A stretch of DNA of 64,000 nucleotides from Rhodocyclus gracilis (GCF_009617575.1 NZ_WIXJ01000007.1:1-64000), one strand, 5' to 3'. Counted from the stretch's first letter, positions 1-64,000 are shown. Notes: generated from the sequence alone by a model not told the origin. Made by a program: numbers and translations.

Positions 1-19
1 AGCGTCCCCCGGAAACGAA

Positions 20-42
20 CGGGCGCAGGCCAACCACGCCCG
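20..42 (-). other. Hairpin downstream of pufA (pufA-pufL spacer)
   Basis: A 6-bp inverted repeat, CGGGCG (20-25) and CGCCCG (37-42), lies about 35 bases after the pufA stop. Hairpins between pufA and pufL are known in other purple bacteria to stabilise the upstream antenna mRNA and lower reaction-centre expression. That role here is inferred, and pufL itself is outside the window. Confidence 0.45.
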
Positions 43-75
43 CCCCCGCCCGATTCCTTCGGCAAACGACTCTTA

Positions 76-291
76 CTAGGCAACCAGCGAAGCCGGCGCC
101 GGCGTTGCCGGAACCTGTAGAGCAGCGACCTTCTTGTTCGGATTCGGGCCGGTATCGATCCAGTTGAAGCGTTCCGTGCCGAGCAGCAGGAAGTGAATCA
201 GCAGCGCGAGAACGCCCAGCCAAACCGCCGTGCCGATCATTACCGTGCGCGGATCCAGAACCAGCCAAAGTTTCCATTGAGCAGCAGCCAT
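76..291 (-). CDS. pufA: LH1 antenna alpha subunit PufA
   Basis: Core light-harvesting (LH1) alpha polypeptide, a single-pass inner-membrane protein that pairs with PufB and binds bacteriochlorophyll around the reaction centre. The family hallmarks are present: the N-terminal WKLWLVLDPR segment, one hydrophobic helix with the chlorophyll-ligating His33, and the FNW motif whose Trp44 lies 11 residues after the His as in LH1. The tail after residue 50 is rich in Ala and Pro. An ATG at 297 lies directly against the Shine-Dalgarno (AAGGGG at about 299-304), so the ATG at 291, with a 7-base spacing, is the better start (71 aa). It follows pufB, and pufL is expected beyond the left end. Confidence 0.92.
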   Translation of the reverse strand: MAAAQWKLWLVLDPRTVMIGTAVWLGVLALLIHFLLLGTERFNWIDTGPNPNKKVAALQVPATPAPASLVA

Positions 292-323
292 GTCCATACC
301 CCTTTCTGACAGATGTCAAAACC

Positions 324-473
324 TTATTGAAGCCACGGACGCCACGCCCAGACCAGCGCGTGTGCAAAGATCGCGACCACCGTAACGAACGCGAAACCCT
401 GGGTGTAAAGGGTGCCGAATTCCTGGGCTTCCTGTTCCGTCAAACCGGACAGAGACTTTCTTTCTTCAGCCAT
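324..473 (-). CDS. pufB: LH1 antenna beta subunit PufB
   Basis: LH1 beta polypeptide of 49 aa with a short acidic N-terminus, one membrane helix and a C-terminal WAWRPWLQ. His38 is the expected bacteriochlorophyll ligand and Trp47, nine residues later, is the usual hydrogen-bond donor. The start ATG at 473 follows a strong AGGAGG at 482-487. The position about 18 residues before the ligand, usually His in LH1 beta (EFH), is Gly here (EFG). The gene sits between pucA and pufA and is preceded by the duplicated leader described at 481-536. Confidence 0.93.
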
Positions 474-480
474 TTGTTTA

Positions 481-536
481 ACCTCCTGACGAGCCTTGCG
501 GCCGTTACCGCGCACATCCCGCGCGGCGGGGATTTC
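481..536 (-). promoter_or_regulatory. Structured 5' leader of pufB (copy 1)
   Basis: This leader is 50/56 identical to the one before pucB (1118-1173). It can fold into a 7-bp stem, GCCGCGC with GCGCGGT (527-507), closing a 7-base loop. A small hairpin follows, GCC-GCAA-GGC, with a GNRA tetraloop (502-493), and then the AGGAGGT ribosome binding site at 487-481. All differences from the other copy fall in loops or linkers. A structured leader controlling antenna translation or mRNA stability is an inference. Confidence 0.6.
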
Positions 537-637
537 CGTGGAAGCCATCCCACGGGAAACTCAACATCGGGCAAAAGCCCAACCAACAACCACTCAAATC
601 TTGTATCCGACTCGCCACAGAGACCGGGCAAAGGGCG

Positions 638-680
638 AAAAAAAAGGGCGAGGTGGCGATGCCAACCCACCCTTTTTAGG
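638..680 (-). terminator. Hairpin with T-run between pucA and pufB
   Basis: Just after the pucA stop the minus strand reads AAAAAGGGTGG, a loop, then CCACC(TCG)CCC followed by eight T. This is a partly bulged stem with a T-run, typical of an intrinsic terminator or attenuator. It would make pucBA transcripts more abundant than read-through into pufBA. Termination strength cannot be judged from sequence. Confidence 0.6.
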
Positions 681-690
681 GCTAACGCAA

Positions 691-909
691 TTACTTAACG
701 TCAGCAGCCGGGGCAGCAACCGGGGCCGGAGCAGCTTGAACAGCAACGGCAGCCGGCTTAGCCAGCGGAACTTCACTCCACCAAGCCGTCAGACGGCCAT
801 TGGCGAGCAGAGCCGCGTGAATGGCGAGAGCCGTCAGAGCGACCGTGAAAAGGAACACGGGCAGGCCAACAGTGGGCTTAACCACCAGCCAGATTTTTCC
901 ATTCGTCAT
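691..909 (-). CDS. pucA: LH2-type antenna alpha subunit
   Basis: Peripheral (LH2, B800-850) alpha polypeptide of 72 aa. The N-terminal MTNGKIWLVVKPTVGLP is the LH2 alpha signature, His31 in the membrane helix is the bacteriochlorophyll ligand, and the C-terminal third is an Ala/Pro extension. Where many LH2 alphas carry Tyr-Trp after the helix, this one has Trp43-Trp44 with one residue fewer in the loop. These positions tune the B850 absorption band. The start at 909 follows GGAG with about 8 bases between. It is translated with pucB, 10 bases upstream, and lies directly before pufBA. Confidence 0.88.
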   Translation of the reverse strand: MTNGKIWLVVKPTVGLPVFLFTVALTALAIHAALLANGRLTAWWSEVPLAKPAAVAVQAAPAPVAAPAADVK

Positions 910-919
910 GCTCTATCTC

Positions 920-1111
920 CTAGCTCAGAAACGGCAACACGGACTGGGCGAGGACAGCGCCGCCCTTGCCCCACGGATGCGCCGCGAAAACCAGCACGTG
1001 CGCAACAATAGCAATAGCACCGAAAGTGCGGGTGCCATTGATGACATACCCGTGCAGTTCGAGCGCTTCCGCTTCCGTCAGACCCGACGGATAAACTTTA
1101 GCATCAGCCAC
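920..1111 (-). CDS. pucB: LH2-type antenna beta subunit
   Basis: Peripheral antenna beta polypeptide, 63 aa, partner of the alpha subunit encoded next. It has the motif GLTEAEALELHGYVINGTR, a single membrane helix with the ligand His in AIVAHVL, and HPW at the membrane exit. It keeps the N-side His (ELH) that pufB has lost. The start is GTG at 1111, placed 6 bases after a perfect AGGAGGT (1124-1118). The C-terminal extension GKGGAVLAQSVLPFLS is longer than in many LH2 beta chains. It is the first gene of the pucB-pucA-pufB-pufA series. Confidence 0.88.
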   Translation of the reverse strand: MADAKVYPSGLTEAEALELHGYVINGTRTFGAIAIVAHVLVFAAHPWGKGGAVLAQSVLPFLS

Positions 1112-1117
1112 AGTAAT

Positions 1118-1173
1118 ACCTCCTGATTTGCCTTTCGGCCGTTACCGCGCACCTCCCGCGCGGCTGGGATTTC
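1118..1173 (-). promoter_or_regulatory. Structured 5' leader of pucB (copy 2)
   Basis: Paralogous copy of the pufB leader. It has the same 7-bp stem (1164-1144), a GCC-GAAA-GGC hairpin in which GCAA of the other copy is replaced by GAAA (both GNRA tetraloops), and the AGGAGGT ribosome binding site. The conserved stretch is in a different reading frame relative to its start codon than in the pufB copy, so the conservation is at RNA or DNA level and not that of a peptide. Confidence 0.6.
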
Positions 1174-1247
1174 GCAAGTTCGACCTTGCGAAGACTGCCA
1201 TTCAGCATCGCACCCCGACACTGAATGTAACGCTGTTCCACACGATT

Positions 1248-1302
1248 TGTGTCGTTTGTGTAACAGACGGTGCCAGTCTACTCTTCGACTTACGAAAGTC
1301 AA
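1248..1302 (-). promoter_or_regulatory. Candidate puc promoter with PpsR/CrtJ-type site
   Basis: Reading toward pucB, TTGACT (1302-1297) and TAGACT (1280-1275), 16 bases apart, resemble a sigma70 promoter. A palindrome TGT-N12-ACA at 1248-1265 matches the binding consensus of PpsR/CrtJ, the aerobic repressor of photosynthesis genes. It would cover the start of transcription. This is pattern matching only; the motif is short. Confidence 0.4.
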
Positions 1303-1398
1303 ATACTTTTTTCAGACGAAACTCATGCCTCTTTTCGGGCATTGCCGGGGGGGCAAATCAACTGCCCAATCCCTTGATTTACGGGACTTCGAGCCAAA

Positions 1399-2331
1399 TC
1401 AGCGGGCACCGCGCCAGTCGAGAACCATCTTCAGGCAGGCGGCGTCGGTGAAGGCGGTGCGGTACGCCTGCTCAGCATCTGGCGCGGCGACGCGGTGCGT
1501 AATCAGGCCATCGAGCGAGAGCCGTCCGTCTTCGGCGTAAGCCTTGACGGCGGCAAGGTCCGGATCCTTGAACTCCGCCGCGATCCGCAGGCGGGCCTCG
1601 CGCATGAACGCCGGCGGAAAACTGAACGAGAGCGGCTTGTCGTAAAAACCTGCCAGCACCACCTCACCACCGCGCGCCAAGCGGCTAATCAAGGTATCGA
1701 GCAAAGTCGGATCGCCGCTGACGTCGCAGATCACGCGGTAGTCGCGCTTCTCATCCTGCGCCGGATCGATGACAGCGTAGCCCTGCGCGCCATCCATTCG
1801 TTGCGGGTTACGCTCCCACACCACCGGATGCCCGCCTTCCAACACCGCGAGCCGCGCCAACAGACGCCCCAGCACACCGTGCCCGACGATCAGGTCCGGC
1901 AATTCGCCGCCTGTCAGTGCGTGATACGCCGTCGCCGCCAGGGCCAACAGGACGCCCTGCTCTCCCAAGGATTCCGGAAAGGGAATGACGCGAGCACCGG
2001 CGACTACGACACGCCCCGCCGCACCACCAAACAGCCCCCGCACCTCCCCGTAACACTTGGCACCCGGCACGAACACATAGTCGCCAACGGCACGCCCTGA
2101 GCCTGCTCCCGCCGCCACGATGCGGCCGACCGACTCGTAGCCAGGAACCAGCGGATAGCCCAAACCGGGAAAGGGCGGCATGCGCCCGGTCCACAGGAGC
2201 TTCTCGGTGCCGATACTGATACCGCTGAAGTCGATCTCGACGACGATCTCCTCGTCGGTCGGCGGAGTCAGATCAAGGCGGCGCACGGTCAGTTGTTCGG
2301 GAGCTTCGAGTACGACAGCAAGGGTATCCAT
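1399..2331 (-). CDS. bchC: Bacteriochlorophyllide a dehydrogenase BchC
   Basis: Zinc-free medium-chain dehydrogenase-like enzyme (310 aa) that oxidises the C3 hydroxyethyl group to acetyl late in bacteriochlorophyll a synthesis. The GroES-like N-terminal part contains GISIGTEKLLWTGRMPPFPGLGYPLVPGYE, split here only for description (around residues 35-64), which is characteristic of BchC. The nucleotide-binding part has VGHGVLGRLLARLA. The start ATG at 2331 follows AGAGG. In many purple bacteria bchC leads bchXYZ-puf; here it is followed directly by antenna genes, and bchXYZ are not adjacent. A separate promoter probably lies in the 287-base gap before pucB. Confidence 0.9.
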   Translation of the reverse strand: MDTLAVVLEAPEQLTVRRLDLTPPTDEEIVVEIDFSGISIGTEKLLWTGRMPPFPGLGYPLVPGYESVGRIVAAGAGSGRAVGDYVFVPGAKCYGEVRGLFGGAAGRVVVAGARVIPFPESLGEQGVLLALAATAYHALTGGELPDLIVGHGVLGRLLARLAVLEGGHPVVWERNPQRMDGAQGYAVIDPAQDEKRDYRVICDVSGDPTLLDTLISRLARGGEVVLAGFYDKPLSFSFPPAFMREARLRIAAEFKDPDLAAVKAYAEDGRLSLDGLITHRVAAPDAEQAYRTAFTDAACLKMVLDWRGAR

Positions 2332-2555
2332 GGAGCCTCTTCTATTAGGTAAAGGAAACAGGGGCACATCGCGCCGAACACGACGCCGCCCAACAATCTT
2401 CACCGAGTCTACCGGGCACCCACCCCAAGTCAATCACGACCGACATCTTTCGCCTATAGAACATGGCACTACGCCCCCCCCAGAGCGAGCCGCTGCGCCT
2501 TGGCCGGTCTCGCGCGCGCGAACAGAGGCCAGCACTCACGCCACCTCGACGGCGA

Positions 2556-2585
2556 TTGACCCGGGCCACGCTCCCCCACTATAAT
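2556..2585 (+). promoter_or_regulatory. Sigma70-type promoter of the tRNA-Met gene
   Basis: TTGACC (2556-2561) and a perfect TATAAT (2580-2585) are separated by 18 bases and end 15 bases before the mature tRNA. They read away from the divergent bchC. Confidence 0.7.
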
Positions 2586-2600
2586 CTCGCGCCCTACACC

Positions 2601-2677
2601 GGTGATGTAGCTCAGTTGGTTAGAGCGATGGATTCATAACCCATAGGTCGGCAGTTCAATTCTGCCCATCACCACCA
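2601..2677 (+). tRNA. tRNA-Met (CAT anticodon, elongator type)
   Basis: Complete cloverleaf of 77 bases with encoded CCA. The acceptor stem GGTGATG pairs with CATCACC, the D-loop reads AGCTCAGTTGGTTAGAGC, the anticodon loop is TTCATAA, and the T-loop is GTTCAATTC. The shape and a perfect first base pair suggest elongator Met rather than initiator; tRNA-Ile2 (CAT) is a less likely reading. Its 3' end is the integration site of the mobile element. Confidence 0.93.
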
Positions 2678-2679
2678 AA
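2663..2679 (+). repeat. Left attachment site (attL) in tRNA 3' end
   Basis: TGCCCATCACCACCAAA spans the tRNA T-arm and acceptor end. The right-hand partner at 13454-13469 differs by one missing base. Tyrosine integrases of this family commonly use tRNA 3' ends, so this is the likely crossover region; the exact core cannot be fixed from sequence. Confidence 0.75.
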
Positions 2680-2702
2680 GAACAATTTAAAGCAGCTCAA
2701 AG

Positions 2703-2745
2703 AAGGCCGGACACACTAGAAAAAAACTAGTGATCCGGCCTTTTT
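2703..2745 (+). terminator. Terminator after tRNA-Met (element side)
   Basis: A stem formed by GGCCGGA (2705-2711) and TCCGGCC (2734-2740), with an inner CACTAG/CTAGTG stem and an A-rich loop, is followed by TTTTTG. It ends tRNA transcription inside the element. A second terminator just beyond attR (13478-13510) is probably the original host one. Confidence 0.8.
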
Positions 2746-2782
2746 GTTGTTCAAAGTTGTACGACGGCGTGTATTGAAATCC

Positions 2783-2849
2783 GGGGGCATGTGGGGGCAT
2801 GATCTGGGGCATCGCCCATATCGTTCAGATTGGATGCCCCCAATGCCCC
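2783..2849. repeat. GGGGCAT repeats, left end (arm-type sites?)
   Basis: GGGGGCAT occurs at 2783-2790 and 2793-2800, TGGGGCAT at 2805-2812, and inverted copies ATGCCCCC and AATGCCCC at 2834-2849, overlapping the integrase start. The same 9-mer TGGGGGCAT occurs twice just inside the right end. Placement at both ends and at the int start suggests integrase arm sites that could also autoregulate int. Confidence 0.55.
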
Positions 2850-4054
2850 TAACTGACACCGCAATCCGTAACGCGAAACCGGCCGAAAAGCCCGTCCGAA
2901 TGTTCGACGCTGGCGGCCTGTACCTTGAGATTTCGCCAGCTGGGGGCAAGCTCTGGCGCCTGAAATACCGGTTTGGGGGCAAGGAAAAGCGGCTCGCGCT
3001 GGGGGCATACCCTGAAGTTGGCCTCAAGGAAGCAAGGGGAAAGCGAGACGACGCCCGCAAGCTCTTGGCGGCCGACATTGATCCAGGCGAACACCGCAAG
3101 GCACAGAAGGAGGCCAAGCTGGAGAGGGCGTCCAATTCGTTCGAGATCGTCGCCCGTGAGTTCTTCTCCAAGAATAGGGCAACCTGGGCGGCGAGCCATC
3201 ACAACAAAATCATCCTGCGCTTCGAAAAAAACGTCTTTCCATGGATAGGCGACAGGCCGATAGCAGAAATATCCGCCCCCGAGATATTGACCATCCTCCG
3301 CCGGATTGAAAGCCGGGGCGCGGTCGAGACGGCACACAGAACGCGGGAAAATATTGGACAGGTGATGCGCTACGCCATTGCGACCGGCCGGGCAGAGCGC
3401 GACCCTGCCGCCGACCTTAAGGGGGCGCTAGCGCCGATCAAAAGGGAGCACTTCGCGAGCATCACCGATCCCGCCAAGGTGGGCGAGCTCTTGCGGGCAC
3501 TGGATGCCTTCCAGGGGACGTTCATCGTCAAGTCGGCTCTGTTGCTGGCGCCGCTGCTGTTTGTCCGACCTGGCGAGCTGCGAAAGGCCGAGTGGTCGGG
3601 CTTCGATCTGGGAAAGGCCGAATGGCACTATCTGGTGACAAAGACCAAGACGGAACAGGTCGTCCCCTTGTCGAGCCAGGCCGTGGACATTCTCAAGGAG
3701 CTGCAGCCGCTGACTGGTCATGGCCAGTACGTTTTTCCGGGCCGCGATCCGCAGAAACCCATGAGCGAGGCCGCGGTGAACGCTGCCCTGCGGCGCATGG
3801 GCTACGACACCAAGACCGAGATTACCGGGCACGGCTTCAGAGCCATGGCGCGGACCATCCTGCACGAGGAACTGCACCAGAAACCCGAAGTGATCGAGCA
3901 CCAGCTTGCGCACAAGGTGCCCGACGCTCTGGGCTCCGCCTATAACCGGACCAAGTTCCTGAAGGAGCGCCGAGCCATGATGCAGCTCTGGTCTGACTAC
4001 CTAGACAAGCTGAAGGCCGGCGCCGAAGTGATCAGATTGCACCCTGCAGCCTGA
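2843..4054 (+). CDS. Tyrosine recombinase (P4-type integrase)
   Basis: Site-specific integrase of 403 aa. The N-terminal MPLTDTAIRNAKP...DAGGLYLEI segment is the DUF4102 arm-binding domain of P4-like integrases. A central SAM-like core-binding domain is followed by the catalytic domain with the Arg in LFVRPGELRKAEW, the HGFRAMART box (H-x-x-R) and the nucleophile Tyr in GSAYNRTKF. The start at 2843 gives the usual N-terminus; ATG 2834 is an alternative three codons upstream. It lies 165 bases from the tRNA 3' end and points inward. GGGGCA repeats overlap its start, so the protein may bind its own promoter. Confidence 0.95.
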   Translation: MPLTDTAIRNAKPAEKPVRMFDAGGLYLEISPAGGKLWRLKYRFGGKEKRLALGAYPEVGLKEARGKRDDARKLLAADIDPGEHRKAQKEAKLERASNSFEIVAREFFSKNRATWAASHHNKIILRFEKNVFPWIGDRPIAEISAPEILTILRRIESRGAVETAHRTRENIGQVMRYAIATGRAERDPAADLKGALAPIKREHFASITDPAKVGELLRALDAFQGTFIVKSALLLAPLLFVRPGELRKAEWSGFDLGKAEWHYLVTKTKTEQVVPLSSQAVDILKELQPLTGHGQYVFPGRDPQKPMSEAAVNAALRRMGYDTKTEITGHGFRAMARTILHEELHQKPEVIEHQLAHKVPDALGSAYNRTKFLKERRAMMQLWSDYLDKLKAGAEVIRLHPAA

Positions 4055-4067
4055 CCGCTCCCTCGCG

Positions 4068-4258
4068 CTCCCTTTTTTATAGCCGAAAAAAATAAGGCGG
4101 CACCCGCCCAAAACCCTGCGCCCGTAGGCGTTTCGACGAATCGGCGGCTGGCTTATTTTCCCGGAAAGCTGTGCGTGAAGTGTGCCGGGCGCCGCCAAAA
4201 CCCGCTCCAGCGCATGGGAATCTCCCGCGAAACTCCTTTTTTATAGTCGGGAAAAATA
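4068..4258 (+). repeat. Imperfect direct repeat downstream of int
   Basis: CTCCCTTTTTTATAGCCG plus an A-run (4068-4094) recurs as CTCCTTTTTTATAGTCGG plus an A-run (4233-4258), 165 bases apart. Function unknown. The T-run/A-run content suggests promoter-like or recombination-derived DNA rather than coding sequence. Confidence 0.45.
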
Positions 4259-4454
4259 CCCGGAACTGCGAAAGGAGGGGCTGAATCGCCCGCGGGAACT
4301 GCTTCACAGCCCCGAGAACCATCGGCCCTATCGAGCGCCCGTGATCTACGAGTGCGACCTCGACGCCGACGGGAAGACTGTCCTTGATGTTTGCGTCCGC
4401 GAAGGGCGGCAATCTCGAGGTCGCGAAGCCTCGTTGAGAACGTTCAAGGCCTAG
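4182..4454 (+). CDS. Hypothetical small protein (doubtful)
   Basis: A possible 90-aa product from GTG 4182. The middle part (KYPELRKEGLNRPRELL and then VIYECDLDADGKTVLDVCV) has a protein-like composition, but no ribosome binding site is seen and the upstream part overlaps the direct repeat. I do not recognise it. It may be a remnant; if it is not real, 4055-4502 is non-coding. Confidence 0.3.
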   Translation: MPGAAKTRSSAWESPAKLLFYSREKYPELRKEGLNRPRELLHSPENHRPYRAPVIYECDLDADGKTVLDVCVREGRQSRGREASLRTFKA

Positions 4455-4502
4455 CGCTGTCGGAGACTTGAGCAGGACGAAAGATGGCTGCAAAATTGGC
4501 CC

Positions 4503-4555
4503 TGTGGATAACTTTGGCTGGCGTCAAATTGTAACTATCTGAAATCTGTGGATAA
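4503..4555. other. Two perfect DnaA boxes, possible element origin
   Basis: TGTGGATAA, the exact complement of the DnaA box TTATCCACA, occurs at 4503-4511 and 4547-4555 in the same orientation, in locally AT-rich DNA. The element encodes its own helicase and initiator-like protein, so an origin of replication here is possible. Two boxes alone are weak evidence. Confidence 0.4.
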
Positions 4556-4600
4556 GTCGCTTTTTTGTGGGCGGCTTATTTCCTATACTTCGTCCCAACA

Positions 4601-4626
4601 AAAAGCCGCCCATGGAGCGGCTTTTG
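4601..4626 (+). terminator. Possible terminator hairpin
   Basis: AAAAGCCGC (4601-4609) and GCGGCTTTT (4617-4625) form a 9-bp stem with a 7-base loop. Only four T follow in the stem itself, so termination is uncertain. The ribosome binding site of the next gene begins soon after. Confidence 0.45.
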
Positions 4627-4642
4627 TCACGAGGAGAGATTC

Positions 4643-4831
4643 ATGAAATCTCGTCAAGCTAGATCAGTGTTCAGCGAATTCCTGCGCGGCATCGGGAGTT
4701 CTCTTGAGGTCGCGCCGCGCGCTTCCTACATCAGGCCGACGGGCGGCTTCAAACGTGATGCCAAAGCGCTGAATGGCGACGTCCGCCAGGTCGGCAACAG
4801 CATGCGCCGCGCCTTGGCTTCTCATGGGTAG
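4643..4831 (+). CDS. Small basic hypothetical protein
   Basis: A 62-aa protein rich in Arg, Ser and Ala (MKSRQARSVFSEFLRG at the start). The ATG at 4643 follows GAGGAGAG with good spacing, and its end overlaps the next start, as expected for coupled translation with the DUF2335 gene. No family recognised. An upstream in-frame start at 4565 would cross the hairpin at 4601-4626 and is less likely. Confidence 0.6.
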   Translation: MKSRQARSVFSEFLRGIGSSLEVAPRASYIRPTGGFKRDAKALNGDVRQVGNSMRRALASHG

Positions 4832-5201
4832 TCGTCAGACGGCAGGACGGCTCAAACGAGGCGACGGCGAGCTGACATTTCAGCAGCAAGAAACCGACAG
4901 CCCGATTTTGCCGGTTCCACACCTGGAGCGGCTGCACGCATTTCGCCCTGACGCGGTCGACCTGGTTCTCGAGCAGACCAAGATTGAGGCAGAGCACCGC
5001 CGAGCCCAGAACGCAAGAATCAACGGCTACATCTTCATGGAGCGCATCGTTGGGCAGATTTTTGGCCTGGTGATCGGCGCGGGAGGCATTGCCGGCGGCG
5101 TGTACGCTGCGGTTAACGGTCAGCCATGGGCGGGCGCAACGATTGCCTCCGCAGCAATTGGCGGCTTGGCAGTGGCTTTTGTTGTAGGACGCAAGAAGTA
5201 G
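4824..5201 (+). CDS. DUF2335 family membrane protein
   Basis: A 125-aa predicted inner-membrane protein. An N-terminal soluble part with LERLHAFRPDAVDLVLEQ and a charged helix IEAEHRRAQNARI precedes the motif ERIVGQIFGLVIGAGGIAGG. Two hydrophobic segments follow (about residues 70-90 and 97-117) and a basic VVGRKK end. This layout is that of DUF2335, found in prophages and other mobile elements, of unknown function. The ATG overlaps the stop of the preceding small gene. A terminator follows at 5228. Confidence 0.75.
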   Translation: MGSRQTAGRLKRGDGELTFQQQETDSPILPVPHLERLHAFRPDAVDLVLEQTKIEAEHRRAQNARINGYIFMERIVGQIFGLVIGAGGIAGGVYAAVNGQPWAGATIASAAIGGLAVAFVVGRKK

Positions 5202-5227
5202 CAACCAACTGACAGTACGGTCAGCAC

Positions 5228-5251
5228 AAACCGCCTTCGGGCGGTTTTTTT
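5228..5251 (+). terminator. Intrinsic terminator after DUF2335 gene
   Basis: AAACCGCC (5228-5235), loop TTCG, GGCGGTTT (5240-5247), then a T-run to 5251. A strong hairpin with UUCG loop closes the plus-strand unit and faces the end of the minus-strand operon. Confidence 0.85.
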
Positions 5252-5301
5252 CGCCCGAAGGTTGCGCGTCCTCGGCCTTCCGCTGGTGTTCGGCTTCTCC
5301 C

Positions 5302-5655
5302 TCAAAAAAGCAGTGCTACCCCGTTCTTTCTGGCCATTGCCCCCCACTGCTCAGCAGTCATGGAGAGTATCCGGATGACGAACTCCATAGGGTTCTCGCC
5401 GGCGGCCGGCCGCTCTCCAAGGAGGTCCATGGTTGCCTTCTGGAATCCTTCGGTGAGGCGTTGGTACTCGGTGGTCATGAAGTCGAAGGCGGTCACCGAA
5501 GCAGCGACCGCGCCGTCGAGGTTCCCAGCCTCCACGTTGTGTTGCGTGATGGCCAGGGTGTTCTCGCCGAGGGCCGCGTACTTCGGCGCCAGTGCGACGA
5601 GTTCGGAGGCGATCTGCTGGAATGCCTCGAAGTGCTGAAGCGTTGCTGTCCGCAT
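5302..5655 (-). CDS. Hypothetical phasin-like helical protein
   Basis: A 117-aa, mostly helical protein, last gene of the element's minus-strand operon, 5 bases after the tape-measure-like gene. The start at 5655 has a clear GGGAGGT. The segment FEAFQQIASELVALAPKYAA followed by amphipathic helices recalls phasins or small tail-associated chaperones, but there is no diagnostic motif. Its position after a tape-measure gene favours a partner of that protein. Function unknown. Confidence 0.65.
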   Translation of the reverse strand: MRTATLQHFEAFQQIASELVALAPKYAALGENTLAITQHNVEAGNLDGAVAASVTAFDFMTTEYQRLTEGFQKATMDLLGERPAAGENPMEFVIRILSMTAEQWGAMARKNGVALLF

Positions 5656-5660
5656 GCCTG

Positions 5661-7493
5661 TTACCTCCCGGATGCGCCGACCGGCGTCAGTGACATGCGG
5701 CCGTCCGGACGAGAGGTGCCGGCCATGGGGCGGCGCAGGTCTTTGTCCATTTCCTGGGTCACCACCGAGTAGAGAACTCGCCCGTCAGGCATGACGATCG
5801 TGTTGTTGATCATCTTCGGCTGTTGCTGTGCCTTGCTCCGCACATAGTTGGAGCTTGGCGCTTGTTGGAAATGCAGCGATTCGTCCTGTCCGTACTTGAA
5901 CCATCCGGTCGATTTTCCAAGCCACGTCTGATCCAGATAGGAACGCAGCGAACCGTGAGCACCACCTGAGCTTTTTTGGACGCTTTGGTCGATCTTGTCC
6001 CCGACGACGTCGCCAATCTTCCAGCCGGCGTAGAGCGACATGAAGGCGGCAGCCTGCAAGCCGACCGACTTCAGGCCGCCAGCGACGCTTTTCAGGTTTG
6101 CGCCGAGGCCGCCACTCGCTCCCAAGACGAGGCCAAGAGACTTGAAGGCGGTTTTGGTGAGCAAGATCGTGCCACTGATGGCCATTGCTGCGCCCAGACC
6201 GACGAAGCCATAGGTCAGCCCCTTTACAAGGAGAGGGAAGCGCTGAAGCGTCTCGAAGAACTTGCTCAAGTCCTTGATTAGCGGGGTCAGCACGGGCAGC
6301 ACGGTTTTCCCAACAACGAGGCCGAGGTCATCCATTGCGGCGTGGAATTTCTCGATAGCCATCATCGGGCTTTTGGCGTTGTCCCGGTTCGTCTGGGCTA
6401 TTCCGCGCGCCTTGTCGTAAGCAAGCAATGACTCCTCGATGACAGGCATTTGCTGCATGAGCTTGTTGTAAATCTTCGCGCCAGTGGTGTTGAAGAGGAG
6501 CGCGTTTGTCCGCTCTCGGTCTAGCTGGCTGGCAATGCCGTGCGTCTTGTAAATCTCCATCAGCTGCTTGGTGAATTCCACCGTATCGGACTGCATCAGG
6601 CGCAACAGCCCGTCCGTCATGCGCACCTGGCCGTGATCGATCTTGCCGATGCCAAGCTCGGCGAGCGTGCTCTGCATCTTCTTCGGTGGCAACGCCATGC
6701 CACCGCTCATGCGTGTAAAGGCGGTTCGCAGCCCGGTGGCGACCGTGCTTCCGCCAAATTCGCCGATGATCGGTTCGAGGCCGCCAAAGATCGCGCGCAT
6801 CGAAAGAGAGTTGGTGGCGCTGCTACCGTAGGCGACGAACTGCTTGAGTTGGCGTTCATCGACCATCTTGCCGCTGGATTGCACTGCCTTGAAAACGCCG
6901 TCGGCAATCTCTTCCGCTCGCTTTGGATGGCCAATACCGCCCATGATTTCCACGGTTTTGTTGAGGTTTCGCATCGCCATCTCGTGCATCGCCATATGCG
7001 GGCCACCAAGCAGCTTCATGGCCGTTTCGTATTGCGCCATGACCGGCATCATTGTTTTGGCTGCCTCCAGCGCTCGCTCCCCGTCCATGCCGCTTTCACG
7101 GAAGGAGCCCTGTGCTTCGGCAAACAGACGCATGCGCTGCTGCATCGAAGTGCCGATGATGGTATTGGCCTGAACGAATTTTTGGGCGTCGCGAATCTGG
7201 GCCTCGCCGATGCCCATTTGGCGCAACTTGGCCGCTTCGCGCTCCCACTGCACGGCCTGGTCAAACGGACCTTTGAAGCCCATCAAAATGCCGGCTCCGG
7301 CGCCAGTCATCGCTCCACCAATCAACAGGGATCGCTTGATTTGTGCCAGCCGGATCTCCATCGTCATGAGACCGGCGTTTGCCTTGTCGATGTGCTTTTG
7401 GGTCGACATCAGGCCCATCGATATGGCCGTCAGCCCGCTGCTCACGTTGTTGATGAGCGAAAGCCGGATGGCGACCTTGTAGGCTTCAAACAT
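5661..7493 (-). CDS. Phage tail tape-measure-like protein
   Basis: A 610-aa protein with the layout of tail length tape measure proteins. It has an N-terminal helical part with a hydrophobic glycine-rich stretch (GGAMTGAGAGILMGF, about residues 58-72). The middle is long and helical. The segment with FHAAMDDLGLVVGKTVLPVL (about 383-402) is typical of TP901-type tape measures, and Gly-rich hydrophobic segments follow (about 425-485). It starts at ATG 7493 behind GGAGGG. At about 1.5 angstrom per residue such a protein would set a tail near 90 nm. No tube, tail-assembly chaperone or baseplate genes accompany it, which is unusual. A membrane-active element protein is the alternative. Confidence 0.7.
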   Translation of the reverse strand: MFEAYKVAIRLSLINNVSSGLTAISMGLMSTQKHIDKANAGLMTMEIRLAQIKRSLLIGGAMTGAGAGILMGFKGPFDQAVQWEREAAKLRQMGIGEAQIRDAQKFVQANTIIGTSMQQRMRLFAEAQGSFRESGMDGERALEAAKTMMPVMAQYETAMKLLGGPHMAMHEMAMRNLNKTVEIMGGIGHPKRAEEIADGVFKAVQSSGKMVDERQLKQFVAYGSSATNSLSMRAIFGGLEPIIGEFGGSTVATGLRTAFTRMSGGMALPPKKMQSTLAELGIGKIDHGQVRMTDGLLRLMQSDTVEFTKQLMEIYKTHGIASQLDRERTNALLFNTTGAKIYNKLMQQMPVIEESLLAYDKARGIAQTNRDNAKSPMMAIEKFHAAMDDLGLVVGKTVLPVLTPLIKDLSKFFETLQRFPLLVKGLTYGFVGLGAAMAISGTILLTKTAFKSLGLVLGASGGLGANLKSVAGGLKSVGLQAAAFMSLYAGWKIGDVVGDKIDQSVQKSSGGAHGSLRSYLDQTWLGKSTGWFKYGQDESLHFQQAPSSNYVRSKAQQQPKMINNTIVMPDGRVLYSVVTQEMDKDLRRPMAGTSRPDGRMSLTPVGASGR

Positions 7494-7730
7494 GGTCGTT
7501 TGCCCTCCTGAAACAGGGATGTGTTGGTTGGCCGCTTGGCGGCCGCATTGAACATAGGGCCACGGCTTGCGCCGTGGCCCTACGCCGCTTTATTTCGACG
7601 TGGGTGGGGCGTGAGGTTGTCCGGGGCGATTTCAGGCGCTTGTGGCGCGAACGCTCGTTTCTGCCCATGCCCTACCTACGTGCGATTGGCTGAGCCGGGG
7701 GCGACCCCGGCTTCCGGTTGAAATTGACCA

Positions 7731-8054
7731 TCAGATCAAGAAGGAGGACCGCCCGATGCCGGAAAGGCGCCGCCGTGCTTCTTCGTAATCCGCGTCCGAC
7801 ATTTCCTTTGCAGACTTCTTGAAGAGATCGGGGCGACGGCGGCGCAGCTCCTCGACAACCTCGCGGGCGTTCGTGACTTCGCCGCGACCGTCGATCTTGA
7901 CCAGGCTGGCGTCGATCGCGGTCAGCGATGCCGTGTCGATGATGCCGGCCGCAACGGCGGCAGCTGCGATCAGTCGGGGGATGTCGCCGCGGGCGCTGGC
8001 CGCCTCGTTGTCCTCGATGTACTGGCGCTTGAGGGCGGCGGACTCGGTGCTCAT
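7731..8054 (-). CDS. Hypothetical element protein
   Basis: A 107-aa protein, acidic to neutral and helical, with VVEELRRRRPDLF and DADYEEARRRLSG near its end. The start at 8054 has GGAGG and overlaps the stop of the preceding gene. No family recognised. A 237-base gap (7494-7730) without a convincing gene separates it from the tape-measure-like gene. Confidence 0.65.
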   Translation of the reverse strand: MSTESAALKRQYIEDNEAASARGDIPRLIAAAAVAAGIIDTASLTAIDASLVKIDGRGEVTNAREVVEELRRRRPDLFKKSAKEMSDADYEEARRRLSGIGRSSFLI

Positions 8055-8560
8055 ACTGCACCTCCTTGTGCGGCGCCGGTCTCGGTGACGGAGAGCATTT
8101 CCGCCAGTGTCGGAGCCGGCATCAGGGGGAAGGCGTTCTTGGCTGCGGTGACGAAGCGCTGGGCCGCAGACTTCAACTCCGGCGTGAGAAGGGCCTGGAA
8201 CGCAGCGCGAGCGGCTTCCAGCTCGTTCGTGTTGGCCGTGCCGACAGCGGATGCATCGCGATGAATGAGGGGGTGTAGTTCGTGGTGATTGCCACTAAAG
8301 ACGAGAGCCAGCTCCAGATCGATCTCCCGAATCTCTGCTTTGGCGGCGCGGATTTCCTCCGAAAGCTGGCCAGCTCTCCGCGTCGCGTAGTGGGCGCCAT
8401 CGCGATCCTGCATGCTGCCGCGCTCGTTTGCTTCGCGCTTGGCAGCGATAACGCCATGTTCCTTCTCGGCGACGGCCTGTTCCAACTCGCCACGGCGCTT
8501 TGCCAAGCGTTTTTGCAGCTCGTCGCGCTTCTCGAAAAAGCTCTGACGGTATTCGTTCAT
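8051..8560 (-). CDS. Hypothetical coiled-coil protein
   Basis: A 169-aa protein whose first half (residues 1-80) is a charged coiled coil (KRDELQKRLAKRRGELEQAV). The second half is compact and Ala-rich. The ATG at 8560 is 8 bases after AAGGAG; GTG 8569 is less likely. The sequence pattern resembles small phage assembly or head-tail connector proteins but no diagnostic motif is seen. It is probably translated with the genes on both sides. Confidence 0.65.
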   Translation of the reverse strand: MNEYRQSFFEKRDELQKRLAKRRGELEQAVAEKEHGVIAAKREANERGSMQDRDGAHYATRRAGQLSEEIRAAKAEIREIDLELALVFSGNHHELHPLIHRDASAVGTANTNELEAARAAFQALLTPELKSAAQRFVTAAKNAFPLMPAPTLAEMLSVTETGAAQGGAV

Positions 8561-8621
8561 AGGTACCACTCCTTCATCAAAAAGCCCGGGCGGTTGCTCC
8601 GGGCCGGGTTATGAGGGGCGC

Positions 8622-9224
8622 TCACGCTTTCCCCTCGAAAAGAAAAGGTTTTGCTGCTCGGAGCCGCTCGATCGCGGCGTCTATGCCGCAGAGGTTGCCG
8701 GCCTCATCCAGCGTGACGCCCGCCAAGTCGAGGAAAACCGCCCAATCAGGATCAATCGCGCCGGCGGCGATCAGGGCAACCTTCGCCTCTGCCTGGATGA
8801 CGCGTCGGGTCATTGCGTCGACCTGACTTTCTGCTGCAATCGACGCGAGGCGGCGCTTCTGGCACTCACGGCGCAGCAGTCGCAGCTTTGCCAGCAGCGA
8901 TCGAGTCCCGGGCAGTTCGGCACCGTCGTCCTGATCGGCCGGAGCGGCGACACGGCGCAACTGCCAAAGGAGGCCGAGGGCGTCGGCCGCGTGCGTGATC
9001 TGCAGGGCCTTCACGGCCTCCAGGGCGCCTTCTTCGGCAGACATGCCGAGGGCGGCGTAGCAGTAGGGCGGAACTTCGTCCAAGCGCACCGCCTTCACCT
9101 GTTTGCCGGCCTTGACTCGCTTTTCCTCGGATGTTTTCCGCTCGACCATCGCGGCGTGCGAGGCCGTTGCCGCACGGCGCCCCTTCTCGCTCGTGTTGCG
9201 CTCTGCCAATGTGCTGACCTTCAT
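8622..9224 (-). CDS. Hypothetical phage-type protein
   Basis: A 200-aa protein. The basic N-terminus (residues 1-50) is followed by a helical middle and the ending AAIERLRAAKPFLFEGKA. The pattern 'x-LRxxKPFLF' at the C-terminus recurs in phage scaffold-like proteins, which makes a structural or DNA-associated role thinkable. Its ATG overlaps the dnaB stop (ATGA), so it is translated with the helicase. No family firmly recognised. Confidence 0.65.
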   Translation of the reverse strand: MKVSTLAERNTSEKGRRAATASHAAMVERKTSEEKRVKAGKQVKAVRLDEVPPYCYAALGMSAEEGALEAVKALQITHAADALGLLWQLRRVAAPADQDDGAELPGTRSLLAKLRLLRRECQKRRLASIAAESQVDAMTRRVIQAEAKVALIAAGAIDPDWAVFLDLAGVTLDEAGNLCGIDAAIERLRAAKPFLFEGKA

Positions 9225-10627
9225 TCGTCAAACCCCCTTCGCTGGAATCGTGGTTTCTGGGCTTCCGATGCCCGCGCCGCGGCCTCGGCAAATTCGCGCC
9301 GGTCGGCATCGCAGAAGCGGGAGAACTCACCCTGGAACACCAGCGGAATCTCGCCGAGCGGCCCAAGGCGCTGCTTGCGGATCAGGATTTCCGCGTAGCC
9401 CTTCAGGTGGGTTTGCGGGTTGTAGTAGTCGTCGCGGTAGCACATCAGCACCACGTCGGCGTCCTGCTCGATGCTTCCGGAGTCGCGCAGGTCGGACATG
9501 ACCGGGCGCTTGTTCGGGCGCTCCTCAACCTTTCGCGAGAGCTGCGAGAGAAGGACTATCGGGCAGGAAATTTCGCGGGCCAGGAGCTTCAGGGCGCGCG
9601 TGATTCCGCCCAGCTCCTCGTTCTTCGTGTTGCCATCGCCACGCATCAGCTGCAGGTAGTCGATGACGATCAGATCGAGGCTGTCGAAGCGCTGGCGAAC
9701 CTTGCGGGCGGCGAGGCGGACCCGGGAAACGTGCGAGAGATACGGGTCGTCGGAGATGACGAGCCGCTTTTCGTAGAGCTTGGCCAGTGATGCCGAGATT
9801 CGGTTGTAGTCCTCATCATCGATCTGGCCGGAGCGCAGTGCCGTCGTGCTGATGCTGCCGAAGCGGGCCATGGAGCGCTCGGCGAGCTGGTCGGCGCCCA
9901 TCTCCAGGGACGCTACGAAAGCGGTCCCGCCCGCCATCGCCACGTTCTCGGCGATATTCACGGCCATCGTGGTTTTGCCCATGCTCGGGCGCCCGGCGAC
10001 GATGACCAGATCCCCGGGGTGCAGCCCGTTGGTCAGCTTGTCGAGGTCGCGGAAGCCGGTCGGCAGACCTGAAATCTGGCCACCCTTCTCAGCACGCTGG
10101 TCAAGCGCATCAAGGACGCCGGGGAGCAACTCCGATATCGTTTTCGGCTCCTTGCCTGCGTGCTTCGTGTCGGCGAGGCCCATCACCAGGCCGGTGACTT
10201 GCTCCAGCAACTCGGCGGTCGTGCTGCCGGCGCTCTCCGCAAGCTCGGCGACTTGGCGCCCCATGGCCAGCACATCGCGCCGGACGCGACGCTCCCGCAC
10301 GATTTCGGCGTAGCGGCGGATATTGGCGGCGCTGGGCGTGTTGGCCGCCAGATCGCCGAGGTACGCGAGACCTCCGGTCTGTTCGCCCTGGCCGGCTCGC
10401 TCAAGCGCCTCGGCGACGGTGACTGCGTCGACCGGCTTGCCGTTCTCGAGAAGCATGCTGATCTGGCGCCAGATACGGCGGTGTTCGTCGCGGTAGAAAT
10501 CGCCCTCGGAGAGCAGGTCGGCGATGCGATCCCATGCCGAGTTGTCGAGCAGCAGCCCGCCGAGCACCGACTGCTCGGCATCGATCGAATGCGGAGGCAG
10601 GCGAAGTTGTTTGGCAGGGGCGTTCAT
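9221..10627 (-). CDS. Replicative DNA helicase DnaB (element-encoded)
   Basis: Hexameric 5'-3' helicase, 468 aa, full length for DnaB. The N-terminal domain starts with PHSIDAEQSVLGGLLLD (residues 11-27). The RecA-like C-terminal domain has Walker A GRPSMGKTT (about 208-216), Walker B LIVIDYLQL and the SDLRDSGSIEQDAD motif. It overlaps the initiator-like gene by four bases (ATGA) and is followed by an overlapping gene. This initiator-helicase order matches lambdoid or P22-like replication modules, so the element can probably replicate after excision. It is a second dnaB in addition to the expected chromosomal one. Confidence 0.95.
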   Translation of the reverse strand: MNAPAKQLRLPPHSIDAEQSVLGGLLLDNSAWDRIADLLSEGDFYRDEHRRIWRQISMLLENGKPVDAVTVAEALERAGQGEQTGGLAYLGDLAANTPSAANIRRYAEIVRERRVRRDVLAMGRQVAELAESAGSTTAELLEQVTGLVMGLADTKHAGKEPKTISELLPGVLDALDQRAEKGGQISGLPTGFRDLDKLTNGLHPGDLVIVAGRPSMGKTTMAVNIAENVAMAGGTAFVASLEMGADQLAERSMARFGSISTTALRSGQIDDEDYNRISASLAKLYEKRLVISDDPYLSHVSRVRLAARKVRQRFDSLDLIVIDYLQLMRGDGNTKNEELGGITRALKLLAREISCPIVLLSQLSRKVEERPNKRPVMSDLRDSGSIEQDADVVLMCYRDDYYNPQTHLKGYAEILIRKQRLGPLGEIPLVFQGEFSRFCDADRREFAEAAARASEAQKPRFQRRGFDE

Positions 10628-11376
10628 GCTGCGGCCCTCCGCGCTTGCTCGCCGGCCGTGGTCCAGCGGGCCGGCTCTCCTTCCTTGAGATACCAGAGGC
10701 TGGCGCGGTTCTGGCGGACAGCATTACGGAACGTGCCCGGCCAGTCCCTTTTCCGGTTCTGGGTCGGCAGCCAGTAGCTCTTGAACTCGCGCCACGCGAT
10801 GGCCAGCATTTCGGATTCGATGCCGACTTTCTCCGCGTAATCGAAAATCGGGTCGTCGTCAGGTATCGGCTTCATGCCTCTTGCCTGGCATTGCTCGATG
10901 AAGCACTTCAGAGTGATGCCTGCCGTTCTCGCTTTCGAGTCTGCCGACTGATCGGGCAGCGCTTGCGCGCCCCCTTTGACGGGTATTGGCGGTTCAATGA
11001 CGGTTCGGCTCCCATGGGCGGGAGGGGTGGGCTCCCGTCGGCGGGAGGGGGAAGGGACACTGGCGGGAGGGCTCCCGTCGGCGGGAGGGGTGACACTGGC
11101 GGGAGGGGTCAGACGGTCGAGGGCGATTTGGTACCGGCGACTCGTGGCGCCGCCCGCCGCGTTCGCGGTCACCTTCAGGTAGCCGGCTTCCTCCAGTGCG
11201 TGAACAACTCGCCGGGCCTGCTTCTCGCTCAGCCGGATTTTTGTGGCGATCGAGGCCATGGACGGCCAGCAGCGGCCCTCGTCGTCGGACCAGTCAGCCA
11301 GGGCGAGCATGGTCAACAGATCGGACCCGCCCCCCGGAAAACCGCCCCAGACCATGGACCACACGCGGACGGCCAT
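10624..11376 (-). CDS. Phage replication initiator-like protein (O-type)
   Basis: A 250-aa protein. The N-terminal winged helix (about residues 15-90) contains the phrase CWPSMASIATKIRLSEKQARRVV, typical of phage replication protein O and helix-turn-helix_36 proteins. It is followed by a Pro/Ser-rich linker (about 90-130) and a C-terminal domain with IFDYAEKVGI and WYLKEGEP. Like lambda O, it sits directly before a helicase gene and its middle part is made of short tandem DNA repeats (11017-11108). The role as origin-binding helicase loader is inferred from domain order and context. Confidence 0.8.
   Translation of the reverse strand: MAVRVWSMVWGGFPGGGSDLLTMLALADWSDDEGRCWPSMASIATKIRLSEKQARRVVHALEEAGYLKVTANAAGGATSRRYQIALDRLTPPASVTPPADGSPPASVPSPSRRREPTPPAHGSRTVIEPPIPVKGGAQALPDQSADSKARTAGITLKCFIEQCQARGMKPIPDDDPIFDYAEKVGIESEMLAIAWREFKSYWLPTQNRKRDWPGTFRNAVRQNRASLWYLKEGEPARWTTAGEQARRAAA
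11017..11108. repeat. Iteron-like repeats inside the initiator gene
   Basis: GGCGGGAGGG occurs five times, starting at 11017, 11040, 11062, 11080 and 11098. A 20-base unit at 11031-11050 is repeated exactly at 11071-11090 and includes the inverted repeat CTCCCG/CGGGAG. A 16-base unit at 11056-11071 is repeated at 11092-11107. The A-B-A-B arrangement within the O-like gene resembles the lambda origin, which also lies inside O. Confidence 0.65.
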
Positions 11377-11377
11377 C

Positions 11378-11527
11378 TCACTGCTCCTTCAGTGCCCGCA
11401 GAAGCGCGGCCAAGAAAGCGCGGATCAGCTTCTGCTTGTCAGGGGCGCGACACGTGGGGATGGCTGCCGCCAGCCGGTGGGCGCGAGGCCACAGGGGGCC
11501 GGTGCGCCGATTGCGATGCGTGCGCAT
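11378..11527 (-). CDS. Small basic ORF between alpA and initiator gene
   Basis: A 49-aa reading frame (ATG 11527, stop 11378) fills the gap between the AlpA gene and the initiator gene. The product is Arg-rich with a helical end (LIRAFLAALLRALKEQ). The stop is one base before the initiator start region, giving tight coupling. No ribosome binding site stands out, and a TTG at 11539 is an alternative start. Uncertain. Confidence 0.4.
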   Translation of the reverse strand: MRTHRNRRTGPLWPRAHRLAAAIPTCRAPDKQKLIRAFLAALLRALKEQ

Positions 11528-11539
11528 GGGACCGCCCAA

Positions 11540-11740
11540 CTAGCCTTTGGCGATCAAAGCGCGGATGTCGTCGACCTTCCATGCGGTAGTACGGGGACCG
11601 AGCTTTACCGGCTTCGGAAAGCGCCCCGTCTTTACCCCGTTCCACCAAGTAGTGCTGCAGACAGGAATCACGGAAAGGACCTGGCGCAGTCGGCAATAGC
11701 CTTCGCTTGGTAGGCTTTGTTTCTGTGTGTTGGTTGTCAT
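11540..11740 (-). CDS. AlpA-family transcriptional regulator
   Basis: A 66-aa helix-turn-helix protein of the AlpA/MerR-like excisionase group: YCRLRQVLSVIPVCSTTWWNGVKTGRFP, listed here as residues 15-42, then KPVKLGPRTTAW and VDDIRALI. This recognition-helix-plus-wing pattern is diagnostic. AlpA proteins control integrase or replication genes in P4-like elements and PICIs. The ATG at 11740 gives the normal length. It is the first gene of the minus-strand replication operon, next to the divergent control region 11741-12441. Confidence 0.85.
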   Translation of the reverse strand: MTTNTQKQSLPSEGYCRLRQVLSVIPVCSTTWWNGVKTGRFPKPVKLGPRTTAWKVDDIRALIAKG

Positions 11741-11955
11741 TTGTGGCCCTCGCTGAACGAATACGAATAACTGCGAGCGAAGGCTAAAACGCACCAAGAA
11801 ATCATTCAACACAATGATTTTCTGCGTTTTTTTCCAATTTCATCCGCTGACATCCAAGGCGGTCCGCCGAAGTGTTGCGAATATTTTTTCATTGGAAATC
11901 GATTTGCAATAGTCTCTAGCTATAATCTCCGCATCTCATGGCCTGAAATGCTGCG

Positions 11956-12096
11956 ATGGCGCTTATTGGATGTAAGCGGCATATCGCCGGCATGCCTTTG
12001 ATTCGATTGCATGTCGATTTGTTGGGACATGATCGTTATCCGGCTGCTTATCCTGAATTGCGCGCTGCTCGCCGCATGACCTTCCGATTGCCATAA
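11956..12096 (+). CDS. Possible 46-aa leader ORF in control region
   Basis: An ATG-to-TAA frame (MALIGCKRHIAGMPLIRLHV at the start) lies about 30 bases downstream of a TATAAT at 11921-11926 and upstream of a terminator-like hairpin at 12188-12213. No clear ribosome binding site. It may be a leader peptide or chance. The rest of 11741-12187 holds no other feature I can support. Confidence 0.3.
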   Translation: MALIGCKRHIAGMPLIRLHVDLLGHDRYPAAYPELRAARRMTFRLP

Positions 12097-12187
12097 GAGA
12101 TTGACCGCGAGGAAGTCACGCTAGATACTTGGCCCGTAGCTGAGACAACAGCGAACGGGCTTGGCGGCCCGAATTACATCGGCGGAC

Positions 12188-12213
12188 AACCGCCGCAAGT
12201 GCGGTTTTTTTTT
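12188..12213 (+). terminator. Terminator/attenuator in element control region
   Basis: AACCGC (12188-12193) and GCGGTT (12201-12206) flank a 7-base loop and are followed by a run of T to 12212. It lies inside the leader of the plus-strand operon, so transcription would have to read through for the regulators to be expressed, as in P4-type immunity. Confidence 0.6.
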
Positions 12214-12274
12214 CGTCCGTTGCATGGCCTCGTCTATGGGCGGGCCGTGCGGGAGGGCTTCGGCCCTGCCGGTT

Positions 12275-12364
12275 CCGATGTACCGGTCCGCCAACCTGTA
12301 CGGTCTGCCCACCCCCTCTTGGCGGAGGGGCGGCAGGAAAACAGCCGCTTACATCGGAGTCACC
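12275..12364 (+). promoter_or_regulatory. Structured leader hiding a ribosome binding site
   Basis: CCGATGTA (12275-12282) is complementary to TACATCGG (12350-12357). The latter includes the first bases of the GGAG (12356-12359) before the ATG at 12365. An inner hairpin CTGCC-N-CCCC with GGGG-C-GGCAG lies between. The arrangement would block translation when folded. It resembles the short antisense-type C4/CI immunity RNAs of P1 and P4, an idea that rests on layout only. Confidence 0.5.
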
Positions 12365-12445
12365 ATGCAGAAAATCACCACGCCGCCCGGAGCGGCAACC
12401 CGGCAGCAACTTCACTCGACCTCCAGAACGGGGGGCGAACAATGA
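12365..12445 (+). CDS. Short leader peptide ORF
   Basis: A 26-aa frame (MQKITTPPGAATRQQL at the start) begins 5 bases after GGAG and ends by overlapping the next ATG (ATGA at 12442-12445). This supports translational coupling to the following gene. Its own product may be unimportant. Confidence 0.45.
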   Translation: MQKITTPPGAATRQQLHSTSRTGGEQ

Positions 12446-12747
12446 GCACCGGCAAAATCATCGCTACCTTGTGGGAAGCCTGCCAGGACACGCTGACGGA
12501 CGAGCAGCTGAGTTCCTTGAGTTGCGGCGAGGAGATTGTCGCGAATCTTTCGGCGCTGTCTCAGATCATGGATGGCTTGGCTACGCTCGTGGCAAATGAT
12601 GAGGACACCGGGAGATTCCGCAGCAGCCCAGAGGTTGCCGACATGCTTTGGGGGTTTTCCTGGGCCGTCAGTGCCGCCGCCCAAGCCGCCCGCGTGGCCA
12701 ACGAAGCCAGCGCCATCAAAAAACTGAGGGCAGCCGGGGAGTTGTGA
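12442..12747 (+). CDS. Hypothetical acidic element protein
   Basis: A 101-aa acidic, helical protein (EACQDTLTDEQLSSLSCGEE near the start, AAAQAARVANEASAIKKL near the end). The start overlaps the leader ORF stop. It resembles the small DUF3077-like proteins found at this place in other prophages in length and setting, but I cannot confirm the family. A terminator follows at 12779. Confidence 0.6.
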   Translation: MSTGKIIATLWEACQDTLTDEQLSSLSCGEEIVANLSALSQIMDGLATLVANDEDTGRFRSSPEVADMLWGFSWAVSAAAQAARVANEASAIKKLRAAGEL

Positions 12748-12778
12748 TGCCTTCAGCTTGCCTGCCATTCCGCGCCCC

Positions 12779-12802
12779 CCCCGGCCACGCGCCGGGGTTT
12801 TT
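12779..12802 (+). terminator. Intrinsic terminator
   Basis: CCCCGGC (12779-12785), loop CACGC, GCCGGGG (12791-12797), then TTTTT. It lies between the acidic protein and the AlpA-domain protein, so the latter depends on read-through or its own promoter. Confidence 0.8.
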
Positions 12803-12818
12803 GTTCGACGAGGTAGAA

Positions 12819-13394
12819 ATGGAGCAAACCCAGCCCTTCAATCAGGCGGCCTTGCTCGATGTCGCTTTTCAGGCTGTCCGCATTTACGCCGAGACGCATC
12901 CGCGTCCGCTGCACGTCACGCTTGAGCAGGCCGCCGAAATGCTCGGGATCACCGTGGAGTCGTTGATGAAGATGATGAGCAGCAAGAAACTCCGGATCAA
13001 CGAGTGCGGCCTGATACCGATTGGCGACATTGATCGAGCACTAGCGTCGCGCGCCAGTCGACCGGGCGTCGAGCTGCAGAAGGCCGCAGCGAAGAAGGCC
13101 AGCCCTGTCCGCGAGGGAGGAAAAACAGGACTGGATCGCCCCCGCAGCCATTCGCCGGAGCACGTTGTGATTCGTTTGGCGCAGGTCGAGGAATCGGTCG
13201 GCCTGAAGAAGTCGGCCATCTACAAGATGATCAAGACCCAAGAGTTCCCGGCGCCGATCAAACTGGGCAAGCATGCTTCCGACTGGCTGGAGTCATCGGT
13301 GCAGACCTGGATCAGGAATAAGGCCGAGCGAGATCCGGCGTTTCTCGAAACTAGGGGTGACACCAGCAGAATGGGGGCATTTTTGGGGGCATAA
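12819..13394 (+). CDS. Two-domain HTH/AlpA regulator
   Basis: A 191-aa DNA-binding protein. The N-terminal half (about residues 25-70) has a helix-turn-helix with LEQAAEMLGITVESLMKMM. A basic linker follows (about 80-115). The C-terminal AlpA domain (about 118-170) has IRLAQVEESVGLKKSAIYKM, PAPIKLGKHASDW and VQTWI. The ATG at 12819 follows GAGG. Its last codons contain two TGGGGGCAT copies, so the gene runs into the right end of the element. It probably serves as excision or integrase regulator; this is inferred from family and place. Confidence 0.8.
   Translation: MEQTQPFNQAALLDVAFQAVRIYAETHPRPLHVTLEQAAEMLGITVESLMKMMSSKKLRINECGLIPIGDIDRALASRASRPGVELQKAAAKKASPVREGGKTGLDRPRSHSPEHVVIRLAQVEESVGLKKSAIYKMIKTQEFPAPIKLGKHASDWLESSVQTWIRNKAERDPAFLETRGDTSRMGAFLGA
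13372..13392. repeat. TGGGGGCAT repeats, right end (arm-type sites?)
   Basis: Two copies, 13372-13380 and 13384-13392, in the same orientation, 60-80 bases inside the right attachment site. They match the repeats at 2783-2849 next to the left end. They overlap the last codons of the regulator gene. Confidence 0.55.
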
Positions 13395-13453
13395 TCGAAA
13401 ACAACATCTGCCCAAAGCTTGCCAATTGGTAGATTTCTGGCGTTGTTTGGTTG

Positions 13454-13469
13454 TGCCCATCCCACCAAA
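13454..13469 (+). repeat. Right attachment site (attR)
   Basis: TGCCCATCCCACCAAA matches the tRNA 3' end copy at 2663-2679 except for one missing base. It is followed within 10 bases by a strong terminator that probably belonged to the tRNA before integration. Confidence 0.7.
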
Positions 13470-13477
13470 ATTCAAGT

Positions 13478-13510
13478 AAAAAGCCCAGCCTCCGCGCTGG
13501 GCTTTTTACT
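13478..13510 (+). terminator. Terminator, probably the original tRNA-Met one
   Basis: AAAAAGCCCAGC (13478-13489), loop CTCCGC, GCTGGGCTTTTT (13496-13507): a perfect 12-bp stem. No gene directly upstream on the host side needs it, which fits displacement by the element. Confidence 0.85.
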
Positions 13511-13998
13511 TTTCAGACGCCGACACGCTGCCAGGCCACGCCAACTGTGCCGACGAGCGACCGCCGATCCGATTACTTCGCGGGGCGCACTCAGAAGCAC
13601 CGCCGAGCCGCGTTGCGCCGCCGTTGCGCCAACCAGTGTCCGTCATCGCTCTCGCCAGATACCGCCCCTCGACGCACAGCCCCTCCACAGATCCCGTTTC
13701 AGCTCGCGGATTGGCAAGGGCGGCGCGCGTAGTCCGCAGTACTCACTCAACCACGGGCGAGGCAGCGACAATGCCCCTTGATCACCCCCCCGTACCGTGA
13801 CGTTTTCGCTAGACTCATTGCGCCAATATGCAGCGGCCTGAGCGGCGACCCTCTCGACGGGTCGAGCGCCGAGTTACCTCCACTAGAGGCACACTCGGTA
13901 CTGACGACGCTCTTTATGCAGCAGAATCCCTTACGGAACATCAGGCTGAGCGACCAAGCCAACAGCTGCCGCGAACGCCCTCTGACGCCGAGAGAAAT
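13511..13998. other. Intergenic stretch, no gene seen
   Basis: About 490 bases between the right end of the element and the glycosyltransferase-like gene. Frames through it are short and lack ribosome binding sites. It presumably holds the promoter of the downstream gene; no motif stands out. Confidence 0.4.
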
Positions 13999-15456
13999 AT
14001 GTCCGACCAACTGATCCACGCTAACGACACGGTCAATCTCGTACTCATCCAGCCGGAGGGGTACGCGCATAGTGGCGCATTGGCAGAACTGGTGGAAACG
14101 CTCATCTACGGTTTGTACGAAGCGGGCGTTGCGCATCACTTCTCGTTTAATGAATTAAACCCGCTGTGCACCAATATCGTTATTGGTGCACATTTGCTGG
14201 ACGAAAAAAGTCTGCACGACCTGCCGGCCGAGACGATCATTTACAACTCCGAGCAGATCGACGAAAAATCCACCTGGATAAATAGCGACTATCTCGGAGT
14301 TTTACGGCGGTGCCGCGTCTGGGATTACAGCGACGCCAATATCGAAAAACTCCGGTCACTCAGCGTTAGCCGCATTCAACTCCTCCCCGTCGGTTACGTG
14401 CCGCAACTTACCCGAATCCCCAGGCTCGCTCACCAGGATATCGACGTACTTTTCTATGGCGCCATTAATGAACGGCGAAAAAATATCCTCGAAGCCCTGA
14501 TTTCGCGAGGCTTACGCATCGAGTTCCTGTCGGGCGTCTATCGTGAAGAGCGTGACCACTACATCGCCCGGGCGAAGCTGGTAATCAACTTGCACTATTA
14601 CGGCGCCGCCGTCTTTGAAACTGTTCGTGTTTCCTATCTGCTTGCCAACGAAGTCGCCGTCGTCGCCGAACTCGATGATTCCACCAAAATCGATCCCGAT
14701 CTGCGCGAAGCTGTGTGTGGCGTCCCGTACGAACGGCTCGCGGACGCCTGCGTCGAACTGATTAATGACACGGAAAAACGCGCCGCCCTCGCTCGTCGCG
14801 GATTTGAACTATTCTCCCGACACAAAGAAACTGCAATCCTTCGACGCGCACTGGGAATGAGCGATGAGATACCGCCGCATTACATCCCAAAAACCCTCAA
14901 CCTGAGCAACGAAAAAAACTGGCGCGACGACTGCCTGAATCTCGACCCCACTAAAACCGGCACCCCGGACGCGCTGTTCGATATTACACGACCGCTCGAT
15001 GAAATCTCGCTGCTCGACAGCGCACGTTTCGGCCCGATTTTTCTCAAGGAAAACACGTTTGACGCCATCATTGCCGATGATGTTTTCGGCAACATCCCCG
15101 ACCTCGTCACGACGATAGGCAACTGCCTGTATTTACTCAAGGCGGGCGGCTATTTCCATATTCACGTCCGTCACGAGCTTTCGCAGGCCGCCGAGCAATC
15201 AGCGGCAACGCACGCCTTCAATGAGCACAGCTGGCGTGCGCTCACCGACGAGCATTGGCACTATGCATGGACGCAAGCGCGCTTCGAGCAAGTCGCCCTT
15301 GATTTTCACTTGAGCGAATCCGGGCAGACGCTGCACACGGTAGGCCGACCTCTCGCCGAGATTCTGCGTACGCCGCGCGCCGTCGACGGCATGAGCGTAA
15401 CCCTGCGTAAGCGCTATCTTCTCGAGTCGGAGATGGCGCAAACCGCTGCGGCATAA
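13999..15456 (+). CDS. Glycosyltransferase-like protein with MTase-like C-terminus
   Basis: A 485-aa protein. The N-terminal half (about residues 10-290) resembles GT-B glycosyltransferases of the CgeB/family-1 type: IIYNSEQIDEKSTW, the interdomain part QLLPVGYVPQLTRI, DVLFYGAINERRK and LVINLHYYGAAVFETVRVSYLL, which corresponds to the sugar-nucleotide side. The last third (about 300-470) has DAIIADDVFGNIPDLVTTIGN and LKAGGYFHIHV, reminiscent of a methyltransferase fold without a clear SAM motif. The ATG at 13999 follows GAGAG. It is somewhat richer in A/T than its neighbours, so recent transfer is possible. Substrate unknown. Confidence 0.65.
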   Translation: MSDQLIHANDTVNLVLIQPEGYAHSGALAELVETLIYGLYEAGVAHHFSFNELNPLCTNIVIGAHLLDEKSLHDLPAETIIYNSEQIDEKSTWINSDYLGVLRRCRVWDYSDANIEKLRSLSVSRIQLLPVGYVPQLTRIPRLAHQDIDVLFYGAINERRKNILEALISRGLRIEFLSGVYREERDHYIARAKLVINLHYYGAAVFETVRVSYLLANEVAVVAELDDSTKIDPDLREAVCGVPYERLADACVELINDTEKRAALARRGFELFSRHKETAILRRALGMSDEIPPHYIPKTLNLSNEKNWRDDCLNLDPTKTGTPDALFDITRPLDEISLLDSARFGPIFLKENTFDAIIADDVFGNIPDLVTTIGNCLYLLKAGGYFHIHVRHELSQAAEQSAATHAFNEHSWRALTDEHWHYAWTQARFEQVALDFHLSESGQTLHTVGRPLAEILRTPRAVDGMSVTLRKRYLLESEMAQTAAA

Positions 15457-15476
15457 ACGCCAGCCCACCGCCTGCC

Positions 15477-16433
15477 TCAGCCCCGCCCGGCATCGACCTT
15501 ATCGCCGACGCCCGCGCCCTCCGCCGTCATCTTGCCGAGACATCGCAAGGACTCTGCGCTGGCTTCGTCGGCGGGCAGATAGACCAACAGACGGTCGCCA
15601 TTTTTCGGCGCTGACCACCAGTTCGTTTGTTGCAGGTTGAGCACACCGAGCTGCGGGTGCTGGAAACGCTTGCTCTGGTTTTCAATGCCGCGCACTTCGT
15701 TGCGTTGCCACACATGCTGGAACTCGGCCGATATCGCAAAGTAGCGCTGCAGTTGCTCCTGCCAACGCGGATCGTCGGCGTGTTCCGCCATGGCCGCGCG
15801 AAACATCGCCACCATGCGCGGCATGACCTCGTCCCAATCGAGAATGCGCGCACGCCAGACAGGATGAGCAAGCGCCAAGTAAAGGCAGTTGCGGTCCTCC
15901 TTCTCAAGCGCCGCGATATCGACGCCGACAAGCTGCTGGTACGCCGCATTGAAGCCGATGATGGAAAAGCGCGCGTTCTGAATGACCGCCGGAAAAGGGT
16001 TGAGCTGATCGAGGATCGCCTGACTGCTGTCGCTCAGGTGCTCGCACGCCGGCGCCAAGGCAGCGCCCGAGGCTCGCTCGATACCGGCGAGGGTGAACAG
16101 ATGCCGGGTTTCAGCCGCGCTGCATTGGAGCGCCGCCGCAATCGCATCAAGCACCTTGCTCGACGCGCGCGGCGAGCGCCCTTGTTCGAGGCGCGTGTAC
16201 CAGGTGACGCTGATGCCCGCGAGCTGCGCGACATCATCGCGCCGCAGGCCCGGCGTCCGCCGCCGGCCAAGGCGTGACACGCCGACGCGGGCGGGATCAA
16301 GGCTTTCCCGCCGGGCTCGCAGAAACGCGCCCAAGGCTTGCGCACGTCCCGGATTGCCCGATGTCGTATCGCTTGAGCTCGTTGAGCTGATTGAGCCAGG
16401 CGCCGGTAATTGGCGCGCGTCACCCCCGTTCAT
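15477..16433 (-). CDS. XRE-type regulator with MmyB-like ligand domain
   Basis: A 318-aa transcription regulator. The helix-turn-helix (about residues 35-95) contains LGAFLRARRESLDP, RRTPGLRRDDVAQLAGISVTWY (positions about 58-79) and LEQGR, the standard MmyB-family form. The C-terminal domain (about 125-300) with NPFPAVIQNARFSIIGFNAAY is the MmyB-like ligand-binding PAS fold. It is divergent from the adjacent MFS exporter with a 119-base shared control region, so it probably regulates that gene. The ligand is unknown. Confidence 0.85.
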   Translation of the reverse strand: MNGGDARQLPAPGSISSTSSSDTTSGNPGRAQALGAFLRARRESLDPARVGVSRLGRRRTPGLRRDDVAQLAGISVTWYTRLEQGRSPRASSKVLDAIAAALQCSAAETRHLFTLAGIERASGAALAPACEHLSDSSQAILDQLNPFPAVIQNARFSIIGFNAAYQQLVGVDIAALEKEDRNCLYLALAHPVWRARILDWDEVMPRMVAMFRAAMAEHADDPRWQEQLQRYFAISAEFQHVWQRNEVRGIENQSKRFQHPQLGVLNLQQTNWWSAPKNGDRLLVYLPADEASAESLRCLGKMTAEGAGVGDKVDAGRG

Positions 16434-16552
16434 GGCATTCCCCCGAAACGAGACAGGCAGCCTTTATACCAGGATAAGCAGATTCTGGTACCCGTCTAAA
16501 GAAGAGGACATCCTAGCGCCGCTCCCGCCCATTTGATAGTGAAAGCAGCCTC

Positions 16553-18001
16553 ATGACGACTCCGACGGCACCCGCGCGCTTAGGTAACGCTGGCTTGTAC
16601 GTATTGCTGGCCGGGCAACTGCTCCCGCTGATCGATTTCTCCATTGTCAATGTCGCGCTGGCAACCATTGCCGAATCGTTTGCCGCCAGCGCCAGCGAGC
16701 TTGCGCTACTGGTGGCAGCGTATGGCGTCGCCTTCGCGGTCTGCCTGGCGCTGGGCGGCCGTCTCGGCGACCGACTCGGGCGCCGCCATGTCTTTCGCCT
16801 CGGCATCGCGCTCTTCGGCGTGTCTTCGCTGATGTGTGGACTGGCCGATTCACTGACCATGCTACTGGGCGCGCGAACCTTGCAGGGCGTTGCAGCCGCA
16901 CTGATCGTGCCGCAGGTGCTGGCAACGATCCACGCCGGCTTGACGGGGGCGGCGCATTCACGCGCCATCGGCTTCTTTGGCGCCATCGGCGGCCTCGCCT
17001 TTGTTATTGGTCAAGTCCTTGGCGGCTATCTTGTTTCTGCCGATATCGCGGGGAGCGGCTGGCGCAGCGTCTTTTTGATCAATCCACCGCTCTGCCTTCT
17101 TGTTCTCGCCGGAACGACCCGCTTTTTGCCGGAAAGCCCGCGCACGCAGGCTATCCACATCGACGTACCGGGCACGCTACTGCTGACGGCCACTGTCCTC
17201 TGCCTGTTGCTGCCGCTGGCGCTCGGACCGGCAGCGCATTGGTCATGGCCCTATATCGCCCTGCTGACGGCGGTTCCGCCCCTGCTCGCCGCCCTGTGGA
17301 TCGCCGAGCGCCGGCAGGAACAACGTGGCCTCATGCCGCTGCTGCCCCCGGCCTTGCTGCGTCTGCCGAGTATCCGCTTCGGCATCTGGCTCGGCCTCGT
17401 GTTTTTTTCGTGCTGGAGCGGCTTCATGTTCGTACTCGCTCTGGCGCTGCAAGCCGGCGCGGGACTGGAGCCACGGCAATCCGGTGACGTCTTCATTGCG
17501 CTGGGGGCGGCCTATTTTGTCGCGTCGCTCCGTAGCGCCTGGCTCGTCGGGCGAATCGGCGTTCTACCGACGCTGCTCGTCGGCTGCCTGATCCAGATGT
17601 CCGGTCTGCTCGCCCTGATGACGACACTGCATGGCGTCTGGCCGCATCCGGGCGTGCTCAACCTGATGCCATCGACGATCATCATCGGTATCGGTCAAGC
17701 GTTCATCGTCAGCAGCTTTTTGCGTATCGGGCTGGCCGACGTCGCCATCGAGCACGCCGGTGCTGGCAGCTCACTCTTGAGCACCGTGCAACAAACCGCG
17801 TTCGGCCTGGGCTCCGCCCTCCTTGGTGCGCTATTCGCCCATCAATTGCAGCTCGCTGGCAGCCACCTTGACGCCCTACTCGCTGGGCTCACCGGCGAGC
17901 TTTGCCTGATGCTGCTGCTAAGTGCTGGCACGCTGCTGTATTACCGGCGACACCAGCGGCTACGGCGACTCACACGGCATCGCCGAGTGTGTACCGAATA
18001 A
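16553..18001 (+). CDS. MFS transporter, DHA2 (EmrB/QacA) type
   Basis: A 482-aa inner-membrane exporter with about 14 hydrophobic helices, the size of the 14-TMS drug:H+ antiporter family. Family motifs near the N-terminus are LIDFSIVNVALATI (TM1) and the loop GGRLGDRLGRRHVF (motif A). It has no membrane-fusion partner nearby. It is probably controlled by the divergent MmyB-like regulator. Substrate unknown; multidrug or toxic metabolite export is likely. Confidence 0.85.
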   Translation: MTTPTAPARLGNAGLYVLLAGQLLPLIDFSIVNVALATIAESFAASASELALLVAAYGVAFAVCLALGGRLGDRLGRRHVFRLGIALFGVSSLMCGLADSLTMLLGARTLQGVAAALIVPQVLATIHAGLTGAAHSRAIGFFGAIGGLAFVIGQVLGGYLVSADIAGSGWRSVFLINPPLCLLVLAGTTRFLPESPRTQAIHIDVPGTLLLTATVLCLLLPLALGPAAHWSWPYIALLTAVPPLLAALWIAERRQEQRGLMPLLPPALLRLPSIRFGIWLGLVFFSCWSGFMFVLALALQAGAGLEPRQSGDVFIALGAAYFVASLRSAWLVGRIGVLPTLLVGCLIQMSGLLALMTTLHGVWPHPGVLNLMPSTIIIGIGQAFIVSSFLRIGLADVAIEHAGAGSSLLSTVQQTAFGLGSALLGALFAHQLQLAGSHLDALLAGLTGELCLMLLLSAGTLLYYRRHQRLRRLTRHRRVCTE

Positions 18002-18449
18002 CAGCGGGGGCGTCGAGGCGAACCACGCAGCCCCGGCGCGGCCCCTTGAGCAGGCGCTGCAAGTAATGCTCGGCCGCGAGCCGGCTGTGGCAGGGCGGCT
18101 CCGGAAACGCATTGCAGGCCAGCCAACGCCCGCCATCGCTGGCCGCCGCAGCGACACAGCGCCCGCCATCGATGCGTGCCAGAATGAGATCGCTGCCAAG
18201 CCCCCACGACGCCACGACCAGATCGAGCGCCTCATCGCGGGGCACCGTCAGCGCGACGAGCGCATCAACCGGCGAGTCATATTCGGCGCGGATAATCAGC
18301 GGCAGATAGCGACACGAGGATGCGGGCGGCGCGTCGGCCACAGCCATTGGCACGGGCGCATCCTCGACGCGCGACGAGCCGTCACCGCCCTCAGAAGAAG
18401 AAGCGAGAAAGCCGTCTGCGAGGCCCGAAGGAGTCACGAAAATCGCCAT
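17970..18449 (-). CDS. Hypothetical protein
   Basis: A 159-aa protein of unknown function, overlapping the end of the MFS gene tail to tail by 32 bases. The middle (YLPLIIRAEYDSPVDALVAL) and the end (HYLQRLLKGPRRGCVVRLDA, then VIRYTLGDAV) look like a compact soluble domain. The start at 18449 is chosen because the upstream Met codons lie in the promoter region of the next gene. No motif recognised. Confidence 0.5.
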   Translation of the reverse strand: MAIFVTPSGLADGFLASSSEGGDGSSRVEDAPVPMAVADAPPASSCRYLPLIIRAEYDSPVDALVALTVPRDEALDLVVASWGLGSDLILARIDGGRCVAAAASDGGRWLACNAFPEPPCHSRLAAEHYLQRLLKGPRRGCVVRLDAPAVIRYTLGDAV

Positions 18450-18530
18450 GCGGGCGATAAAAGCACACACGGCGGCGCTTGTAAAAGGAAGTTGGCGCGA
18501 GGCACAATCGCCGCTTGCCGGAGTAAGTGA

Positions 18531-19715
18531 ATGCAATTTGACGTTCTCATCGTCGGCGGCGGACTGGCCGGACTCTCTCTTGCCTGTGCCCTGCGCGACT
18601 CGCGGCTGAAGATCGCCCTGATCGAAGGCCGCCCTGCCACCCCTCGCAGTTCCGCCTCTGCCGCCTCGGCAGACGACTGGGATGCGCGCATCTATGCCTT
18701 AAGCCCGGCGAACGCTGCCTTTCTCGACCGCATCGGCGCCTGGAAGCATCTCGAGCGAACGCGGCTGGCGCGCGTTCGCGAAATGGAAATCTTCGGCGAC
18801 GGCGACGGGCGTCTCGATTTCTCCGCCGCAGACGCCGGTATCGACGAACTGTGCTGGATTCTCGAGTCATCGCAGCTTTCCGGAGAGCTTTGGGAAAACG
18901 TCAAACGGCAAGCCAACGTCAGCGTCTTTCGTCCTGCACATCCCGCCGCGCTGCACTGTACGGACGAGGGGGTGGAGCTGACGCTCACGGATGGCGAGAC
19001 TCTCTCGGCGCGGCTTGTGGTCGGCGCCGATGGCCGCGATTCCTGGGTCCGCCAACGCGCCGGTCTCAGCGCGGAGGAAACGCCCTACGGCGAATTGGGC
19101 GTCGTCGCCAACTATGCTTGCGAACGGCCGCACCGCAGTGTCGCGCGCCAGTGGTTCCGCGCCGACGGCGTGCTGGCCTGGCTGCCCCTGCCCGGCAACC
19201 GCATCTCGATCGTCTGGTCCACCGATGTCGCGCATGCGAACACCCTGCTCGCCTTGCCGGACAACGAACTGGCGCTGCGCGTTGCCGGGGCCGGCAACAA
19301 GGTCCTGGGGCAACTGCGAACGATCACATCCGCCCAGGCATTCCCGCTCAGCCTGCTGCGCGTTCCGACCACCATCGCGCCGCGTGTGGCGCTGATTGGC
19401 GACGCCGCGCATGGCGTGCATCCCCTGTCGGGACACGGCATCAATCTGGGCTTTCAGGATGCCGCCGTACTGAGCGAACTGCTCGGCAGTAGCGCCAGTT
19501 GGCAAGACATCGGCGATGACCGGCTGCTACGCCGTTACCAACGCGCCCGGCGCGAAGAAATCCTCCTCCTGCAAAACGTCACCGATGGCCTGCACCGGCT
19601 TTTCGCTGCCCGCACGCCGGGCGTCACGACGCTACGCAATGCCGGCCTGAAGCTCACCCAACGCACTCCCCGCGTCAAGAATCTCCTGATGCGCTACGCC
19701 CTCGGCGCGCTCTGA
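18531..19715 (+). CDS. UbiH/UbiF-family FAD-dependent hydroxylase
   Basis: A 394-aa flavin monooxygenase of the UbiH/Coq6 family that hydroxylates the benzoquinone ring in ubiquinone synthesis. It has the dinucleotide-binding GGGLAGLSLA (residues 9-18), the second FAD/NADPH motif GADGRDSW (about 163-170), and GDAAHGVHPLSGHGINLGF near 287-305. The neighbour dsbC is a frequent partner in betaproteobacteria. Which ring position it serves (UbiH, UbiF, UbiL or UbiM) cannot be told from the sequence alone. Confidence 0.85.
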   Translation: MQFDVLIVGGGLAGLSLACALRDSRLKIALIEGRPATPRSSASAASADDWDARIYALSPANAAFLDRIGAWKHLERTRLARVREMEIFGDGDGRLDFSAADAGIDELCWILESSQLSGELWENVKRQANVSVFRPAHPAALHCTDEGVELTLTDGETLSARLVVGADGRDSWVRQRAGLSAEETPYGELGVVANYACERPHRSVARQWFRADGVLAWLPLPGNRISIVWSTDVAHANTLLALPDNELALRVAGAGNKVLGQLRTITSAQAFPLSLLRVPTTIAPRVALIGDAAHGVHPLSGHGINLGFQDAAVLSELLGSSASWQDIGDDRLLRRYQRARREEILLLQNVTDGLHRLFAARTPGVTTLRNAGLKLTQRTPRVKNLLMRYALGAL

Positions 19716-19768
19716 GTCCGACGCCGATTGCCGCCGTCGCCACACTTTTCCCCTTTAGAAAGCCCTCT

Positions 19769-20488
19769 ATGATCCGGAAGCTCTTGCCACTGACGCTCAT
19801 CGGCCTGCTTGCCGCCGCCATGACGAGCACCTCCTTTGCCGACGAAGCGAGCGTCAAAAAAGCGATCGAAGCCAAGCTCGGCAACAAGGTCGACAGCGTG
19901 ACGAAGATGCCCTACCTCGGTCTTTACGAGGTCTACACCGACGGACAGATCGTCTACACCGACGAAAAGCAGACCACGCTGCTGATCGGCACGCTGATCG
20001 ACGGCAAGACGATGAAAAACGTCACCGCCGAGCGCATGCAAAAGCTGACGGCGATCCGCTTCAACGACCTGCCGATCGAGCGCGCCGTCAAGATCGTGCG
20101 GGGAGACGGCAAACGCGTCTTCGCCACCTTCGAAGACCCCAACTGCGGCTACTGTAAGCGTCTGGCCAAGGAAACCGCGAAGCTGGATAACGCCACCATC
20201 TACGTCTTCCTCTTCCCGATCCTGTCGCCCGACTCGCTCGAAAAATCCAAGCAGATCTGGTGCTCGGCGGATCGCGGCAAGGCGTGGACGGAGTGGATGG
20301 TCGACGGCAAGGCGCCGGTTGCCAAGGGAGACTGTGACGTCTCGGCGATCCAGAAGAACCTCGAACTCGGCCACAAACTCGCCATCAATGGCACGCCGAC
20401 GATCTTCTTCACCGACGGCGAACGCATTCCCGGTGCCGTCCCCATCGCCAAGATCGAGCAGAAGCTCGGACAAACCGCGCCGCGTTAA
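19769..20488 (+). CDS. dsbC: Thiol:disulfide interchange protein DsbC
   Basis: A periplasmic disulfide isomerase of 239 aa. Signal peptide residues 1-24, an N-terminal dimerisation domain (about 25-85) with VDSVTKMPYLGLYEVYTDG, then a thioredoxin-like domain with the active site DPNCGYCKRL (CGYC) and the cis-Pro loop NGTPTIFF. Length and order match DsbC. It follows the UbiH-type gene by 53 bases and is probably co-transcribed. It would be important for folding multi-cysteine periplasmic proteins. Confidence 0.9.
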   Translation: MIRKLLPLTLIGLLAAAMTSTSFADEASVKKAIEAKLGNKVDSVTKMPYLGLYEVYTDGQIVYTDEKQTTLLIGTLIDGKTMKNVTAERMQKLTAIRFNDLPIERAVKIVRGDGKRVFATFEDPNCGYCKRLAKETAKLDNATIYVFLFPILSPDSLEKSKQIWCSADRGKAWTEWMVDGKAPVAKGDCDVSAIQKNLELGHKLAINGTPTIFFTDGERIPGAVPIAKIEQKLGQTAPR

Positions 20489-20516
20489 GTCGCGTCGCCC
20501 ATCGCTACGCCGCCCC

Positions 20517-21518
20517 TCAGCGGGCGGCGGCGAGGAACTGGTCGTAGCGCCGGTGGAATTCCTCCGGCACTTCAAAATGCGGCAAAGCGCCCGTCGGCAA
20601 GGTCTGCAGCGTCCAGTGGCGCTTGCTGGCAAATGCCGCGGCACCACGATAGTCGACAAAATCGCCGCGCACGCCGTGCACCAGCCACACCGGCGGCGTC
20701 AGCGCCTGATAGAAGCGGTGGATATCGCGACTGAAGAGATAGCCGCTGACAAAATCGTAGGGCGCAAAGCGCGCCCCCGGCTGATGCGTCGTCAGCCAGG
20801 CGTAGTCGAGAACCCCCTCGTCGATCTCGGGCGAACCCCAGGTTTTTTCGAGGAAGAAGCGGATGCTCGTGCGACTGGTGAGCAAGGCGAAGACCGCACG
20901 ACTCCAGATCGGCAAGGAGAACATGCCGCGTAGCAAAGGCATGCCACGCGTACTGCCGGGCGGCCCCGACTGCGGCGAGCGCACATCGAAGCCGGTCGGG
21001 CTGACGAGCGCCAGAGAGGCAAACGAGGCGGGAGACTCCACCGCCGCGCGGGCGAGAAATTCGCACGCCAGCGACAAGGCCAGCGCATCCGCCACGGCAT
21101 GATGGCGCGCAGCCTGCCCGCGATCCCGCGTGATTTCGTTCAGCATCGCCAGAATGGCGTCGGTCATCAAGCGCGGCGAGTAGCGGCGATCACCCCGTTC
21201 GGAGAAACCGAAACCCGGCAATTCCAGTGCGTACACCGGGCGTAGGCGACGATAGTGCTCATAGATCGGCTTCACTTCGTAGGCCGAACCCGCCGCATTG
21301 ACGCTGTGGATGAGCAATAACGGCAAGGCATCGGCCGCCGCGCCGCCGCTCTCCGGCGCTGCGTAGTAATACGACAGTCGGCCAGCGATGCTGGCGAACT
21401 CGCGCCGTTCACCGGGAAGCGCCGGCGGTAGAGGCTGCCGACCGTGCCCGTGGGCGCCAACCCGCTCACCCGCGGCAGCGGGAGAATGCGGCCGTGAGGC
21501 CAAAGGCGTCGTACTCAT
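20517..21518 (-). CDS. Alpha/beta-fold hydrolase
   Basis: A 333-aa alpha/beta hydrolase. LLLIHSVNAAGSAYEVKPIY gives the oxyanion region, and YALELPGFGFSERGDRRYS the usual strand-loop. The expected nucleophile elbow GxSxG reads ALSLA, so both glycines are replaced by Ala. An acid in VHGVRGDFVDY and the late His in GALPHFEVPEEF complete a plausible Ser-Asp-His triad. The N-terminal 35 residues are low-complexity. Substrate unknown; it ends facing dsbC. Confidence 0.75.
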   Translation of the reverse strand: MSTTPLASRPHSPAAAGERVGAHGHGRQPLPPALPGERREFASIAGRLSYYYAAPESGGAAADALPLLLIHSVNAAGSAYEVKPIYEHYRRLRPVYALELPGFGFSERGDRRYSPRLMTDAILAMLNEITRDRGQAARHHAVADALALSLACEFLARAAVESPASFASLALVSPTGFDVRSPQSGPPGSTRGMPLLRGMFSLPIWSRAVFALLTSRTSIRFFLEKTWGSPEIDEGVLDYAWLTTHQPGARFAPYDFVSGYLFSRDIHRFYQALTPPVWLVHGVRGDFVDYRGAAAFASKRHWTLQTLPTGALPHFEVPEEFHRRYDQFLAAAR

Positions 21519-21739
21519 GCGACAAACCCTCCTGCTAGTCGATCTTCAATCGTCGAACTTATAAAAACCCCGCGCTACGCACGCATCATCGCAGATCGGC
21601 GCCTGCAAAGGTGTGCACTGCGAACAATTATGGATGCTATTCGCATTGCAGTCATCTACTGCACGACGCTAGGGCGCAAGGAGCGAACTCGCCGCCCTAG
21701 CGCCGCTCCAACTAAAACATAACCATTAGAGGAATCGAC

Positions 21740-22288
21740 ATGGGAGCAGGCATCTGGAAATCGCTGTGGCAGGGAATTCTTGGCGGAGGTACCGCAACGA
21801 CGCGCAGCATCGTCGAGGGCGAGTCGGGCAGCGGTGGCGCTTGCGGTGCAGGCGGCACGGGAGCGGCCTCGGCAGAAAGCCGCGTCGCGTGGAAGCGACT
21901 GCTACCACCCGACAGCTTCCGCGTTCTGTTCGACGAAGGAACGGAGCCGCCGCACAGTCATCCACTGAACCGGGAAAAAGGCGACGGCACCTTCGTCTGC
22001 GCCGCCTGCCATCATCCGCTTTTCGACAGCCGCCAGAAATACGACAGCGGCACCGGCTGGCCAAGCTTTCACGGCGCACTGCCTGACGCCCTCGGCTTCA
22101 AACGTGATTATCTGCTCGTAGTGCCGCGCACCGAGTACCACTGCGTCGCGTGTGGCGGGCACCAGGGACACGTCTTCACTGACGGGCCGCCGCCGTCCGG
22201 CAAGCGGTATTGCAACAATGGCCTGGCGTTGAAATTCATTCCGCGAGGCGAGGCGCTGCCGTCACGTCGCGACGCTGGCGCGCACTAG
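21740..22288 (+). CDS. msrB: Peptide-methionine (R)-S-oxide reductase MsrB
   Basis: A 182-aa repair enzyme for methionine-R-sulfoxide in proteins. The MsrB domain (about residues 50-172) has the zinc pairs CAAC and CVAC, then GGHQGHVFTDGPPPSGKRYCNNGLAL, described here by position 136-161, with the catalytic Cys in RYCNNGLAL. The first 50 residues are a Gly/Ala/Ser-rich extension (GESGSGGACGAGGTGAAS) without a clear signal peptide. The gene stands alone, tail to tail with the MarR gene. Confidence 0.9.
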   Translation: MGAGIWKSLWQGILGGGTATTRSIVEGESGSGGACGAGGTGAASAESRVAWKRLLPPDSFRVLFDEGTEPPHSHPLNREKGDGTFVCAACHHPLFDSRQKYDSGTGWPSFHGALPDALGFKRDYLLVVPRTEYHCVACGGHQGHVFTDGPPPSGKRYCNNGLALKFIPRGEALPSRRDAGAH

Positions 22289-22318
22289 CAGGAACAAAGC
22301 CCCCTCACGCCACCGCCT

Positions 22319-22750
22319 TCACTCTGCGCGGGGTTCGGCGGGGGTCGGCGTCAGAGACGCCGGGAGATGGAAAGCTGGATCGGTGGCCGCCAATTCGTTC
22401 AGCGCCGTTGCCAGCAGCGCAAACTGAGACAGTGTGTGCGCCGTCAACGAGATCACCTTGGCGCGCGTGTCGTCGGGGCTGGGGGTGACATCGATCCAGC
22501 CCTTCTCACGCAGACGCTGCAAGCGGCGATAGACCGTCGCGGACGAGCCAGCCGCGCGCAGCGCCATCGCCGTCGTTACCGACAGGCGGGTTTCCAGATG
22601 CTCGGCCACCCCCACGAATTCGAGCAGGCGCTGATCAACGGCATCCAACTCGGCGAGCGCGCTTTGCTGGCGAAGGATCTGGCTAATGCTGAGCAAACGG
22701 AAATACGCATCAAGCGTATGACAGTCACTATTCGGCGAGTCATTACTCAT
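22319..22750 (-). CDS. MarR-family winged-helix regulator
   Basis: A 143-aa regulator with a winged helix: RLSVTTAMALRAAGSSATVYRRL (recognition region, about residues 54-76), LREKGWIDVTPSPDDTRAKV (wing). This pattern is MarR-like. It is transcribed away from the long AT-rich intergenic stretch before the phytochrome-like kinase; an inverted repeat at 22992-23009 could be a binding site. Confidence 0.75.
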   Translation of the reverse strand: MSNDSPNSDCHTLDAYFRLLSISQILRQQSALAELDAVDQRLLEFVGVAEHLETRLSVTTAMALRAAGSSATVYRRLQRLREKGWIDVTPSPDDTRAKVISLTAHTLSQFALLATALNELAATDPAFHLPASLTPTPAEPRAE

Positions 22751-23573
22751 ATATCACTAAAGCCATAGCAAAACGAAGACCGCGCGAGAAGGAAAATTCT
22801 CTTGGAATATCCCGTTTTCCACCCTGAACGTGCTCGACCAGGCGCTCACATACTTGTCATTTTGATGAAATAAACTTCATTCCTGACAAACAGTTACATC
22901 AACACGCCGCGCTACAAAACCCGGCTAAAAACCACACTTGCGTATGACCGCGATTGTAGGAGCAAATGCCAACAAAAGCGTAAAAAATTGTCTATTACTT
23001 TAGTAATAGCGTTCCGCCACCGCAACCGGTTCCGCGCGCCGACTCTCCCCATCCATGCGCCGCCCGAAGAGCACCTCGCAGAGCTATCGCCACACCATCG
23101 CCGCAGCGACGCCGCCAACGTCATCAACGCCTGCCGACGCTTGATAATCATCATTTTGACGAGCAATATCGCAACTCCCATCCGTCACCCACCGCGCCCG
23201 CCGCCCCACTCTCGGCGATCCCCACGATGCCGCGTTCCACGCAACACCGCTGCCCGTCGTCCGGTTCCGGTCACTGGATTTCGCCGCCGTTTCAGACTGA
23301 ACCGTTTCCGTCGTGATTTCTGATCAGGCCCGCCACGCGATAAGCCCCCGCCGGAGGCGCCCGCCCCGTACCGATCAAGCCTCTGGCATGCGCAATGTCT
23401 TGACGCTCTGCGCGGCGGGACGGATGATCGCCGCTCCTCGGCAATTGTGTTTTCTGCCACCGATCCTTGAGTTGTCCTCGTGCGCCCCGATCATCGTCAA
23501 CCGCCGCTTTCCGGACCCGCGCTGGCGTCCAGCCAATGAAGGAAAACGGGGCGTCCGAACCACCAGCCTGCCC
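22751..23573. other. Long intergenic region with inverted repeat
   Basis: About 820 bases before the kinase start. The left part (22760-23000) is AT-rich and promoter-like. CTATTACT-TT-AGTAATAG at 22992-23009 is an 8-bp inverted repeat of a size bound by MarR or TetR dimers. The right part (23040-23573) is GC-rich with open frames but no ribosome binding site, and could encode an N-terminal extension of the kinase; I see no family feature in it. Confidence 0.4.
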
Positions 23574-26500
23574 ATGCCATCCCCTGCTGCTCACGCCTCT
23601 TCGCGCCCGCCCACCGAGGCCGCCCCCCCGCCCAGCGCTGCTCCCGGCGCAAGCGCAGAGACGCGTGGCATCTACACGATCCAGCCGCACGGCGCACTGA
23701 TCGCATTCGACAGTGCGGGCATCATCCGCATGGTCAGCGCCAATCTTGCAGAGCTCTTTGGCATCGACGCCGAGGCAGTCATCGGAGAAGACGGCAGCAC
23801 CGTCTTCGGGCAGGCGTGGGAAACCCTGCAGGAATCTCTCCAGCTCGCCGATCAGGCGCAGAGCGCGCGTACCTTCTCCGCCTCCATTCAGGGGCGTGAC
23901 TGTCATGTCATGCATCACCGCGCCGATGGCCTTGTCGTCGCCGAACTGCTGCCGGCCACGGACGATGACGACAAGGCCTTCGCCCGCCTGCATCTCGCCC
24001 TGCGCGACGCGCTGCAGCATTTCGACAAAGACGAAGAGATCGACGAATACAGCCGCTTCGTCGCCCACGAGGTGCGCCGCATCACGCACTTCGACCGGGT
24101 CGTCATCGGTCGCTACAACAGCCACGGCGACTACGAAATCATTGCCGAAAGCCGCAATGACGCGCTCCCCTCGCTCGACGGCTTCCGCTTCCCGTCCTCC
24201 GATCTGGCGGCGCACGACCGCGAGTACCTCGAAAACAACCCGATCCGCGTACTCGACGACTGCGACGCGGAAGACGTACCGCTGATCCCTGCCGACAACC
24301 CGCTGACCGGCCGCCCTCTCGACCTCTGCCGCGCCGCACTGCGCGGCCGCACGCCACGCTACGTCACGGCCATGCGCCAGATGGGCGCACGCACCTCGCT
24401 CGCCCTCTCGCTGAAAAAGGGCCCGCGCCTGTGGGGCGTCATCGTCTGCCACAGCGTCACGCAGCGCAGCGTCGCCGTGCCGATGCGCGAACTCGCTGCC
24501 TTCATCGGCAAAACCATCTCCTTCAAGCTCACCAACATCGAGCACCTGCGCACCAAGCGCTACATGGAACGCGTGCGCGAGGCCCTGCTCTCGCTCTCGC
24601 AGCACATCCGTGACACCGGCGACATCGACCACTCCCTGCGCGCCATCGCTGACGTCTACCTGCGCCTGATCGGCGCCAGCGGCGGCGTCATCAGTTTCGG
24701 CGATCACACCTACACCCTCGGTCTGACGCCGAATGCCACGCAACTCGCGCAACTCACCGAGTGGCTGAAGACCCACCACGCCAACGAACTCGTCTTCCGC
24801 ACCGACAGCCTCGGCGAACTCTTCCCGCCGGCGCTGGCCTTTGCCGAAATCGGCTCCGGCCTCCTGGCGGTGGCGCTCGACCGCAACTTCGACGCGCGTA
24901 TTCTCTGGTTCCGCGCCGAACACGTCCGCACCGTCACCTGGTCCGGCAATCCGCAGGACGTCCTCACCGACACCAATACGGTCAGCGCGCCGCACTACGC
25001 CGTCTGGACGCGAACCGAGCGCGGCCGCTCGCTCCCCTGGCGGGCGATTGAAGTCGACGCGATGAAAATCCTCTCGCTGTCGGTCTTGCAGATGCTGATG
25101 CAGCAGGTGCTGCGCGCCAAGGAAGCCGCCGACCTCGCCAACCGCGCGAAAAGCGACTTCCTCGCCAACATGAGCCACGAAGTGCGCACGCCGATGAACG
25201 CCATCATCGGCCTGACCCACCTCTGCCTGCAGACGCCCGAACTCAGCCCGCGCCAGTCCGACTATCTCAGCAAGTCGATGAACGCCGCGCAATCACTGCT
25301 GCGCATCCTCAACGACATCCTCGACTTCTCGAAAATCGAGGCGAACAAGATGGAAATGGAGGAAGCGCGCTTCAATCTCGACGAGACGCTCGAACACGTC
25401 GGCACGATCGCTGCCATCGACGCACGGCAGAAAGGCCTTGAACTCGTCATCGAAGCGGCGACCGACCTGCCTGAAGAAGTCATCGGTGACGCCCTGCGTC
25501 TGCAACAATCGCTGATCAACCTCGCCAGCAACGCCATCAAATTCACCGAACGCGGAGAAGTCCGCATCTCCGCCGAAGTCATCGAACGCGACGAAGCGCG
25601 CACCCGCCTGCGCTTTGCCGTCAGCGATACCGGCATCGGCATGGCGCCGGCTCAGATCGAGCGCATGTTCGAGGCGTTTACGCAGGCCGACAGCTCGACC
25701 TCCCGCCGCTACGGAGGCACCGGCCTCGGCCTGTCGATCACCCGCCGCCTGATCGGCATGATGGGCGGTGAAATTTCCGTGCAAAGCGCGCCCGGCGAAG
25801 GCACCAGCTTTTCGTTCGCCCTCGACTTCCGCCGCGCAGAAAAAGCGCCCATGCGCATTCCGGCGCACATCAAAGGCCTGCGCGCTGTCGTGCTCGATCC
25901 CCACACGCCCACCCGCCGGATGCTCGTCGCCCAGCTACGCGCCTTCGGCATGAGCGCACACGAAGCCGACGAGCAGACCGACCTTGCGCAACTGGCCGAC
26001 CGCACGCATACCGACATCGTCGTCATCGATGCGCAGATGCGCCGGCAATGCGATGCCATCGCCCAGTACACCTCGACGCTGCCGCGCCGGCCGGCGATCC
26101 TGCTCACCTCATCGATCGCCGAAGAAGCCATCGGCTCCGATTTCAAGCTGCAATCCGACGCCTTCCTGCACAAACCCTTCACCCGCAAGCGTTTGCTGCA
26201 AGCCCTGCAACGCGCGCTCAGCGCCACACCGCAGCCGGTGGCGCCGAGCCGGCCGGCAATCAGCGCGCGCTTTCCCGGCGCGACGATCCTCGTCGCCGAA
26301 GACGACGAACTCAACCAGCAGGTCATCCGGCAATTGCTCGAAGCGATGGACGTCGTCGTGCACATCGCCCGCGACGGCGAAGCGGCAATTGCCCAACTGC
26401 TCAGCGCCGACTTCCACTGCGACGCGCTCCTGCTCGACATCCAGATGCCGCATCTCGACGGCTACGGCACCGCCCAGCGCATTCGCCGTCACCCGTCGTT

Positions 26501-27326
26501 GCAACGACTGCCGATCATCGCCCTGACCGCGAATGCGCTCGGCGAAGACCGCACCCGCTGCATCGCCGCCGGCATGAACGACCATCTGTCGAAGCCAATC
26601 GATCCGACGGCGCTCGCCACGACGCTGGCACGCTGGCTGCGGCCCCCGTCCCGCCACGGCGCCAGCGCCGCGGAACGCGCGCGGCAACGGCAAGCGCTGC
26701 CGGAAATTCCCGGTCTTGACGTCGAAGACGGCCTCAGCCGCACCGGCGGCGATGTCGCCGCCTACCTGCGCATCCTGCGTAAATTCGCCTTCCATCGTCG
26801 CGACATCGGCCACCAGTTGCGGGAACGCGTGCTCGCGCACGATCGCGAAGGCGCCGAACGCCTGACGCACGCGCTGCGTGGCGTCGCCGGCTCGCTCGGC
26901 GCCGAGGCATTGCAAAGCGCCACGCAAGACCTCGAAACCGCCCTGCGCGCCCACGCCCCCGACAGCGAACTGCCGCCGCTGCTTGATCGCCTTGAAGAAG
27001 CGCTTGGCGAAGTCATCCGCGCCATCGACGCGCTGCCGACCAGCCAGCCCATCCTGCCGGCGACCCCGTCCCTCGCCCCGGAACGGGCGACGACGCCTGC
27101 GGCGCCCCCCGAGGACGGCATTGACGCCCTCTTCGCCACCGCCTGCGGGCAATTCGAGCGACTCGACTGCGCCGTCGAGGAAACCCTCGCCGAACTCGCC
27201 AAAAAAATGCCCGGCAACGGCGCGCTCGCCGACATCTGCCGCCTGACCGCCGTCTATGATTACGAAGCGGCACTCGCCGCGCTGCTGGCGCTGATGTCCA
27301 GCCGCCCCCTTCGAGAACCTGCATGA
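23574..27326 (+). CDS. Phytochrome-like hybrid histidine kinase
   Basis: A 1250-aa sensor with PAS (QPHGAL at about 37-42), GAF ([22 protein letters not shown]) and PHY-like parts. A HisKA domain follows with phospho-acceptor His535 ([10 protein letters not shown]), then a HATPase domain, a degenerate receiver, a complete receiver ([25 protein letters not shown]) and an HPt domain ([14 protein letters not shown]). No Cys precedes the PAS motif, the GAF His of the canonical P-x-H motif is Tyr ([10 protein letters not shown]), and the usual CHH reads CHS. Canonical biliverdin attachment is therefore unlikely. The start at 23574 is tentative; the frame stays open upstream to 23313. The stop overlaps the next gene. 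Confidence 0.85.
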
Positions 27327-28375
27327 ACGCCCCGATTCCCCGCGCCGAAATCCTGATCGTCGACGACGCACCCGAAATCATCGACATCCTGCGCCGTGTG
27401 CTGTCGCCGGAATACGCCATCCGCGTCGCCGGCAACGCCCGTCTGGCGCTGCGCGCGGCCTTCTCGGCCAGCCCGCCGTCGCTCATCCTGCTCGACGTGA
27501 CGATGCCAGAGATGGACGGTTACGAAGTCTGCCGAACGCTCAAGGCCGACGACGCGACGCGGGCGATCCCGGTCATCTTCATCACCGCGCGCGCCTCGAC
27601 CGACGACGAAGCCTATGGTTTTTCCATCGGCGCCGCCGACTACCTCGTCAAACCGATCAGCCCGCCGGTCGTGCTCGCCCGCGTGCGCACGCATCTGGCG
27701 CTCTATGCGCACCAGCGCGACCTCGAACAGCGCGTCGCCGAGCGCACGGCCGATCTCCTCGCGCGTACCCGCGAGCTCGAAGAAACCCGTCTCGAAGTCA
27801 TCCGCCGCCTCGGACGCGCCGGAGAATTTCGCGACAACGAAACGGGACTGCACCTCATCCGCCTCGGCCATTACGCGCGCCTGCTCGGGCTGGCGGTCGG
27901 CTTTTCCGACGCCGAGGCCGACCAGCTGATGCACGCCTCCGTGCTGCACGACATCGGCAAGATCGGCATACCTGACCGCATCCTGCTCAAGCCCGACCGC
28001 CTCACCAGCGAAGAATTCGACGTCATCAAGACGCACTGTCAGATCGGCGCCGAGATCATCGGTGAACACGCCGAGGGCCTGCTTGCCGTCGCCCGAACGA
28101 TTGCCCTGACGCACCACGAGAAATGGAATGGCAGCGGCTACCCCGCCGGACTGATCGGCGAGGACATCCCGCTCGTCGGCCGCATCACCGCCATCGCCGA
28201 CACCTTCGACGCGCTCACCTCGCGCCGCCCCTACAAGGCGCCCTGGCCGCTGAACGATGCGCTGTCCTGGATCGGCGAACGCGCCGGTCTGTGCTTCCAG
28301 CCGCAACTGGTCGAGCGCTTCCTCGCCATGCGCCCCGAAATCGAAGCCATCCGACACTCCTTCGAGGACCGATGA
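27323..28375 (+). CDS. Response regulator with HD-GYP phosphodiesterase
   Basis: A 350-aa regulator. The receiver domain (1-125) has the phospho-acceptor in [17 protein letters not shown] and the Lys in YLVKPI. The HD-GYP domain (about 165-345) has [12 protein letters not shown] and GSGYPAGL, so both the HD and GYP motifs are intact, predicting c-di-GMP hydrolysis. The ATG overlaps the kinase stop (ATGA), giving coupled translation and making it the likely phosphorylation target of that kinase, RpfC/RpfG-like in layout. Confidence 0.93.
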
Positions 28376-28432
28376 ACGTCGTCCGGCAGTACGCCCATCT
28401 CCCAGAGGAAGCGCCATTGCGCGACACCGCCC

Positions 28433-30334
28433 ATGAGTGACACCGCCCCGAGCAAGGCCACTGCCATCGCCGAACACCCGCCCGACGCCGCACAGGAAAT
28501 CGCCGCGCTGCGTGCCCAACTGGCCGACGCCGAGCGCCAGCGCGATGAACTGCAAGCGGCTCTAGAGGCGCAAGAAGCACTCGCGACGGCGCAAGCCTCG
28601 CATTGCGACCGCGTACCCTCCGGCTGCCTGAGCATCGACCGCAAGGGCCGCCTGCTGTTTGGCAACGCACGCGCCCTCACCCTGCTCGGCATCCGCTCCG
28701 GCAAAGTGCCGCAACGCACGCTCGGCAGCTTCTTCGCCGACGACGCCGCGCTGACGCTGACGCGCTTTCTGGCTCAGATGTTCACCGGCGCCAGCTCGCC
28801 GCAATGCGAACTCACCCTTCCCGGCAACCGCCGACGATCGCCGCGCGTGCTGCTCGCACAAGGCCACGCCGGCCCCAGCAGCAAGATTGCCCACCTCTCG
28901 CTGATCGACATCAGCGACGCCAAACGCCTGCAACAACGTGAGCGGCTGCGCAGCGACGCACTGGAACTGCTGGCCAACGGCTCATCCCTGAAACGCATCC
29001 TCGAAACCATCACGCTCGGCATCGAAGCCGGCGACATCGACGCGCGCGCCTGCGTCATGCTGCTCGACCCACGCGGCGAACACCTCTCCGTCGCCGCCGC
29101 ACCGCGCCTGCCAGCGGAATTCCTCGCCGCCATCGACGGCCTTGAAGTCGGTGTCGGGCAAGGCTGCTGCGGGACGGCGGCATTCACCGGCAAATGCGTC
29201 GTCGTCGAAAGCGTGCAGCAACACCCCTACTGCCGGCGCTGGCGCGAGGTAGCGGCCGCCGCCGGCATTGCCGCCAGCTGCGCGCAACCCATCACCGGCA
29301 GCAACGGCCAGATGCTGGGTGCCTTCGCCGTCTACCACGACACCGTCAGGCGCCCGTCCGCCGACGATCTCCTGCGCATGGAAGAAGCCGCGCAACTGAT
29401 CAGCATTGCCATCGAGCGGCATCGCGCCCGCGAGGCGCTGCGCGAAAGCGAAGAGCGCTGGAAATTCGCCGTCGAAGGCGCCGGCGACGGTATCTGGGAT
29501 TGGGACGCGCGCAGTGGCAACATCGTCGTCTCCTCGCGCTGGTACGAGATTTTCGGCCTGCCGGCCGGCAGTTTCACGAACGTCCTCGCCGAATGGCGGC
29601 GGCGCGTGCATCGTCAGGATCTTCGCCAGATCATGGCGACACTGCAGTCGTGCCTCGACGGACGCACCAACAGCCACGCCATCGAATACCGGCTGCGCGC
29701 CAACGACGGTTGCTGGCGCTGGGCGCTGGCGCGCGGATTGGTCGTCAGCCGCGACGAGAACGGGCGCCCCTTGCGCATGATCGGAACGCAAACCGACATC
29801 AGCCAGCGGCGCCGCATGGAAGAAGAACTGCGCGCACTGGCGACGACCGACGATCTCAGCGGCCTCGCCAACCGGCGCCGCTTCATGGAGCGGCTGGAAG
29901 AAGAACACGCGCGGCTGCAACGCGACGCGACGCTGGCGGCGGCCGTGCTGATGATCGATATCGACCACTTCAAGAAGGTCAATGACCGCTTTGGCCACGC
30001 CACCGGCGACGCCATGATCTGCCACTTCGCCGATCTGCTGCGCAGCCAGCTGCGCCGCCTCGATACGGCGGGCCGACTGGGCGGCGAAGAATTCGCTGTC
30101 CTCCTTTCCGGCGCCACTCTCGCCTCGGCGCACAGCTTCGCCAAGCGTCTGCGCCGGGTCGTCGAAGACGCGCCACTCGGCGTCAAGGGCGAAAAAGTGC
30201 CGCTCACCATCAGCATCGGCCTGACGGTACTCTCGGCGGAGCACACTCACCCCGAAAACGCGCTGGCGCGTGCCGATCAGGCGCTCTATCAGGCCAAGGC
30301 TGGCGGCCGCAACCGCGTCGTCATTGCCCCCTGA
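28433..30334 (+). CDS. Diguanylate cyclase with PAS-GAF-PAS sensors
   Basis: A 633-aa protein. A coiled N-terminus (about 1-55), a PAS-like domain (60-165) and a GAF domain (about 170-330, GCCGTAAFTGKCVVVE) come first. Then a PAS domain (335-460, GDGIWDWDARSGNIVVSSRW) and a C-terminal GGDEF domain (about 470-630) follow. The active site reads GGEEF, and an RRLD inhibitory site lies exactly five residues before it. It should make c-di-GMP with product inhibition. It sits 58 bases after the HD-GYP gene, so synthesis and breakdown are probably co-regulated. Confidence 0.92.
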   Translation: MSDTAPSKATAIAEHPPDAAQEIAALRAQLADAERQRDELQAALEAQEALATAQASHCDRVPSGCLSIDRKGRLLFGNARALTLLGIRSGKVPQRTLGSFFADDAALTLTRFLAQMFTGASSPQCELTLPGNRRRSPRVLLAQGHAGPSSKIAHLSLIDISDAKRLQQRERLRSDALELLANGSSLKRILETITLGIEAGDIDARACVMLLDPRGEHLSVAAAPRLPAEFLAAIDGLEVGVGQGCCGTAAFTGKCVVVESVQQHPYCRRWREVAAAAGIAASCAQPITGSNGQMLGAFAVYHDTVRRPSADDLLRMEEAAQLISIAIERHRAREALRESEERWKFAVEGAGDGIWDWDARSGNIVVSSRWYEIFGLPAGSFTNVLAEWRRRVHRQDLRQIMATLQSCLDGRTNSHAIEYRLRANDGCWRWALARGLVVSRDENGRPLRMIGTQTDISQRRRMEEELRALATTDDLSGLANRRRFMERLEEEHARLQRDATLAAAVLMIDIDHFKKVNDRFGHATGDAMICHFADLLRSQLRRLDTAGRLGGEEFAVLLSGATLASAHSFAKRLRRVVEDAPLGVKGEKVPLTISIGLTVLSAEHTHPENALARADQALYQAKAGGRNRVVIAP

Positions 30335-30475
30335 CACAGCGGCGATGACGCTCGCCTGCGCCTGGAGCCCCCTCGCTTGCGTGAGCGCCCCGCACGACTG
30401 CCAGACTCCGGCAGAGCAGCAGTGGGAGCGCCACGGACGACTGCGGCGGGGCTGGGCGGCGCGTTAGAATGAGGC

Positions 30476-33268
30476 ATGACTACGCCTACGACTACCACCA
30501 CGACTGCGACGGCACCTGAGGGCGCCGCCTCCCCGCAAACCCCGCCCGCCGGCGCCCCGCTCATCCGACTGTGCGACTACGCGCCGCCCGCGTTTCTTGT
30601 TGACCGCGTCGATCTGGAGATCGACTTCGCGGAGCAGGGCGCCATCGTCAGCGCAACGCTCGCCCTGCACCGCAATCCGCAGAGCAGCGACACCAGCGCG
30701 CCGCTCCTGCTCGACGGTGCCGAACTGGAGACGCTGTCGCTGGCGCTCGACGGCGTTGAGCTGCCGCCCGCGCGCCATCGCCTGACGGCGGACTCGCTGA
30801 CGATCACGGACCTCCCCGATGCCTGCACGCTGACGACGCGGGTGCGCATCCAGCCCGACAGCAACACCCATCTCTCCGGCCTCTACCGCTCGGCCGACGG
30901 CTATTTCACGCAGTGCGAAGCGCAGGGCTTCCGCCGCATCACCTGGTTCCCCGACCGCCCCGACGTGATGTCGCGCTTTACCGTGACGCTGCACGCCGAG
31001 CGCGAACGCCTGCCGGTCCTGCTCGCCAACGGCAACCCGGTCGCTGCGGGCGACGACGGCAACGGCCGCCACTGGGCGCGCTGGGAAGACCCGTTCCCCA
31101 AACCCTGCTACCTGTTCGCCGTCGTCGCGGCGAAGCTTGACGTGCTGCGCGACGAATTCACCACCGGCTCCGGCCGCCGCGTGCAACTGGCGATCTACGT
31201 CGAACCCGGCAAGCTCGACCAGTGCGCTCACGCCATGGCCGCGCTGAAGCAGGCGATGCGCTGGGACGAGGAACGCTTCGGCCTCGAATGCGACCTCGAC
31301 CACTACATGATCGTTGCCGTCGGCGACTTCAACATGGGCGCGATGGAGAACAAGGGGCTCAACATCTTCAACACGAAGTACGTGCTCGCCCGCCCCGACC
31401 TCGCCACCGACCACGACTACGAAGGCATCGACCGCGTCGTCGCGCACGAGTATTTCCACAACTGGACCGGCAACCGCGTCACCTGCCGCGACTGGTTCCA
31501 GCTGTCGCTGAAGGAAGGGCTCACCGTCTTCCGCGACCAGGAGTTCGGCGCCGACGTGCACCAGCGCTCGGTGGCGCGCATCCGCGAAGTGCGCACGCTG
31601 CGCGCCGCGCAGTTTCCCGAGGACGCCGGGCCGATGCGCCATCCGGTGCGCCCGTCGGCTTACGTCGAGATCAACAACTTCTATACGGCGACGGTGTATG
31701 AAAAGGGCGCCGAAGTCGTACGCATGATCCATACGCTGCTCGGCGAGGACGCCTTCCTCGCCGGCATGGATCTCTACTTCGCGCGCCACGACGGGCAGGC
31801 CGTCACCTGCGAGGATTTCGTCTCGGCGATGGCCGACGCGTCGAACGTCGACCTCGCGCAGTTCATGCGCTGGTACGAGCGTGCCGGCACGCCGCGGCTG
31901 GTCGCGCGCGGCCGGCACGACCCGGCAACGCAACGCTACACGCTGACGCTGACGCAACTGCCGCCGGCACCGGTGGCCGGTGAAGCCGAGAGCAGCACCG
32001 ATGCCGCGACAGACGCCCCGACGCCGCTGCACATCCCGGTGACGCTCGGACTGCTCGGCGCCGACGGCGCCGATCTGCCGCTGCGCCTCGCCGGCGAAGA
32101 CGCCGGCGCAAGCGCGCCGACGACGCGTACGCTGTCGCTCACCGCGTCGACGCAGGAGTTTGTCTTCGAGGGCATCGCCGCGGCACCGGTGCCTTCGCTG
32201 CTGCGCAATTTTTCCGCGCCGGTGCGGCTTGACCTGCCGGCCAGCGACGACGAACTGGCGCTACGCATGGCGCACGACAGCGACGCCTTCAACCGCTGGG
32301 AAGCCGGCCAGCAGCTCGCCAGCCGGCTGATTCTCGGCGCTGCGGCACGTCTGTCAGCGCTGCCCGCCAACGCCGATGAGTCGGTGGCAGCCCGAGAAGT
32401 CGCCGCGAACGAGTGGCCCGAAAGCTTCGCCAACGCCGCCGCGCGCATTCTCGACGCGGTGATCGACGGCCACAGCGCCGACCCGGCGTTTGCCGCCGAA
32501 GCGCTGGCGCTGCCCTCGGAGGCAACGCTGGCCGAAGAAATGACCGTGGTCGATCCCGACGCGCTGTTCGCCGCGCGCATGGGACTGCGCCGCTTCCTCG
32601 GCACGCGCCTCAGTGAGCGCCTGCAAACGCTGTACGATGCGCTGGCGCCGAGCGGCTCCTATCTGCCGACTTCGGCCGACGCCGGCCGGCGCGCCTTGCG
32701 CCACCTGTGCCTCGACCTGATCGCCGCTGCTGACGCGGAAGCCGGCTGCGCGCTCGCCGCGCGCCAGTTCGCCGCCGCCGACAACATGAGCGACCAGTAC
32801 GCGGCGCTGGTGCTGCTCGCGCATCACGGCGGCGCCGCGGCCGAGCAGGCGCTCGCTGACTTCCACGCGCGCTGGCGGCACGAGGCGCTGGCGCTCGACA
32901 AGTGGCTGCTGGCGCAGGCGACCAGTCGTCGCCCGGACACGCTGGCGGTCGTCCGTCGTCTGCTCGCGCACGCCGACTTCGACCTGCGCAATCCGAACAA
33001 GGTGTATGCGCTACTGCGCGGCTTCGGCGCCAACCATGTGCGCTTCCACGCCGCCGACGGCGCCGGTTACCGCTTCCTCGCCGAACAGACGCTGGCGCTC
33101 GACGCGATCAACCCGCAGGTGGCAGCGCGGCTGGCGCGCTGTTTCGACCGCTGGCGGCGTTTCGACGCCGGCCGTCAGGCGCAGGCGCGCGCCGCGCTGG
33201 AACGCCTGGCCGCCCACGCCGGGCTGTCGCGCGACGTCGCCGAGATCGTCAGCCGCGCCCTCGGTTGA
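30476..33268 (+). CDS. pepN: Aminopeptidase N (M1 family)
   Basis: A cytosolic zinc metallopeptidase of 930 aa that removes N-terminal residues from peptides. The substrate-binding GAMEN motif is at 288-292, the zinc ligands are His324, His328 (HEYFH) and Glu347 (LKEGLT). The C-terminal half is the DUF3458 helical domain of bacterial PepN. It is about 60 residues longer than the E. coli enzyme. Part of this is an N-terminal Thr/Ala-rich stretch (1-25), part an Ala/Glu/Thr-rich insertion near 500-515. Monocistronic, with no obvious partner. Confidence 0.95.
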   Translation: MTTPTTTTTTATAPEGAASPQTPPAGAPLIRLCDYAPPAFLVDRVDLEIDFAEQGAIVSATLALHRNPQSSDTSAPLLLDGAELETLSLALDGVELPPARHRLTADSLTITDLPDACTLTTRVRIQPDSNTHLSGLYRSADGYFTQCEAQGFRRITWFPDRPDVMSRFTVTLHAERERLPVLLANGNPVAAGDDGNGRHWARWEDPFPKPCYLFAVVAAKLDVLRDEFTTGSGRRVQLAIYVEPGKLDQCAHAMAALKQAMRWDEERFGLECDLDHYMIVAVGDFNMGAMENKGLNIFNTKYVLARPDLATDHDYEGIDRVVAHEYFHNWTGNRVTCRDWFQLSLKEGLTVFRDQEFGADVHQRSVARIREVRTLRAAQFPEDAGPMRHPVRPSAYVEINNFYTATVYEKGAEVVRMIHTLLGEDAFLAGMDLYFARHDGQAVTCEDFVSAMADASNVDLAQFMRWYERAGTPRLVARGRHDPATQRYTLTLTQLPPAPVAGEAESSTDAATDAPTPLHIPVTLGLLGADGADLPLRLAGEDAGASAPTTRTLSLTASTQEFVFEGIAAAPVPSLLRNFSAPVRLDLPASDDELALRMAHDSDAFNRWEAGQQLASRLILGAAARLSALPANADESVAAREVAANEWPESFANAAARILDAVIDGHSADPAFAAEALALPSEATLAEEMTVVDPDALFAARMGLRRFLGTRLSERLQTLYDALAPSGSYLPTSADAGRRALRHLCLDLIAAADAEAGCALAARQFAAADNMSDQYAALVLLAHHGGAAAEQALADFHARWRHEALALDKWLLAQATSRRPDTLAVVRRLLAHADFDLRNPNKVYALLRGFGANHVRFHAADGAGYRFLAEQTLALDAINPQVAARLARCFDRWRRFDAGRQAQARAALERLAAHAGLSRDVAEIVSRALG

Positions 33269-33525
33269 AGAGAAGTCAAGAGAAGACTACGCGGGCCGCG
33301 GGCCCGCGCGGATTGCGAGGAACCGGTTGGCTTGGGCTTGGGGGCCGGCCGGCGTGAAGCCAGGCTGCGAGCGAGCTAAACCGGGTCGCGGTGCGTTGAA
33401 GCCGGCTGGCGGTCGGATTGGAACAGGCCGGACGGAAACCGGGTAGATCCTGGGAAGTTGGGTGAGACCCGATTGCGTCCGAGCAAAGCAAAAGCCAGAA
33501 AAGTTCTTCGCCCGCCTCCCGACGC

Positions 33526-33948
33526 TCAGGCAGCCGGCGCATCCACGTCGCCGTCGACGTAGTACCAGCGCCCTGCTTCGCAGACGAAGCGGCTGGTTTC
33601 GTGCAGGCGGTGCGCCCGTCCGCCGACGCGACAGCGGGCGATGAACTCAACCTCGGCCGTCGCTTCGCCCGTCTGTGCGTGGCGACGGATGTCGAGGCCG
33701 ATCCATTTTTGCGGCGGATCGTTTTCCCAGTCGAGCGACGCGGGCCGCGTCGACTCGTGCCAGGTCGCCAGAACGTAATCGGCGAGACGCAGCGAATAAG
33801 CCGCGTAGCGCGAGCGCATCAGACGCTCGGCATCGGCGGCGGCAGCGCCGGCATGGAGAGGCCCGCAACACTCCGCGTAGGGACGCGCGGAGTGGCAGGG
33901 GCAAGGGAGGGAAGAGGTGGGGGAGAGAGTAGGGGCGGCCTTTTTCAT
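33526..33948 (-). CDS. YchJ-family (UPF0225) SEC-C protein
   Basis: A 140-aa protein of the YchJ/UPF0225 family. The zinc-binding SEC-C-like N-terminus has CPCHSARPYAECCGPLH (residues 16-32). It is followed by an NTF2-like domain with MRSRYAAYSLRLADYVLATWH and the end RWYYVDGDV. Function unknown. It lies 21 bases downstream of the leuA stop region on the opposite orientation of pepN; 33269-33525 between pepN and this gene holds nothing I can support. Confidence 0.85.
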   Translation of the reverse strand: MKKAAPTLSPTSSLPCPCHSARPYAECCGPLHAGAAAADAERLMRSRYAAYSLRLADYVLATWHESTRPASLDWENDPPQKWIGLDIRRHAQTGEATAEVEFIARCRVGGRAHRLHETSRFVCEAGRWYYVDGDVDAPAA

Positions 33949-33969
33949 GCCGCGATTCTACCTCCCTCC

Positions 33970-35694
33970 TCAGGCGGTCTGCGCCTCGGCAACGGGCGTG
34001 GCCGCCGTGCGCACGGTCTCGCAGGCAGGGGCCGGCCGGCCGATGCGATTGACCGCGCTGACCAGCGCCTTGATCGACGCCGTGACGATATTGGCGTCGA
34101 TCCCCACACCGTAATGCGGCGCCGCGCCTTCGGCGACAACCTCCATGAACGAGCAGGCGCGTGCGTTACCGCCATCGCCGCTGCTTTCCAGCGAGCGCTC
34201 TTCGTAGCTGCGCACCTGCAAGGCGATCCCGGCGCTGCGCAGGGCAATCACCGCCGCGTCGATCGGGCCATTGCCTTCGCCCGTCAGGCAGCGCTCTTCG
34301 CCGGCAATACGCAGACGCAGACGGATGCCCTGCGCGCTGCCCTCGCCGAAGAGTTGGTGATCGAGGTACGCCACCGGCGTCGACGGCTCGAGATACGTCC
34401 GCGAGAAGAGGCCGAAGATCGCCTCGGCGTCGACTTCGCCGCCCTGCCGATCAGCCAGCGCCTGCACGACCGCCGAAAACTCGACCTGCAAACGACGTGG
34501 CAGAACGATGCCGTAGCCGGTCTCGAGGAGCCAGGCGACGCCGCCCTTGCCCGACTGGCTATTCACCCGAATGACCGAGGCGTAGCTGCGGCCGAGATCG
34601 GCCGGATCGATCGGCAGATACGGCACGCTCCACACCGATTCGGGCTTCTGCACGCTGAAGCCCTTGCGGATGGCGTCCTGGTGGGAGCCGGAGAAAGCCG
34701 TGAACACAAGGTCGCCGACGTAGGGGTGGCGCGGATGGATCGGCAACTGGTTGCAATCCTCGATGACGCGCGCGACGGCGTTGATGTCGGAGAAGTCGAG
34801 GTTCGGCGAGACGCCCTGCGTATACAGGTTGAGCGCCAGCGTCACCAGATCGACGTTGCCGGTGCGCTCGCCGTTGCCGAAGAGGCAGCCCTCGACGCGG
34901 TCGGCGCCGGCCATCAGGCCCAGTTCGGCGGCGGCAATGGCAGTACCGCGGTCGTTATGCGGATGCAGGCTGAGGATGATGCTGTCGCGACGCGCGAGGT
35001 GGCGATGCATCCATTCGATCTGGTCGGCGTAGACGTTCGGCGTCGTCACCTCGACGGTCGTCGGCAGGTTGAGGATGATTTTTTTGTCCGGCGTCGCGCC
35101 CCAGGCGGCGGTGACGGCGTCGCACACTTCGAGCGCGAAATCGAGCTCGGTGGCGGTGAAGGTTTCCGGGCTGTATTCGAGCACCCACTCGGTGTCCGGC
35201 TGCGCTTCGGCGAGTTCGCGGACAAGACGAACGGACGACACCGCCATGTCAATCACTTCCTGGCGGCTCATGCCGAAGACGAATTCGCGGAACGGCTTCG
35301 AGGTGGCGTTGTAGATGTGCACGATGGCGCGACGCGCACCGCGCAGCGATTCCATGGTGCGATGGATCAGATGCTCGCGCGCCTGCGTCAGCACTTCGAT
35401 GCTGACGTCGTCGGGGATGTGGCCGTCTTCGATCAGGCTACGCACAAAATCGAAATCGGTCTGCGACGCCGACGGGAAAGCGACTTCGATTTCCTTGAAG
35501 CCGATCTGACAGAGCATGGCGAAGAGGCGCAGCTTGCGCTCGGCGTCCATCGGCTCGAAGAGCGACTGGTTGCCGTCGCGCAGGTCGGTACTCATCCAGA
35601 TCGGCGCGCGATCGATGACGCGATTCGGCCATTGCCGGTCAGGCAGGCTGACCGGCGGGAAGGGAAGGTACTTGCTGGCGGGTTCGTGCAACAT
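33970..35694 (-). CDS. leuA: 2-isopropylmalate synthase
   Basis: A 574-aa enzyme that condenses acetyl-CoA and 2-oxoisovalerate, first step of leucine synthesis. Catalytic-domain features are [15 protein letters not shown] (about 34-48), the metal-binding [17 protein letters not shown] and [13 protein letters not shown]. The C-terminal third is the LeuA regulatory (leucine-binding) domain. The N-terminal [18 protein letters not shown] marks the longer type found in many beta- and actinobacteria. It is divergent from an Lrp-type regulator across a 177-base AT-rich gap that may carry Lrp sites. Confidence 0.95.
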
Positions 35695-35871
35695 GATGAC
35701 GGCCTCCGGAATGCGATTTGAGAATGACGACAGACCGGCAAATCATAGTGCGGAAGCGCCCGCAGGTGCTTGCGTATTCGATGCAAAAATTACCCTGAAT
35801 CAGCAGATAATTGCCACGTTAAAATCTATATCAACATAAAATAGCCGCTAAAAAGAAAACGGGGCAATCAC

Positions 35872-36345
35872 ATGCAACTCGACCGCTACGACTTACAGAT
35901 TCTGCATATCCTTCAGGAGGACGGCCGGATCAGCAATCAGGATCTCGCCGACCGCATCGGCCTGTCGCCGTCGCCGTGCCTGCGGCGGGTGCGCGCGCTG
36001 GAAGAGGCCGGCATCATTGCCGGCTACCGGGCGCAGATCAACGCCAAGGCACTCGGCCTGTCGCTGACGGCGCTAATCCATATTTCCATGGACCAGCACA
36101 CGCCGGAGCGCTTCGCCTCCTTCGAGGCCGCCATCAGCACGATGCCCGAAGTGCTCGAATGCCTGCTGATCACCGGCCAGGACGCCGATTACCAGTTGAA
36201 GGTCGTCGTCCGTGACATGGAGGCGTACCAGGAACTGCTGCTCAACCGCATCAACCGCGCGCCCGGCGTGACGGGTGTGCATTCGAGCTTCGTCTTGCGG
36301 CGCGTCGTGCAGCAGCGTCGACTGCCGCTCGGCACTGCGTCTTAG
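35872..36345 (+). CDS. Lrp/AsnC-family regulator
   Basis: A 157-aa regulator. The helix-turn-helix (about 5-60) has YDLQILHILQEDGRISNQDLAD and LSPSPCLRRVRALEEAGII, given here by position. The C-terminal RAM domain (about 68-145) has ECLLITGQDADYQLKVVV and APGVTGVHSSFVLRRV. It is divergent from leuA, so leucine biosynthesis is a likely target, with amino acid as effector. It ends overlapping the TetR gene tail to tail by 4 bases. Confidence 0.9.
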   Translation: MQLDRYDLQILHILQEDGRISNQDLADRIGLSPSPCLRRVRALEEAGIIAGYRAQINAKALGLSLTALIHISMDQHTPERFASFEAAISTMPEVLECLLITGQDADYQLKVVVRDMEAYQELLLNRINRAPGVTGVHSSFVLRRVVQQRRLPLGTAS

Positions 36346-36971
36346 GCGCGGGGAGGCGTAATGCGGCGCAGCGCGACGTGCGTGTGAATCATGTCTTCGA
36401 CCTGATCGCGCCACTCCGTGCCCGGCGACGACGCCAGCCAGTTATTGAACAGACCGCGCACGAAAGAAACGCTGTCGAGCGCCATCGCATCGGGGTCAAG
36501 CTCGGGACGCATGATGCCCAGCGCCAGGGCCTGCTGATAGGCGGTCGTCAGTTTCGCCTGAAACTCGACGCAAGGCCTGTTGACCTCCTGTAGCACCGAA
36601 GCGAACTCGTCGACGTACTCGCAGCGGAACGACATGATCTCGTAAGTCTCGCGAGCCGCCGGACAGGTGCTCATGGTGCGGAAGAAATAGACCATCGACT
36701 GTTCGATGGCATCGAGCGGGTCGCCGCTCTCGTCGCCGAAGAGGAAAGCGTCGGCCCTGTCGATCACCGCCAGCGAGGTTTCGCGCATGGCAAAAAACAA
36801 GGCTGCCTTATCGGCAAAATGCCAATAGACTGCACCCCGTGTCACCCCCGCCGCCGCCGCGACCTTTTCCAGCGAAGTCCGGCTGACGCCGCATTGATGA
36901 AATGTTTTTCGCGCAGCCTCAATGATCTGCAGACGCGTCCGCTCCGCGTCTTCCTTCGTTCTCCTGACCAT
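36342..36971 (-). CDS. TetR-family repressor of RND pump (AcrR/TtgR-like)
   Basis: A 209-aa repressor. The N-terminal MVRRTKEDAERTRLQII and GVSRTSLEKVAAAAGVTRGAVYWHF (positions about 27-51) are close to AcrR, TtgR and SmeT. The C-terminal ligand domain matches in length. The ATG at 36971 is chosen for the standard N-terminus. It is divergent from the efflux operon and an AcrR-like operator lies in the shared gap (37083-37106), so it almost surely represses that operon and itself. Confidence 0.9.
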   Translation of the reverse strand: MVRRTKEDAERTRLQIIEAARKTFHQCGVSRTSLEKVAAAAGVTRGAVYWHFADKAALFFAMRETSLAVIDRADAFLFGDESGDPLDAIEQSMVYFFRTMSTCPAARETYEIMSFRCEYVDEFASVLQEVNRPCVEFQAKLTTAYQQALALGIMRPELDPDAMALDSVSFVRGLFNNWLASSPGTEWRDQVEDMIHTHVALRRITPPRA

Positions 36972-37082
36972 GGGTCTAGCCTCCTGCGACCACCGAATGC
37001 ATTTTGTTACCCCTTTCACCGTACGCCGATGCGAACCGATGCCAACATGGCAGGTCTGCGTTACGCAATATGGCCGACTATT

Positions 37083-37106
37083 TACATACATTGTTGATTG
37101 TATATA
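37083..37106. promoter_or_regulatory. AcrR-like operator before the efflux operon
   Basis: TACATACA, 8 bases, TGTATATA: nearly the 24-bp operator bound by E. coli AcrR (TACATACA with TGTATGTA). It lies 35 bases before the membrane-fusion start, in the gap shared with the divergent TetR gene. Confidence 0.75.
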
Positions 37107-37140
37107 ATTCACCCCAGAAATGCCACCCAAGGAATTCTCC

Positions 37141-38472
37141 ATGCCCCTTCGCACGCCCGCCCCGTCTGCACTTCGTGCCGATTCCCGCCCGTCTCTGACG
37201 CCTGACATGCCCGGACGTTTGCGTCCGCTGGCGCTCGCCGGTGCCGCCCTGATCGCGGCGCTGACCGCCGCCTGCTCAGGATCGAAAGCACCGGAGCAAA
37301 GCGGCCCGCCGCCCGCCATGCCGGTAACGGTTCTCGAAGCACAGCCGCAGCAACTGCCGGCCGTCATCGAACTGATGGCGCAAACCGAAGGCGCCAAGGA
37401 AACCGAAGTGCGCGCCCGTGTCGGCGGCATCCTGATCAAGCGCCTGTATCAGGAAGGCGCACTGGTCAAAGCCGGCCAGCCGCTCTTCCAGATCGACCCG
37501 GTGCCGTACCAGATCGCTCTCGCCGACGCGACCGCCAAGGCCGAGCAAACGGCGCGCGAAGAAGCCCGTCTCAAGGGCCTGTTGGCGCAACAAGCCGTCA
37601 GCCGCAAGGAATACGACGACGCCACCTCAAATAACGCCGTCGCACAGGCAGCGCTGCGTCAGGCGCAGCTCAATCTGTCGTGGACGACGGTAACGGCGCC
37701 GGTTTCCGGCGTCTCCGGCCGCGCCGCCAAGTCTGAAGGCAACCTCATCGCCGCCGGCGAAGGCGGTCTGCTGACCTCCGTCTATCAGTCCAACCCGATG
37801 TGGGTGAGCTTCGGCCTCTCGGAAAGCGACAGCGCCAAGCTGCCCGGTGGCGTGCTCAAGCCCGGCATGGTCTCGGGCGTCGAACTCATCCTGCCGGACG
37901 GCTCGACCTACACGCAGACCGGCAAGATCAACTTCCTCGCCAGCACCATCGACACCACCCTCGGCACGCAGCAACTGCGCGCCGAATTCCCGAACCCCGA
38001 TGGCCGCCTGCTGCCGGGACAATTCGTGCGCGTCCGGCTGCTGAGCGGCATGCGCAACAACGTTTATCTCGTACCGCAAGCCGCCGTCGTGCAGACCGAA
38101 CAGGGCAACCTCGTCATGGTCGCCGACGCCAACAACAAGGTCACGCCGCATCCGGTGCAGACCGCCGAATGGCGCGGCAAGGACTGGGTCGTCACCGGCG
38201 GCCTGCAACCGGGCGACAAGGTCATCGTCGACAACCTGATGAAGCTGCGTCCGGGCGCTGCCGTCCTGCCGCACCCGCCGCAAGCCCCCGGCGCACCGGG
38301 CGCACCCGGCGCCGCGCCGGCAGGCAAGGACACGCCGCCCGCCAAGGACGCCGCTCCAGCCAAAGAGGCTGCCAGCAAGGACGCCGCCGCCGAAAAGCCC
38401 GCGGCCGGCGACAAAGCCGCGCCGTCCGCTCCCGCCGCACAACCCGCCGCCACCCCGCCGGCCAAGGGCTAA
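37141..38472 (+). CDS. RND efflux membrane-fusion lipoprotein (AcrA-like)
   Basis: The periplasmic adaptor of an RND pump, 443 aa. A signal peptide with lipobox LTAAC (Cys at about 45) follows a long basic N-terminus. Motifs are ARVGGILIKRLYQEGALVKAGQPLF (biotinyl-lipoyl part, by position about 93-117), a hairpin of heptads and TVTAPVSGVSGRAAKSEGNL. The last 70 residues are a Pro/Ala/Lys tail (APGAPGAPGA, KDAAPAKEAA), unusual for the family. The ATG at 37141 is preferred over 37120 because of the spacing to AAGGAA. First gene of the operon. Confidence 0.93.
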   Translation: MPLRTPAPSALRADSRPSLTPDMPGRLRPLALAGAALIAALTAACSGSKAPEQSGPPPAMPVTVLEAQPQQLPAVIELMAQTEGAKETEVRARVGGILIKRLYQEGALVKAGQPLFQIDPVPYQIALADATAKAEQTAREEARLKGLLAQQAVSRKEYDDATSNNAVAQAALRQAQLNLSWTTVTAPVSGVSGRAAKSEGNLIAAGEGGLLTSVYQSNPMWVSFGLSESDSAKLPGGVLKPGMVSGVELILPDGSTYTQTGKINFLASTIDTTLGTQQLRAEFPNPDGRLLPGQFVRVRLLSGMRNNVYLVPQAAVVQTEQGNLVMVADANNKVTPHPVQTAEWRGKDWVVTGGLQPGDKVIVDNLMKLRPGAAVLPHPPQAPGAPGAPGAAPAGKDTPPAKDAAPAKEAASKDAAAEKPAAGDKAAPSAPAAQPAATPPAKG

Positions 38473-38484
38473 GCGGAGGCTGCC

Positions 38485-41400
38485 ATGTCACGATTCTTCA
38501 TCAGCCGACCGATCTTCGCATCGGTCATCTCGATCGTCATCGTCATCGCCGGGCTGGTTGCCTCGCGTGTGCTGCCGATCGCCCAATACCCGCAGATCGC
38601 GCCGCCGACGGTGCTGATCACCGCCACCTATCCGGGCGCCTCAGCCGAAACGCTGGCCAAAACCGTCGCTGCGCCGATTGAGGAACAACTCAACGGCGTC
38701 GAAGGCCTGCTCTACTTCAACTCGTCGGCCTCCGCCAACGGCAGCGTGACGATCACCGCCACCTTCGAGGTCGGCACCAATGTCGACATGGCGTCGGTAA
38801 ACGTCAACAACCGCGTCAAGGCGGCCGAACCGCGCCTGCCGGAGGAAGTGCGGCGTAACGGCGTCATCGTCCAGAAGCGCTCGACCGACATTCTGCAAGT
38901 GGTCTCGCTGCAATCGACCAACACGAAGTTCGGCACGCTCTTCCTATCCAACTACGCGAGCCTCAACATCGTCGATGAGTTGAAGCGGCTGAAGGGTGTC
39001 GGCGACGTCACCATCTTCGGCGCGCAAGACTACTCGATGCGCGTCTGGCTGCGCCCTGACCGCATGGCGCAACTGGGGATCACGACCACCGATATCGCCA
39101 ATGCGATCAGCGCGCAAAACGCGCAGAACGCCGCCGGCAAGGTCGGCCAGGCACCGTCCTCCTCCGACCAGATGCTGGTCTACACCGTCACCGCCAAGGG
39201 CCGCCTGCTAACGCCGGAAGAATTCGGCAACATCGTCATCCGCAGCAGCGCCGACGGCGGCAAGTACGGCGGCGTGCTGCGCCTGAAGGATGTGGCGCGC
39301 GTCGAACTGGGCGCCTACAGCTACGACCAGACCGCCTCGCTCGACGGCAAGCCGACCATCGCCATGGGCGTCTTCCTGCAAACCGGCGCCAACGCGCTGG
39401 AGGTAGCCGAACTGGTGAAGTCGCGCATGAACGAGCTGCAAGGCAAGTTCCCCGAAGGCGTCAGCTACGTCATCCCCTTCGACACGACGCACTTCGTCTC
39501 GGCGTCGATTGAAGAAGTCGTGAAGACCCTCATCGAAGCGATGCTGATGGTGCTGCTCGTCGTCTTCGTCTTCCTGCAAAACTGGCGGGCGACGCTGATC
39601 CCGATGATCGCCGTGCCGATCTCGCTGATCGGCACCTTCGCCGGCCTCTATGTCTTCGGCTTCTCGATCAACACGCTGACGCTCTTCGCGCTGGTCCTGG
39701 CCATCGGCATCGTCGTCGATGACGCGATCATCATTCTCGAAAACGTCGAACGTCTGATGTCCGAGAAGAAACTCTCGCCCTTCGACGCCGCCGTCGAGGC
39801 CATGCGCGAAGTCACCGGCGCCATCGTCGCCATCGTTCTCGTGCTCTGCGCGGTGTTTGTCCCGGTCGCCTTCCTCGGCGGCATCGCCGGCAAGCTCTAC
39901 CAGCAGTTCGCCGTCACCGTCGCCATCGCCGTCGTCATCTCCGGCACGGTTGCGCTGACGCTGACGCCGGCCCTGTGCGCGCTGCTGCTCAAGCCGACGC
40001 ATACCGAGAGCAAGCTCTTTGCCCCGTTCAACCGCCTCTTCGGCGCCTTCACCCGCTCGTACACCCGTACAGTTGGTCGCGTGCTGCGCTTTGACCTCAT
40101 CGGCGTCGTCGTTTTCGCCGGCATGGTCGGGCTGGGTGGCTACCTCATCAAAACCATCCCCGGCAGCTTCGTGCCGTCGGAAGACCAGGGCTACCTGATT
40201 TCCGCCCTGATGCTGCCGGACGGCGCGACGCTCAAGCGCACGCAGGACACCGGCGATCTGATGCGGCAAATGGTCAGCAAGAACAACGGCGTCGACCACA
40301 CCATCATCATCTCCGGCTTCGACCTGATCGGTGGCGGCAACAAGACCAACGCCGGCACGATCTTCATGCCGCTGAAAGACTGGAGCGAACGTAAGGACGC
40401 CCCGGCGGAATCGCTCGCCAAGCAGTTCTCCGGCGCCGGCTTCATGCTGCCGGACGGCCTCGCCCTCGTCTTCAACCCGCCGCCCATCATGGGTCTCGGT
40501 AGCGCGGGCGGTTTCGAGGTCTACGTGCAGAACCGCGTCGATGGCGACGCCAAGAAGCTCAACGAAGTGGTGCAGGGTCTCATCGCCGCGCTCAAGGAGC
40601 GCAAGGAACTGACCGGCATCAATACGTTCTTCCGGCCGACCATCCCGCAACTCTTCGTCGAAGTCGACGAGCCGAAGGCGCTGTCGCTCGGCGTCAGCCT
40701 GTCCGACGTCTATACGACGCTGCAAAGCACGATGGGTGCGCTCTACGTCAATGACTTCAACAAGGCCGGTCGCGTCTATCGCGTGCAGTTGCAGGCCGAA
40801 CCGCGCTTCCGTCAGACGCCGGACGACATCGGCAAGGTTTACGTGCGCAGCGCGACGACCAACGCGATGATCCCGATCTCGGCCTTTGCACGCGTCAAGA
40901 ACGTCGTCGGCCCGGAACAGGTGGAACGCTTCAACGGCTTCATCGCCGCCAAGATCCTCGGCAATACCGCGCCCGGCATCAGCTCCGGCGACGCCATCCG
41001 CATCGTCGAAGAAACCGCCAAGGCGACGCTGCCGAGCGGCTACGACATTGCCTGGACCGGTCAGGCGTATCAGGAAAAGCGCTCGTCCGGCTCCTCGGCA
41101 CAAGCCTTCGGTTTCGCCATCATCATGGTCTTCCTGATCCTCGCCGCGCAGTACGAGAAGTGGACGCTGCCAATCGCCGTCATCATGGCCGTGCCTTTCG
41201 CGCTCTTTGGCGCGCTGGCGGCGATCTGGATTCGTGGCATGCCGAACGACATCTACTTCCAGATCGGTCTGGTGGTGCTGATCGGGCTAGCCTCAAAGAA
41301 CGCCATCCTGATCGTCGAATTCGCCGCGCAGAAATACGCGGAAGGGATGAGCAGCATCGACGCGGCCATCGAAGCGGCACGCCTGCGCTTCCGCCCCATT

Positions 41401-41634
41401 GTCATGACCTCGCTGGCCTTCGCCTTCGGCGTCTTCCCGCTGGTCAAGGCCAGCGGTGCCGGCGCCGCGGCGCGGCAATCGATGGGCACCGGCGTCTTCG
41501 GCGGCATGCTCGCGGCCACCTTCATCGCCACCCTGTTCATCCCGCTCTTCTTCAAGTGGCTCGAACGCGGCAAGCGCAACCTGCCCGCCGGCCACACCCA
41601 TCACAGCGACGCCGAAACGGAGAAGCACGCGTGA
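38485..41634 (+). CDS. RND efflux transporter (AcrB/MexB type)
   Basis: The inner-membrane proton-driven pump, 1049 aa, full length for the HAE1 family. Start MSRFFISRPIFASVISIVIV (TM1). The proton-relay aspartates are in IGIVVDDAIIILENVERLM (TM4). The trimerisation and pore domains are intact, and 12 hydrophobic segments are present. It lies 12 bases after the adaptor gene and overlaps the outer-membrane gene by four bases (GTGA). Multidrug export is the family role; substrates here are unknown. Confidence 0.96.
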   Translation: MSRFFISRPIFASVISIVIVIAGLVASRVLPIAQYPQIAPPTVLITATYPGASAETLAKTVAAPIEEQLNGVEGLLYFNSSASANGSVTITATFEVGTNVDMASVNVNNRVKAAEPRLPEEVRRNGVIVQKRSTDILQVVSLQSTNTKFGTLFLSNYASLNIVDELKRLKGVGDVTIFGAQDYSMRVWLRPDRMAQLGITTTDIANAISAQNAQNAAGKVGQAPSSSDQMLVYTVTAKGRLLTPEEFGNIVIRSSADGGKYGGVLRLKDVARVELGAYSYDQTASLDGKPTIAMGVFLQTGANALEVAELVKSRMNELQGKFPEGVSYVIPFDTTHFVSASIEEVVKTLIEAMLMVLLVVFVFLQNWRATLIPMIAVPISLIGTFAGLYVFGFSINTLTLFALVLAIGIVVDDAIIILENVERLMSEKKLSPFDAAVEAMREVTGAIVAIVLVLCAVFVPVAFLGGIAGKLYQQFAVTVAIAVVISGTVALTLTPALCALLLKPTHTESKLFAPFNRLFGAFTRSYTRTVGRVLRFDLIGVVVFAGMVGLGGYLIKTIPGSFVPSEDQGYLISALMLPDGATLKRTQDTGDLMRQMVSKNNGVDHTIIISGFDLIGGGNKTNAGTIFMPLKDWSERKDAPAESLAKQFSGAGFMLPDGLALVFNPPPIMGLGSAGGFEVYVQNRVDGDAKKLNEVVQGLIAALKERKELTGINTFFRPTIPQLFVEVDEPKALSLGVSLSDVYTTLQSTMGALYVNDFNKAGRVYRVQLQAEPRFRQTPDDIGKVYVRSATTNAMIPISAFARVKNVVGPEQVERFNGFIAAKILGNTAPGISSGDAIRIVEETAKATLPSGYDIAWTGQAYQEKRSSGSSAQAFGFAIIMVFLILAAQYEKWTLPIAVIMAVPFALFGALAAIWIRGMPNDIYFQIGLVVLIGLASKNAILIVEFAAQKYAEGMSSIDAAIEAARLRFRPIVMTSLAFAFGVFPLVKASGAGAAARQSMGTGVFGGMLAATFIATLFIPLFFKWLERGKRNLPAGHTHHSDAETEKHA

Positions 41635-43184
41635 ACGCCCGGATCACTCCCACCCCCACCCTGCTGGCTTCCCTGATCGCGCTGGCGCTCGCCGGCTGCG
41701 CGGTCGGCCCGGACTACCACCGCCCGTCCGCCACGCTGCCGGAATCCTTCGGCGAGGCCGGCGCGACGGCAGCGGCGAACGACGGCAACGCCAGCGCCGC
41801 AACCGCACCCGCCGCAAGCACTGCCAACCCGGCCAGCAGCACCGCGGAGAGCAGCAAAGCCACGGCGGCCACCGCCGCCCCGGCCGCCGACAACACCGCC
41901 GCCGCCAGCCAGAGCATTCGCAAGGACTGGTGGACGCTGTTTGGTGACGACACGCTCAACCAGCTCGTCACACAGGCGCAAGCAAGCAATCAGGACCTGC
42001 GACTCGCCGTCGCCCGCGTCGAGGAGGCCGAGGGCCTGCTGCGCGAAGTCGGCGCGGCGCAGTTTCCGTCGGTCAACGCGCAGGCCGGCAGCAGCCGCAC
42101 GCAGGTCAGCAACGCCGATTACACGGTCATGCCGCCGCGCCAGCGCGATCTGCGCACGGCAGGCCTCAGCACCTCCTTCGAGATCGACCTCTGGGGCCGG
42201 CTGCGCCGCGCCACCGAGGCCGCCCGCGCGCAGGCGCTGTCGTCCCGTTACGCACGCGACACCGTCGAGCTGTCGGTCGCCGGTCTGGTCAGCACGGCCT
42301 ACCTGTCGCTGCGCGCTTACGATGCGGAAATCATCGCCACCGACGAGAGCCGGACGAGCCGCAAGGACTCGCTGCGCATCGCCAACAGCCGCTTTGAAGG
42401 CGGTCTCGCCTCGGCGCTCGACGTCGCGCAAGCCGAAGGCGCACTGGCCGCTGCCGACGCGCAACTGGCCAGCCTGCGCCAGCAGCGCGCCCTGATGCAA
42501 AACCAGCTGGCGCTGCTCACCGGCCAACCGGGCCTCACCATCGCGCCGGGCGACCTGCGACAACTGCCGCTGCCGCCGCTGCCGCCAGCCGGCTTGCCGT
42601 CGTCGCTGATCGAGGGCCGGCCGGATGTGCGTCAGGCCGAAGAAACGCTCGTCGCCGCCAACGCCAAGATCGGCGTCGCCAAAGCCGCTTTCTTCCCGCA
42701 ACTGGACCTGACCGGCACGCTCGGCAGCGAAAGCTCGGCGATGAAGAAGCTCTTCACCTCGCCCGCTGGCGTCTGGTCGCTCGGTCTGAACGCCAGCATG
42801 CCGGTCTTCGACATGGGCGCCACTGCGGCGCGGGTCGATCAAGCCAGCGCGCAGCAGAAGCAGGCGCTCGCCAGCTACCAGAAAGCCGTGCAGACGGCCT
42901 TCAAGGAGGTCATGGACGCGCTCGTCACCCTGCGTGAAACCGGCGAAAGCGAACGCGCCCAGGCACAGCGTGTCGATGCGACGACGCGGGCGCAGCGCAT
43001 CGCGCAGGCGCGTTACGAAGCCGGCTACTCGGGCTTCCTCGACGTGCTCGACGCGCAGCGCAGCGCCAACGACGCGCTGGTCAGCTACGTCGACACGCGT
43101 CAGGCGCGTCTGGCAGCGGTCGTCGCCCTCTTCAAGGCACTCGGCGGCGGCTGGCAGGACAACTCGCCGCGCGCGAAGGACTGA
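41631..43184 (+). CDS. RND outer-membrane factor lipoprotein (NodT family)
   Basis: A 517-aa outer-membrane channel of the OprM/NodT group. It has a short signal peptide with lipobox ALAGC, VGPDYHRP after it, and then an Ala/Thr/Ser-rich insertion of about 50 residues (about 45-95) not usual in the family. The two repeated helical halves follow, with LWGRLRRATEAARA and ARYEAGYSGFLDVLDAQRS. The start is GTG 41631, overlapping the transporter stop. It completes the tripartite pump. Confidence 0.93.
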   Translation: MNARITPTPTLLASLIALALAGCAVGPDYHRPSATLPESFGEAGATAAANDGNASAATAPAASTANPASSTAESSKATAATAAPAADNTAAASQSIRKDWWTLFGDDTLNQLVTQAQASNQDLRLAVARVEEAEGLLREVGAAQFPSVNAQAGSSRTQVSNADYTVMPPRQRDLRTAGLSTSFEIDLWGRLRRATEAARAQALSSRYARDTVELSVAGLVSTAYLSLRAYDAEIIATDESRTSRKDSLRIANSRFEGGLASALDVAQAEGALAAADAQLASLRQQRALMQNQLALLTGQPGLTIAPGDLRQLPLPPLPPAGLPSSLIEGRPDVRQAEETLVAANAKIGVAKAAFFPQLDLTGTLGSESSAMKKLFTSPAGVWSLGLNASMPVFDMGATAARVDQASAQQKQALASYQKAVQTAFKEVMDALVTLRETGESERAQAQRVDATTRAQRIAQARYEAGYSGFLDVLDAQRSANDALVSYVDTRQARLAAVVALFKALGGGWQDNSPRAKD

Positions 43185-43312
43185 GCAACCTCCGGGCAGG
43201 CGCAGTCACTCGATCCCAGTCCCTTCTGCCCAAAACGCGAAGGCGACGCAGCGGCGAGAGCGACGCACCGAAAAAGGCGGCAATCCAATCCCGCCCAAAG
43301 ATGCACCAGCCG

Positions 43313-43348
43313 CAGGCCGGCGCCCGACATCGGACGCCGGCCTTTTTT
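43313..43348 (+). terminator. Terminator of the RND operon
   Basis: AGGCCGGCG (43313-43321) and CGCCGGCCT (43334-43342), then seven T. A 9-bp GC-rich stem, between the convergent efflux operon and the ABC-F gene. Confidence 0.85.
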
Positions 43349-43358
43349 TATCGGTGCC

Positions 43359-45008
43359 TTATTCGCGCGCGCGACGGGCTTCGTCGAGCAGGAAGCGCTG
43401 ATAGTCGTCGAGGTCGCCGTCGAACGGCGCGACGCTGCCGTGCGCCACCAGCCAGAACTCGTCGCAGACGGCACGCAGCAGCGCGCGGTCGTGGCTGACC
43501 AGCATGACCGTTCCCTCGAATTCGTTGAGGGCAACGCCCAGCGCCTCGCGGGTGGCGAGGTCGAGGTGGTTGGTCGGCTCATCGAGCAGCAGGAGGTTCG
43601 GGCGCTGCCAGACGATCATGCACAGCACCAGACGCGCCTTCTCGCCGCCGCTCATCGTGCCGACCGGCTGCTTGACCATCTCGCCGCTGAAATTGAAGGT
43701 GCCGAGGAAGTTGCGCAGATCCTGCTCACGCCCCGCCACGTAGCCGCTCTTGCCAGCCGCGATGACTTCCTTGGCGAGCCGGATCATGTGTTCGAGCGGC
43801 GTGTCGTGCGGACGCAGCACGTCGAGTTCCTGCTGCGCGAAGTAGCCGATGTTAAGGCCGCGCCCTTCGGTGAACTCGCCAGCAAGCGGCGCCAGATCGC
43901 GGGCGATGGTCTTCACCAGCGTCGACTTGCCCTGCCCGTTGGCGCCGAGGATGCCAATGCGCTGGCCGGCGTGCACCGAGCGATGGATGTGGCGCACGAT
44001 CACCGCCGGCGCCGTCCCGGCGGGCGACTCTTCCGGCGGCGGATAGCCGATGCTGACATCGCTCAGGGAGAGCATCGGGTTGGGCAGATTGAGTGGCTCC
44101 TGAAACTCGAAGGTGAATTCCGCATCGGCCAGTACCGGCGCGATCTTCTCCATGCGCTCCAGCGCCTTGACCCGGCTTTGCGCCTGCTTCGCCTTGCTCG
44201 CCTTGGCCTTGAAGCGGTCGATGAACTTCTGCAAATGGGCGATCTTTTCCTGCTGCCGCGCCAGCGCCGACTGTTGCAGCAGCATCTGCTCGGCGCGCAT
44301 GTCTTCAAAAGCGCTGTAGTTGCCGCCGTAGCGCACGACCTTGGCGTTATCGATATGCAGCGTCACCTGCGTCACCGCGTCGAGAAACTCGCGGTCGTGG
44401 CTGATGATGATCAGCGTGCCGGCGTAACGCTTGAGCCAGGCTTCCAGCCACACCAGTGCGTCGAGGTCGAGGTGGTTGGTCGGCTCATCGAGCAGCAACA
44501 GGTCGGACGGACACATCAGCGCCCGCGCCAGCTGCAGGCGCATGCGCCAGCCGCCGGAAAAGCTGTTGACCGGCTGCGTCAGCTGATCGACGCGAAAGCC
44601 CAGCCCAAGGATCAAGGCCTGCGCCCGCGCCTCGGCGTCATGCGCGCCAGCGTCGCTCAAGGCCATGTAGGCGTGCGCCATGCGCATGCCGTCGTCGCTG
44701 GCTTCGGCTGCCGTCACTTCCTCTTGCGCCGCCTGCAGCACGGTATCGCCTTCGATGACGAACTCGGTCGCGCTCTGGCTGGTTTCCGGCATGTCCTGCG
44801 CCACCTGCGCCATGCGCCATTGGCGAGGGATCGAACACTCGCCGGCGTCTTCGTGCAGGCTGCCGTTGAGCAGCGCGAACAGGGTCGATTTACCGGCGCC
44901 ATTGCGGCCGACCAGCCCGACTTTTTCGCCGGGATTGAGGGAAACGGAGGCGTTGTCCAGCAGCACCTTGGCGCTGCGGCGCAAGGTGACATTCTTGAGC
45001 GTAATCAT
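43359..45008 (-). CDS. ABC-F family ATPase (YheS/Uup-like)
   Basis: A 549-aa soluble protein with two ABC ATPase domains and no membrane segment. Domain 1 has Walker A GRNGAGKST and the signature SGGWRMRLQ; domain 2 has GANGQGKST and SGGEKARL. Both have LLLLDEPTNHLDL. A charged linker (about 235-300: FIDRFKAKASKAKQAQSRVKAL, by position) links them, as in ribosome-associated ABC-F proteins. The ATG at 45008 gives MITLKNVTLRR, the family N-terminus. Probably a ribosome-linked translation factor. Confidence 0.9.
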   Translation of the reverse strand: MITLKNVTLRRSAKVLLDNASVSLNPGEKVGLVGRNGAGKSTLFALLNGSLHEDAGECSIPRQWRMAQVAQDMPETSQSATEFVIEGDTVLQAAQEEVTAAEASDDGMRMAHAYMALSDAGAHDAEARAQALILGLGFRVDQLTQPVNSFSGGWRMRLQLARALMCPSDLLLLDEPTNHLDLDALVWLEAWLKRYAGTLIIISHDREFLDAVTQVTLHIDNAKVVRYGGNYSAFEDMRAEQMLLQQSALARQQEKIAHLQKFIDRFKAKASKAKQAQSRVKALERMEKIAPVLADAEFTFEFQEPLNLPNPMLSLSDVSIGYPPPEESPAGTAPAVIVRHIHRSVHAGQRIGILGANGQGKSTLVKTIARDLAPLAGEFTEGRGLNIGYFAQQELDVLRPHDTPLEHMIRLAKEVIAAGKSGYVAGREQDLRNFLGTFNFSGEMVKQPVGTMSGGEKARLVLCMIVWQRPNLLLLDEPTNHLDLATREALGVALNEFEGTVMLVSHDRALLRAVCDEFWLVAHGSVAPFDGDLDDYQRFLLDEARRARE

Positions 45009-45251
45009 GGGGCGCAATCGGGGAGCGGTGGCGCATGATAGCCAAGCCGGCGCCGCGCCGAGGATTATTTGCATCGACAGCCACCCGCGCCGGCCGTTTC
45101 GATGGCCGCGCCAAGGCGGCTGGCACGTTCAGACTATGCCGAAGGCGCTCGGCCTACGCCCCGCAACCGCACTCGATGCGCGCCATGCAACACGCCGCCG
45201 CGATGATGCCGATGGCAAATCTTCCATCCCTCTTTTCGCGGAGCCCTCCCG

Positions 45252-46067
45252 ATGCGTATTGCCCGACACCTGCCTCTCGCGCTCCTGCTGAGCTTCGGCA
45301 GCGCCTGCGCCAGCGCTGCCTTGAACGTCGACAGCAGCCACTACGCCTACAGCACCACCTTCGACAGCCTGAGCGCCAGCGGCAGCAGCACATGGACGAA
45401 CGACCGCACCCTCGCCGGCTGGTCGCTCTTCGACAAAAACCTCGCCGCCATTGGCAGCTACGCGGCGGGCGACGGCAGCAGCAACGCCGGCAGCTTCTAC
45501 AGCTACGGCAGCATCGGATTGAGCGACCGTGCCCTCGGCGGCCTCGGCTCGGGCAGCGCCTACTTCGGCGCCCCCGCCAGCGGCGAAGTGGCGGGCTGGA
45601 TCGCCGTCGCCTTCAACAATGCCAGTGGCGGCGCCCTGAGCGGCTTCACGCTGCGCTTTGACGGCGAGCAATGGCGGAATGGCGGCAACCGCAGCGGGCA
45701 GACGATGAAGCTGGAGTACGGCTTTGGCAGCCGTTTCGATCGCGTCGACCAATGGATCGCGCCGGGAGCCCGCTTCGACTGGACATCCCCCGTCACCGGC
45801 TCGACGGCGGCGAGCGTCGACGGCAACACGCGGGGCCGCGTCGCCGATCTGGGCGGCACGATCACTACCGCGTGGGCGGCCGACGAGACGCTGTGGATTC
45901 GCTGGACCGAACGCAACGATGTCGGCAACGACCACGGCCTCGCCATCGATAATGTTCGCCTGAGCGTCACCTCGCCGGTGCCGGAACCCGACACCTACGC
46001 CCTGCTGCTGGCGGGTCTTGGCCTGCTCGGCAGCATCACCCTACGCCGGCAGGCTCCGGCGAACTAA
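45252..46067 (+). CDS. PEP-CTERM sorted exported protein
   Basis: A 271-aa secreted protein. A signal peptide (about 1-22, ending SAASA-type) and a Ser/Gly/Asn-rich beta-sandwich-like body are followed by VPEPDTYALLLAGLGLLG and a basic tail (RRQ). The VPEP motif, hydrophobic helix and Arg end are the PEP-CTERM sorting signal cut by an exosortase. The exosortase itself is not in the window. Function unknown, likely surface or matrix protein. Confidence 0.9.
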   Translation: MRIARHLPLALLLSFGSACASAALNVDSSHYAYSTTFDSLSASGSSTWTNDRTLAGWSLFDKNLAAIGSYAAGDGSSNAGSFYSYGSIGLSDRALGGLGSGSAYFGAPASGEVAGWIAVAFNNASGGALSGFTLRFDGEQWRNGGNRSGQTMKLEYGFGSRFDRVDQWIAPGARFDWTSPVTGSTAASVDGNTRGRVADLGGTITTAWAADETLWIRWTERNDVGNDHGLAIDNVRLSVTSPVPEPDTYALLLAGLGLLGSITLRRQAPAN

Positions 46068-46159
46068 GCCGCGAAGCCGCGCCGTCGCGCGTAGCGCTGC
46101 GCCCACGCTCTCGGTCGCGGGTGCAGCGATCGCCCCCGCCCCGCCCGCCGTGCGCCCCC

Positions 46160-46558
46160 TCAACCCTCGCGGAAGCGGCTCAGCTGACGGCGGTCGCGCT
46201 TGGTCGGCCGGCCTTTGGCTTCTGCCAGCGGCTGCGGGTCGAGTGCCCGCAGCGCGGCGGCCTCGGCACGCCGGCGTGCGCTCTCCGGGGTTTCTGCGTA
46301 CAGCAGTCGCGCTTCGGAGGCCGGGCGCCGCTGCTCGTTGAAACCCGCCACCACGACCTCGATGGCGGATTCTTCGAGGCGAATATGCAGCAGATCGCCA
46401 ACCTTGAGCGCCTTCGCCGGCTTGACGGCGATGCCGCCGACTTTCACCTTGCCCCCGTCAACCGCGTCGCTCGCCAGGCGACGCGTCTTGAAAAACCGGG
46501 CACACCACAACCATTTATCCAGACGCACTGATTCCTCACTCCATTCGCCAACGCGCAC
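46160..46558 (-). CDS. hslR: Heat-shock protein 15 homologue (S4 RNA-binding)
   Basis: A 132-aa small RNA-binding protein. The S4 domain starts at SVRLDKWLWCARFFKTRRLAS (about residues 10-30) with DGGKVKVGGIAVKPAKALKVGD (about 34-55). The C-terminal tail is basic (RPTKRDRRQLSRFREG). In E. coli Hsp15 rescues stalled 50S subunits with peptidyl-tRNA. It stands alone between a PEP-CTERM gene and a PGDYG gene. Confidence 0.88.
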   Translation of the reverse strand: MRVGEWSEESVRLDKWLWCARFFKTRRLASDAVDGGKVKVGGIAVKPAKALKVGDLLHIRLEESAIEVVVAGFNEQRRPASEARLLYAETPESARRRAEAAALRALDPQPLAEAKGRPTKRDRRQLSRFREG

Positions 46559-46671
46559 GGGCAGCTAACGCTCGCGCTGCCAACTCGCGCCACGCCGATT
46601 AGACTAGCACCTCACGCCGCGCCATGCCGACGACGGCGACACGCCCATTCGACTTCCGCTCAGGAACCCGC

Positions 46672-47118
46672 ATGCTCCACTTCTCTCGCATCGATCTCTC
46701 CTGCGACCCACTGGCCGGGCGCTATGTCAAAGAAGAAATCGTCAGCGTCGCCTTCGCCCGCGAAGCCGGTGAGCTGATCAGCCTCGAAGGGCCGAACCGC
46801 TACGCCCCCGGCGACGCGATCATCACCGGCTCGACCGGCAGCCGCTGGGTCGTCTCGCACGACCGCTTCGTCCTGAAATACGACCCCGTCGCGCCGCTAC
46901 AGGCCGGCAAAGACGGCGCCTACCGGGCGAAGCCCGTTCCCGTCTTTGCCCGGCAAATTCACGAGCCGTTCAGCATCGCCCGCTCGGCCGGAGGCGACGT
47001 GCTGCAAGGCAAGGCGCAGGACTGGCTGCTGCAATACGCCCCCGGCGACTACGGCCTCGCCGAAAACCAGCGCTTCGTGCAGGTTTACCGGCGGCTTCCG
47101 GAGAGTGATGGGGTGTAA
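46672..47118 (+). CDS. PGDYG-domain protein
   Basis: A 148-aa small protein of unknown function. The C-terminal QYAPGDYGLAENQRFVQVY carries the PGDYG family motif; the N-terminal part has EEIVSVAFAREAGELISLEG, position about 20-39. The ATG at 46672 has AGGAA at a good distance, whereas the ATG at 46624 does not. Cytosolic; no neighbour gives a hint. Confidence 0.7.
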   Translation: MLHFSRIDLSCDPLAGRYVKEEIVSVAFAREAGELISLEGPNRYAPGDAIITGSTGSRWVVSHDRFVLKYDPVAPLQAGKDGAYRAKPVPVFARQIHEPFSIARSAGGDVLQGKAQDWLLQYAPGDYGLAENQRFVQVYRRLPESDGV

Positions 47119-47299
47119 AACGCCACGCCGCTATGTCAATCTGCGCTCGGAATTGGAGAAGGAAGAGATAGGCGGACGGCAGAACAGCCATTCGAGTGGT
47201 GACGGGCTGCAATCGGCATCATAGGGGGCGTTCATATGCTTACCGTTCTCGCTTGCCTAGCATCGGTACATCTAAGAAGTTGCCTAGCCAAAAGAACGT

Positions 47300-47335
47300 T
47301 GACAACCAGTTACCAATATTGGAAACTGGTTGTCA
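47300..47335. promoter_or_regulatory. Perfect inverted repeat before marR
   Basis: TGACAACCAGT (47300-47310) and ACTGGTTGTCA (47325-47335) form a perfect 11-bp inverted repeat with a 14-base spacer, 26 bases before the MarR start. TTGACA (47299-47304) is -35-like. This is a natural operator for autoregulation by the MarR protein. Confidence 0.75.
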
Positions 47336-47361
47336 GTTAATTCCTTGGCGAGATACTTTCG

Positions 47362-47829
47362 ATGCAAACAGAAATTTCCCGGCTCGTGTCACAGACCGTT
47401 GTCGCGCTTTTCCAGGCAAACGGCAAAATGCTGGAATGGGGTGACGCATTCACCACACCCTACGGCCTGACCAGCGCACGCTGGCAGATCCTTGGTGCAA
47501 TTGCGTGGGCTGGACAAAAACAGACTGCACCACAAATTGCCGAGCAAATGGGTGTTTCGCGGCAAGGCGCTCAGAAGCAGCTCAATCTTCTTGCCGAAGC
47601 TGGGATGATTGAGAAGTTCCCCAACCCTTCCCATCAACGCTCACCGCATTACTGCCTGACCGAGAAAGGCTGCGCGCTTTTCGAGCGCGTTAACCAAGCG
47701 TGGCAGTTACACGCAGCCAAGACCGGGGAAGCATTCTCCGCCCAGGACCTGGAAACCACGCTTCGTACCTTGGACCTGATTTCTCAGCTTCACGGGGTGT
47801 CTGTGCAAGGAGAGCATGATGAAACGTAA
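47362..47829 (+). CDS. MarR-family regulator
   Basis: A 155-aa winged-helix regulator. YGLTSARWQILGAIAWAG and APQIAEQMGVSRQGAQKQLNLL make the helix-turn-helix, and NPSHQRSPHYCLTEKG the wing. It sits behind a perfect operator-like repeat and its stop overlaps the next gene by 14 bases, so it heads an operon with the membrane protein. Base composition is lower in GC than the surroundings. Confidence 0.88.
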   Translation: MQTEISRLVSQTVVALFQANGKMLEWGDAFTTPYGLTSARWQILGAIAWAGQKQTAPQIAEQMGVSRQGAQKQLNLLAEAGMIEKFPNPSHQRSPHYCLTEKGCALFERVNQAWQLHAAKTGEAFSAQDLETTLRTLDLISQLHGVSVQGEHDET

Positions 47830-48259
47830 TGTTCACGCTGTTGCGGGCGTATTTTCCTTCCTCTTCATCGCGACGTTCTGGACATCGACCGTGGTTGCCG
47901 AACTGTTCCTCGACCATAGCGCGGTAACCAGCGTAAAAGTTGCGATTACCTATGCATTTATCGCATTCGTTCCCTGCATGGCCATTACCGGTGCAACCGG
48001 ATTTTTCATGGGCGGAAAGAGCACTTTCCCTACCCTGATCGCTAAACGTCGTCGTATGCCCATCATCGGCGCCAATGGCCTATTGGTGCTAATTCCGGCG
48101 GCCATCTTTCTCAGCATCAAGGCTCAGTCGGGGGAGTTCGACGGCTCATTCTACACCGTACAGGTTGTGGAGTTGCTTGCTGGCGCAACAAATCTCACGC
48201 TGATAGGGATGAATATTCATGATGGACGTCAGATGAGCAGGCGACATCAAAATATCTAG
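47816..48259 (+). CDS. Small membrane protein (about four TM segments)
   Basis: A 147-aa membrane protein. Hydrophobic segments lie at about 10-30, 43-65, 83-105 and 115-135, with basic loops (AKRRRMP and GRQMSRRHQNI). It starts inside the MarR gene with overlapping ATGATG. I do not recognise the family. The co-transcribed MarR gene and downstream cytochromes suggest a membrane redox or transport partner. Confidence 0.7.
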   Translation: MMKRNVHAVAGVFSFLFIATFWTSTVVAELFLDHSAVTSVKVAITYAFIAFVPCMAITGATGFFMGGKSTFPTLIAKRRRMPIIGANGLLVLIPAAIFLSIKAQSGEFDGSFYTVQVVELLAGATNLTLIGMNIHDGRQMSRRHQNI

Positions 48260-48323
48260 CCCATAACTTTCGAGGCTTATAACTCAGCATAAGCCTCTCT
48301 AATCCCTTCCGACAGAGAATTCA

Positions 48324-48352
48324 TATCGAAAACGCCTTCGGCGTTTTCGATA
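48324..48352. repeat. Perfect intergenic hairpin
   Basis: A 13-bp stem (TATCGAAAACGCC with GGCGTTTTCGATA) with a 3-base loop, without a T-run. TTTTCGATA occurs again at about 48372. It may be an operator, an mRNA-stabilising hairpin or a repeat unit. Confidence 0.55.
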
Positions 48353-48406
48353 GGCAACTCGCGCCTAAAATTTTCGATATGAAATCTTTATTCAATCGAG
48401 GCAATC

Positions 48407-48844
48407 ATGACCCAAAATCATCTAATCGCCCTAGTACTCAGCGGCTTCATCATCTCAACGGCGGGCGCCAGCGACGTTATCTCCGAGCGAGAGCAAGGCT
48501 TCAAAGGTAGTAAGCGGGCAGTTGCAAATATCAAAGACGCTCTTGCCGAGGGTGACATGATCACCATCGCCACTTCGGCTAAGTCGGTGGCTGATTTTGC
48601 TGTGCGTATTCCGGCCCTCTTTCCAGCGGGGAGTAAGGGCGGATTTTTTTCTGCCGCCAAGGAGGACATCTGGCGCAACTTCCCGGACTTCGTCCAGAAG
48701 TCGAAGAGTTTTCAAGCAGACGCACAGGCACTTGCAGCGCTGGCTGCAGCTCCGTCTCCTGACAAGGCAGCGGTGAACGCAGCTTTTGCCAAAGTAACGG
48801 ATGATTGCAAGACCTGCCATCAGACTTACAAGAAGGGTTGGTAA
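48407..48844 (+). CDS. Cytochrome c' (class II cytochrome c)
   Basis: A 145-aa periplasmic c-type cytochrome. Signal peptide 1-21, then a four-helix-bundle-like body with the single haem motif CKTCH near the C-terminus (about 135-139), the position typical of cytochrome c'. Such proteins bind NO or act as electron carriers. It is 5 bases from the cytochrome b561 gene, which makes a redox pair likely. Confidence 0.88.
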   Translation: MTQNHLIALVLSGFIISTAGASDVISEREQGFKGSKRAVANIKDALAEGDMITIATSAKSVADFAVRIPALFPAGSKGGFFSAAKEDIWRNFPDFVQKSKSFQADAQALAALAAAPSPDKAAVNAAFAKVTDDCKTCHQTYKKGW

Positions 48845-48849
48845 GCGCA

Positions 48850-49500
48850 ATGAGTCAGGCCAAGCACCTCATTCGCATTTGGGATTTGCCGACACGGCTT
48901 TTCCATTGGGGTTTAGTGCTTCTCGTTGGCCTCGTGTTTTTGAGTGCTTCACTTGGAGCACTCGACATCCATGAAATTGCTGGAGAGGGTGTTTTGGCCT
49001 TGGTGCTCTTCCGTCTGGCTTGGGGCGTGCACGGAAGTCAAACGGCGCGATTTAGTGATTTTCTTGGTGGCTTCGCCGCCATACAGAAATACCTTGTGCA
49101 TCGGGAATCAAAGTCGGCCGGCCATAACCCGTTGGGCGGATGGATGGCAGTTGCGATGCTGGCGATACTTCTAGTTCAGGCCATTACCGGACTGATAGCG
49201 AACGATGGCATTTTTTTCCAAGGGCCACTAGCTCATCGGACTAGTGGAATTATTTCAGATGCAGCCACTGCTGTTCATCATCAGCTGGCGAACCTGCTGG
49301 CTACCCTAATTGTTATCCATGTCACCGCAATTTTGCTTTATTTTTTCGTCGGCAAAGAAAACCTGCTGATGCCGATGCTTAGCGGCAAAAAACTGGTGAC
49401 AACTTCGGTGAATTCAATTCATTTTAGTAGTTCGATTTCGGCAGCAAAAATTTTGTGCGTCGTTATTTTGGCAATCGTAATACTGCTAGCAGTTTTGTGA
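48850..49500 (+). CDS. Cytochrome b561-type membrane protein
   Basis: A 216-aa inner-membrane dihaem cytochrome b. IRIWDLPTRLFHWGLVLLVG at the start, the conserved RLAWGVHG loop, and VHHQLANLLATLIVIHVTAI supply the histidine ligands. Four or five hydrophobic segments. It should pass electrons between quinol and the adjacent cytochrome c'. The ATG at 48850 is chosen because the longer frame overlaps the cytochrome c' gene. The last gene of the AT-richer island. Confidence 0.88.
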   Translation: MSQAKHLIRIWDLPTRLFHWGLVLLVGLVFLSASLGALDIHEIAGEGVLALVLFRLAWGVHGSQTARFSDFLGGFAAIQKYLVHRESKSAGHNPLGGWMAVAMLAILLVQAITGLIANDGIFFQGPLAHRTSGIISDAATAVHHQLANLLATLIVIHVTAILLYFFVGKENLLMPMLSGKKLVTTSVNSIHFSSSISAAKILCVVILAIVILLAVL

Positions 49501-49710
49501 CACCGGAGCCCCCCATCTCTAAATTGCGCAGCTATTTTTTGAGGGGATGCCGTGGTAAGGAAGGCTGCCTGATTAAACCTACAAGGTGAAGGTCTGCTTA
49601 CGGTCGAAAACAGACCTTCCGCCCACTCGGCCTTGAAGCAGCGGATGATTACGCATGCCGGCCAAAACCGACTGGTAAGCCAACGACAGCGCCGAGCGAG
49701 CTGCGCAAGG

Positions 49711-49739
49711 CAAAAAAAGCCCGGCAATCGCCGGGCTTT
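49711..49739 (-). terminator. Terminator of amtB
   Basis: Reading minus, AAAGCCCGGC, loop GATT, GCCGGGCTTT, then T-rich. It lies 64 bases after the amtB stop. The 300-base gap 49501-49802 holds nothing else I can support. Confidence 0.8.
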
Positions 49740-49802
49740 GTCATCCAGTATCCGCAAGACGCTATTCCCGCCCGCCAGAGCTTAGTCGTTCCGCACACCA
49801 AA

Positions 49803-51002
49803 CTACCAACTCGTCTCCCGCTCCGCCGTGGCGCCGATTTTGTGGATGGAGAGGTCGGCCCCCTCGAATTCCTGCTCCTGATCGAGGCGCAGGCCAACGA
49901 GCGTCTTGATCAGGCCATAGACGGCGGCGCCGCCCGCGAGCGCGACGACGATGGCGAGGCCGGTGAGGAGGAGTTGCGAGATGAGCGACACGCCGCCCGC
50001 GCCGCCAAGCCGCGGATCGCCGAAGATGCCGGCGGCGACACCGCCCCAGGCGCCGCAGAGTCCGTGCAGCGGCCAGACGCCGAGCACGTCGTCGATCTTC
50101 CAGCGGTTTTGCGTCTGCGTGAACATGTAGACGAAGAGGCCGCCGGCGACGCCGCCGACGATCAGGGCGCCAATCGGGTGCATGACGTCCGAGCCAGCAC
50201 AGACGGCGACCAGCCCGGCGAGCGGGCCGTTGTGCACGAAGCCGGGGTCGTTTCGGCCAACGAAGAGGGCGACAAGCGTGCCGCCGACCATCGCCATCAG
50301 CGAGTTGAGCGCGACAAGGCCCGATATCTTGTCGAGCGTCTGCGCGCTCATGACGTTAAAGCCGAACCAACCGACCGTGAGAATCCACGCACCAAGGGCG
50401 AGAAAAGGGATCGATGACGGCGGATGCGCCGAGATGCCGTTGCGCGTGTAGCGCCCGTGCCGCGCACCGAGCAGCAGCACCGCCGCCAGCGCGATCCAGC
50501 CGCCCATCGCGTGCACCACCACCGAGCCGGCGAAATCATGGAATTCGGCGCCAAAGCTCGCCTTCAGCCAGGCCTGAATGCCGAAGGCCTGATTCCAGGC
50601 GATGCTCTCGAAGAAGGGATAGACGAAGCCGACGAGCAGGAAGGTCGCCGCCAGCTGCGGATGAAAGCGCGCACGCTCGGCGATGCCGCCGGAGATGATC
50701 GCCGGGATGGCCGCGGCGAAGGTGAGCAGGAAGAAGAACTTGGTCAGCTCGTAACCGTTCTTCGCCATCAGCGTTTCGGCGCCGGAGAAGAAATTGATAC
50801 CGTACGCGACGCTGTAGCCGATGAAAAAATAGGCAATCGTCGAGACAGAGAAATCGGCGAGGATTTTGACGAGCGCGTTGACCTGATTCTTCTTGCGCAC
50901 GGTGCCGAGTTCGAGAAAGGCGAAGCCGGCGTGCATGGCCAGCACCATGATGCCGCCGAGCAGGATGAAGAGGACGTCGCCGCTAGTGTTCAGCGCTTCC
51001 AT
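49803..51002 (-). CDS. amtB: Ammonium transporter
   Basis: A 399-aa inner-membrane ammonium channel with about 11 helices and no leader. Family features are FAFLELGTVRKKNQVNAL, WNQAFG, the pore twin His in VVVHAMGGW and WPLHGLCGAWGG, and GARHGRY. The start at 51002 follows GGAGG. A sigma54 promoter (51035-51050) and an NtrC-like site upstream point to nitrogen control. No glnK (PII) gene lies next to it, unlike the usual glnK-amtB pair. Confidence 0.94.
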   Translation of the reverse strand: MEALNTSGDVLFILLGGIMVLAMHAGFAFLELGTVRKKNQVNALVKILADFSVSTIAYFFIGYSVAYGINFFSGAETLMAKNGYELTKFFFLLTFAAAIPAIISGGIAERARFHPQLAATFLLVGFVYPFFESIAWNQAFGIQAWLKASFGAEFHDFAGSVVVHAMGGWIALAAVLLLGARHGRYTRNGISAHPPSSIPFLALGAWILTVGWFGFNVMSAQTLDKISGLVALNSLMAMVGGTLVALFVGRNDPGFVHNGPLAGLVAVCAGSDVMHPIGALIVGGVAGGLFVYMFTQTQNRWKIDDVLGVWPLHGLCGAWGGVAAGIFGDPRLGGAGGVSLISQLLLTGLAIVVALAGGAAVYGLIKTLVGLRLDQEQEFEGADLSIHKIGATAERETSW

Positions 51003-51034
51003 GGCGCCTCCGGGTAAAAAGTTGGGAGGCGTTT

Positions 51035-51148
51035 AGCAAAACGCGTTCCCGCCCGTTTCCCCCAGCACAACAATGACTTGCCTTTGGCATCGGGTGCGGC
51101 GCGCACCAAGAAGCAGCTTTTTCATGCACCACAGCACTGCTTTGGTGC
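51035..51148 (-). promoter_or_regulatory. Sigma54 promoter and NtrC-like site of amtB
   Basis: Reading toward amtB, GGGAACGCGTTTTGCT (51050-51035) has GG and GC exactly 10 bases apart and matches TGGCACG-N4-TTGC apart from two bases. The predicted transcript starts near 51024. GCACCAAAGCAGTGC (51148-51134) matches the NtrC half-sites GCACC-N5-GGTGC in 9 of 10 positions, about 90 bases upstream. Confidence 0.7.
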
Positions 51149-51174
51149 GACGCGCACCGAAATGTCGAGCCGAC

Positions 51175-52590
51175 CTATTTTGGGGCGATCCCCGGCGGCA
51201 GGAGCACCCACAGGCGACCACTCTGCTTCATGCGCCCCGCCAGCGTGCCCGCCTCGGCGCCGAAGCCCCAGAAGAAATCCGCCCGCGCCGGCCCGCGAAT
51301 GGCGCCGCCGGTATCCTGCGCCATGACCAGACGGTTCATCGGCGCCGACGAGTTCGGCTGCGTCGTCGCCACGAAAACGGGGGCGCCGAGCGCGGTGAAG
51401 CGCGGGTCGATGGCGATGCTGCGCCCCGGCGTCAGCGGCACGCCGAGCGCCCCCGGCGGGCCTTCGTCGGCGTTGCTGCTGCGCGGCAACTCGCGGAAGA
51501 AGACGTAGCTCGGGTTGTTGTTGAGCAACTCCGTCACTTTGTCCGGGTGCGCCCGCGCCCAGGCCTGAATGCCCTGCATCGACGCCTGTTCGAGCTTGAG
51601 TTCGCCGCGCTCGACCAGGAGGCGGCCAATCGACTGGTACGGGTAGCCGTTCTGGTCGGCGTAGCCAACGCGCATCAGCGTGCCATCCGGCAGGCGCACG
51701 CGCCCCGATCCCTGAATCTGCAGGAAGAAAAGCTCGACCGGGTCATCCACCCACACCAGCACGCGGTCGGCGTATTCCTCTTCGCGCGCGGTGATTTCAG
51801 CGCGCGAGTAATACGGCACCAGCCGCTTGCCAACGAGACGGCCGCGCAGGCGCAGGTTTTTCACCTCCGGCACGACATCGCCGAGATCGACGGTGATCAG
51901 ATCATCCGGCGGCGCGAGCACCGGGAAGCGGATTTTTTTCTTGCCACGCGTACGGCCGCCGGTCAGCAGCGGCTCGTAGTAGCCGGTGATCAGCGCATTG
52001 GTGCCGCCATCGGGATTCGTCAGCAGATACGGCTCGAAGCGCGATTCAAAAAAACGCCGCAAGCTCGCCGCATCGTGCCGGGTGAGCGCCTGCGCTTCGT
52101 CGCACGCCGGCCGCCACAGCGGCCACTGCGCCGCTGCCCCCTTCGCCGCCAAGGCGCGGCAGGAGGCGAGAAAGCCCGGCCAGGCGGCGCTCACGTCGTC
52201 ATCCTTCCAGCCCGGCAGATCGGCCCAGCGTGCCAGCTGAAGTGGCTTTGCCGCCGGAGAAGGCGCCGTGGGTGCCGCCGGTGCAGCGGTGCACACCGGA
52301 CAGACGGGGCAAGCCGCCGCAGCCGTACACGCAGCGGGCGACTCGCCGCCCAGCCGCATCGCTGATGTCGCCACTCCGCCCGGAGCGGACGAGGAAGATG
52401 GCAGCGTCGGCTGCGGCCCGACACAGGCGCCCAGCAGCAGCGTGGCCGCCAGCACTGCCTGCGCAGCACTCAGGCGGGACGCGCCGTGCACGCCGGCTGA
52501 GCACACGGCGGGTGCAGCGTCGCAGGCGCGTCGCCGCGGTGTCGGCGTTTGGAAATTGACCATGGTTTGGCTAGAGTGGCGAGTCTTCAT
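51175..52590 (-). CDS. mltA: Lytic murein transglycosylase A
   Basis: An outer-membrane lipoprotein of about 471 aa that cleaves peptidoglycan to 1,6-anhydro products. Lipobox LLLGAC near residue 56-61 (from 52590). The MltA barrel has TGYYEPLLTGGRTRGKKKIRFP (positions about 210-231) and RLPDGTLMRVGYADQNGYPY. The 3D domain ends with AQDTGGAIRGPARADFFWG, including the catalytic Asp. A linker after the lipobox contains AACPVCPVCTAA, unusual. Start at 52590 or 52563 uncertain. Confidence 0.92.
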   Translation of the reverse strand: MKTRHSSQTMVNFQTPTPRRRACDAAPAVCSAGVHGASRLSAAQAVLAATLLLGACVGPQPTLPSSSSAPGGVATSAMRLGGESPAACTAAAACPVCPVCTAAPAAPTAPSPAAKPLQLARWADLPGWKDDDVSAAWPGFLASCRALAAKGAAAQWPLWRPACDEAQALTRHDAASLRRFFESRFEPYLLTNPDGGTNALITGYYEPLLTGGRTRGKKKIRFPVLAPPDDLITVDLGDVVPEVKNLRLRGRLVGKRLVPYYSRAEITAREEEYADRVLVWVDDPVELFFLQIQGSGRVRLPDGTLMRVGYADQNGYPYQSIGRLLVERGELKLEQASMQGIQAWARAHPDKVTELLNNNPSYVFFRELPRSSNADEGPPGALGVPLTPGRSIAIDPRFTALGAPVFVATTQPNSSAPMNRLVMAQDTGGAIRGPARADFFWGFGAEAGTLAGRMKQSGRLWVLLPPGIAPK

Positions 52591-52613
52591 TCGTCCGAGT
52601 ATACCGTCTCCCC

Positions 52614-53543
52614 ATGAGCGATCCGATGCAGCAACTGGCGAGCCTGCTCGCCCGCGCCGAGCAATTGCTGGTCCGCCTGGAACCCCTGCTGCCCGCCGCC
52701 GCGCCGGCGCCGGACTGGGAAAATGCCGTCGCCTTCCGCTGGCGGCGCGATCCGGGCAAGGCCGTCGGCGCCTTGCGTGCCGTGCATCAGGCGCCATCGA
52801 TCCGGCTCGCCGACCTGTGCGACATCGACGAACAAAAAGCCCGTCTCGATGCCAACACCCGGCAATTCCTCGCCGGCCGCCCCGCCAATAACGTCCTCCT
52901 CACCGGCGCACGCGGCTGCGGCAAATCTTCGCTGATCAAGGCGCTACTCAACGCCTACGCGGCGCAAGGGCTGCGCCTGATCGAAGTCGACAAGAGCGAC
53001 CTGACCGACCTGCCGGATATCGTCGAGCAGATCGCCGGTCGCCCCGAACATTTCATCGTCTTTTGTGACGACCTCTCGTTCGACGAAGGTGACGCCGGCT
53101 ACAAGGCGCTCAAGGTCGCCCTCGACGGCTCACTGGCTGCGCCGCCGGAAAACGTGCTGATCTACGCCACCTCCAACCGCCGCCACCTGATGCCGGAGTA
53201 CCACGCGGAAAACCTCGAAAACCTGCGCGTCGGCGACGAAATTCACCCCGGCGAAGCCATCGAGGAAAAAGTCTCGCTCTCCGACCGCTTCGGCATCTGG
53301 CTCTCCTTCTACCCCTTCGATCAGGACGCCTACCTCGATATCGTCGCCCACTGGCTGCGCCACTTCGGCTGCGACGCGCAGGAAATCGCCCGCGCCGAAC
53401 GGCCGGCACTCAACTGGTCGCTGAGCCGGGGCGCCCGCAGCGGCCGGGTCGCCTGGCAATTCGCCCGCGACTGGGCCGGGCAAAAGGCGCCCGAAGCCTC
53501 GCCAAAACCCGCGCAACGCGCCAGCAAGGGCAAAAAACGATGA
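52614..53543 (+). CDS. DUF815 AAA-type ATPase
   Basis: A 309-aa AAA+ ATPase of the DUF815 family. N-terminal helical part (1-90), then LLTGARGCGKSSLIKALL with Walker A, FIVFCDDLSFDEGD with Walker B, and IYATSNRRHLMPE followed by a DEIHPGEAIEEKVSLSDRFG segment typical of the family. Function not known. It is followed by a Nudix-ThiE gene overlapping by 4 bases, a common pairing in betaproteobacteria. Confidence 0.85.
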   Translation: MSDPMQQLASLLARAEQLLVRLEPLLPAAAPAPDWENAVAFRWRRDPGKAVGALRAVHQAPSIRLADLCDIDEQKARLDANTRQFLAGRPANNVLLTGARGCGKSSLIKALLNAYAAQGLRLIEVDKSDLTDLPDIVEQIAGRPEHFIVFCDDLSFDEGDAGYKALKVALDGSLAAPPENVLIYATSNRRHLMPEYHAENLENLRVGDEIHPGEAIEEKVSLSDRFGIWLSFYPFDQDAYLDIVAHWLRHFGCDAQEIARAERPALNWSLSRGARSGRVAWQFARDWAGQKAPEASPKPAQRASKGKKR

Positions 53544-54604
53544 GTACCGAAAACCGCGACAGCGCCGCTGCCGGCGCGACAGTTCCCCCCGTCGTCGAAG
53601 TCGCCGCCGCCGTCATTCTGGAGAACCTCGCGAGCGCCCCCGGCGGGCAACGTTTCATGCTCGCGCAACGTCCTCCCGGCAAGGTTTTCGCGGGCTATTG
53701 GGAATTCCCCGGCGGCAAGGTCGAGGCCGGCGAAACGGCGCGGCAGGCGCTCGACCGCGAATTGACTGAAGAGCTTGGTGTCAGCGTCACGGCCGCAACG
53801 CCCTGGCTCTGCCGCGAATTCGTCTATCCGCACGCGACGGTGCGCCTGCATTTTTTCCGGGTGACGGCCTGGGCGGGCGAGATTCGCCCGATTGAACACA
53901 GCGGCTTTGCCTGGCTCACACCGGGCGAGCCGTCGCCGGTCAGCCCGATCCTGCCGGCCAACGGCCCGATCCTGCGCGCGCTGGAGCTACCGACGCACTG
54001 CTTCATCACCCACGCCGAAGCAAGCGGCGCCGACGCCGAACTGGCGCGGCTGGCGCGGGCATTAGCGGCTTACGCCATTCCGCTCACTCCTCTCACCCCG
54101 GCCGCTGACTCTCCCGCAGCAGCTTCGCCCAGCGAGCGCCGGCTGCTGATTCAGGTGCGCGACAAATCTCTGCCCGCCGCCGAACGGCAGCGCTTCGCGG
54201 CAGCGGTCGTGGCACTGGCCCGCCGTTACGCCCATGTGATCGTCCTCGTCAACGACGATGTCGAGCTGGCGCGCACGGTCGCCGCCGATGGCGTGCATCT
54301 GCCCGCCGCACGCCTTGCGCAGAGCGAGGCGCGTCCTGATCTAGCCTGGGTCGGCGCCTCCTGCCACAACGCCGAAGAACTGGCGCGTGCAGCCACGCTG
54401 GGCTGCGATTTCGTCATGCTCGGCCCGGTGTTGGCGACACCGAGCCACCCCGAGCAAGGAGGAATCGGTTGGGAAGGTTTCGCCCGGCTGGCCGCCACCT
54501 CTGCGCTACCGGTATTCGCCTTGGGCGGCATGCGCCCGGAACTCGCCGCGACGGCGACGGCACACGGCGCGCACGGTATCGCGCTCTTGCGCGGCTGGCC
54601 CTAA
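53540..54604 (+). CDS. Nudix hydrolase-thiamine phosphate synthase-like fusion
   Basis: A 354-aa two-domain protein. The Nudix domain (20-155) has the full box GGKVEAGETARQALDRELTEELGV (about 60-83, 8-oxo-dGTP type, MutT-like). A linker (about 160-195) leads to a ThiE/TenI-like domain (200-354) with DKSLPAAERQRFAAAVV, VNDDVELARTVAADGVHLP and DFVMLGPVLATPSHP. This fusion is known in proteobacteria. The second domain's function is uncertain: it could be a regulator or a synthase. The ATG overlaps the DUF815 stop. Confidence 0.88.
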   Translation: MSTENRDSAAAGATVPPVVEVAAAVILENLASAPGGQRFMLAQRPPGKVFAGYWEFPGGKVEAGETARQALDRELTEELGVSVTAATPWLCREFVYPHATVRLHFFRVTAWAGEIRPIEHSGFAWLTPGEPSPVSPILPANGPILRALELPTHCFITHAEASGADAELARLARALAAYAIPLTPLTPAADSPAAASPSERRLLIQVRDKSLPAAERQRFAAAVVALARRYAHVIVLVNDDVELARTVAADGVHLPAARLAQSEARPDLAWVGASCHNAEELARAATLGCDFVMLGPVLATPSHPEQGGIGWEGFARLAATSALPVFALGGMRPELAATATAHGAHGIALLRGWP

Positions 54605-54611
54605 ACGGTCA

Positions 54612-54827
54612 TCAGTCGGCGGACGGCGGCGTGAGTTCGCCGTCCGGGCCGTCGACCTCCTGCACGGGAACGCGATACGACTCCGACGCCCAGGCGCCCA
54701 AGTCGACCATCCGGCAACGCTCACTGCAAAAAGGCCGGAAGCGGTTCGCCAGGCTCCACTCGGCCTCCTCGCCGCACTGCGGACAGCGCACGCGGCGCAC
54801 GCTGGACGTCGGCTCCGGCGCGCTCAT
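54612..54827 (-). CDS. yacG: DNA gyrase inhibitor YacG
   Basis: A 71-aa zinc protein. [30 protein letters not shown], described by position 15-45, has the four Cys of the YacG zinc finger (CxxC and CxxxC) and the DLGAW end. It binds gyrase in E. coli. The ATG at 54827 gives the family length. Tail to tail with the Nudix fusion. The gap 54828-55105 up to the nif enhancer holds no gene I can support. Confidence 0.9.
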
Positions 54828-55105
54828 CGTGCCATGCCCCACGTGGAGGCGCTGGCGGAGAGGCCGGAGCGCGAAGGGAAAAATGTAGTCATGCGCGTCG
54901 TCATGCGAAAAAACTCCCTGAAGCGAATGAAGAGTGGCGGCGGCGGCCCGACTCGGGGCACATAAGACACCGGGCATCCGGTGCCGGATGCGCAGCACAG
55001 CGCACAACATACGCCCAGCCGTTCGCCCAAAGGGCGTCGATTATGCGACCCCGGCACGGGCGCAGCAAGCTGCCGACAAGGCCAGCGCCACGCCGCCCGA
55101 GCGTC

Positions 55106-55186
55106 TGTCGGGTTCACGACAAGCGCCACTGAACGACAGCGCGCAGCCCCGAGAAATCAAGCACATGCCACGGGCACGAGAATTGC
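55106..55186 (+). promoter_or_regulatory. NifA/IHF/sigma54 promoter of nifVWZM
   Basis: TGT-N10-ACA (55106-55121) is the NifA activator consensus. AATCAAGCACATG (55155-55167) matches the IHF consensus with one mismatch. GGCACG-AGAA-TTGC (55173-55186) is a near-perfect -24/-12 element with GG and GC 10 bases apart. Order and spacing are canonical for nif promoters. The predicted start of transcription is near 55198. Confidence 0.85.
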
Positions 55187-55198
55187 GTCGTGAGCGGC

Positions 55199-56389
55199 AT
55201 GGAAAACGCGCCCGACCTCCCTCCTGCCCACGGCTCCGCTGCCGCTGGCCGGATCACCGTCAACGACACCACGCTGCGCGATGGTGAGCAGTCGGCGGGC
55301 GTCGCTTTTCTGCTCGAAGAAAAGCTCGCCATCGCACAAGAACTCGACGCGCTCGGCGTGCCGGAAATGGAAGTCGGCATTCCGGCGATGGGCGAGCACG
55401 AGCGGGCGAGCGTGCGCGCCGTCGCCAGCCTGGGGCTGAACGCGCAGCTGATGGTCTGGAGCCGTCTGACGGCGGCCGACATCGACGCCTGCGCCGGCCT
55501 TGGCGCGCAGATGATCGATATTTCGGTGCCCGCCTCCGACCAGCATTTGCGGCACAAGGTGCACCGCGACCGCGACTGGCTGCTCGCCACACTGCCGGCG
55601 CACATCGCCCGTGCGCAAGGGCTGGGCTTGCGCGTCTGCGTCGGCGCCGAAGACGCCTCGCGGGCCGACCCGGATTTCCTCTGGCGCATCGCCGACACCG
55701 CCCAGCGCGCCGGTGCGGTGCGCTTCCGCTACGCCGATACGCTCGGCATTCTGGAGCCGTTTGGCGTCTGTGAGCGCATCGCCGCCTTGCGCGCGCGCTG
55801 CGATCTCGCCATTGAAATGCATGCCCATGACGATCTGGGGCTGGCCACGGCGAACACGCTCGCCGCCGTGCGGGCGGGCGCGACGCATCTGAACACAACG
55901 GTCAACGGCCTCGGCGAGCGTGCCGGCAACGCCCCGCTCGAAGAGGTGGTGCTGGCGCTGCAACGCTGTCACGGCGTCGACACCGGCATCGATCTGCGAC
56001 GCTTTCCGCCTCTCTCGCAGCGCGTCGCCCGCGCCGCCGGACGGCCGGTGCACTGGCAGAAGAGCATCGTCGGCGATGGCGCCTTCACGCACGAAGCGGG
56101 AATCCACGTCGACGGCCTGCTGAAGCATCCAGCCAACTACGAAGGCTTCGACCCGGCGCTGGTCGGGCGCAGCCATCGCCTCGTTCTCGGCAAGCACTCC
56201 GGGCCGCGCGCCGTACAGGCGATCATGCGCCGCCTGGGGCATGAACTCGATACAGCAGCGGCGCAGAGCATGCTCGACGCCGTCGGCGCCTTCGTCCTGC
56301 GCGAGAAGCGCCCGCCCGACGACGACGAACTGCACGCGCTCTGGCAGGCAATGCAGGAGTGCCGCCCCGCCTCGGCGGCGCATGGCTGA
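55199..56389 (+). CDS. nifV: Homocitrate synthase NifV
   Basis: A 396-aa enzyme making homocitrate, the organic ligand of the FeMo cofactor. [19 protein letters not shown] (about 18-36) is the catalytic signature, [20 protein letters not shown] the metal/substrate part, and the ending is [28 protein letters not shown]. First gene of a nifV-nifW-nifZ-nifM series. The predicted transcript starts at about 55198, directly at this ATG; the upstream GTG at 55190 would be before it. No Shine-Dalgarno is seen, so a leaderless start is possible. Confidence 0.93.
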
Positions 56390-56474
56390 GCCGCCGCCGT
56401 GAGCCTGCTCCGAATACGCCAACACGCCACCAACGCGCAAGCACACAAACGCCAAAACACTCCGGGAGACCTCG

Positions 56475-56825
56475 ATGACACGCAACGATAGCAACGAGCG
56501 CGACGCGAGCCGCCGTTTCGCGGAAGACCTCGCCGAACTCGAATCGGCCGAGGACTTCCTTGCCTATTTCGGTATCGACTACGAGCCGGGCCGCGTGCAC
56601 ATCTGCCGGCTGCATATCCTGCAACGCTTTCACGATTATCTGGAGGGGCACCGCCAGCGCAACGGCGAGCCGACGCGTGAGGATTACCGGGCCTTGCTGC
56701 AACACGCCTACGCCGACTTCGTCGATTCCGACGCGCAGACGGAGAAAGTCTTTCGCGTCTTCAAGAAAGCCGCCGGCATCGCCACGGTGCCCGTGTCGGC
56801 CATCACGCGTGCGGGGCCGCGATGA
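56475..56825 (+). CDS. nifW: Nitrogenase stabilising protein NifW
   Basis: A 116-aa protein that helps stabilise or mature MoFe nitrogenase. Family features are LAELESAEDFLAYFGIDYEP, VHICRLHILQRFHDYLEG and AYADFVDSDAQTEKVFRVFK. The ATG at 56475 follows GGGAG. Its stop overlaps nifZ by 4 bases. It lies 85 bases after nifV with no terminator between. Confidence 0.93.
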   Translation: MTRNDSNERDASRRFAEDLAELESAEDFLAYFGIDYEPGRVHICRLHILQRFHDYLEGHRQRNGEPTREDYRALLQHAYADFVDSDAQTEKVFRVFKKAAGIATVPVSAITRAGPR

Positions 56826-57289
56826 ACCACCGTTGGCAGCAGGGCGACGCCGTGCGCCTGATACGCAATGTGCGCAATGACGGCACCTATCCGGGCAAGG
56901 ACACCGGTGATCTGCTGGTTCGCCGCGGCAGCGTCGGCGTCGTCGTCGATGTCGGCACCTTTCTCATGGATCAGATCATCTATTCGGTCAACTTCCTCGA
57001 TAACCAGCGCATCGTCGGCTGCCGCGAAGAAGAGTTGCAGGGCGCCGAAGAGGAGTGGACGCCCAGTCGCTTCGAGACACGCGAACGCGTCACCAGCCTG
57101 CGCGCGCTGGCGAGCCAGGGCGAGGTGCTCGTCCCGCCGGGCGCGGCGGGCGAGATCATGACTATCGAGCGCGACGGCGGCGAACTGCGCTATCACGTGC
57201 ATTTCGCCTGCCGGCCGGGGCGCGTTTTCGCCGTCCCCGAAGACTGTCTGCGCGCTGGCGGAGGAAGTGATGAACGCACGTCCTGTTGA
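56822..57289 (+). CDS. nifZ: Nitrogen fixation protein NifZ
   Basis: A 155-aa protein needed for P-cluster maturation in the MoFe protein. VRLIRNVRNDGTYPGKDTGDLLVRRGSVGVV (about 12-42) and QIIYSVNFL with GCREEELQ are the conserved parts. The start overlaps nifW, and the end overlaps nifM by 20 bases, so the four genes are tightly coupled. Confidence 0.92.
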   Translation: MNHRWQQGDAVRLIRNVRNDGTYPGKDTGDLLVRRGSVGVVVDVGTFLMDQIIYSVNFLDNQRIVGCREEELQGAEEEWTPSRFETRERVTSLRALASQGEVLVPPGAAGEIMTIERDGGELRYHVHFACRPGRVFAVPEDCLRAGGGSDERTSC

Positions 57290-58121
57290 TGCTGCGCCCT
57301 ATCTGACGCTCAAACTGGCGCACGCGCTCTTCAAGAAGGCCCCCTCGGCCCTCAGTGACGAAGAACGCCTGCGTGTCGCCGACGTCGCCGAGCGGCAGTG
57401 CATCATCGAAATGCGCCTTCTGGGCACGCCGGAGGCGGCGGGCGTCATCCTGCGCGAAGACGCCATCGCCCACGCGCTCGCCGAGATCCGCGCGCGCTTT
57501 ACCAGCGACGCCGAGTATCACGCCGACCTCGCCCTGAACGGCCTGGTGCACGAAACCCTGCGCGAGGCGATCATCCGCGATCTGAAGGTCGAAGTCGTCC
57601 TCGAAAAGGTCGGCAGCCGCGCCGCGCCGGTCGACGACACCGAGGTCGAGATTTTTTACCTGATGCACCCGGAACGCTTCACCGCGCCGGAGACGCGCAC
57701 GCTGCGCCATATCCTGCTCACCATCAACGACGAGATGGCCAACAGCGACCGGGCATCCGTGTGGACGCGCATCAACGACATCCGCGAACGCCTGCTCCGC
57801 GCGCCTGAGCGCTTCAACGAACAGGCGCTCAAGCACTCGGAATGCCCGACGGCAATGAACGGTGGCCTGCTCGGCGAACTGCCGCGCGGCAAGCTCTTCC
57901 CGGAAATCGATCAGGTCGCCTTTGCGCTGGCCGAAGGCGAACTCTCGGCCATCGTCGAATCGCCAATGGGCTTTCATCTGCTGCGCTGCGACGCCATCAA
58001 GGGGGGCAGCGGACTGATACCGCTCGCCAGCGTGCGCGAACGTATCCGTCAGCACATCAGCGACGGCCGTCGCCGGACAGCGCAAAAGGCATGGCTGGCC
58101 GCCCTGCTGCGCACGCGCTGA
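57270..58121 (+). CDS. nifM: Nitrogenase maturation PPIase NifM
   Basis: A 283-aa peptidyl-prolyl isomerase that activates the Fe protein NifH. The N-terminal helical part has LTLKLAHALFKKAPSALSDEE. The parvulin domain (about 150-260) has RHILLTINDEM, CPTAMNGGLLGELPRGKLFPE and PMGFHLLRCD. The ATG at 57270 sits 5 bases after GGAGG, favoured over the GTG at 57267. Last gene of the nif series. Confidence 0.92.
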   Translation: MNARPVDAAPYLTLKLAHALFKKAPSALSDEERLRVADVAERQCIIEMRLLGTPEAAGVILREDAIAHALAEIRARFTSDAEYHADLALNGLVHETLREAIIRDLKVEVVLEKVGSRAAPVDDTEVEIFYLMHPERFTAPETRTLRHILLTINDEMANSDRASVWTRINDIRERLLRAPERFNEQALKHSECPTAMNGGLLGELPRGKLFPEIDQVAFALAEGELSAIVESPMGFHLLRCDAIKGGSGLIPLASVRERIRQHISDGRRRTAQKAWLAALLRTR

Positions 58122-58161
58122 ACGACCGGCGGGCAACGCGGACAGCGCCGGACAGCGCAAT

Positions 58162-58191
58162 AAAAACGGGAGACGACGCATCGTCTCCCGT
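58162..58191 (-). terminator. Terminator after pntB (between nifM and pntB)
   Basis: ACGGGAGACGA (58166-58176) and TCGTCTCCCGT (58181-58191) form an 11-bp stem. The T-run is on the minus strand, so it mainly ends the rnf-pnt transcript; it may also stop the facing nif transcript. Confidence 0.75.
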
Positions 58192-58299
58192 CTGGGTAGC
58201 GCCTGCACGCCAGCCAGGAAGCGTGGCGTGGAGGGCCGCTTGCCGCGGGGGCGCCACGTGCGGCCTGCAAGCCGCCGTGCGCCCGCCGTCTGCCGTCGA

Positions 58300-59709
58300 T
58301 CAAGCCTTCAGGCCGGCCAGCACTTCGTTCAGCATCGCCTTCGCGTCGCCGAAGAGCATGCGGTTGTTTTCCTTGTAGAACAGCGGGTTGTCGACACCGG
58401 CGTAGCCAGAGGCCATGGAGCGCTTCATGACGATCGAGGTCTTCGCCTTCCACACTTCGAGCACCGGCATGTTGGCAATCGGCGAGGTCGGGTCTTCTTG
58501 CGCCGCCGGATTGACGATGTCGTTGGCGCCGATGACCATCGTCACGTCGGTTTCGGGGAAATCGTCATTGATTTCGTCCATTTCCATCACGATGTCGTAC
58601 GGCACCTTGGCTTCGGCCAGCAGCACGTTCATGTGACCCGGCATCCGACCAGCCACCGGGTGAATGCCGAAGCGCACGTTGACACCCTGCGCACGCAACT
58701 GCTGGGTGATCTCGGACACCGCGTGCTGCGCCTGCGCGACAGCCATGCCGTAGCCGGGAACGATGATGACGCTCTTCGCCGTTTTCAGCAGATCCGCCGT
58801 TTCTTGCGCGCTGATCGGCGTCACCTCGCCTTGCGGTTCGCCGCTGGCCTTGGCCGGGGAACCGCTGGCCGCACCGAAGCCACCGGCAATGACGCTGAAG
58901 AAATTTCGGTTCATCGCGCGGCACATGATGTACGAGAGGATCGCGCCCGACGAACCGACCAGCGCACCAGTGACGATCAAGAGGTCGTTGGAGAGCATGA
59001 AGCCCGTCGCCGCGGCCGCCCAACCCGAGTAGCTGTTGAGCATGGAGATCACCACCGGCATGTCGGCACCGCCGATGGCCATGACCATATGCACGCCGAA
59101 GAGTAGCGCGACGACGGTCATCACCGCCAGCGGCAGCATGCCGTCGGCGACGGTCGGCGCATGCAGGAAAGCGTAGCCGAAACCGACGACGATGAGCAGA
59201 CCGAGCAGGTTGATGAAGTGCCGGCCGGGCAGCAGGACCGGCTTGCCGCCGATGCGCCCGGAGAGCTTGCCAAAGGCGATCAGCGAACCGGAGAAGGTGA
59301 TCGCGCCGATGAAGATGCCGACGTAGATTTCGACTTCGTGGATGGTCTTTTCGGCTTCGCTGGCAAAACTCAGCGAGGTGTCGATATCGCTGGCGAAGCC
59401 GACCAGACAGGCAGCGAGACCGACCAGCGCGTGCATCAGGGCGACGAGTTCGGGCATTTGCGTCATCTGCACGCGGCGCGCCGCATACAGACCGATACTG
59501 CCGCCGACGGCCATGGCGGCCATGATCCACGGCACACCGGCCAGCGTGACACGCGGCCCGACGACGGTCGCCAGCACCGCCAGCGCCATGCCGAGCATGC
59601 CGTAGAGGTTGCCGCGCCGCGACGTCTCGGCAGCCGACAGGCCGCCAAGGCTGAGGATGAAGAGGACGATTGCTGCGATGTAGGAAACAGTGACGAGATT
59701 GGATGACAT
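58300..59709 (-). CDS. pntB: NAD(P) transhydrogenase subunit beta
   Basis: A 469-aa inner-membrane subunit with about nine helices and a C-terminal NADP(H)-binding domain (about 290-465: [39 protein letters not shown] and [10 protein letters not shown]). With PntA it couples proton entry to NADH to NADP transfer. It follows pntA by 12 bases and faces nifM. Confidence 0.94.
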
Positions 59710-59721
59710 AGCGCGCGAGCC

Positions 59722-61302
59722 TTACTTGCGGAACATCGCCAGCATGCGGCGGGTAACGGCGAAACCGCCGAACATGTTGATGCTGGTGAGCACGATACCG
59801 AGCACAGCCAGCCAGCGAATCCAGTCGTCCGGACGTAGCACCTCGGCGCCGGCGAGCGGCGGCGCGATCTGCACCAGAGCACCAATGGCGATGATGCTGG
59901 AAACGGCGTTGGTGACGCTCATCAGCGGCGTGTGCAGCGCGGCCTTGACGTTCCACACCACCATGTAGCCGACAAAACAGGCCAACACGAAAACCGTGAA
60001 GTGTCCGAGGAAGGCCGTCGGCGCATAAGCGCCAATCAGCCAGAACAGCGCCGCGCCGACACCGAAGACGCCGGCCAGCGCATTGGCGCTCATCGGCCCG
60101 CTGGCTTCTTCCTTCTTGGCGGCGACCGGTACGGCGGCCGCCGGCTTGGCTTGCGCTGGCGCGGCGGAGAGCTTCGGCGGCGGGGGCGGCCAGGTGATCT
60201 CGCCGCTCTTGATGACGGTGGCGCCACGGATGACTTCGTCGTCCATGTTGACGTCGAGGTTGCCGTCCTTGGCCTTGCACAACTCTTCGGTCAGCCGCAG
60301 CAGGTTGGTCGCGTAGAGCGTCGAGGACTGCTTGGCGAGGCGGCTCGGCAAATCGGTGTAGCCGATGATGGTGACGCCGTGACGCACGACGACTTCGCCG
60401 GGGACCGTCAGCTCACAGTTGCCGCCCTGCTCGGCGGCAAGGTCGACGATGACGCTGCCCGCCCGCATGCTCTGCACCATTTCGGTGGTGATCAGCTTCG
60501 GCGCCGGCTTGCCGGGGATGAGTGCGGTGGTGATGATGATGTCGACGTCTTTCGCCTGCTTGGCGAAGGTCGCCTTCTGCGCTTTCTGGAAGCCTTCGCT
60601 CATCACCTTGGCGTAACCGCCGACGCCGCTGCCTTCTTCTTCGTACTCGACGGGGACGAATTCCGCGCCGAGCGACTTGATCTGGTCGGCAACTTCGGGA
60701 CGCGTGTCGTTGGCGCGCACGATGGCACCGAGACCGACCGCGGCGCCGAGAGCCGCCAGGCCGGCGACACCGGCACCGATGACGAAGACCTTGGCCGGCG
60801 GCACCTTGCCGGCGGCGGTAATCTGGCCGGTGAAGAAGCGGCCGAAGTGATGTGCTGCCTCGATCACGGCGCGATAGCCGGCGATATTGGCCATCGAACT
60901 CAGGGCATCCATCTTCTGCGCGCGCGACATGCGCGGCACGCTGTCCATCGCCAGCACCGTGACCTTGCGGGCGGCCAGAGCCTGCATCAACTCGGGGTTC
61001 TGCGCCGGCCAGATGAAGCTGACGAGGGTGGCGCCCTCCTTGAGCAGCGGCACCTCGTCCATGCTCGGGGCGCGCACTTTGAAGATAACGTCGGCGCTGC
61101 TCCAGACTTCGGCAGCGGTGGCGGCGATACGCGCACCGGCGGCAACGTAGCTCGCGTCGTCGAAGTTGGCCAGAGCGCCAGCATCACGCTCGACGACAAC
61201 GGTAAAACCCAGTTTGATCAGTTTCTCGACAAGGTCGGGAACCGTGGCGACACGCTTTTCGGCAGCGTAAGTCTCCTTCGGGATTCCGATACACAGTGGC
61301 AT
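59722..61302 (-). CDS. pntA: NAD(P) transhydrogenase subunit alpha
   Basis: A 526-aa protein with an NAD(H)-binding domain (1-380: [53 protein letters not shown]) followed by a Pro/Ala/Lys linker (about 390-425) and four hydrophobic helices at the end. Fused form as in E. coli. The ATG at 61302 gives the usual N-terminus. It is only 22 bases after rnfH, so it is probably in the rnf transcript. Confidence 0.93.
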
Positions 61303-61324
61303 GGCAGGACTTTCAGCAAAAACG

Positions 61325-61603
61325 TTAATCGTCGTCAGACTCGCCCGCGCGCCGAGGCACACTTTGCGGGTCGCAGGTGATGCTTCGGTGGATTTCGACT
61401 CGATCACCGGCTTTGAGTTCAGTATCGAGTTTTACGAGCCGCCCGAAGATTCCCACTTTCTGGCTGTCGAGATCAATAGCGGGGAACAATTTCAGCACCC
61501 CGGATTTCTCGATGGCGCCCGCCACGGTGGTGCCCTCGGCGACTTCGAGGGTGAGCCAGACCTGCTGCTGCGACGCGTCCGAGTAGGCCACTCCGATCTG
61601 CAT
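61325..61603 (-). CDS. rnfH: RnfH-family protein
   Basis: A 92-aa ubiquitin-like-fold protein. [37 protein letters not shown] and [25 protein letters not shown], given by position 2-73, match RnfH. Role unknown; found at the end of nif-linked rnf clusters. It is directly after rnfD, with no rnfG or rnfE in between. Confidence 0.88.
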
Positions 61604-62722
61604 TTAATACTCCCGTCCGACGATGGGGCGCGCGGCCATGGCCGGCGCGTCGAGTGCGACGCCCTGCCGGTCGCGGCCATACACGCGCGGTTTTACATAG
61701 CGGTCGATGATCGGTGTCAGCGAATTCATCAACAGCACGGCGAAGGCGACGCCTTCGGGATAGCCGGCCCAGGTACGGATGACGTACGTCAGCACACCGC
61801 AACCGGCGCCGAAGATCAACTGACCACGCGCCGTATTCGGCGAAGTCACGTAGTCGGTGGCGATGAAAAACGCGCCGAGCATGGCGCCGCCCGACAGGAG
61901 ATGCGTCGTCGCGTCGAGATAGCGCGCCGGATCGACCAGATGCAGCAGCGCGGCCGGCACGGCGATGCCCGCCAGCATGGCGACCGGAATGTGCCAGCTG
62001 ATGACGCGACGAACGATCAGCAGCAACCCGCCGGCGGCGATCAGCCAGGACGCCGTCTCGCCGAGGCTGCCGGGGCGACTGCCAAGCCAGGAGAGCGACG
62101 GCGCGTGCGGCAACGACTGCAGGAGATCGACGCCGCGCGACATTTCGGTTTTGGCAAAGCCGAGCAAGGAGGCGCTGGACACCGCATCAAGCCCCTGAGG
62201 AATGCCCTTGAGCGTCACCAGGAGCCCGCTGATCGGCCCCGGCGCCGCCGCCATGTCGATGGGCAGGGGCGCCACCCACGCCGTCATCTGCACCGGGAAG
62301 GAGATCAGCAAGGCAACGCGTGCCACCATCGCCGGGTTGAAAAGATTCTGCCCGAGACCGCCGAAGGCCTGCTTGCACAGCATGGTCGCGAACAGCCCGC
62401 CCAGGGCGCCGATCCACCAGGGTGCCCAGGGCGGCAGCGAGACGGCCAGCAACCAGCCGGTGAGCATGGCCGAGCCGTCGAAGAGCACCGGCACGGCGCG
62501 ACGCTCCATCAGGCGCAGACAGACCGCCTCGCCGAGCATGGCGAAGGCCACGGTGATCAGCCACAGATAGATCGACGGCCAGCCGTACAGCCAGAAGCCG
62601 TAGAGCGTCGCCGGAGTCAGCGCCAGCATGACCGTCGCCATGACGGCCGTCACGCTGCCCGACGTACTCGCGTGCGGCGCCGCCACCGGTGCGGCGGCAG
62701 ACGTTCTCGACAGTGCGCTCAT
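61604..62722 (-). CDS. rnfD: Electron transport complex subunit RnfD
   Basis: A 372-aa membrane subunit with about nine helices, member of the NqrB/RnfD family carrying covalent FMN. The motif GQNLFNPAMVARVALLISFP (TM) and DAVSSASLLGFAK correspond to the flavinylation segment, where SSAS stands in the place of SGAT, so a Ser may replace the acceptor Thr. The C-terminal GYPEGVAFAVLLMNSLTPIID is conserved. Its ATG overlaps rnfC by four bases. Confidence 0.92.
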   Translation of the reverse strand: MSALSRTSAAAPVAAPHASTSGSVTAVMATVMLALTPATLYGFWLYGWPSIYLWLITVAFAMLGEAVCLRLMERRAVPVLFDGSAMLTGWLLAVSLPPWAPWWIGALGGLFATMLCKQAFGGLGQNLFNPAMVARVALLISFPVQMTAWVAPLPIDMAAAPGPISGLLVTLKGIPQGLDAVSSASLLGFAKTEMSRGVDLLQSLPHAPSLSWLGSRPGSLGETASWLIAAGGLLLIVRRVISWHIPVAMLAGIAVPAALLHLVDPARYLDATTHLLSGGAMLGAFFIATDYVTSPNTARGQLIFGAGCGVLTYVIRTWAGYPEGVAFAVLLMNSLTPIIDRYVKPRVYGRDRQGVALDAPAMAARPIVGREY

Positions 62723-64000
62723 ACCGTTTCTCCCGGAGTTTCCTGACGTTCGGCGGCGGCCTTGGCGGCGGCACGCTCGGCCTTGCGGCGCAGCGCCGCT
62801 TCGGCTTTTTCGCGGGCCTCGCGTTCGAGACGCAGCACGCGGGCTTCTGCCAGACGCCGACTGGCGTCGTTACGCAAACGGGTACGCTCGCGCGCCGACA
62901 ACTCGCCTTTGGCGTGGCTGAAGTACTGCACCAGCGGAATGTGCGACGGGCACACCCAGGCGCAGCAGCCGCAGGAGATGCAGTCGCCCAGCATCAGGGC
63001 GGCGGCTTCGTCGAACTTGTCGTGGCGGATGCGCGCTGCCATTTCCAGGGGCAGGAGCCCCATCGGGCAGGCGCGCGTGCAACTGCCGCAGCGGATGCAT
63101 GGCCCGGCCGGCGGGATCGTCGCCTCGCGGGCGTCGAAGGCGAGGATGCCGGAGGCCCCCTTCACCAGCGGAATCTTGCCATGCGCCAGCGGCGAACCCA
63201 TCATCGGGCCACCCAGAATGAGGCGGGACGGCGCTTCATGCAGCCCGCAAAACGCCAGCAGCTCGTCGACCAGCGTGCCGAGCGGCGCGAAGACATTGCC
63301 CGGTTCGCGCACGGCACCGCCGTTGACGGTGACGATGCGCTCGACCAGCGGGCGACCAAGCCGCACCGCCTGATGCACGGCGGCGCAGGTCGACACGTTA
63401 TGCACCAGCACGCCGACTTCGGCGGCACGCGCGTCGGCCGGCACCTCACGCCCCGTCAGCGTCTGGATCAACTGCTTGTCGGAACCCATCGGGTAACGCG
63501 CCGGCACCGGGCAGATGTTCACTTCCGCGAACGGCGCCGCTGCCAACTGCATGGCGGCGATGGCTTCCGGCTTGTTGTTCTCGATGCCCACCAGCACCTG
63601 CGTCGCGCCGATGGCGTGCATGACGATGCGCGCACCATCGACGACCTCGCTGGCGCGGTCGCGCATCAGGCGGTCGTCGGACGACAGATACGGCTCGCAT
63701 TCGCCGCCGTTTACGATCAGCGTCGCCACCTTGAGGCGCTGCCCCAGAACGAATTTGACGGCGGACGGGAAGGTCGCCCCGCCAAGGCCGACGACGCCCG
63801 CCGCCGCCGTGCGGCGGGTAATCTCTTCGGGAGCCAGGGAAAACGGGTCGGCGACGGCGTCAGCGTCGATCCAGCGCTCGGCAAAATCCGACTCCAGCGT
63901 GATTGCGGTAAAGCCCAGGCCCGACGGATGCGGCGCCGTCACCTCGCCGATGGCGACGACCTGCCCCGATACCGGCGAGTGCACCGGCGCCGAGATGTTG
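62719..64000 (-). CDS. rnfC: Electron transport complex subunit RnfC (5' end missing)
   Basis: The Rnf subunit that takes electrons from NADH, partial: the frame is open to the window end (NISAPVHSPVSGQ) and the N-terminus is missing. The NADH/FMN domain has GVVGLGGATFPSAVKF and VNGGECEPYLSSDDRLMRD. Two 4Fe-4S sites, CIRCGSCTRACP and CISCGCCAWVCP, follow. A basic Ala/Arg/Glu-rich tail of about 60 residues ends it. Nif-linked Rnf uses ion gradients to reduce ferredoxin/flavodoxin for nitrogenase. Confidence 0.93.
   Translation of the reverse strand, partial: NISAPVHSPVSGQVVAIGEVTAPHPSGLGFTAITLESDFAERWIDADAVADPFSLAPEEITRRTAAAGVVGLGGATFPSAVKFVLGQRLKVATLIVNGGECEPYLSSDDRLMRDRASEVVDGARIVMHAIGATQVLVGIENNKPEAIAAMQLAAAPFAEVNICPVPARYPMGSDKQLIQTLTGREVPADARAAEVGVLVHNVSTCAAVHQAVRLGRPLVERIVTVNGGAVREPGNVFAPLGTLVDELLAFCGLHEAPSRLILGGPMMGSPLAHGKIPLVKGASGILAFDAREATIPPAGPCIRCGSCTRACPMGLLPLEMAARIRHDKFDEAAALMLGDCISCGCCAWVCPSHIPLVQYFSHAKGELSARERTRLRNDASRRLAEARVLRLEREAREKAEAALRRKAERAAAKAAAERQETPGETV

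Follow-up and report, generated by a model that had tools for sequence, protein, structure and literature searches.

In the Vibrio PLEs, a satellite tape-measure protein (TMP) and hub protein replace those of the helper phage in the tail, as does, by inference, the chaperone, and loss of tmp lowers transduction by 96-99.9% (PMC12987554). The PLEs were termed the first such family in 2026, and putative tmp genes were also reported in PLE-like elements and in cf-PICIs (PMC12987554). With regard to the head, the SaPI protein CpmB is similar to the scaffold of the helper, with which it competes, giving small heads, and Rcm was proposed to work as CpmB does (PMC12409344).

The window (the whole stretch of DNA analysed, 64,000 nucleotides) contains an integrated element of Rhodocyclus gracilis of 10.8 kb (2663-13469). 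Like the PLEs, it carries its own TMP gene (5661-7493) and its helper would be a contractile-tailed phage, with remodelling of head and tail predicted here. The PLE set of TMP, TAC and BhuB is matched across the sister elements described below, with a chaperone in L003 and a gpD-type hub in L073; however, no tail chaperone gene (tac) was found beside the TMP gene of the R. gracilis element itself, whereas the PLEs carry TAC. The two also differ in genus (the PLEs belong to Vibrio cholerae), in the replication module (O and DnaB here) and in the control genes (AlpA and C4 RNA here), and the head part of the PLEs is TcaP (PMC10945586), while that of the R. gracilis element resembles an internal scaffold mimic instead.

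A putative tmp is shared with cf-PICIs (PMC12987554, Extended Data Fig. 10), but these have their own capsid and packaging genes, none of which were recognised in the R. gracilis element. With P4-like satellites (PMC8628076) it has in common a P4-type integrase, AlpA, a C4-type RNA, a size of ~11 kb and a tRNA site, but it lacks their alpha primase and has an O-like initiator, DnaB and a TMP. No Pfam or PHROG match to psu, sid or delta was found in the ORFs scanned, although remote forms could escape such profiles. Since it has neither tac nor the alpha primase, the element was not filed as a PLE or as a P4-like satellite. The first-pass annotation had stated that P4-like elements and PICIs usually lack a TMP, which is fair, although PLEs and some cf-PICIs with this gene have now been reported (PMC12987554). 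No report of this lineage was found in the literature searched, whose coverage leaves preprints and subscription papers largely outside. The element is PLE-like in carrying a TMP, but probably belongs to a lineage unrelated to the PLEs.

Integration site, control region and replication genes

The integration target is a tRNA-Met gene (2601-2677, plus strand; ARAGORN and Rfam), which is unoccupied in two congeners. The 3' end of this gene constitutes attL, TGCCCATCACCACCAAA (2663-2679), and is repeated as attR, TGCCCATCCCACCAAA (13454-13469), with a one-base indel that makes the attR copy shorter by one base. In the congeners G451 and G499 the flank on the bchC side is the same as in the window, and the tRNA-Met gene is followed directly by a terminator hairpin. 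A hairpin of the same kind adjoins attR on its right (13474-13511), with lead-in bases nearly those of G451. The empty site in both congeners and the matching hairpin beyond attR indicate that the insertion is real and that its boundaries are correct, so the att-like ends in tRNA-Met proposed at first were confirmed. The attachment repeat is imperfect, which counts against reading the element as a satellite.

The integrase is of the P4 type (2744-4054, plus strand, likely start at 2834), with the Pfam domains Arm-DNA-bind_3, Phage_int_M and Phage_integrase (PF13356, PF22022 and PF00589) and a match to PHROG 1. Two AlpA-type regulators were detected with PF05930, one on the minus strand (11540-11812, 7.5e-6) and the other on the plus strand (12819-13394, 1e-12). 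The replication genes, both on the minus strand, encode a lambda-O-like initiator (10624-11376; PHROG 391, 3e-18) and a DnaB helicase (9221-10627; Pfam DnaB and DnaB_C), which has 49% identity to its L073 homologue. All these assignments of the first-pass annotation were upheld by Pfam and PHROGs. A repeat search revealed direct repeats inside the O gene (10995-11110), which are also present in L073. In lambdoid phages the origin lies inside the O gene; by analogy, the repeats suggest a candidate origin for the R. gracilis element.

The control region contains a C4 antisense RNA (12232-12316, plus strand; Rfam RF01695, score 73.3 bits, threshold 45), an addition to the first-pass annotation, preceded by an isrK-like RNA (12136-12211, plus strand) that scored just under the threshold for RF01394 (48.4 against 50 bits). 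The same pair of RNAs is carried by the satellite-like contig L079. Other plus-strand genes encode a 101-aa protein (12442-12747) that matches no family, and a 142-aa membrane protein (4773-5201) of the moron class (PHROG 3996 'membrane protein', 3e-21). Known defence families gave only weak matches in the element.

Among the 12 ORFs scanned with Pfam and PHROGs there were no matches to terminase, portal, capsid, sheath, tube or baseplate profiles, and the absence of such genes noted earlier was thereby sustained. With its att sites, empty site and integrase, the element corresponds to a satellite in the general sense, namely a mobile element without its own capsid or packaging genes.

Sister elements and the scaffold-derived proteins

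A 13.1 kb element (L073) was found in a genome of the same family as R. gracilis, flanked by 16-bp att repeats at a tRNA-Ser gene. Its gene order (int, HigB-like toxin, AlpA, O, DnaB, p200, p172, p107, TMP, gpD, p117) is identical to that of the R. gracilis element apart from gpD and the toxin. Another element of 11.7 kb (L002), in a Comamonadaceae MAG and also bounded by 16-bp att repeats at tRNA-Ser, has a largely common order: int, AlpA, O, DnaB, p172, small genes, TMP, p117 and p246. A 5.9 kb fragment (L003) contains a primase-helicase, p200, p172, a small gene, a chaperone, a neck protein and the TMP. A search for relatives in tRNA-Met of other members of the family had been suggested; a relative in the same family does exist, but it occupies tRNA-Ser.

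The genes of the R. gracilis element are under purifying selection. The dN/dS ratio of the TMP gene was 0.19 between R. gracilis and L003 (dS 1.0), and other pairs gave 0.16-0.45, with dS often near saturation.

These observations bear on whether the locus is a worn-down prophage that by chance kept replication genes, scaffold remnants and a TMP. In favour of this is that the TMP and the scaffold pieces come from complete phages of one clade, but it is very improbable, since L073, and to a large extent L002, has the same reduced and identically ordered set of genes, although each of them sits at a tRNA and att site of its own; moreover, p172 was found only in these elements among the loci compared, the ORFs are intact and dN/dS is well below 1. 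Broken or idiosyncratically retained genes, as in a decayed prophage, were not seen. The existence of sister elements of the same layout in other bacteria argues that the R. gracilis element is not a worn-out phage, and the satellite character proposed in the first-pass annotation is supported.

Two minus-strand genes are related to phage scaffold genes; the reference scaffold gene has the portal gene on one side and the coat gene on the other in L005, L007, L015, L017 and others. The first, p200 (8622-9224; PF06810, 3e-9), aligned to the phage scaffolds with an hhalign probability of 99.1 (E 8.7e-19). It has an extra N-terminal part, covers the core as well as the conserved YVxELREE coiled coil, and stops just past the KPxLF motif, so that it is without the scaffold C-terminal tail. 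The second, p107 (7731-8054; 62% identity to L073), gave a probability of 96.8 (E 2.9e-10) and has the core together with the MTxEEYxAA tail at the C-terminus, and lacks the coiled coil. These profile alignments identify p200 and p107 as parts of a phage scaffold protein that complement each other. The kinship to scaffolds is shared with SaPI CpmB and Rcm, but in the R. gracilis element the scaffold is split over two complementary proteins. By analogy, p200 and p107 would act as capsid redirectors like CpmB. This head function was missed in the first-pass annotation.

Between the two lies p172 (8051-8569, minus strand), a coiled-coil protein, and all three genes are retained in L073. Among the loci compared, p172 was found only in the satellites (the R. 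gracilis element, L073, L003 and L002) and was absent from the phage loci; L003 was its sole match among the viral contigs scanned. With an hhalign probability of only 3.4 against scaffolds, it was not accepted as a further piece of this kind, and a BFVD search with its fold gave no significant match. The viral contigs gave no match when p200 was the only query, and a profile search showed no scaffold piece in L002.

The tape-measure protein and its partner

The 610-aa tape-measure-like gene reported earlier (5661-7493, minus strand) was corroborated by PHROG 28 (2e-15) and has full-length relatives in phages and satellites. Satellite TMPs measured 596-911 aa, against 587-784 aa (median 633) in phages of the same clade, and the nearest phages, L015 and L016, have TMPs of 630 and 644 aa. 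TMP length generally sets tail length, and one reading of the gene is that it serves chiefly to give a different tail length; in PLE11 the tails fall short of those of ICP1 by about 10 nm (PMC12987554). However, satellite TMPs cover the same length range as those of phages, and we give this reading little probability. The simple form of the helper tail-length redirection suggested in the first-pass annotation is thus unsupported, and tail shortening is disfavoured by the length comparison because the TMP is full length. Since it is no shorter than the TMPs of phages, what the satellite gains is likely the identity of the TMP rather than its length.

The R. gracilis and L073 TMPs are most alike at their ends, with 29 of 43 aligned positions identical within the first 50 residues and 29 of 50 within residues 551-600, whereas most of the middle has about 20-30% identity. 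The nearest sequences to the L073 middle are in other phage groups (L014, L067 and L059, 24-26%). This pattern fits ends that may be constrained by helper parts and a middle that is free to vary. Dodging tail blocks directed at the helper and changing DNA entry are candidate reasons for the change of the middle.

The small partner gene located 3' of the TMP gene, p117 (5302-5655, minus strand), pointed out in the first-pass annotation, has homologues in L073 (42%) and L002 (25%). It is placed after the TMP in L002, after TMP-gpD in L073 and, with weaker similarity, after the TMP in L031/L032; no relatives were found in phage records. Its predicted structure is confident (pLDDT 92.8) but resembles only common helical bundles, so no function was assigned from the fold.

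The neighbourhood of the TMP gene also bears on what the protein does. It had been suggested that it is reused outside the virion in a membrane or injection role, in line with the lack of other tail genes in the R. gracilis element; nevertheless, its neighbours here are scaffold pieces and those in the sister elements are chaperone, neck or hub genes, all for virion assembly, which makes such a reuse hardly probable at all. It is also unlikely, if less so, that the TMP and scaffold pieces are decoys that poison helper assembly and protect the host, and not parts of the element's own particles. Anti-TMP interference does exist, in the form of Rta in PLE11 (PMC12987554), and p107 and p200 are incomplete scaffolds, but the integrase, O, DnaB and att sites indicate a mobile, replicating element, the full-length TMP is conserved, and the company of the TMP gene in sister elements, namely genes for a chaperone, neck or hub protein, suits assembly over poisoning.

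Source of the tail genes, helper type and proposed mechanism

Most close relatives of the TMP belong to one cassette, carried by phages that have a DUF4055 portal and a P22-type capsid, which comprises sheath, tube, chaperone, neck protein, TMP, a 320-aa protein, gpD, gpV, gpW and gpJ. In the TMP tree, R. gracilis grouped with L003 (100/99) and then with L002 (89/88), and the sister group of these three was formed by the phages L015 and L016 (96/99 for the five-member set). The long branches L073 and L074 were uncertainly placed. To explain the rows labelled as satellites, the tree needs seven changes or more, some of the labels coming from possibly fragmentary contigs, and the tail genes were therefore probably captured repeatedly.

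The L003 chaperone has 70-72% identity to those of L016 and L015, and the L073 gpD has 58% to L015 and 55% to L016. Together with the TMPs, these similarities point to the L015/L016-like clade as the source of TMP, chaperone and gpD and as the likely helper type. Unlike the satellite, phage loci of this type contain sheath, tube and baseplate genes; in L015 there are portal, scaffold and coat genes as well. Searches for a helper of this type were negative both for the host genome, in which no DUF4055 portal was detected, and for 387 genomes of the family; as they were run without a positive control, the negative result for the host genome is weak. The search for a helper in the host genome turned up only the remnant of a Mu-like prophage, near C20:16-20 kb.

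Lone tail modules were also found in other settings. The chromosomal L074 has an integrase with 58% identity to that of the R. gracilis element, an int-alpA RNA and a TMP of 673 aa; a search for its attachment repeat found none. L079 and L035 combine a P4-type primase, AlpA and C4 with TMP, neck and chaperone genes, and the L035 TMP gene had no DNA-level relative in E. coli genomes. L043 contains DnaB, a tail fibre, TMP, gpD and a serine recombinase; L024 is plasmid-like, with an initiator judged by eye to be RepB-like and a TMP of 704 aa; and L031/L032 carry gpD, TMP and a p117-like gene. Lone modules from IMG/VR are possibly fragments, and missing capsid genes are weaker evidence there.

Taken as a whole, we consider it probable that the locus is a replication-competent integrated satellite that hijacks a contractile-tailed helper of the L015/L016 type, with a P22-type capsid, and rebuilds both its head and its tail. 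Judging from homology, the integrase and AlpA proteins would excise the element under the control of the C4 RNA, and O and DnaB would replicate it, probably from the repeats in the O gene. The scaffold homologues p200 and p107 could then compete with the helper scaffold and favour a small head, as SaPI CpmB does. The satellite TMP would take the place of the helper TMP, producing chimeric tails as in the Vibrio PLEs, and p117 might aid its folding or choice. The ends of the TMP would fit helper parts, while its swappable middle may help to escape blocks that act on the TMP of the helper, or alter DNA entry. This reading has experimental precedent in the PLE TMPs (PMC12987554) and the SaPI scaffold mimics (PMC12409344). 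Weighing against it are the negative searches for a helper, the missing tail chaperone, the lack of a scaffold piece in the profile search of L002 and the imperfect attachment repeat.

More tentatively, at somewhat less than even probability, we propose that a satellite lineage unrelated to the PLEs remodels both head and tail of its helper with a split two-protein scaffold and a TMP with fixed helper-contacting ends and a cassette-swapped middle, and that such piracy of tail genes has had many separate origins in satellites and plasmid-like elements of proteobacteria.

The findings suggest that the chimeric-tail strategy is used also in a betaproteobacterial lineage unrelated to the PLEs. The choice of tail genes differs among these elements, from a TMP alone to a TMP with chaperone and neck protein or a TMP with hub protein, and the split scaffold may offer a second way of remodelling the head. 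As the TMP has kept its length while its middle was exchanged, the question of why satellites carry this gene becomes testable.

Terminal halves of the scaffold-like protein p200

The resemblance of p200 (8622-9224, minus strand) to phage scaffold proteins is confined to its C-terminal half. No family was matched by the N-terminal half (8900-9224), a stretch of ~100 residues that is present in the 13.1 kb sister element L073 and missing in the 5.9 kb satellite fragment L003.

Lone tail modules and plasmid relatives

Tail genes were also found in three IMG/VR contigs. L079 (IMGVR_UViG_2791355396_000002, 1-19348) is satellite-like, with a P4-type primase, AlpA, and C4 and isrK RNAs; its tail genes are a trio of tape-measure protein (TMP), neck and chaperone, and no capsid genes were seen in this region of the contig, which may be a fragment. 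L043 (IMGVR_UViG_2928503688_000003, 1-15076) encodes DnaB, a tail fiber, TMP, gpD, a serine recombinase and a weakly matching scaffold-like ORF; neither capsid nor sheath was seen in this region of a contig that may likewise be a fragment. The plasmid-like contig L024 (IMGVR_UViG_3300050132_000420) carries a serine recombinase and a TMP of 704 aa (6201-8315), the only tail gene recognized in what may be a partial sequence.

Relatives of p246, a protein of the Comamonadaceae element L002 (12145-12885), are encoded by small plasmids from Polaromonas (7.2 and 11.2 kb), in which TMP annotation is absent.

Genomic surroundings and a putative moron

The host genome contains, on C20, the remnant of a Mu-like prophage with terminase genes (L064 16020-20000 and L065 1-482), a phage type different from that of the proposed helper, a contractile-tailed phage with a P22-type capsid.

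Judged by eye, the left flank (76-2433) contains two copies of light-harvesting polypeptide-like genes followed by a bchC-like dehydrogenase, suggesting that the element adjoins photosynthesis genes.

Within the element, a 142-aa membrane protein (4773-5201) belongs to PHROG 3996, a phage moron family, and could possibly have a host-surface or exclusion function.
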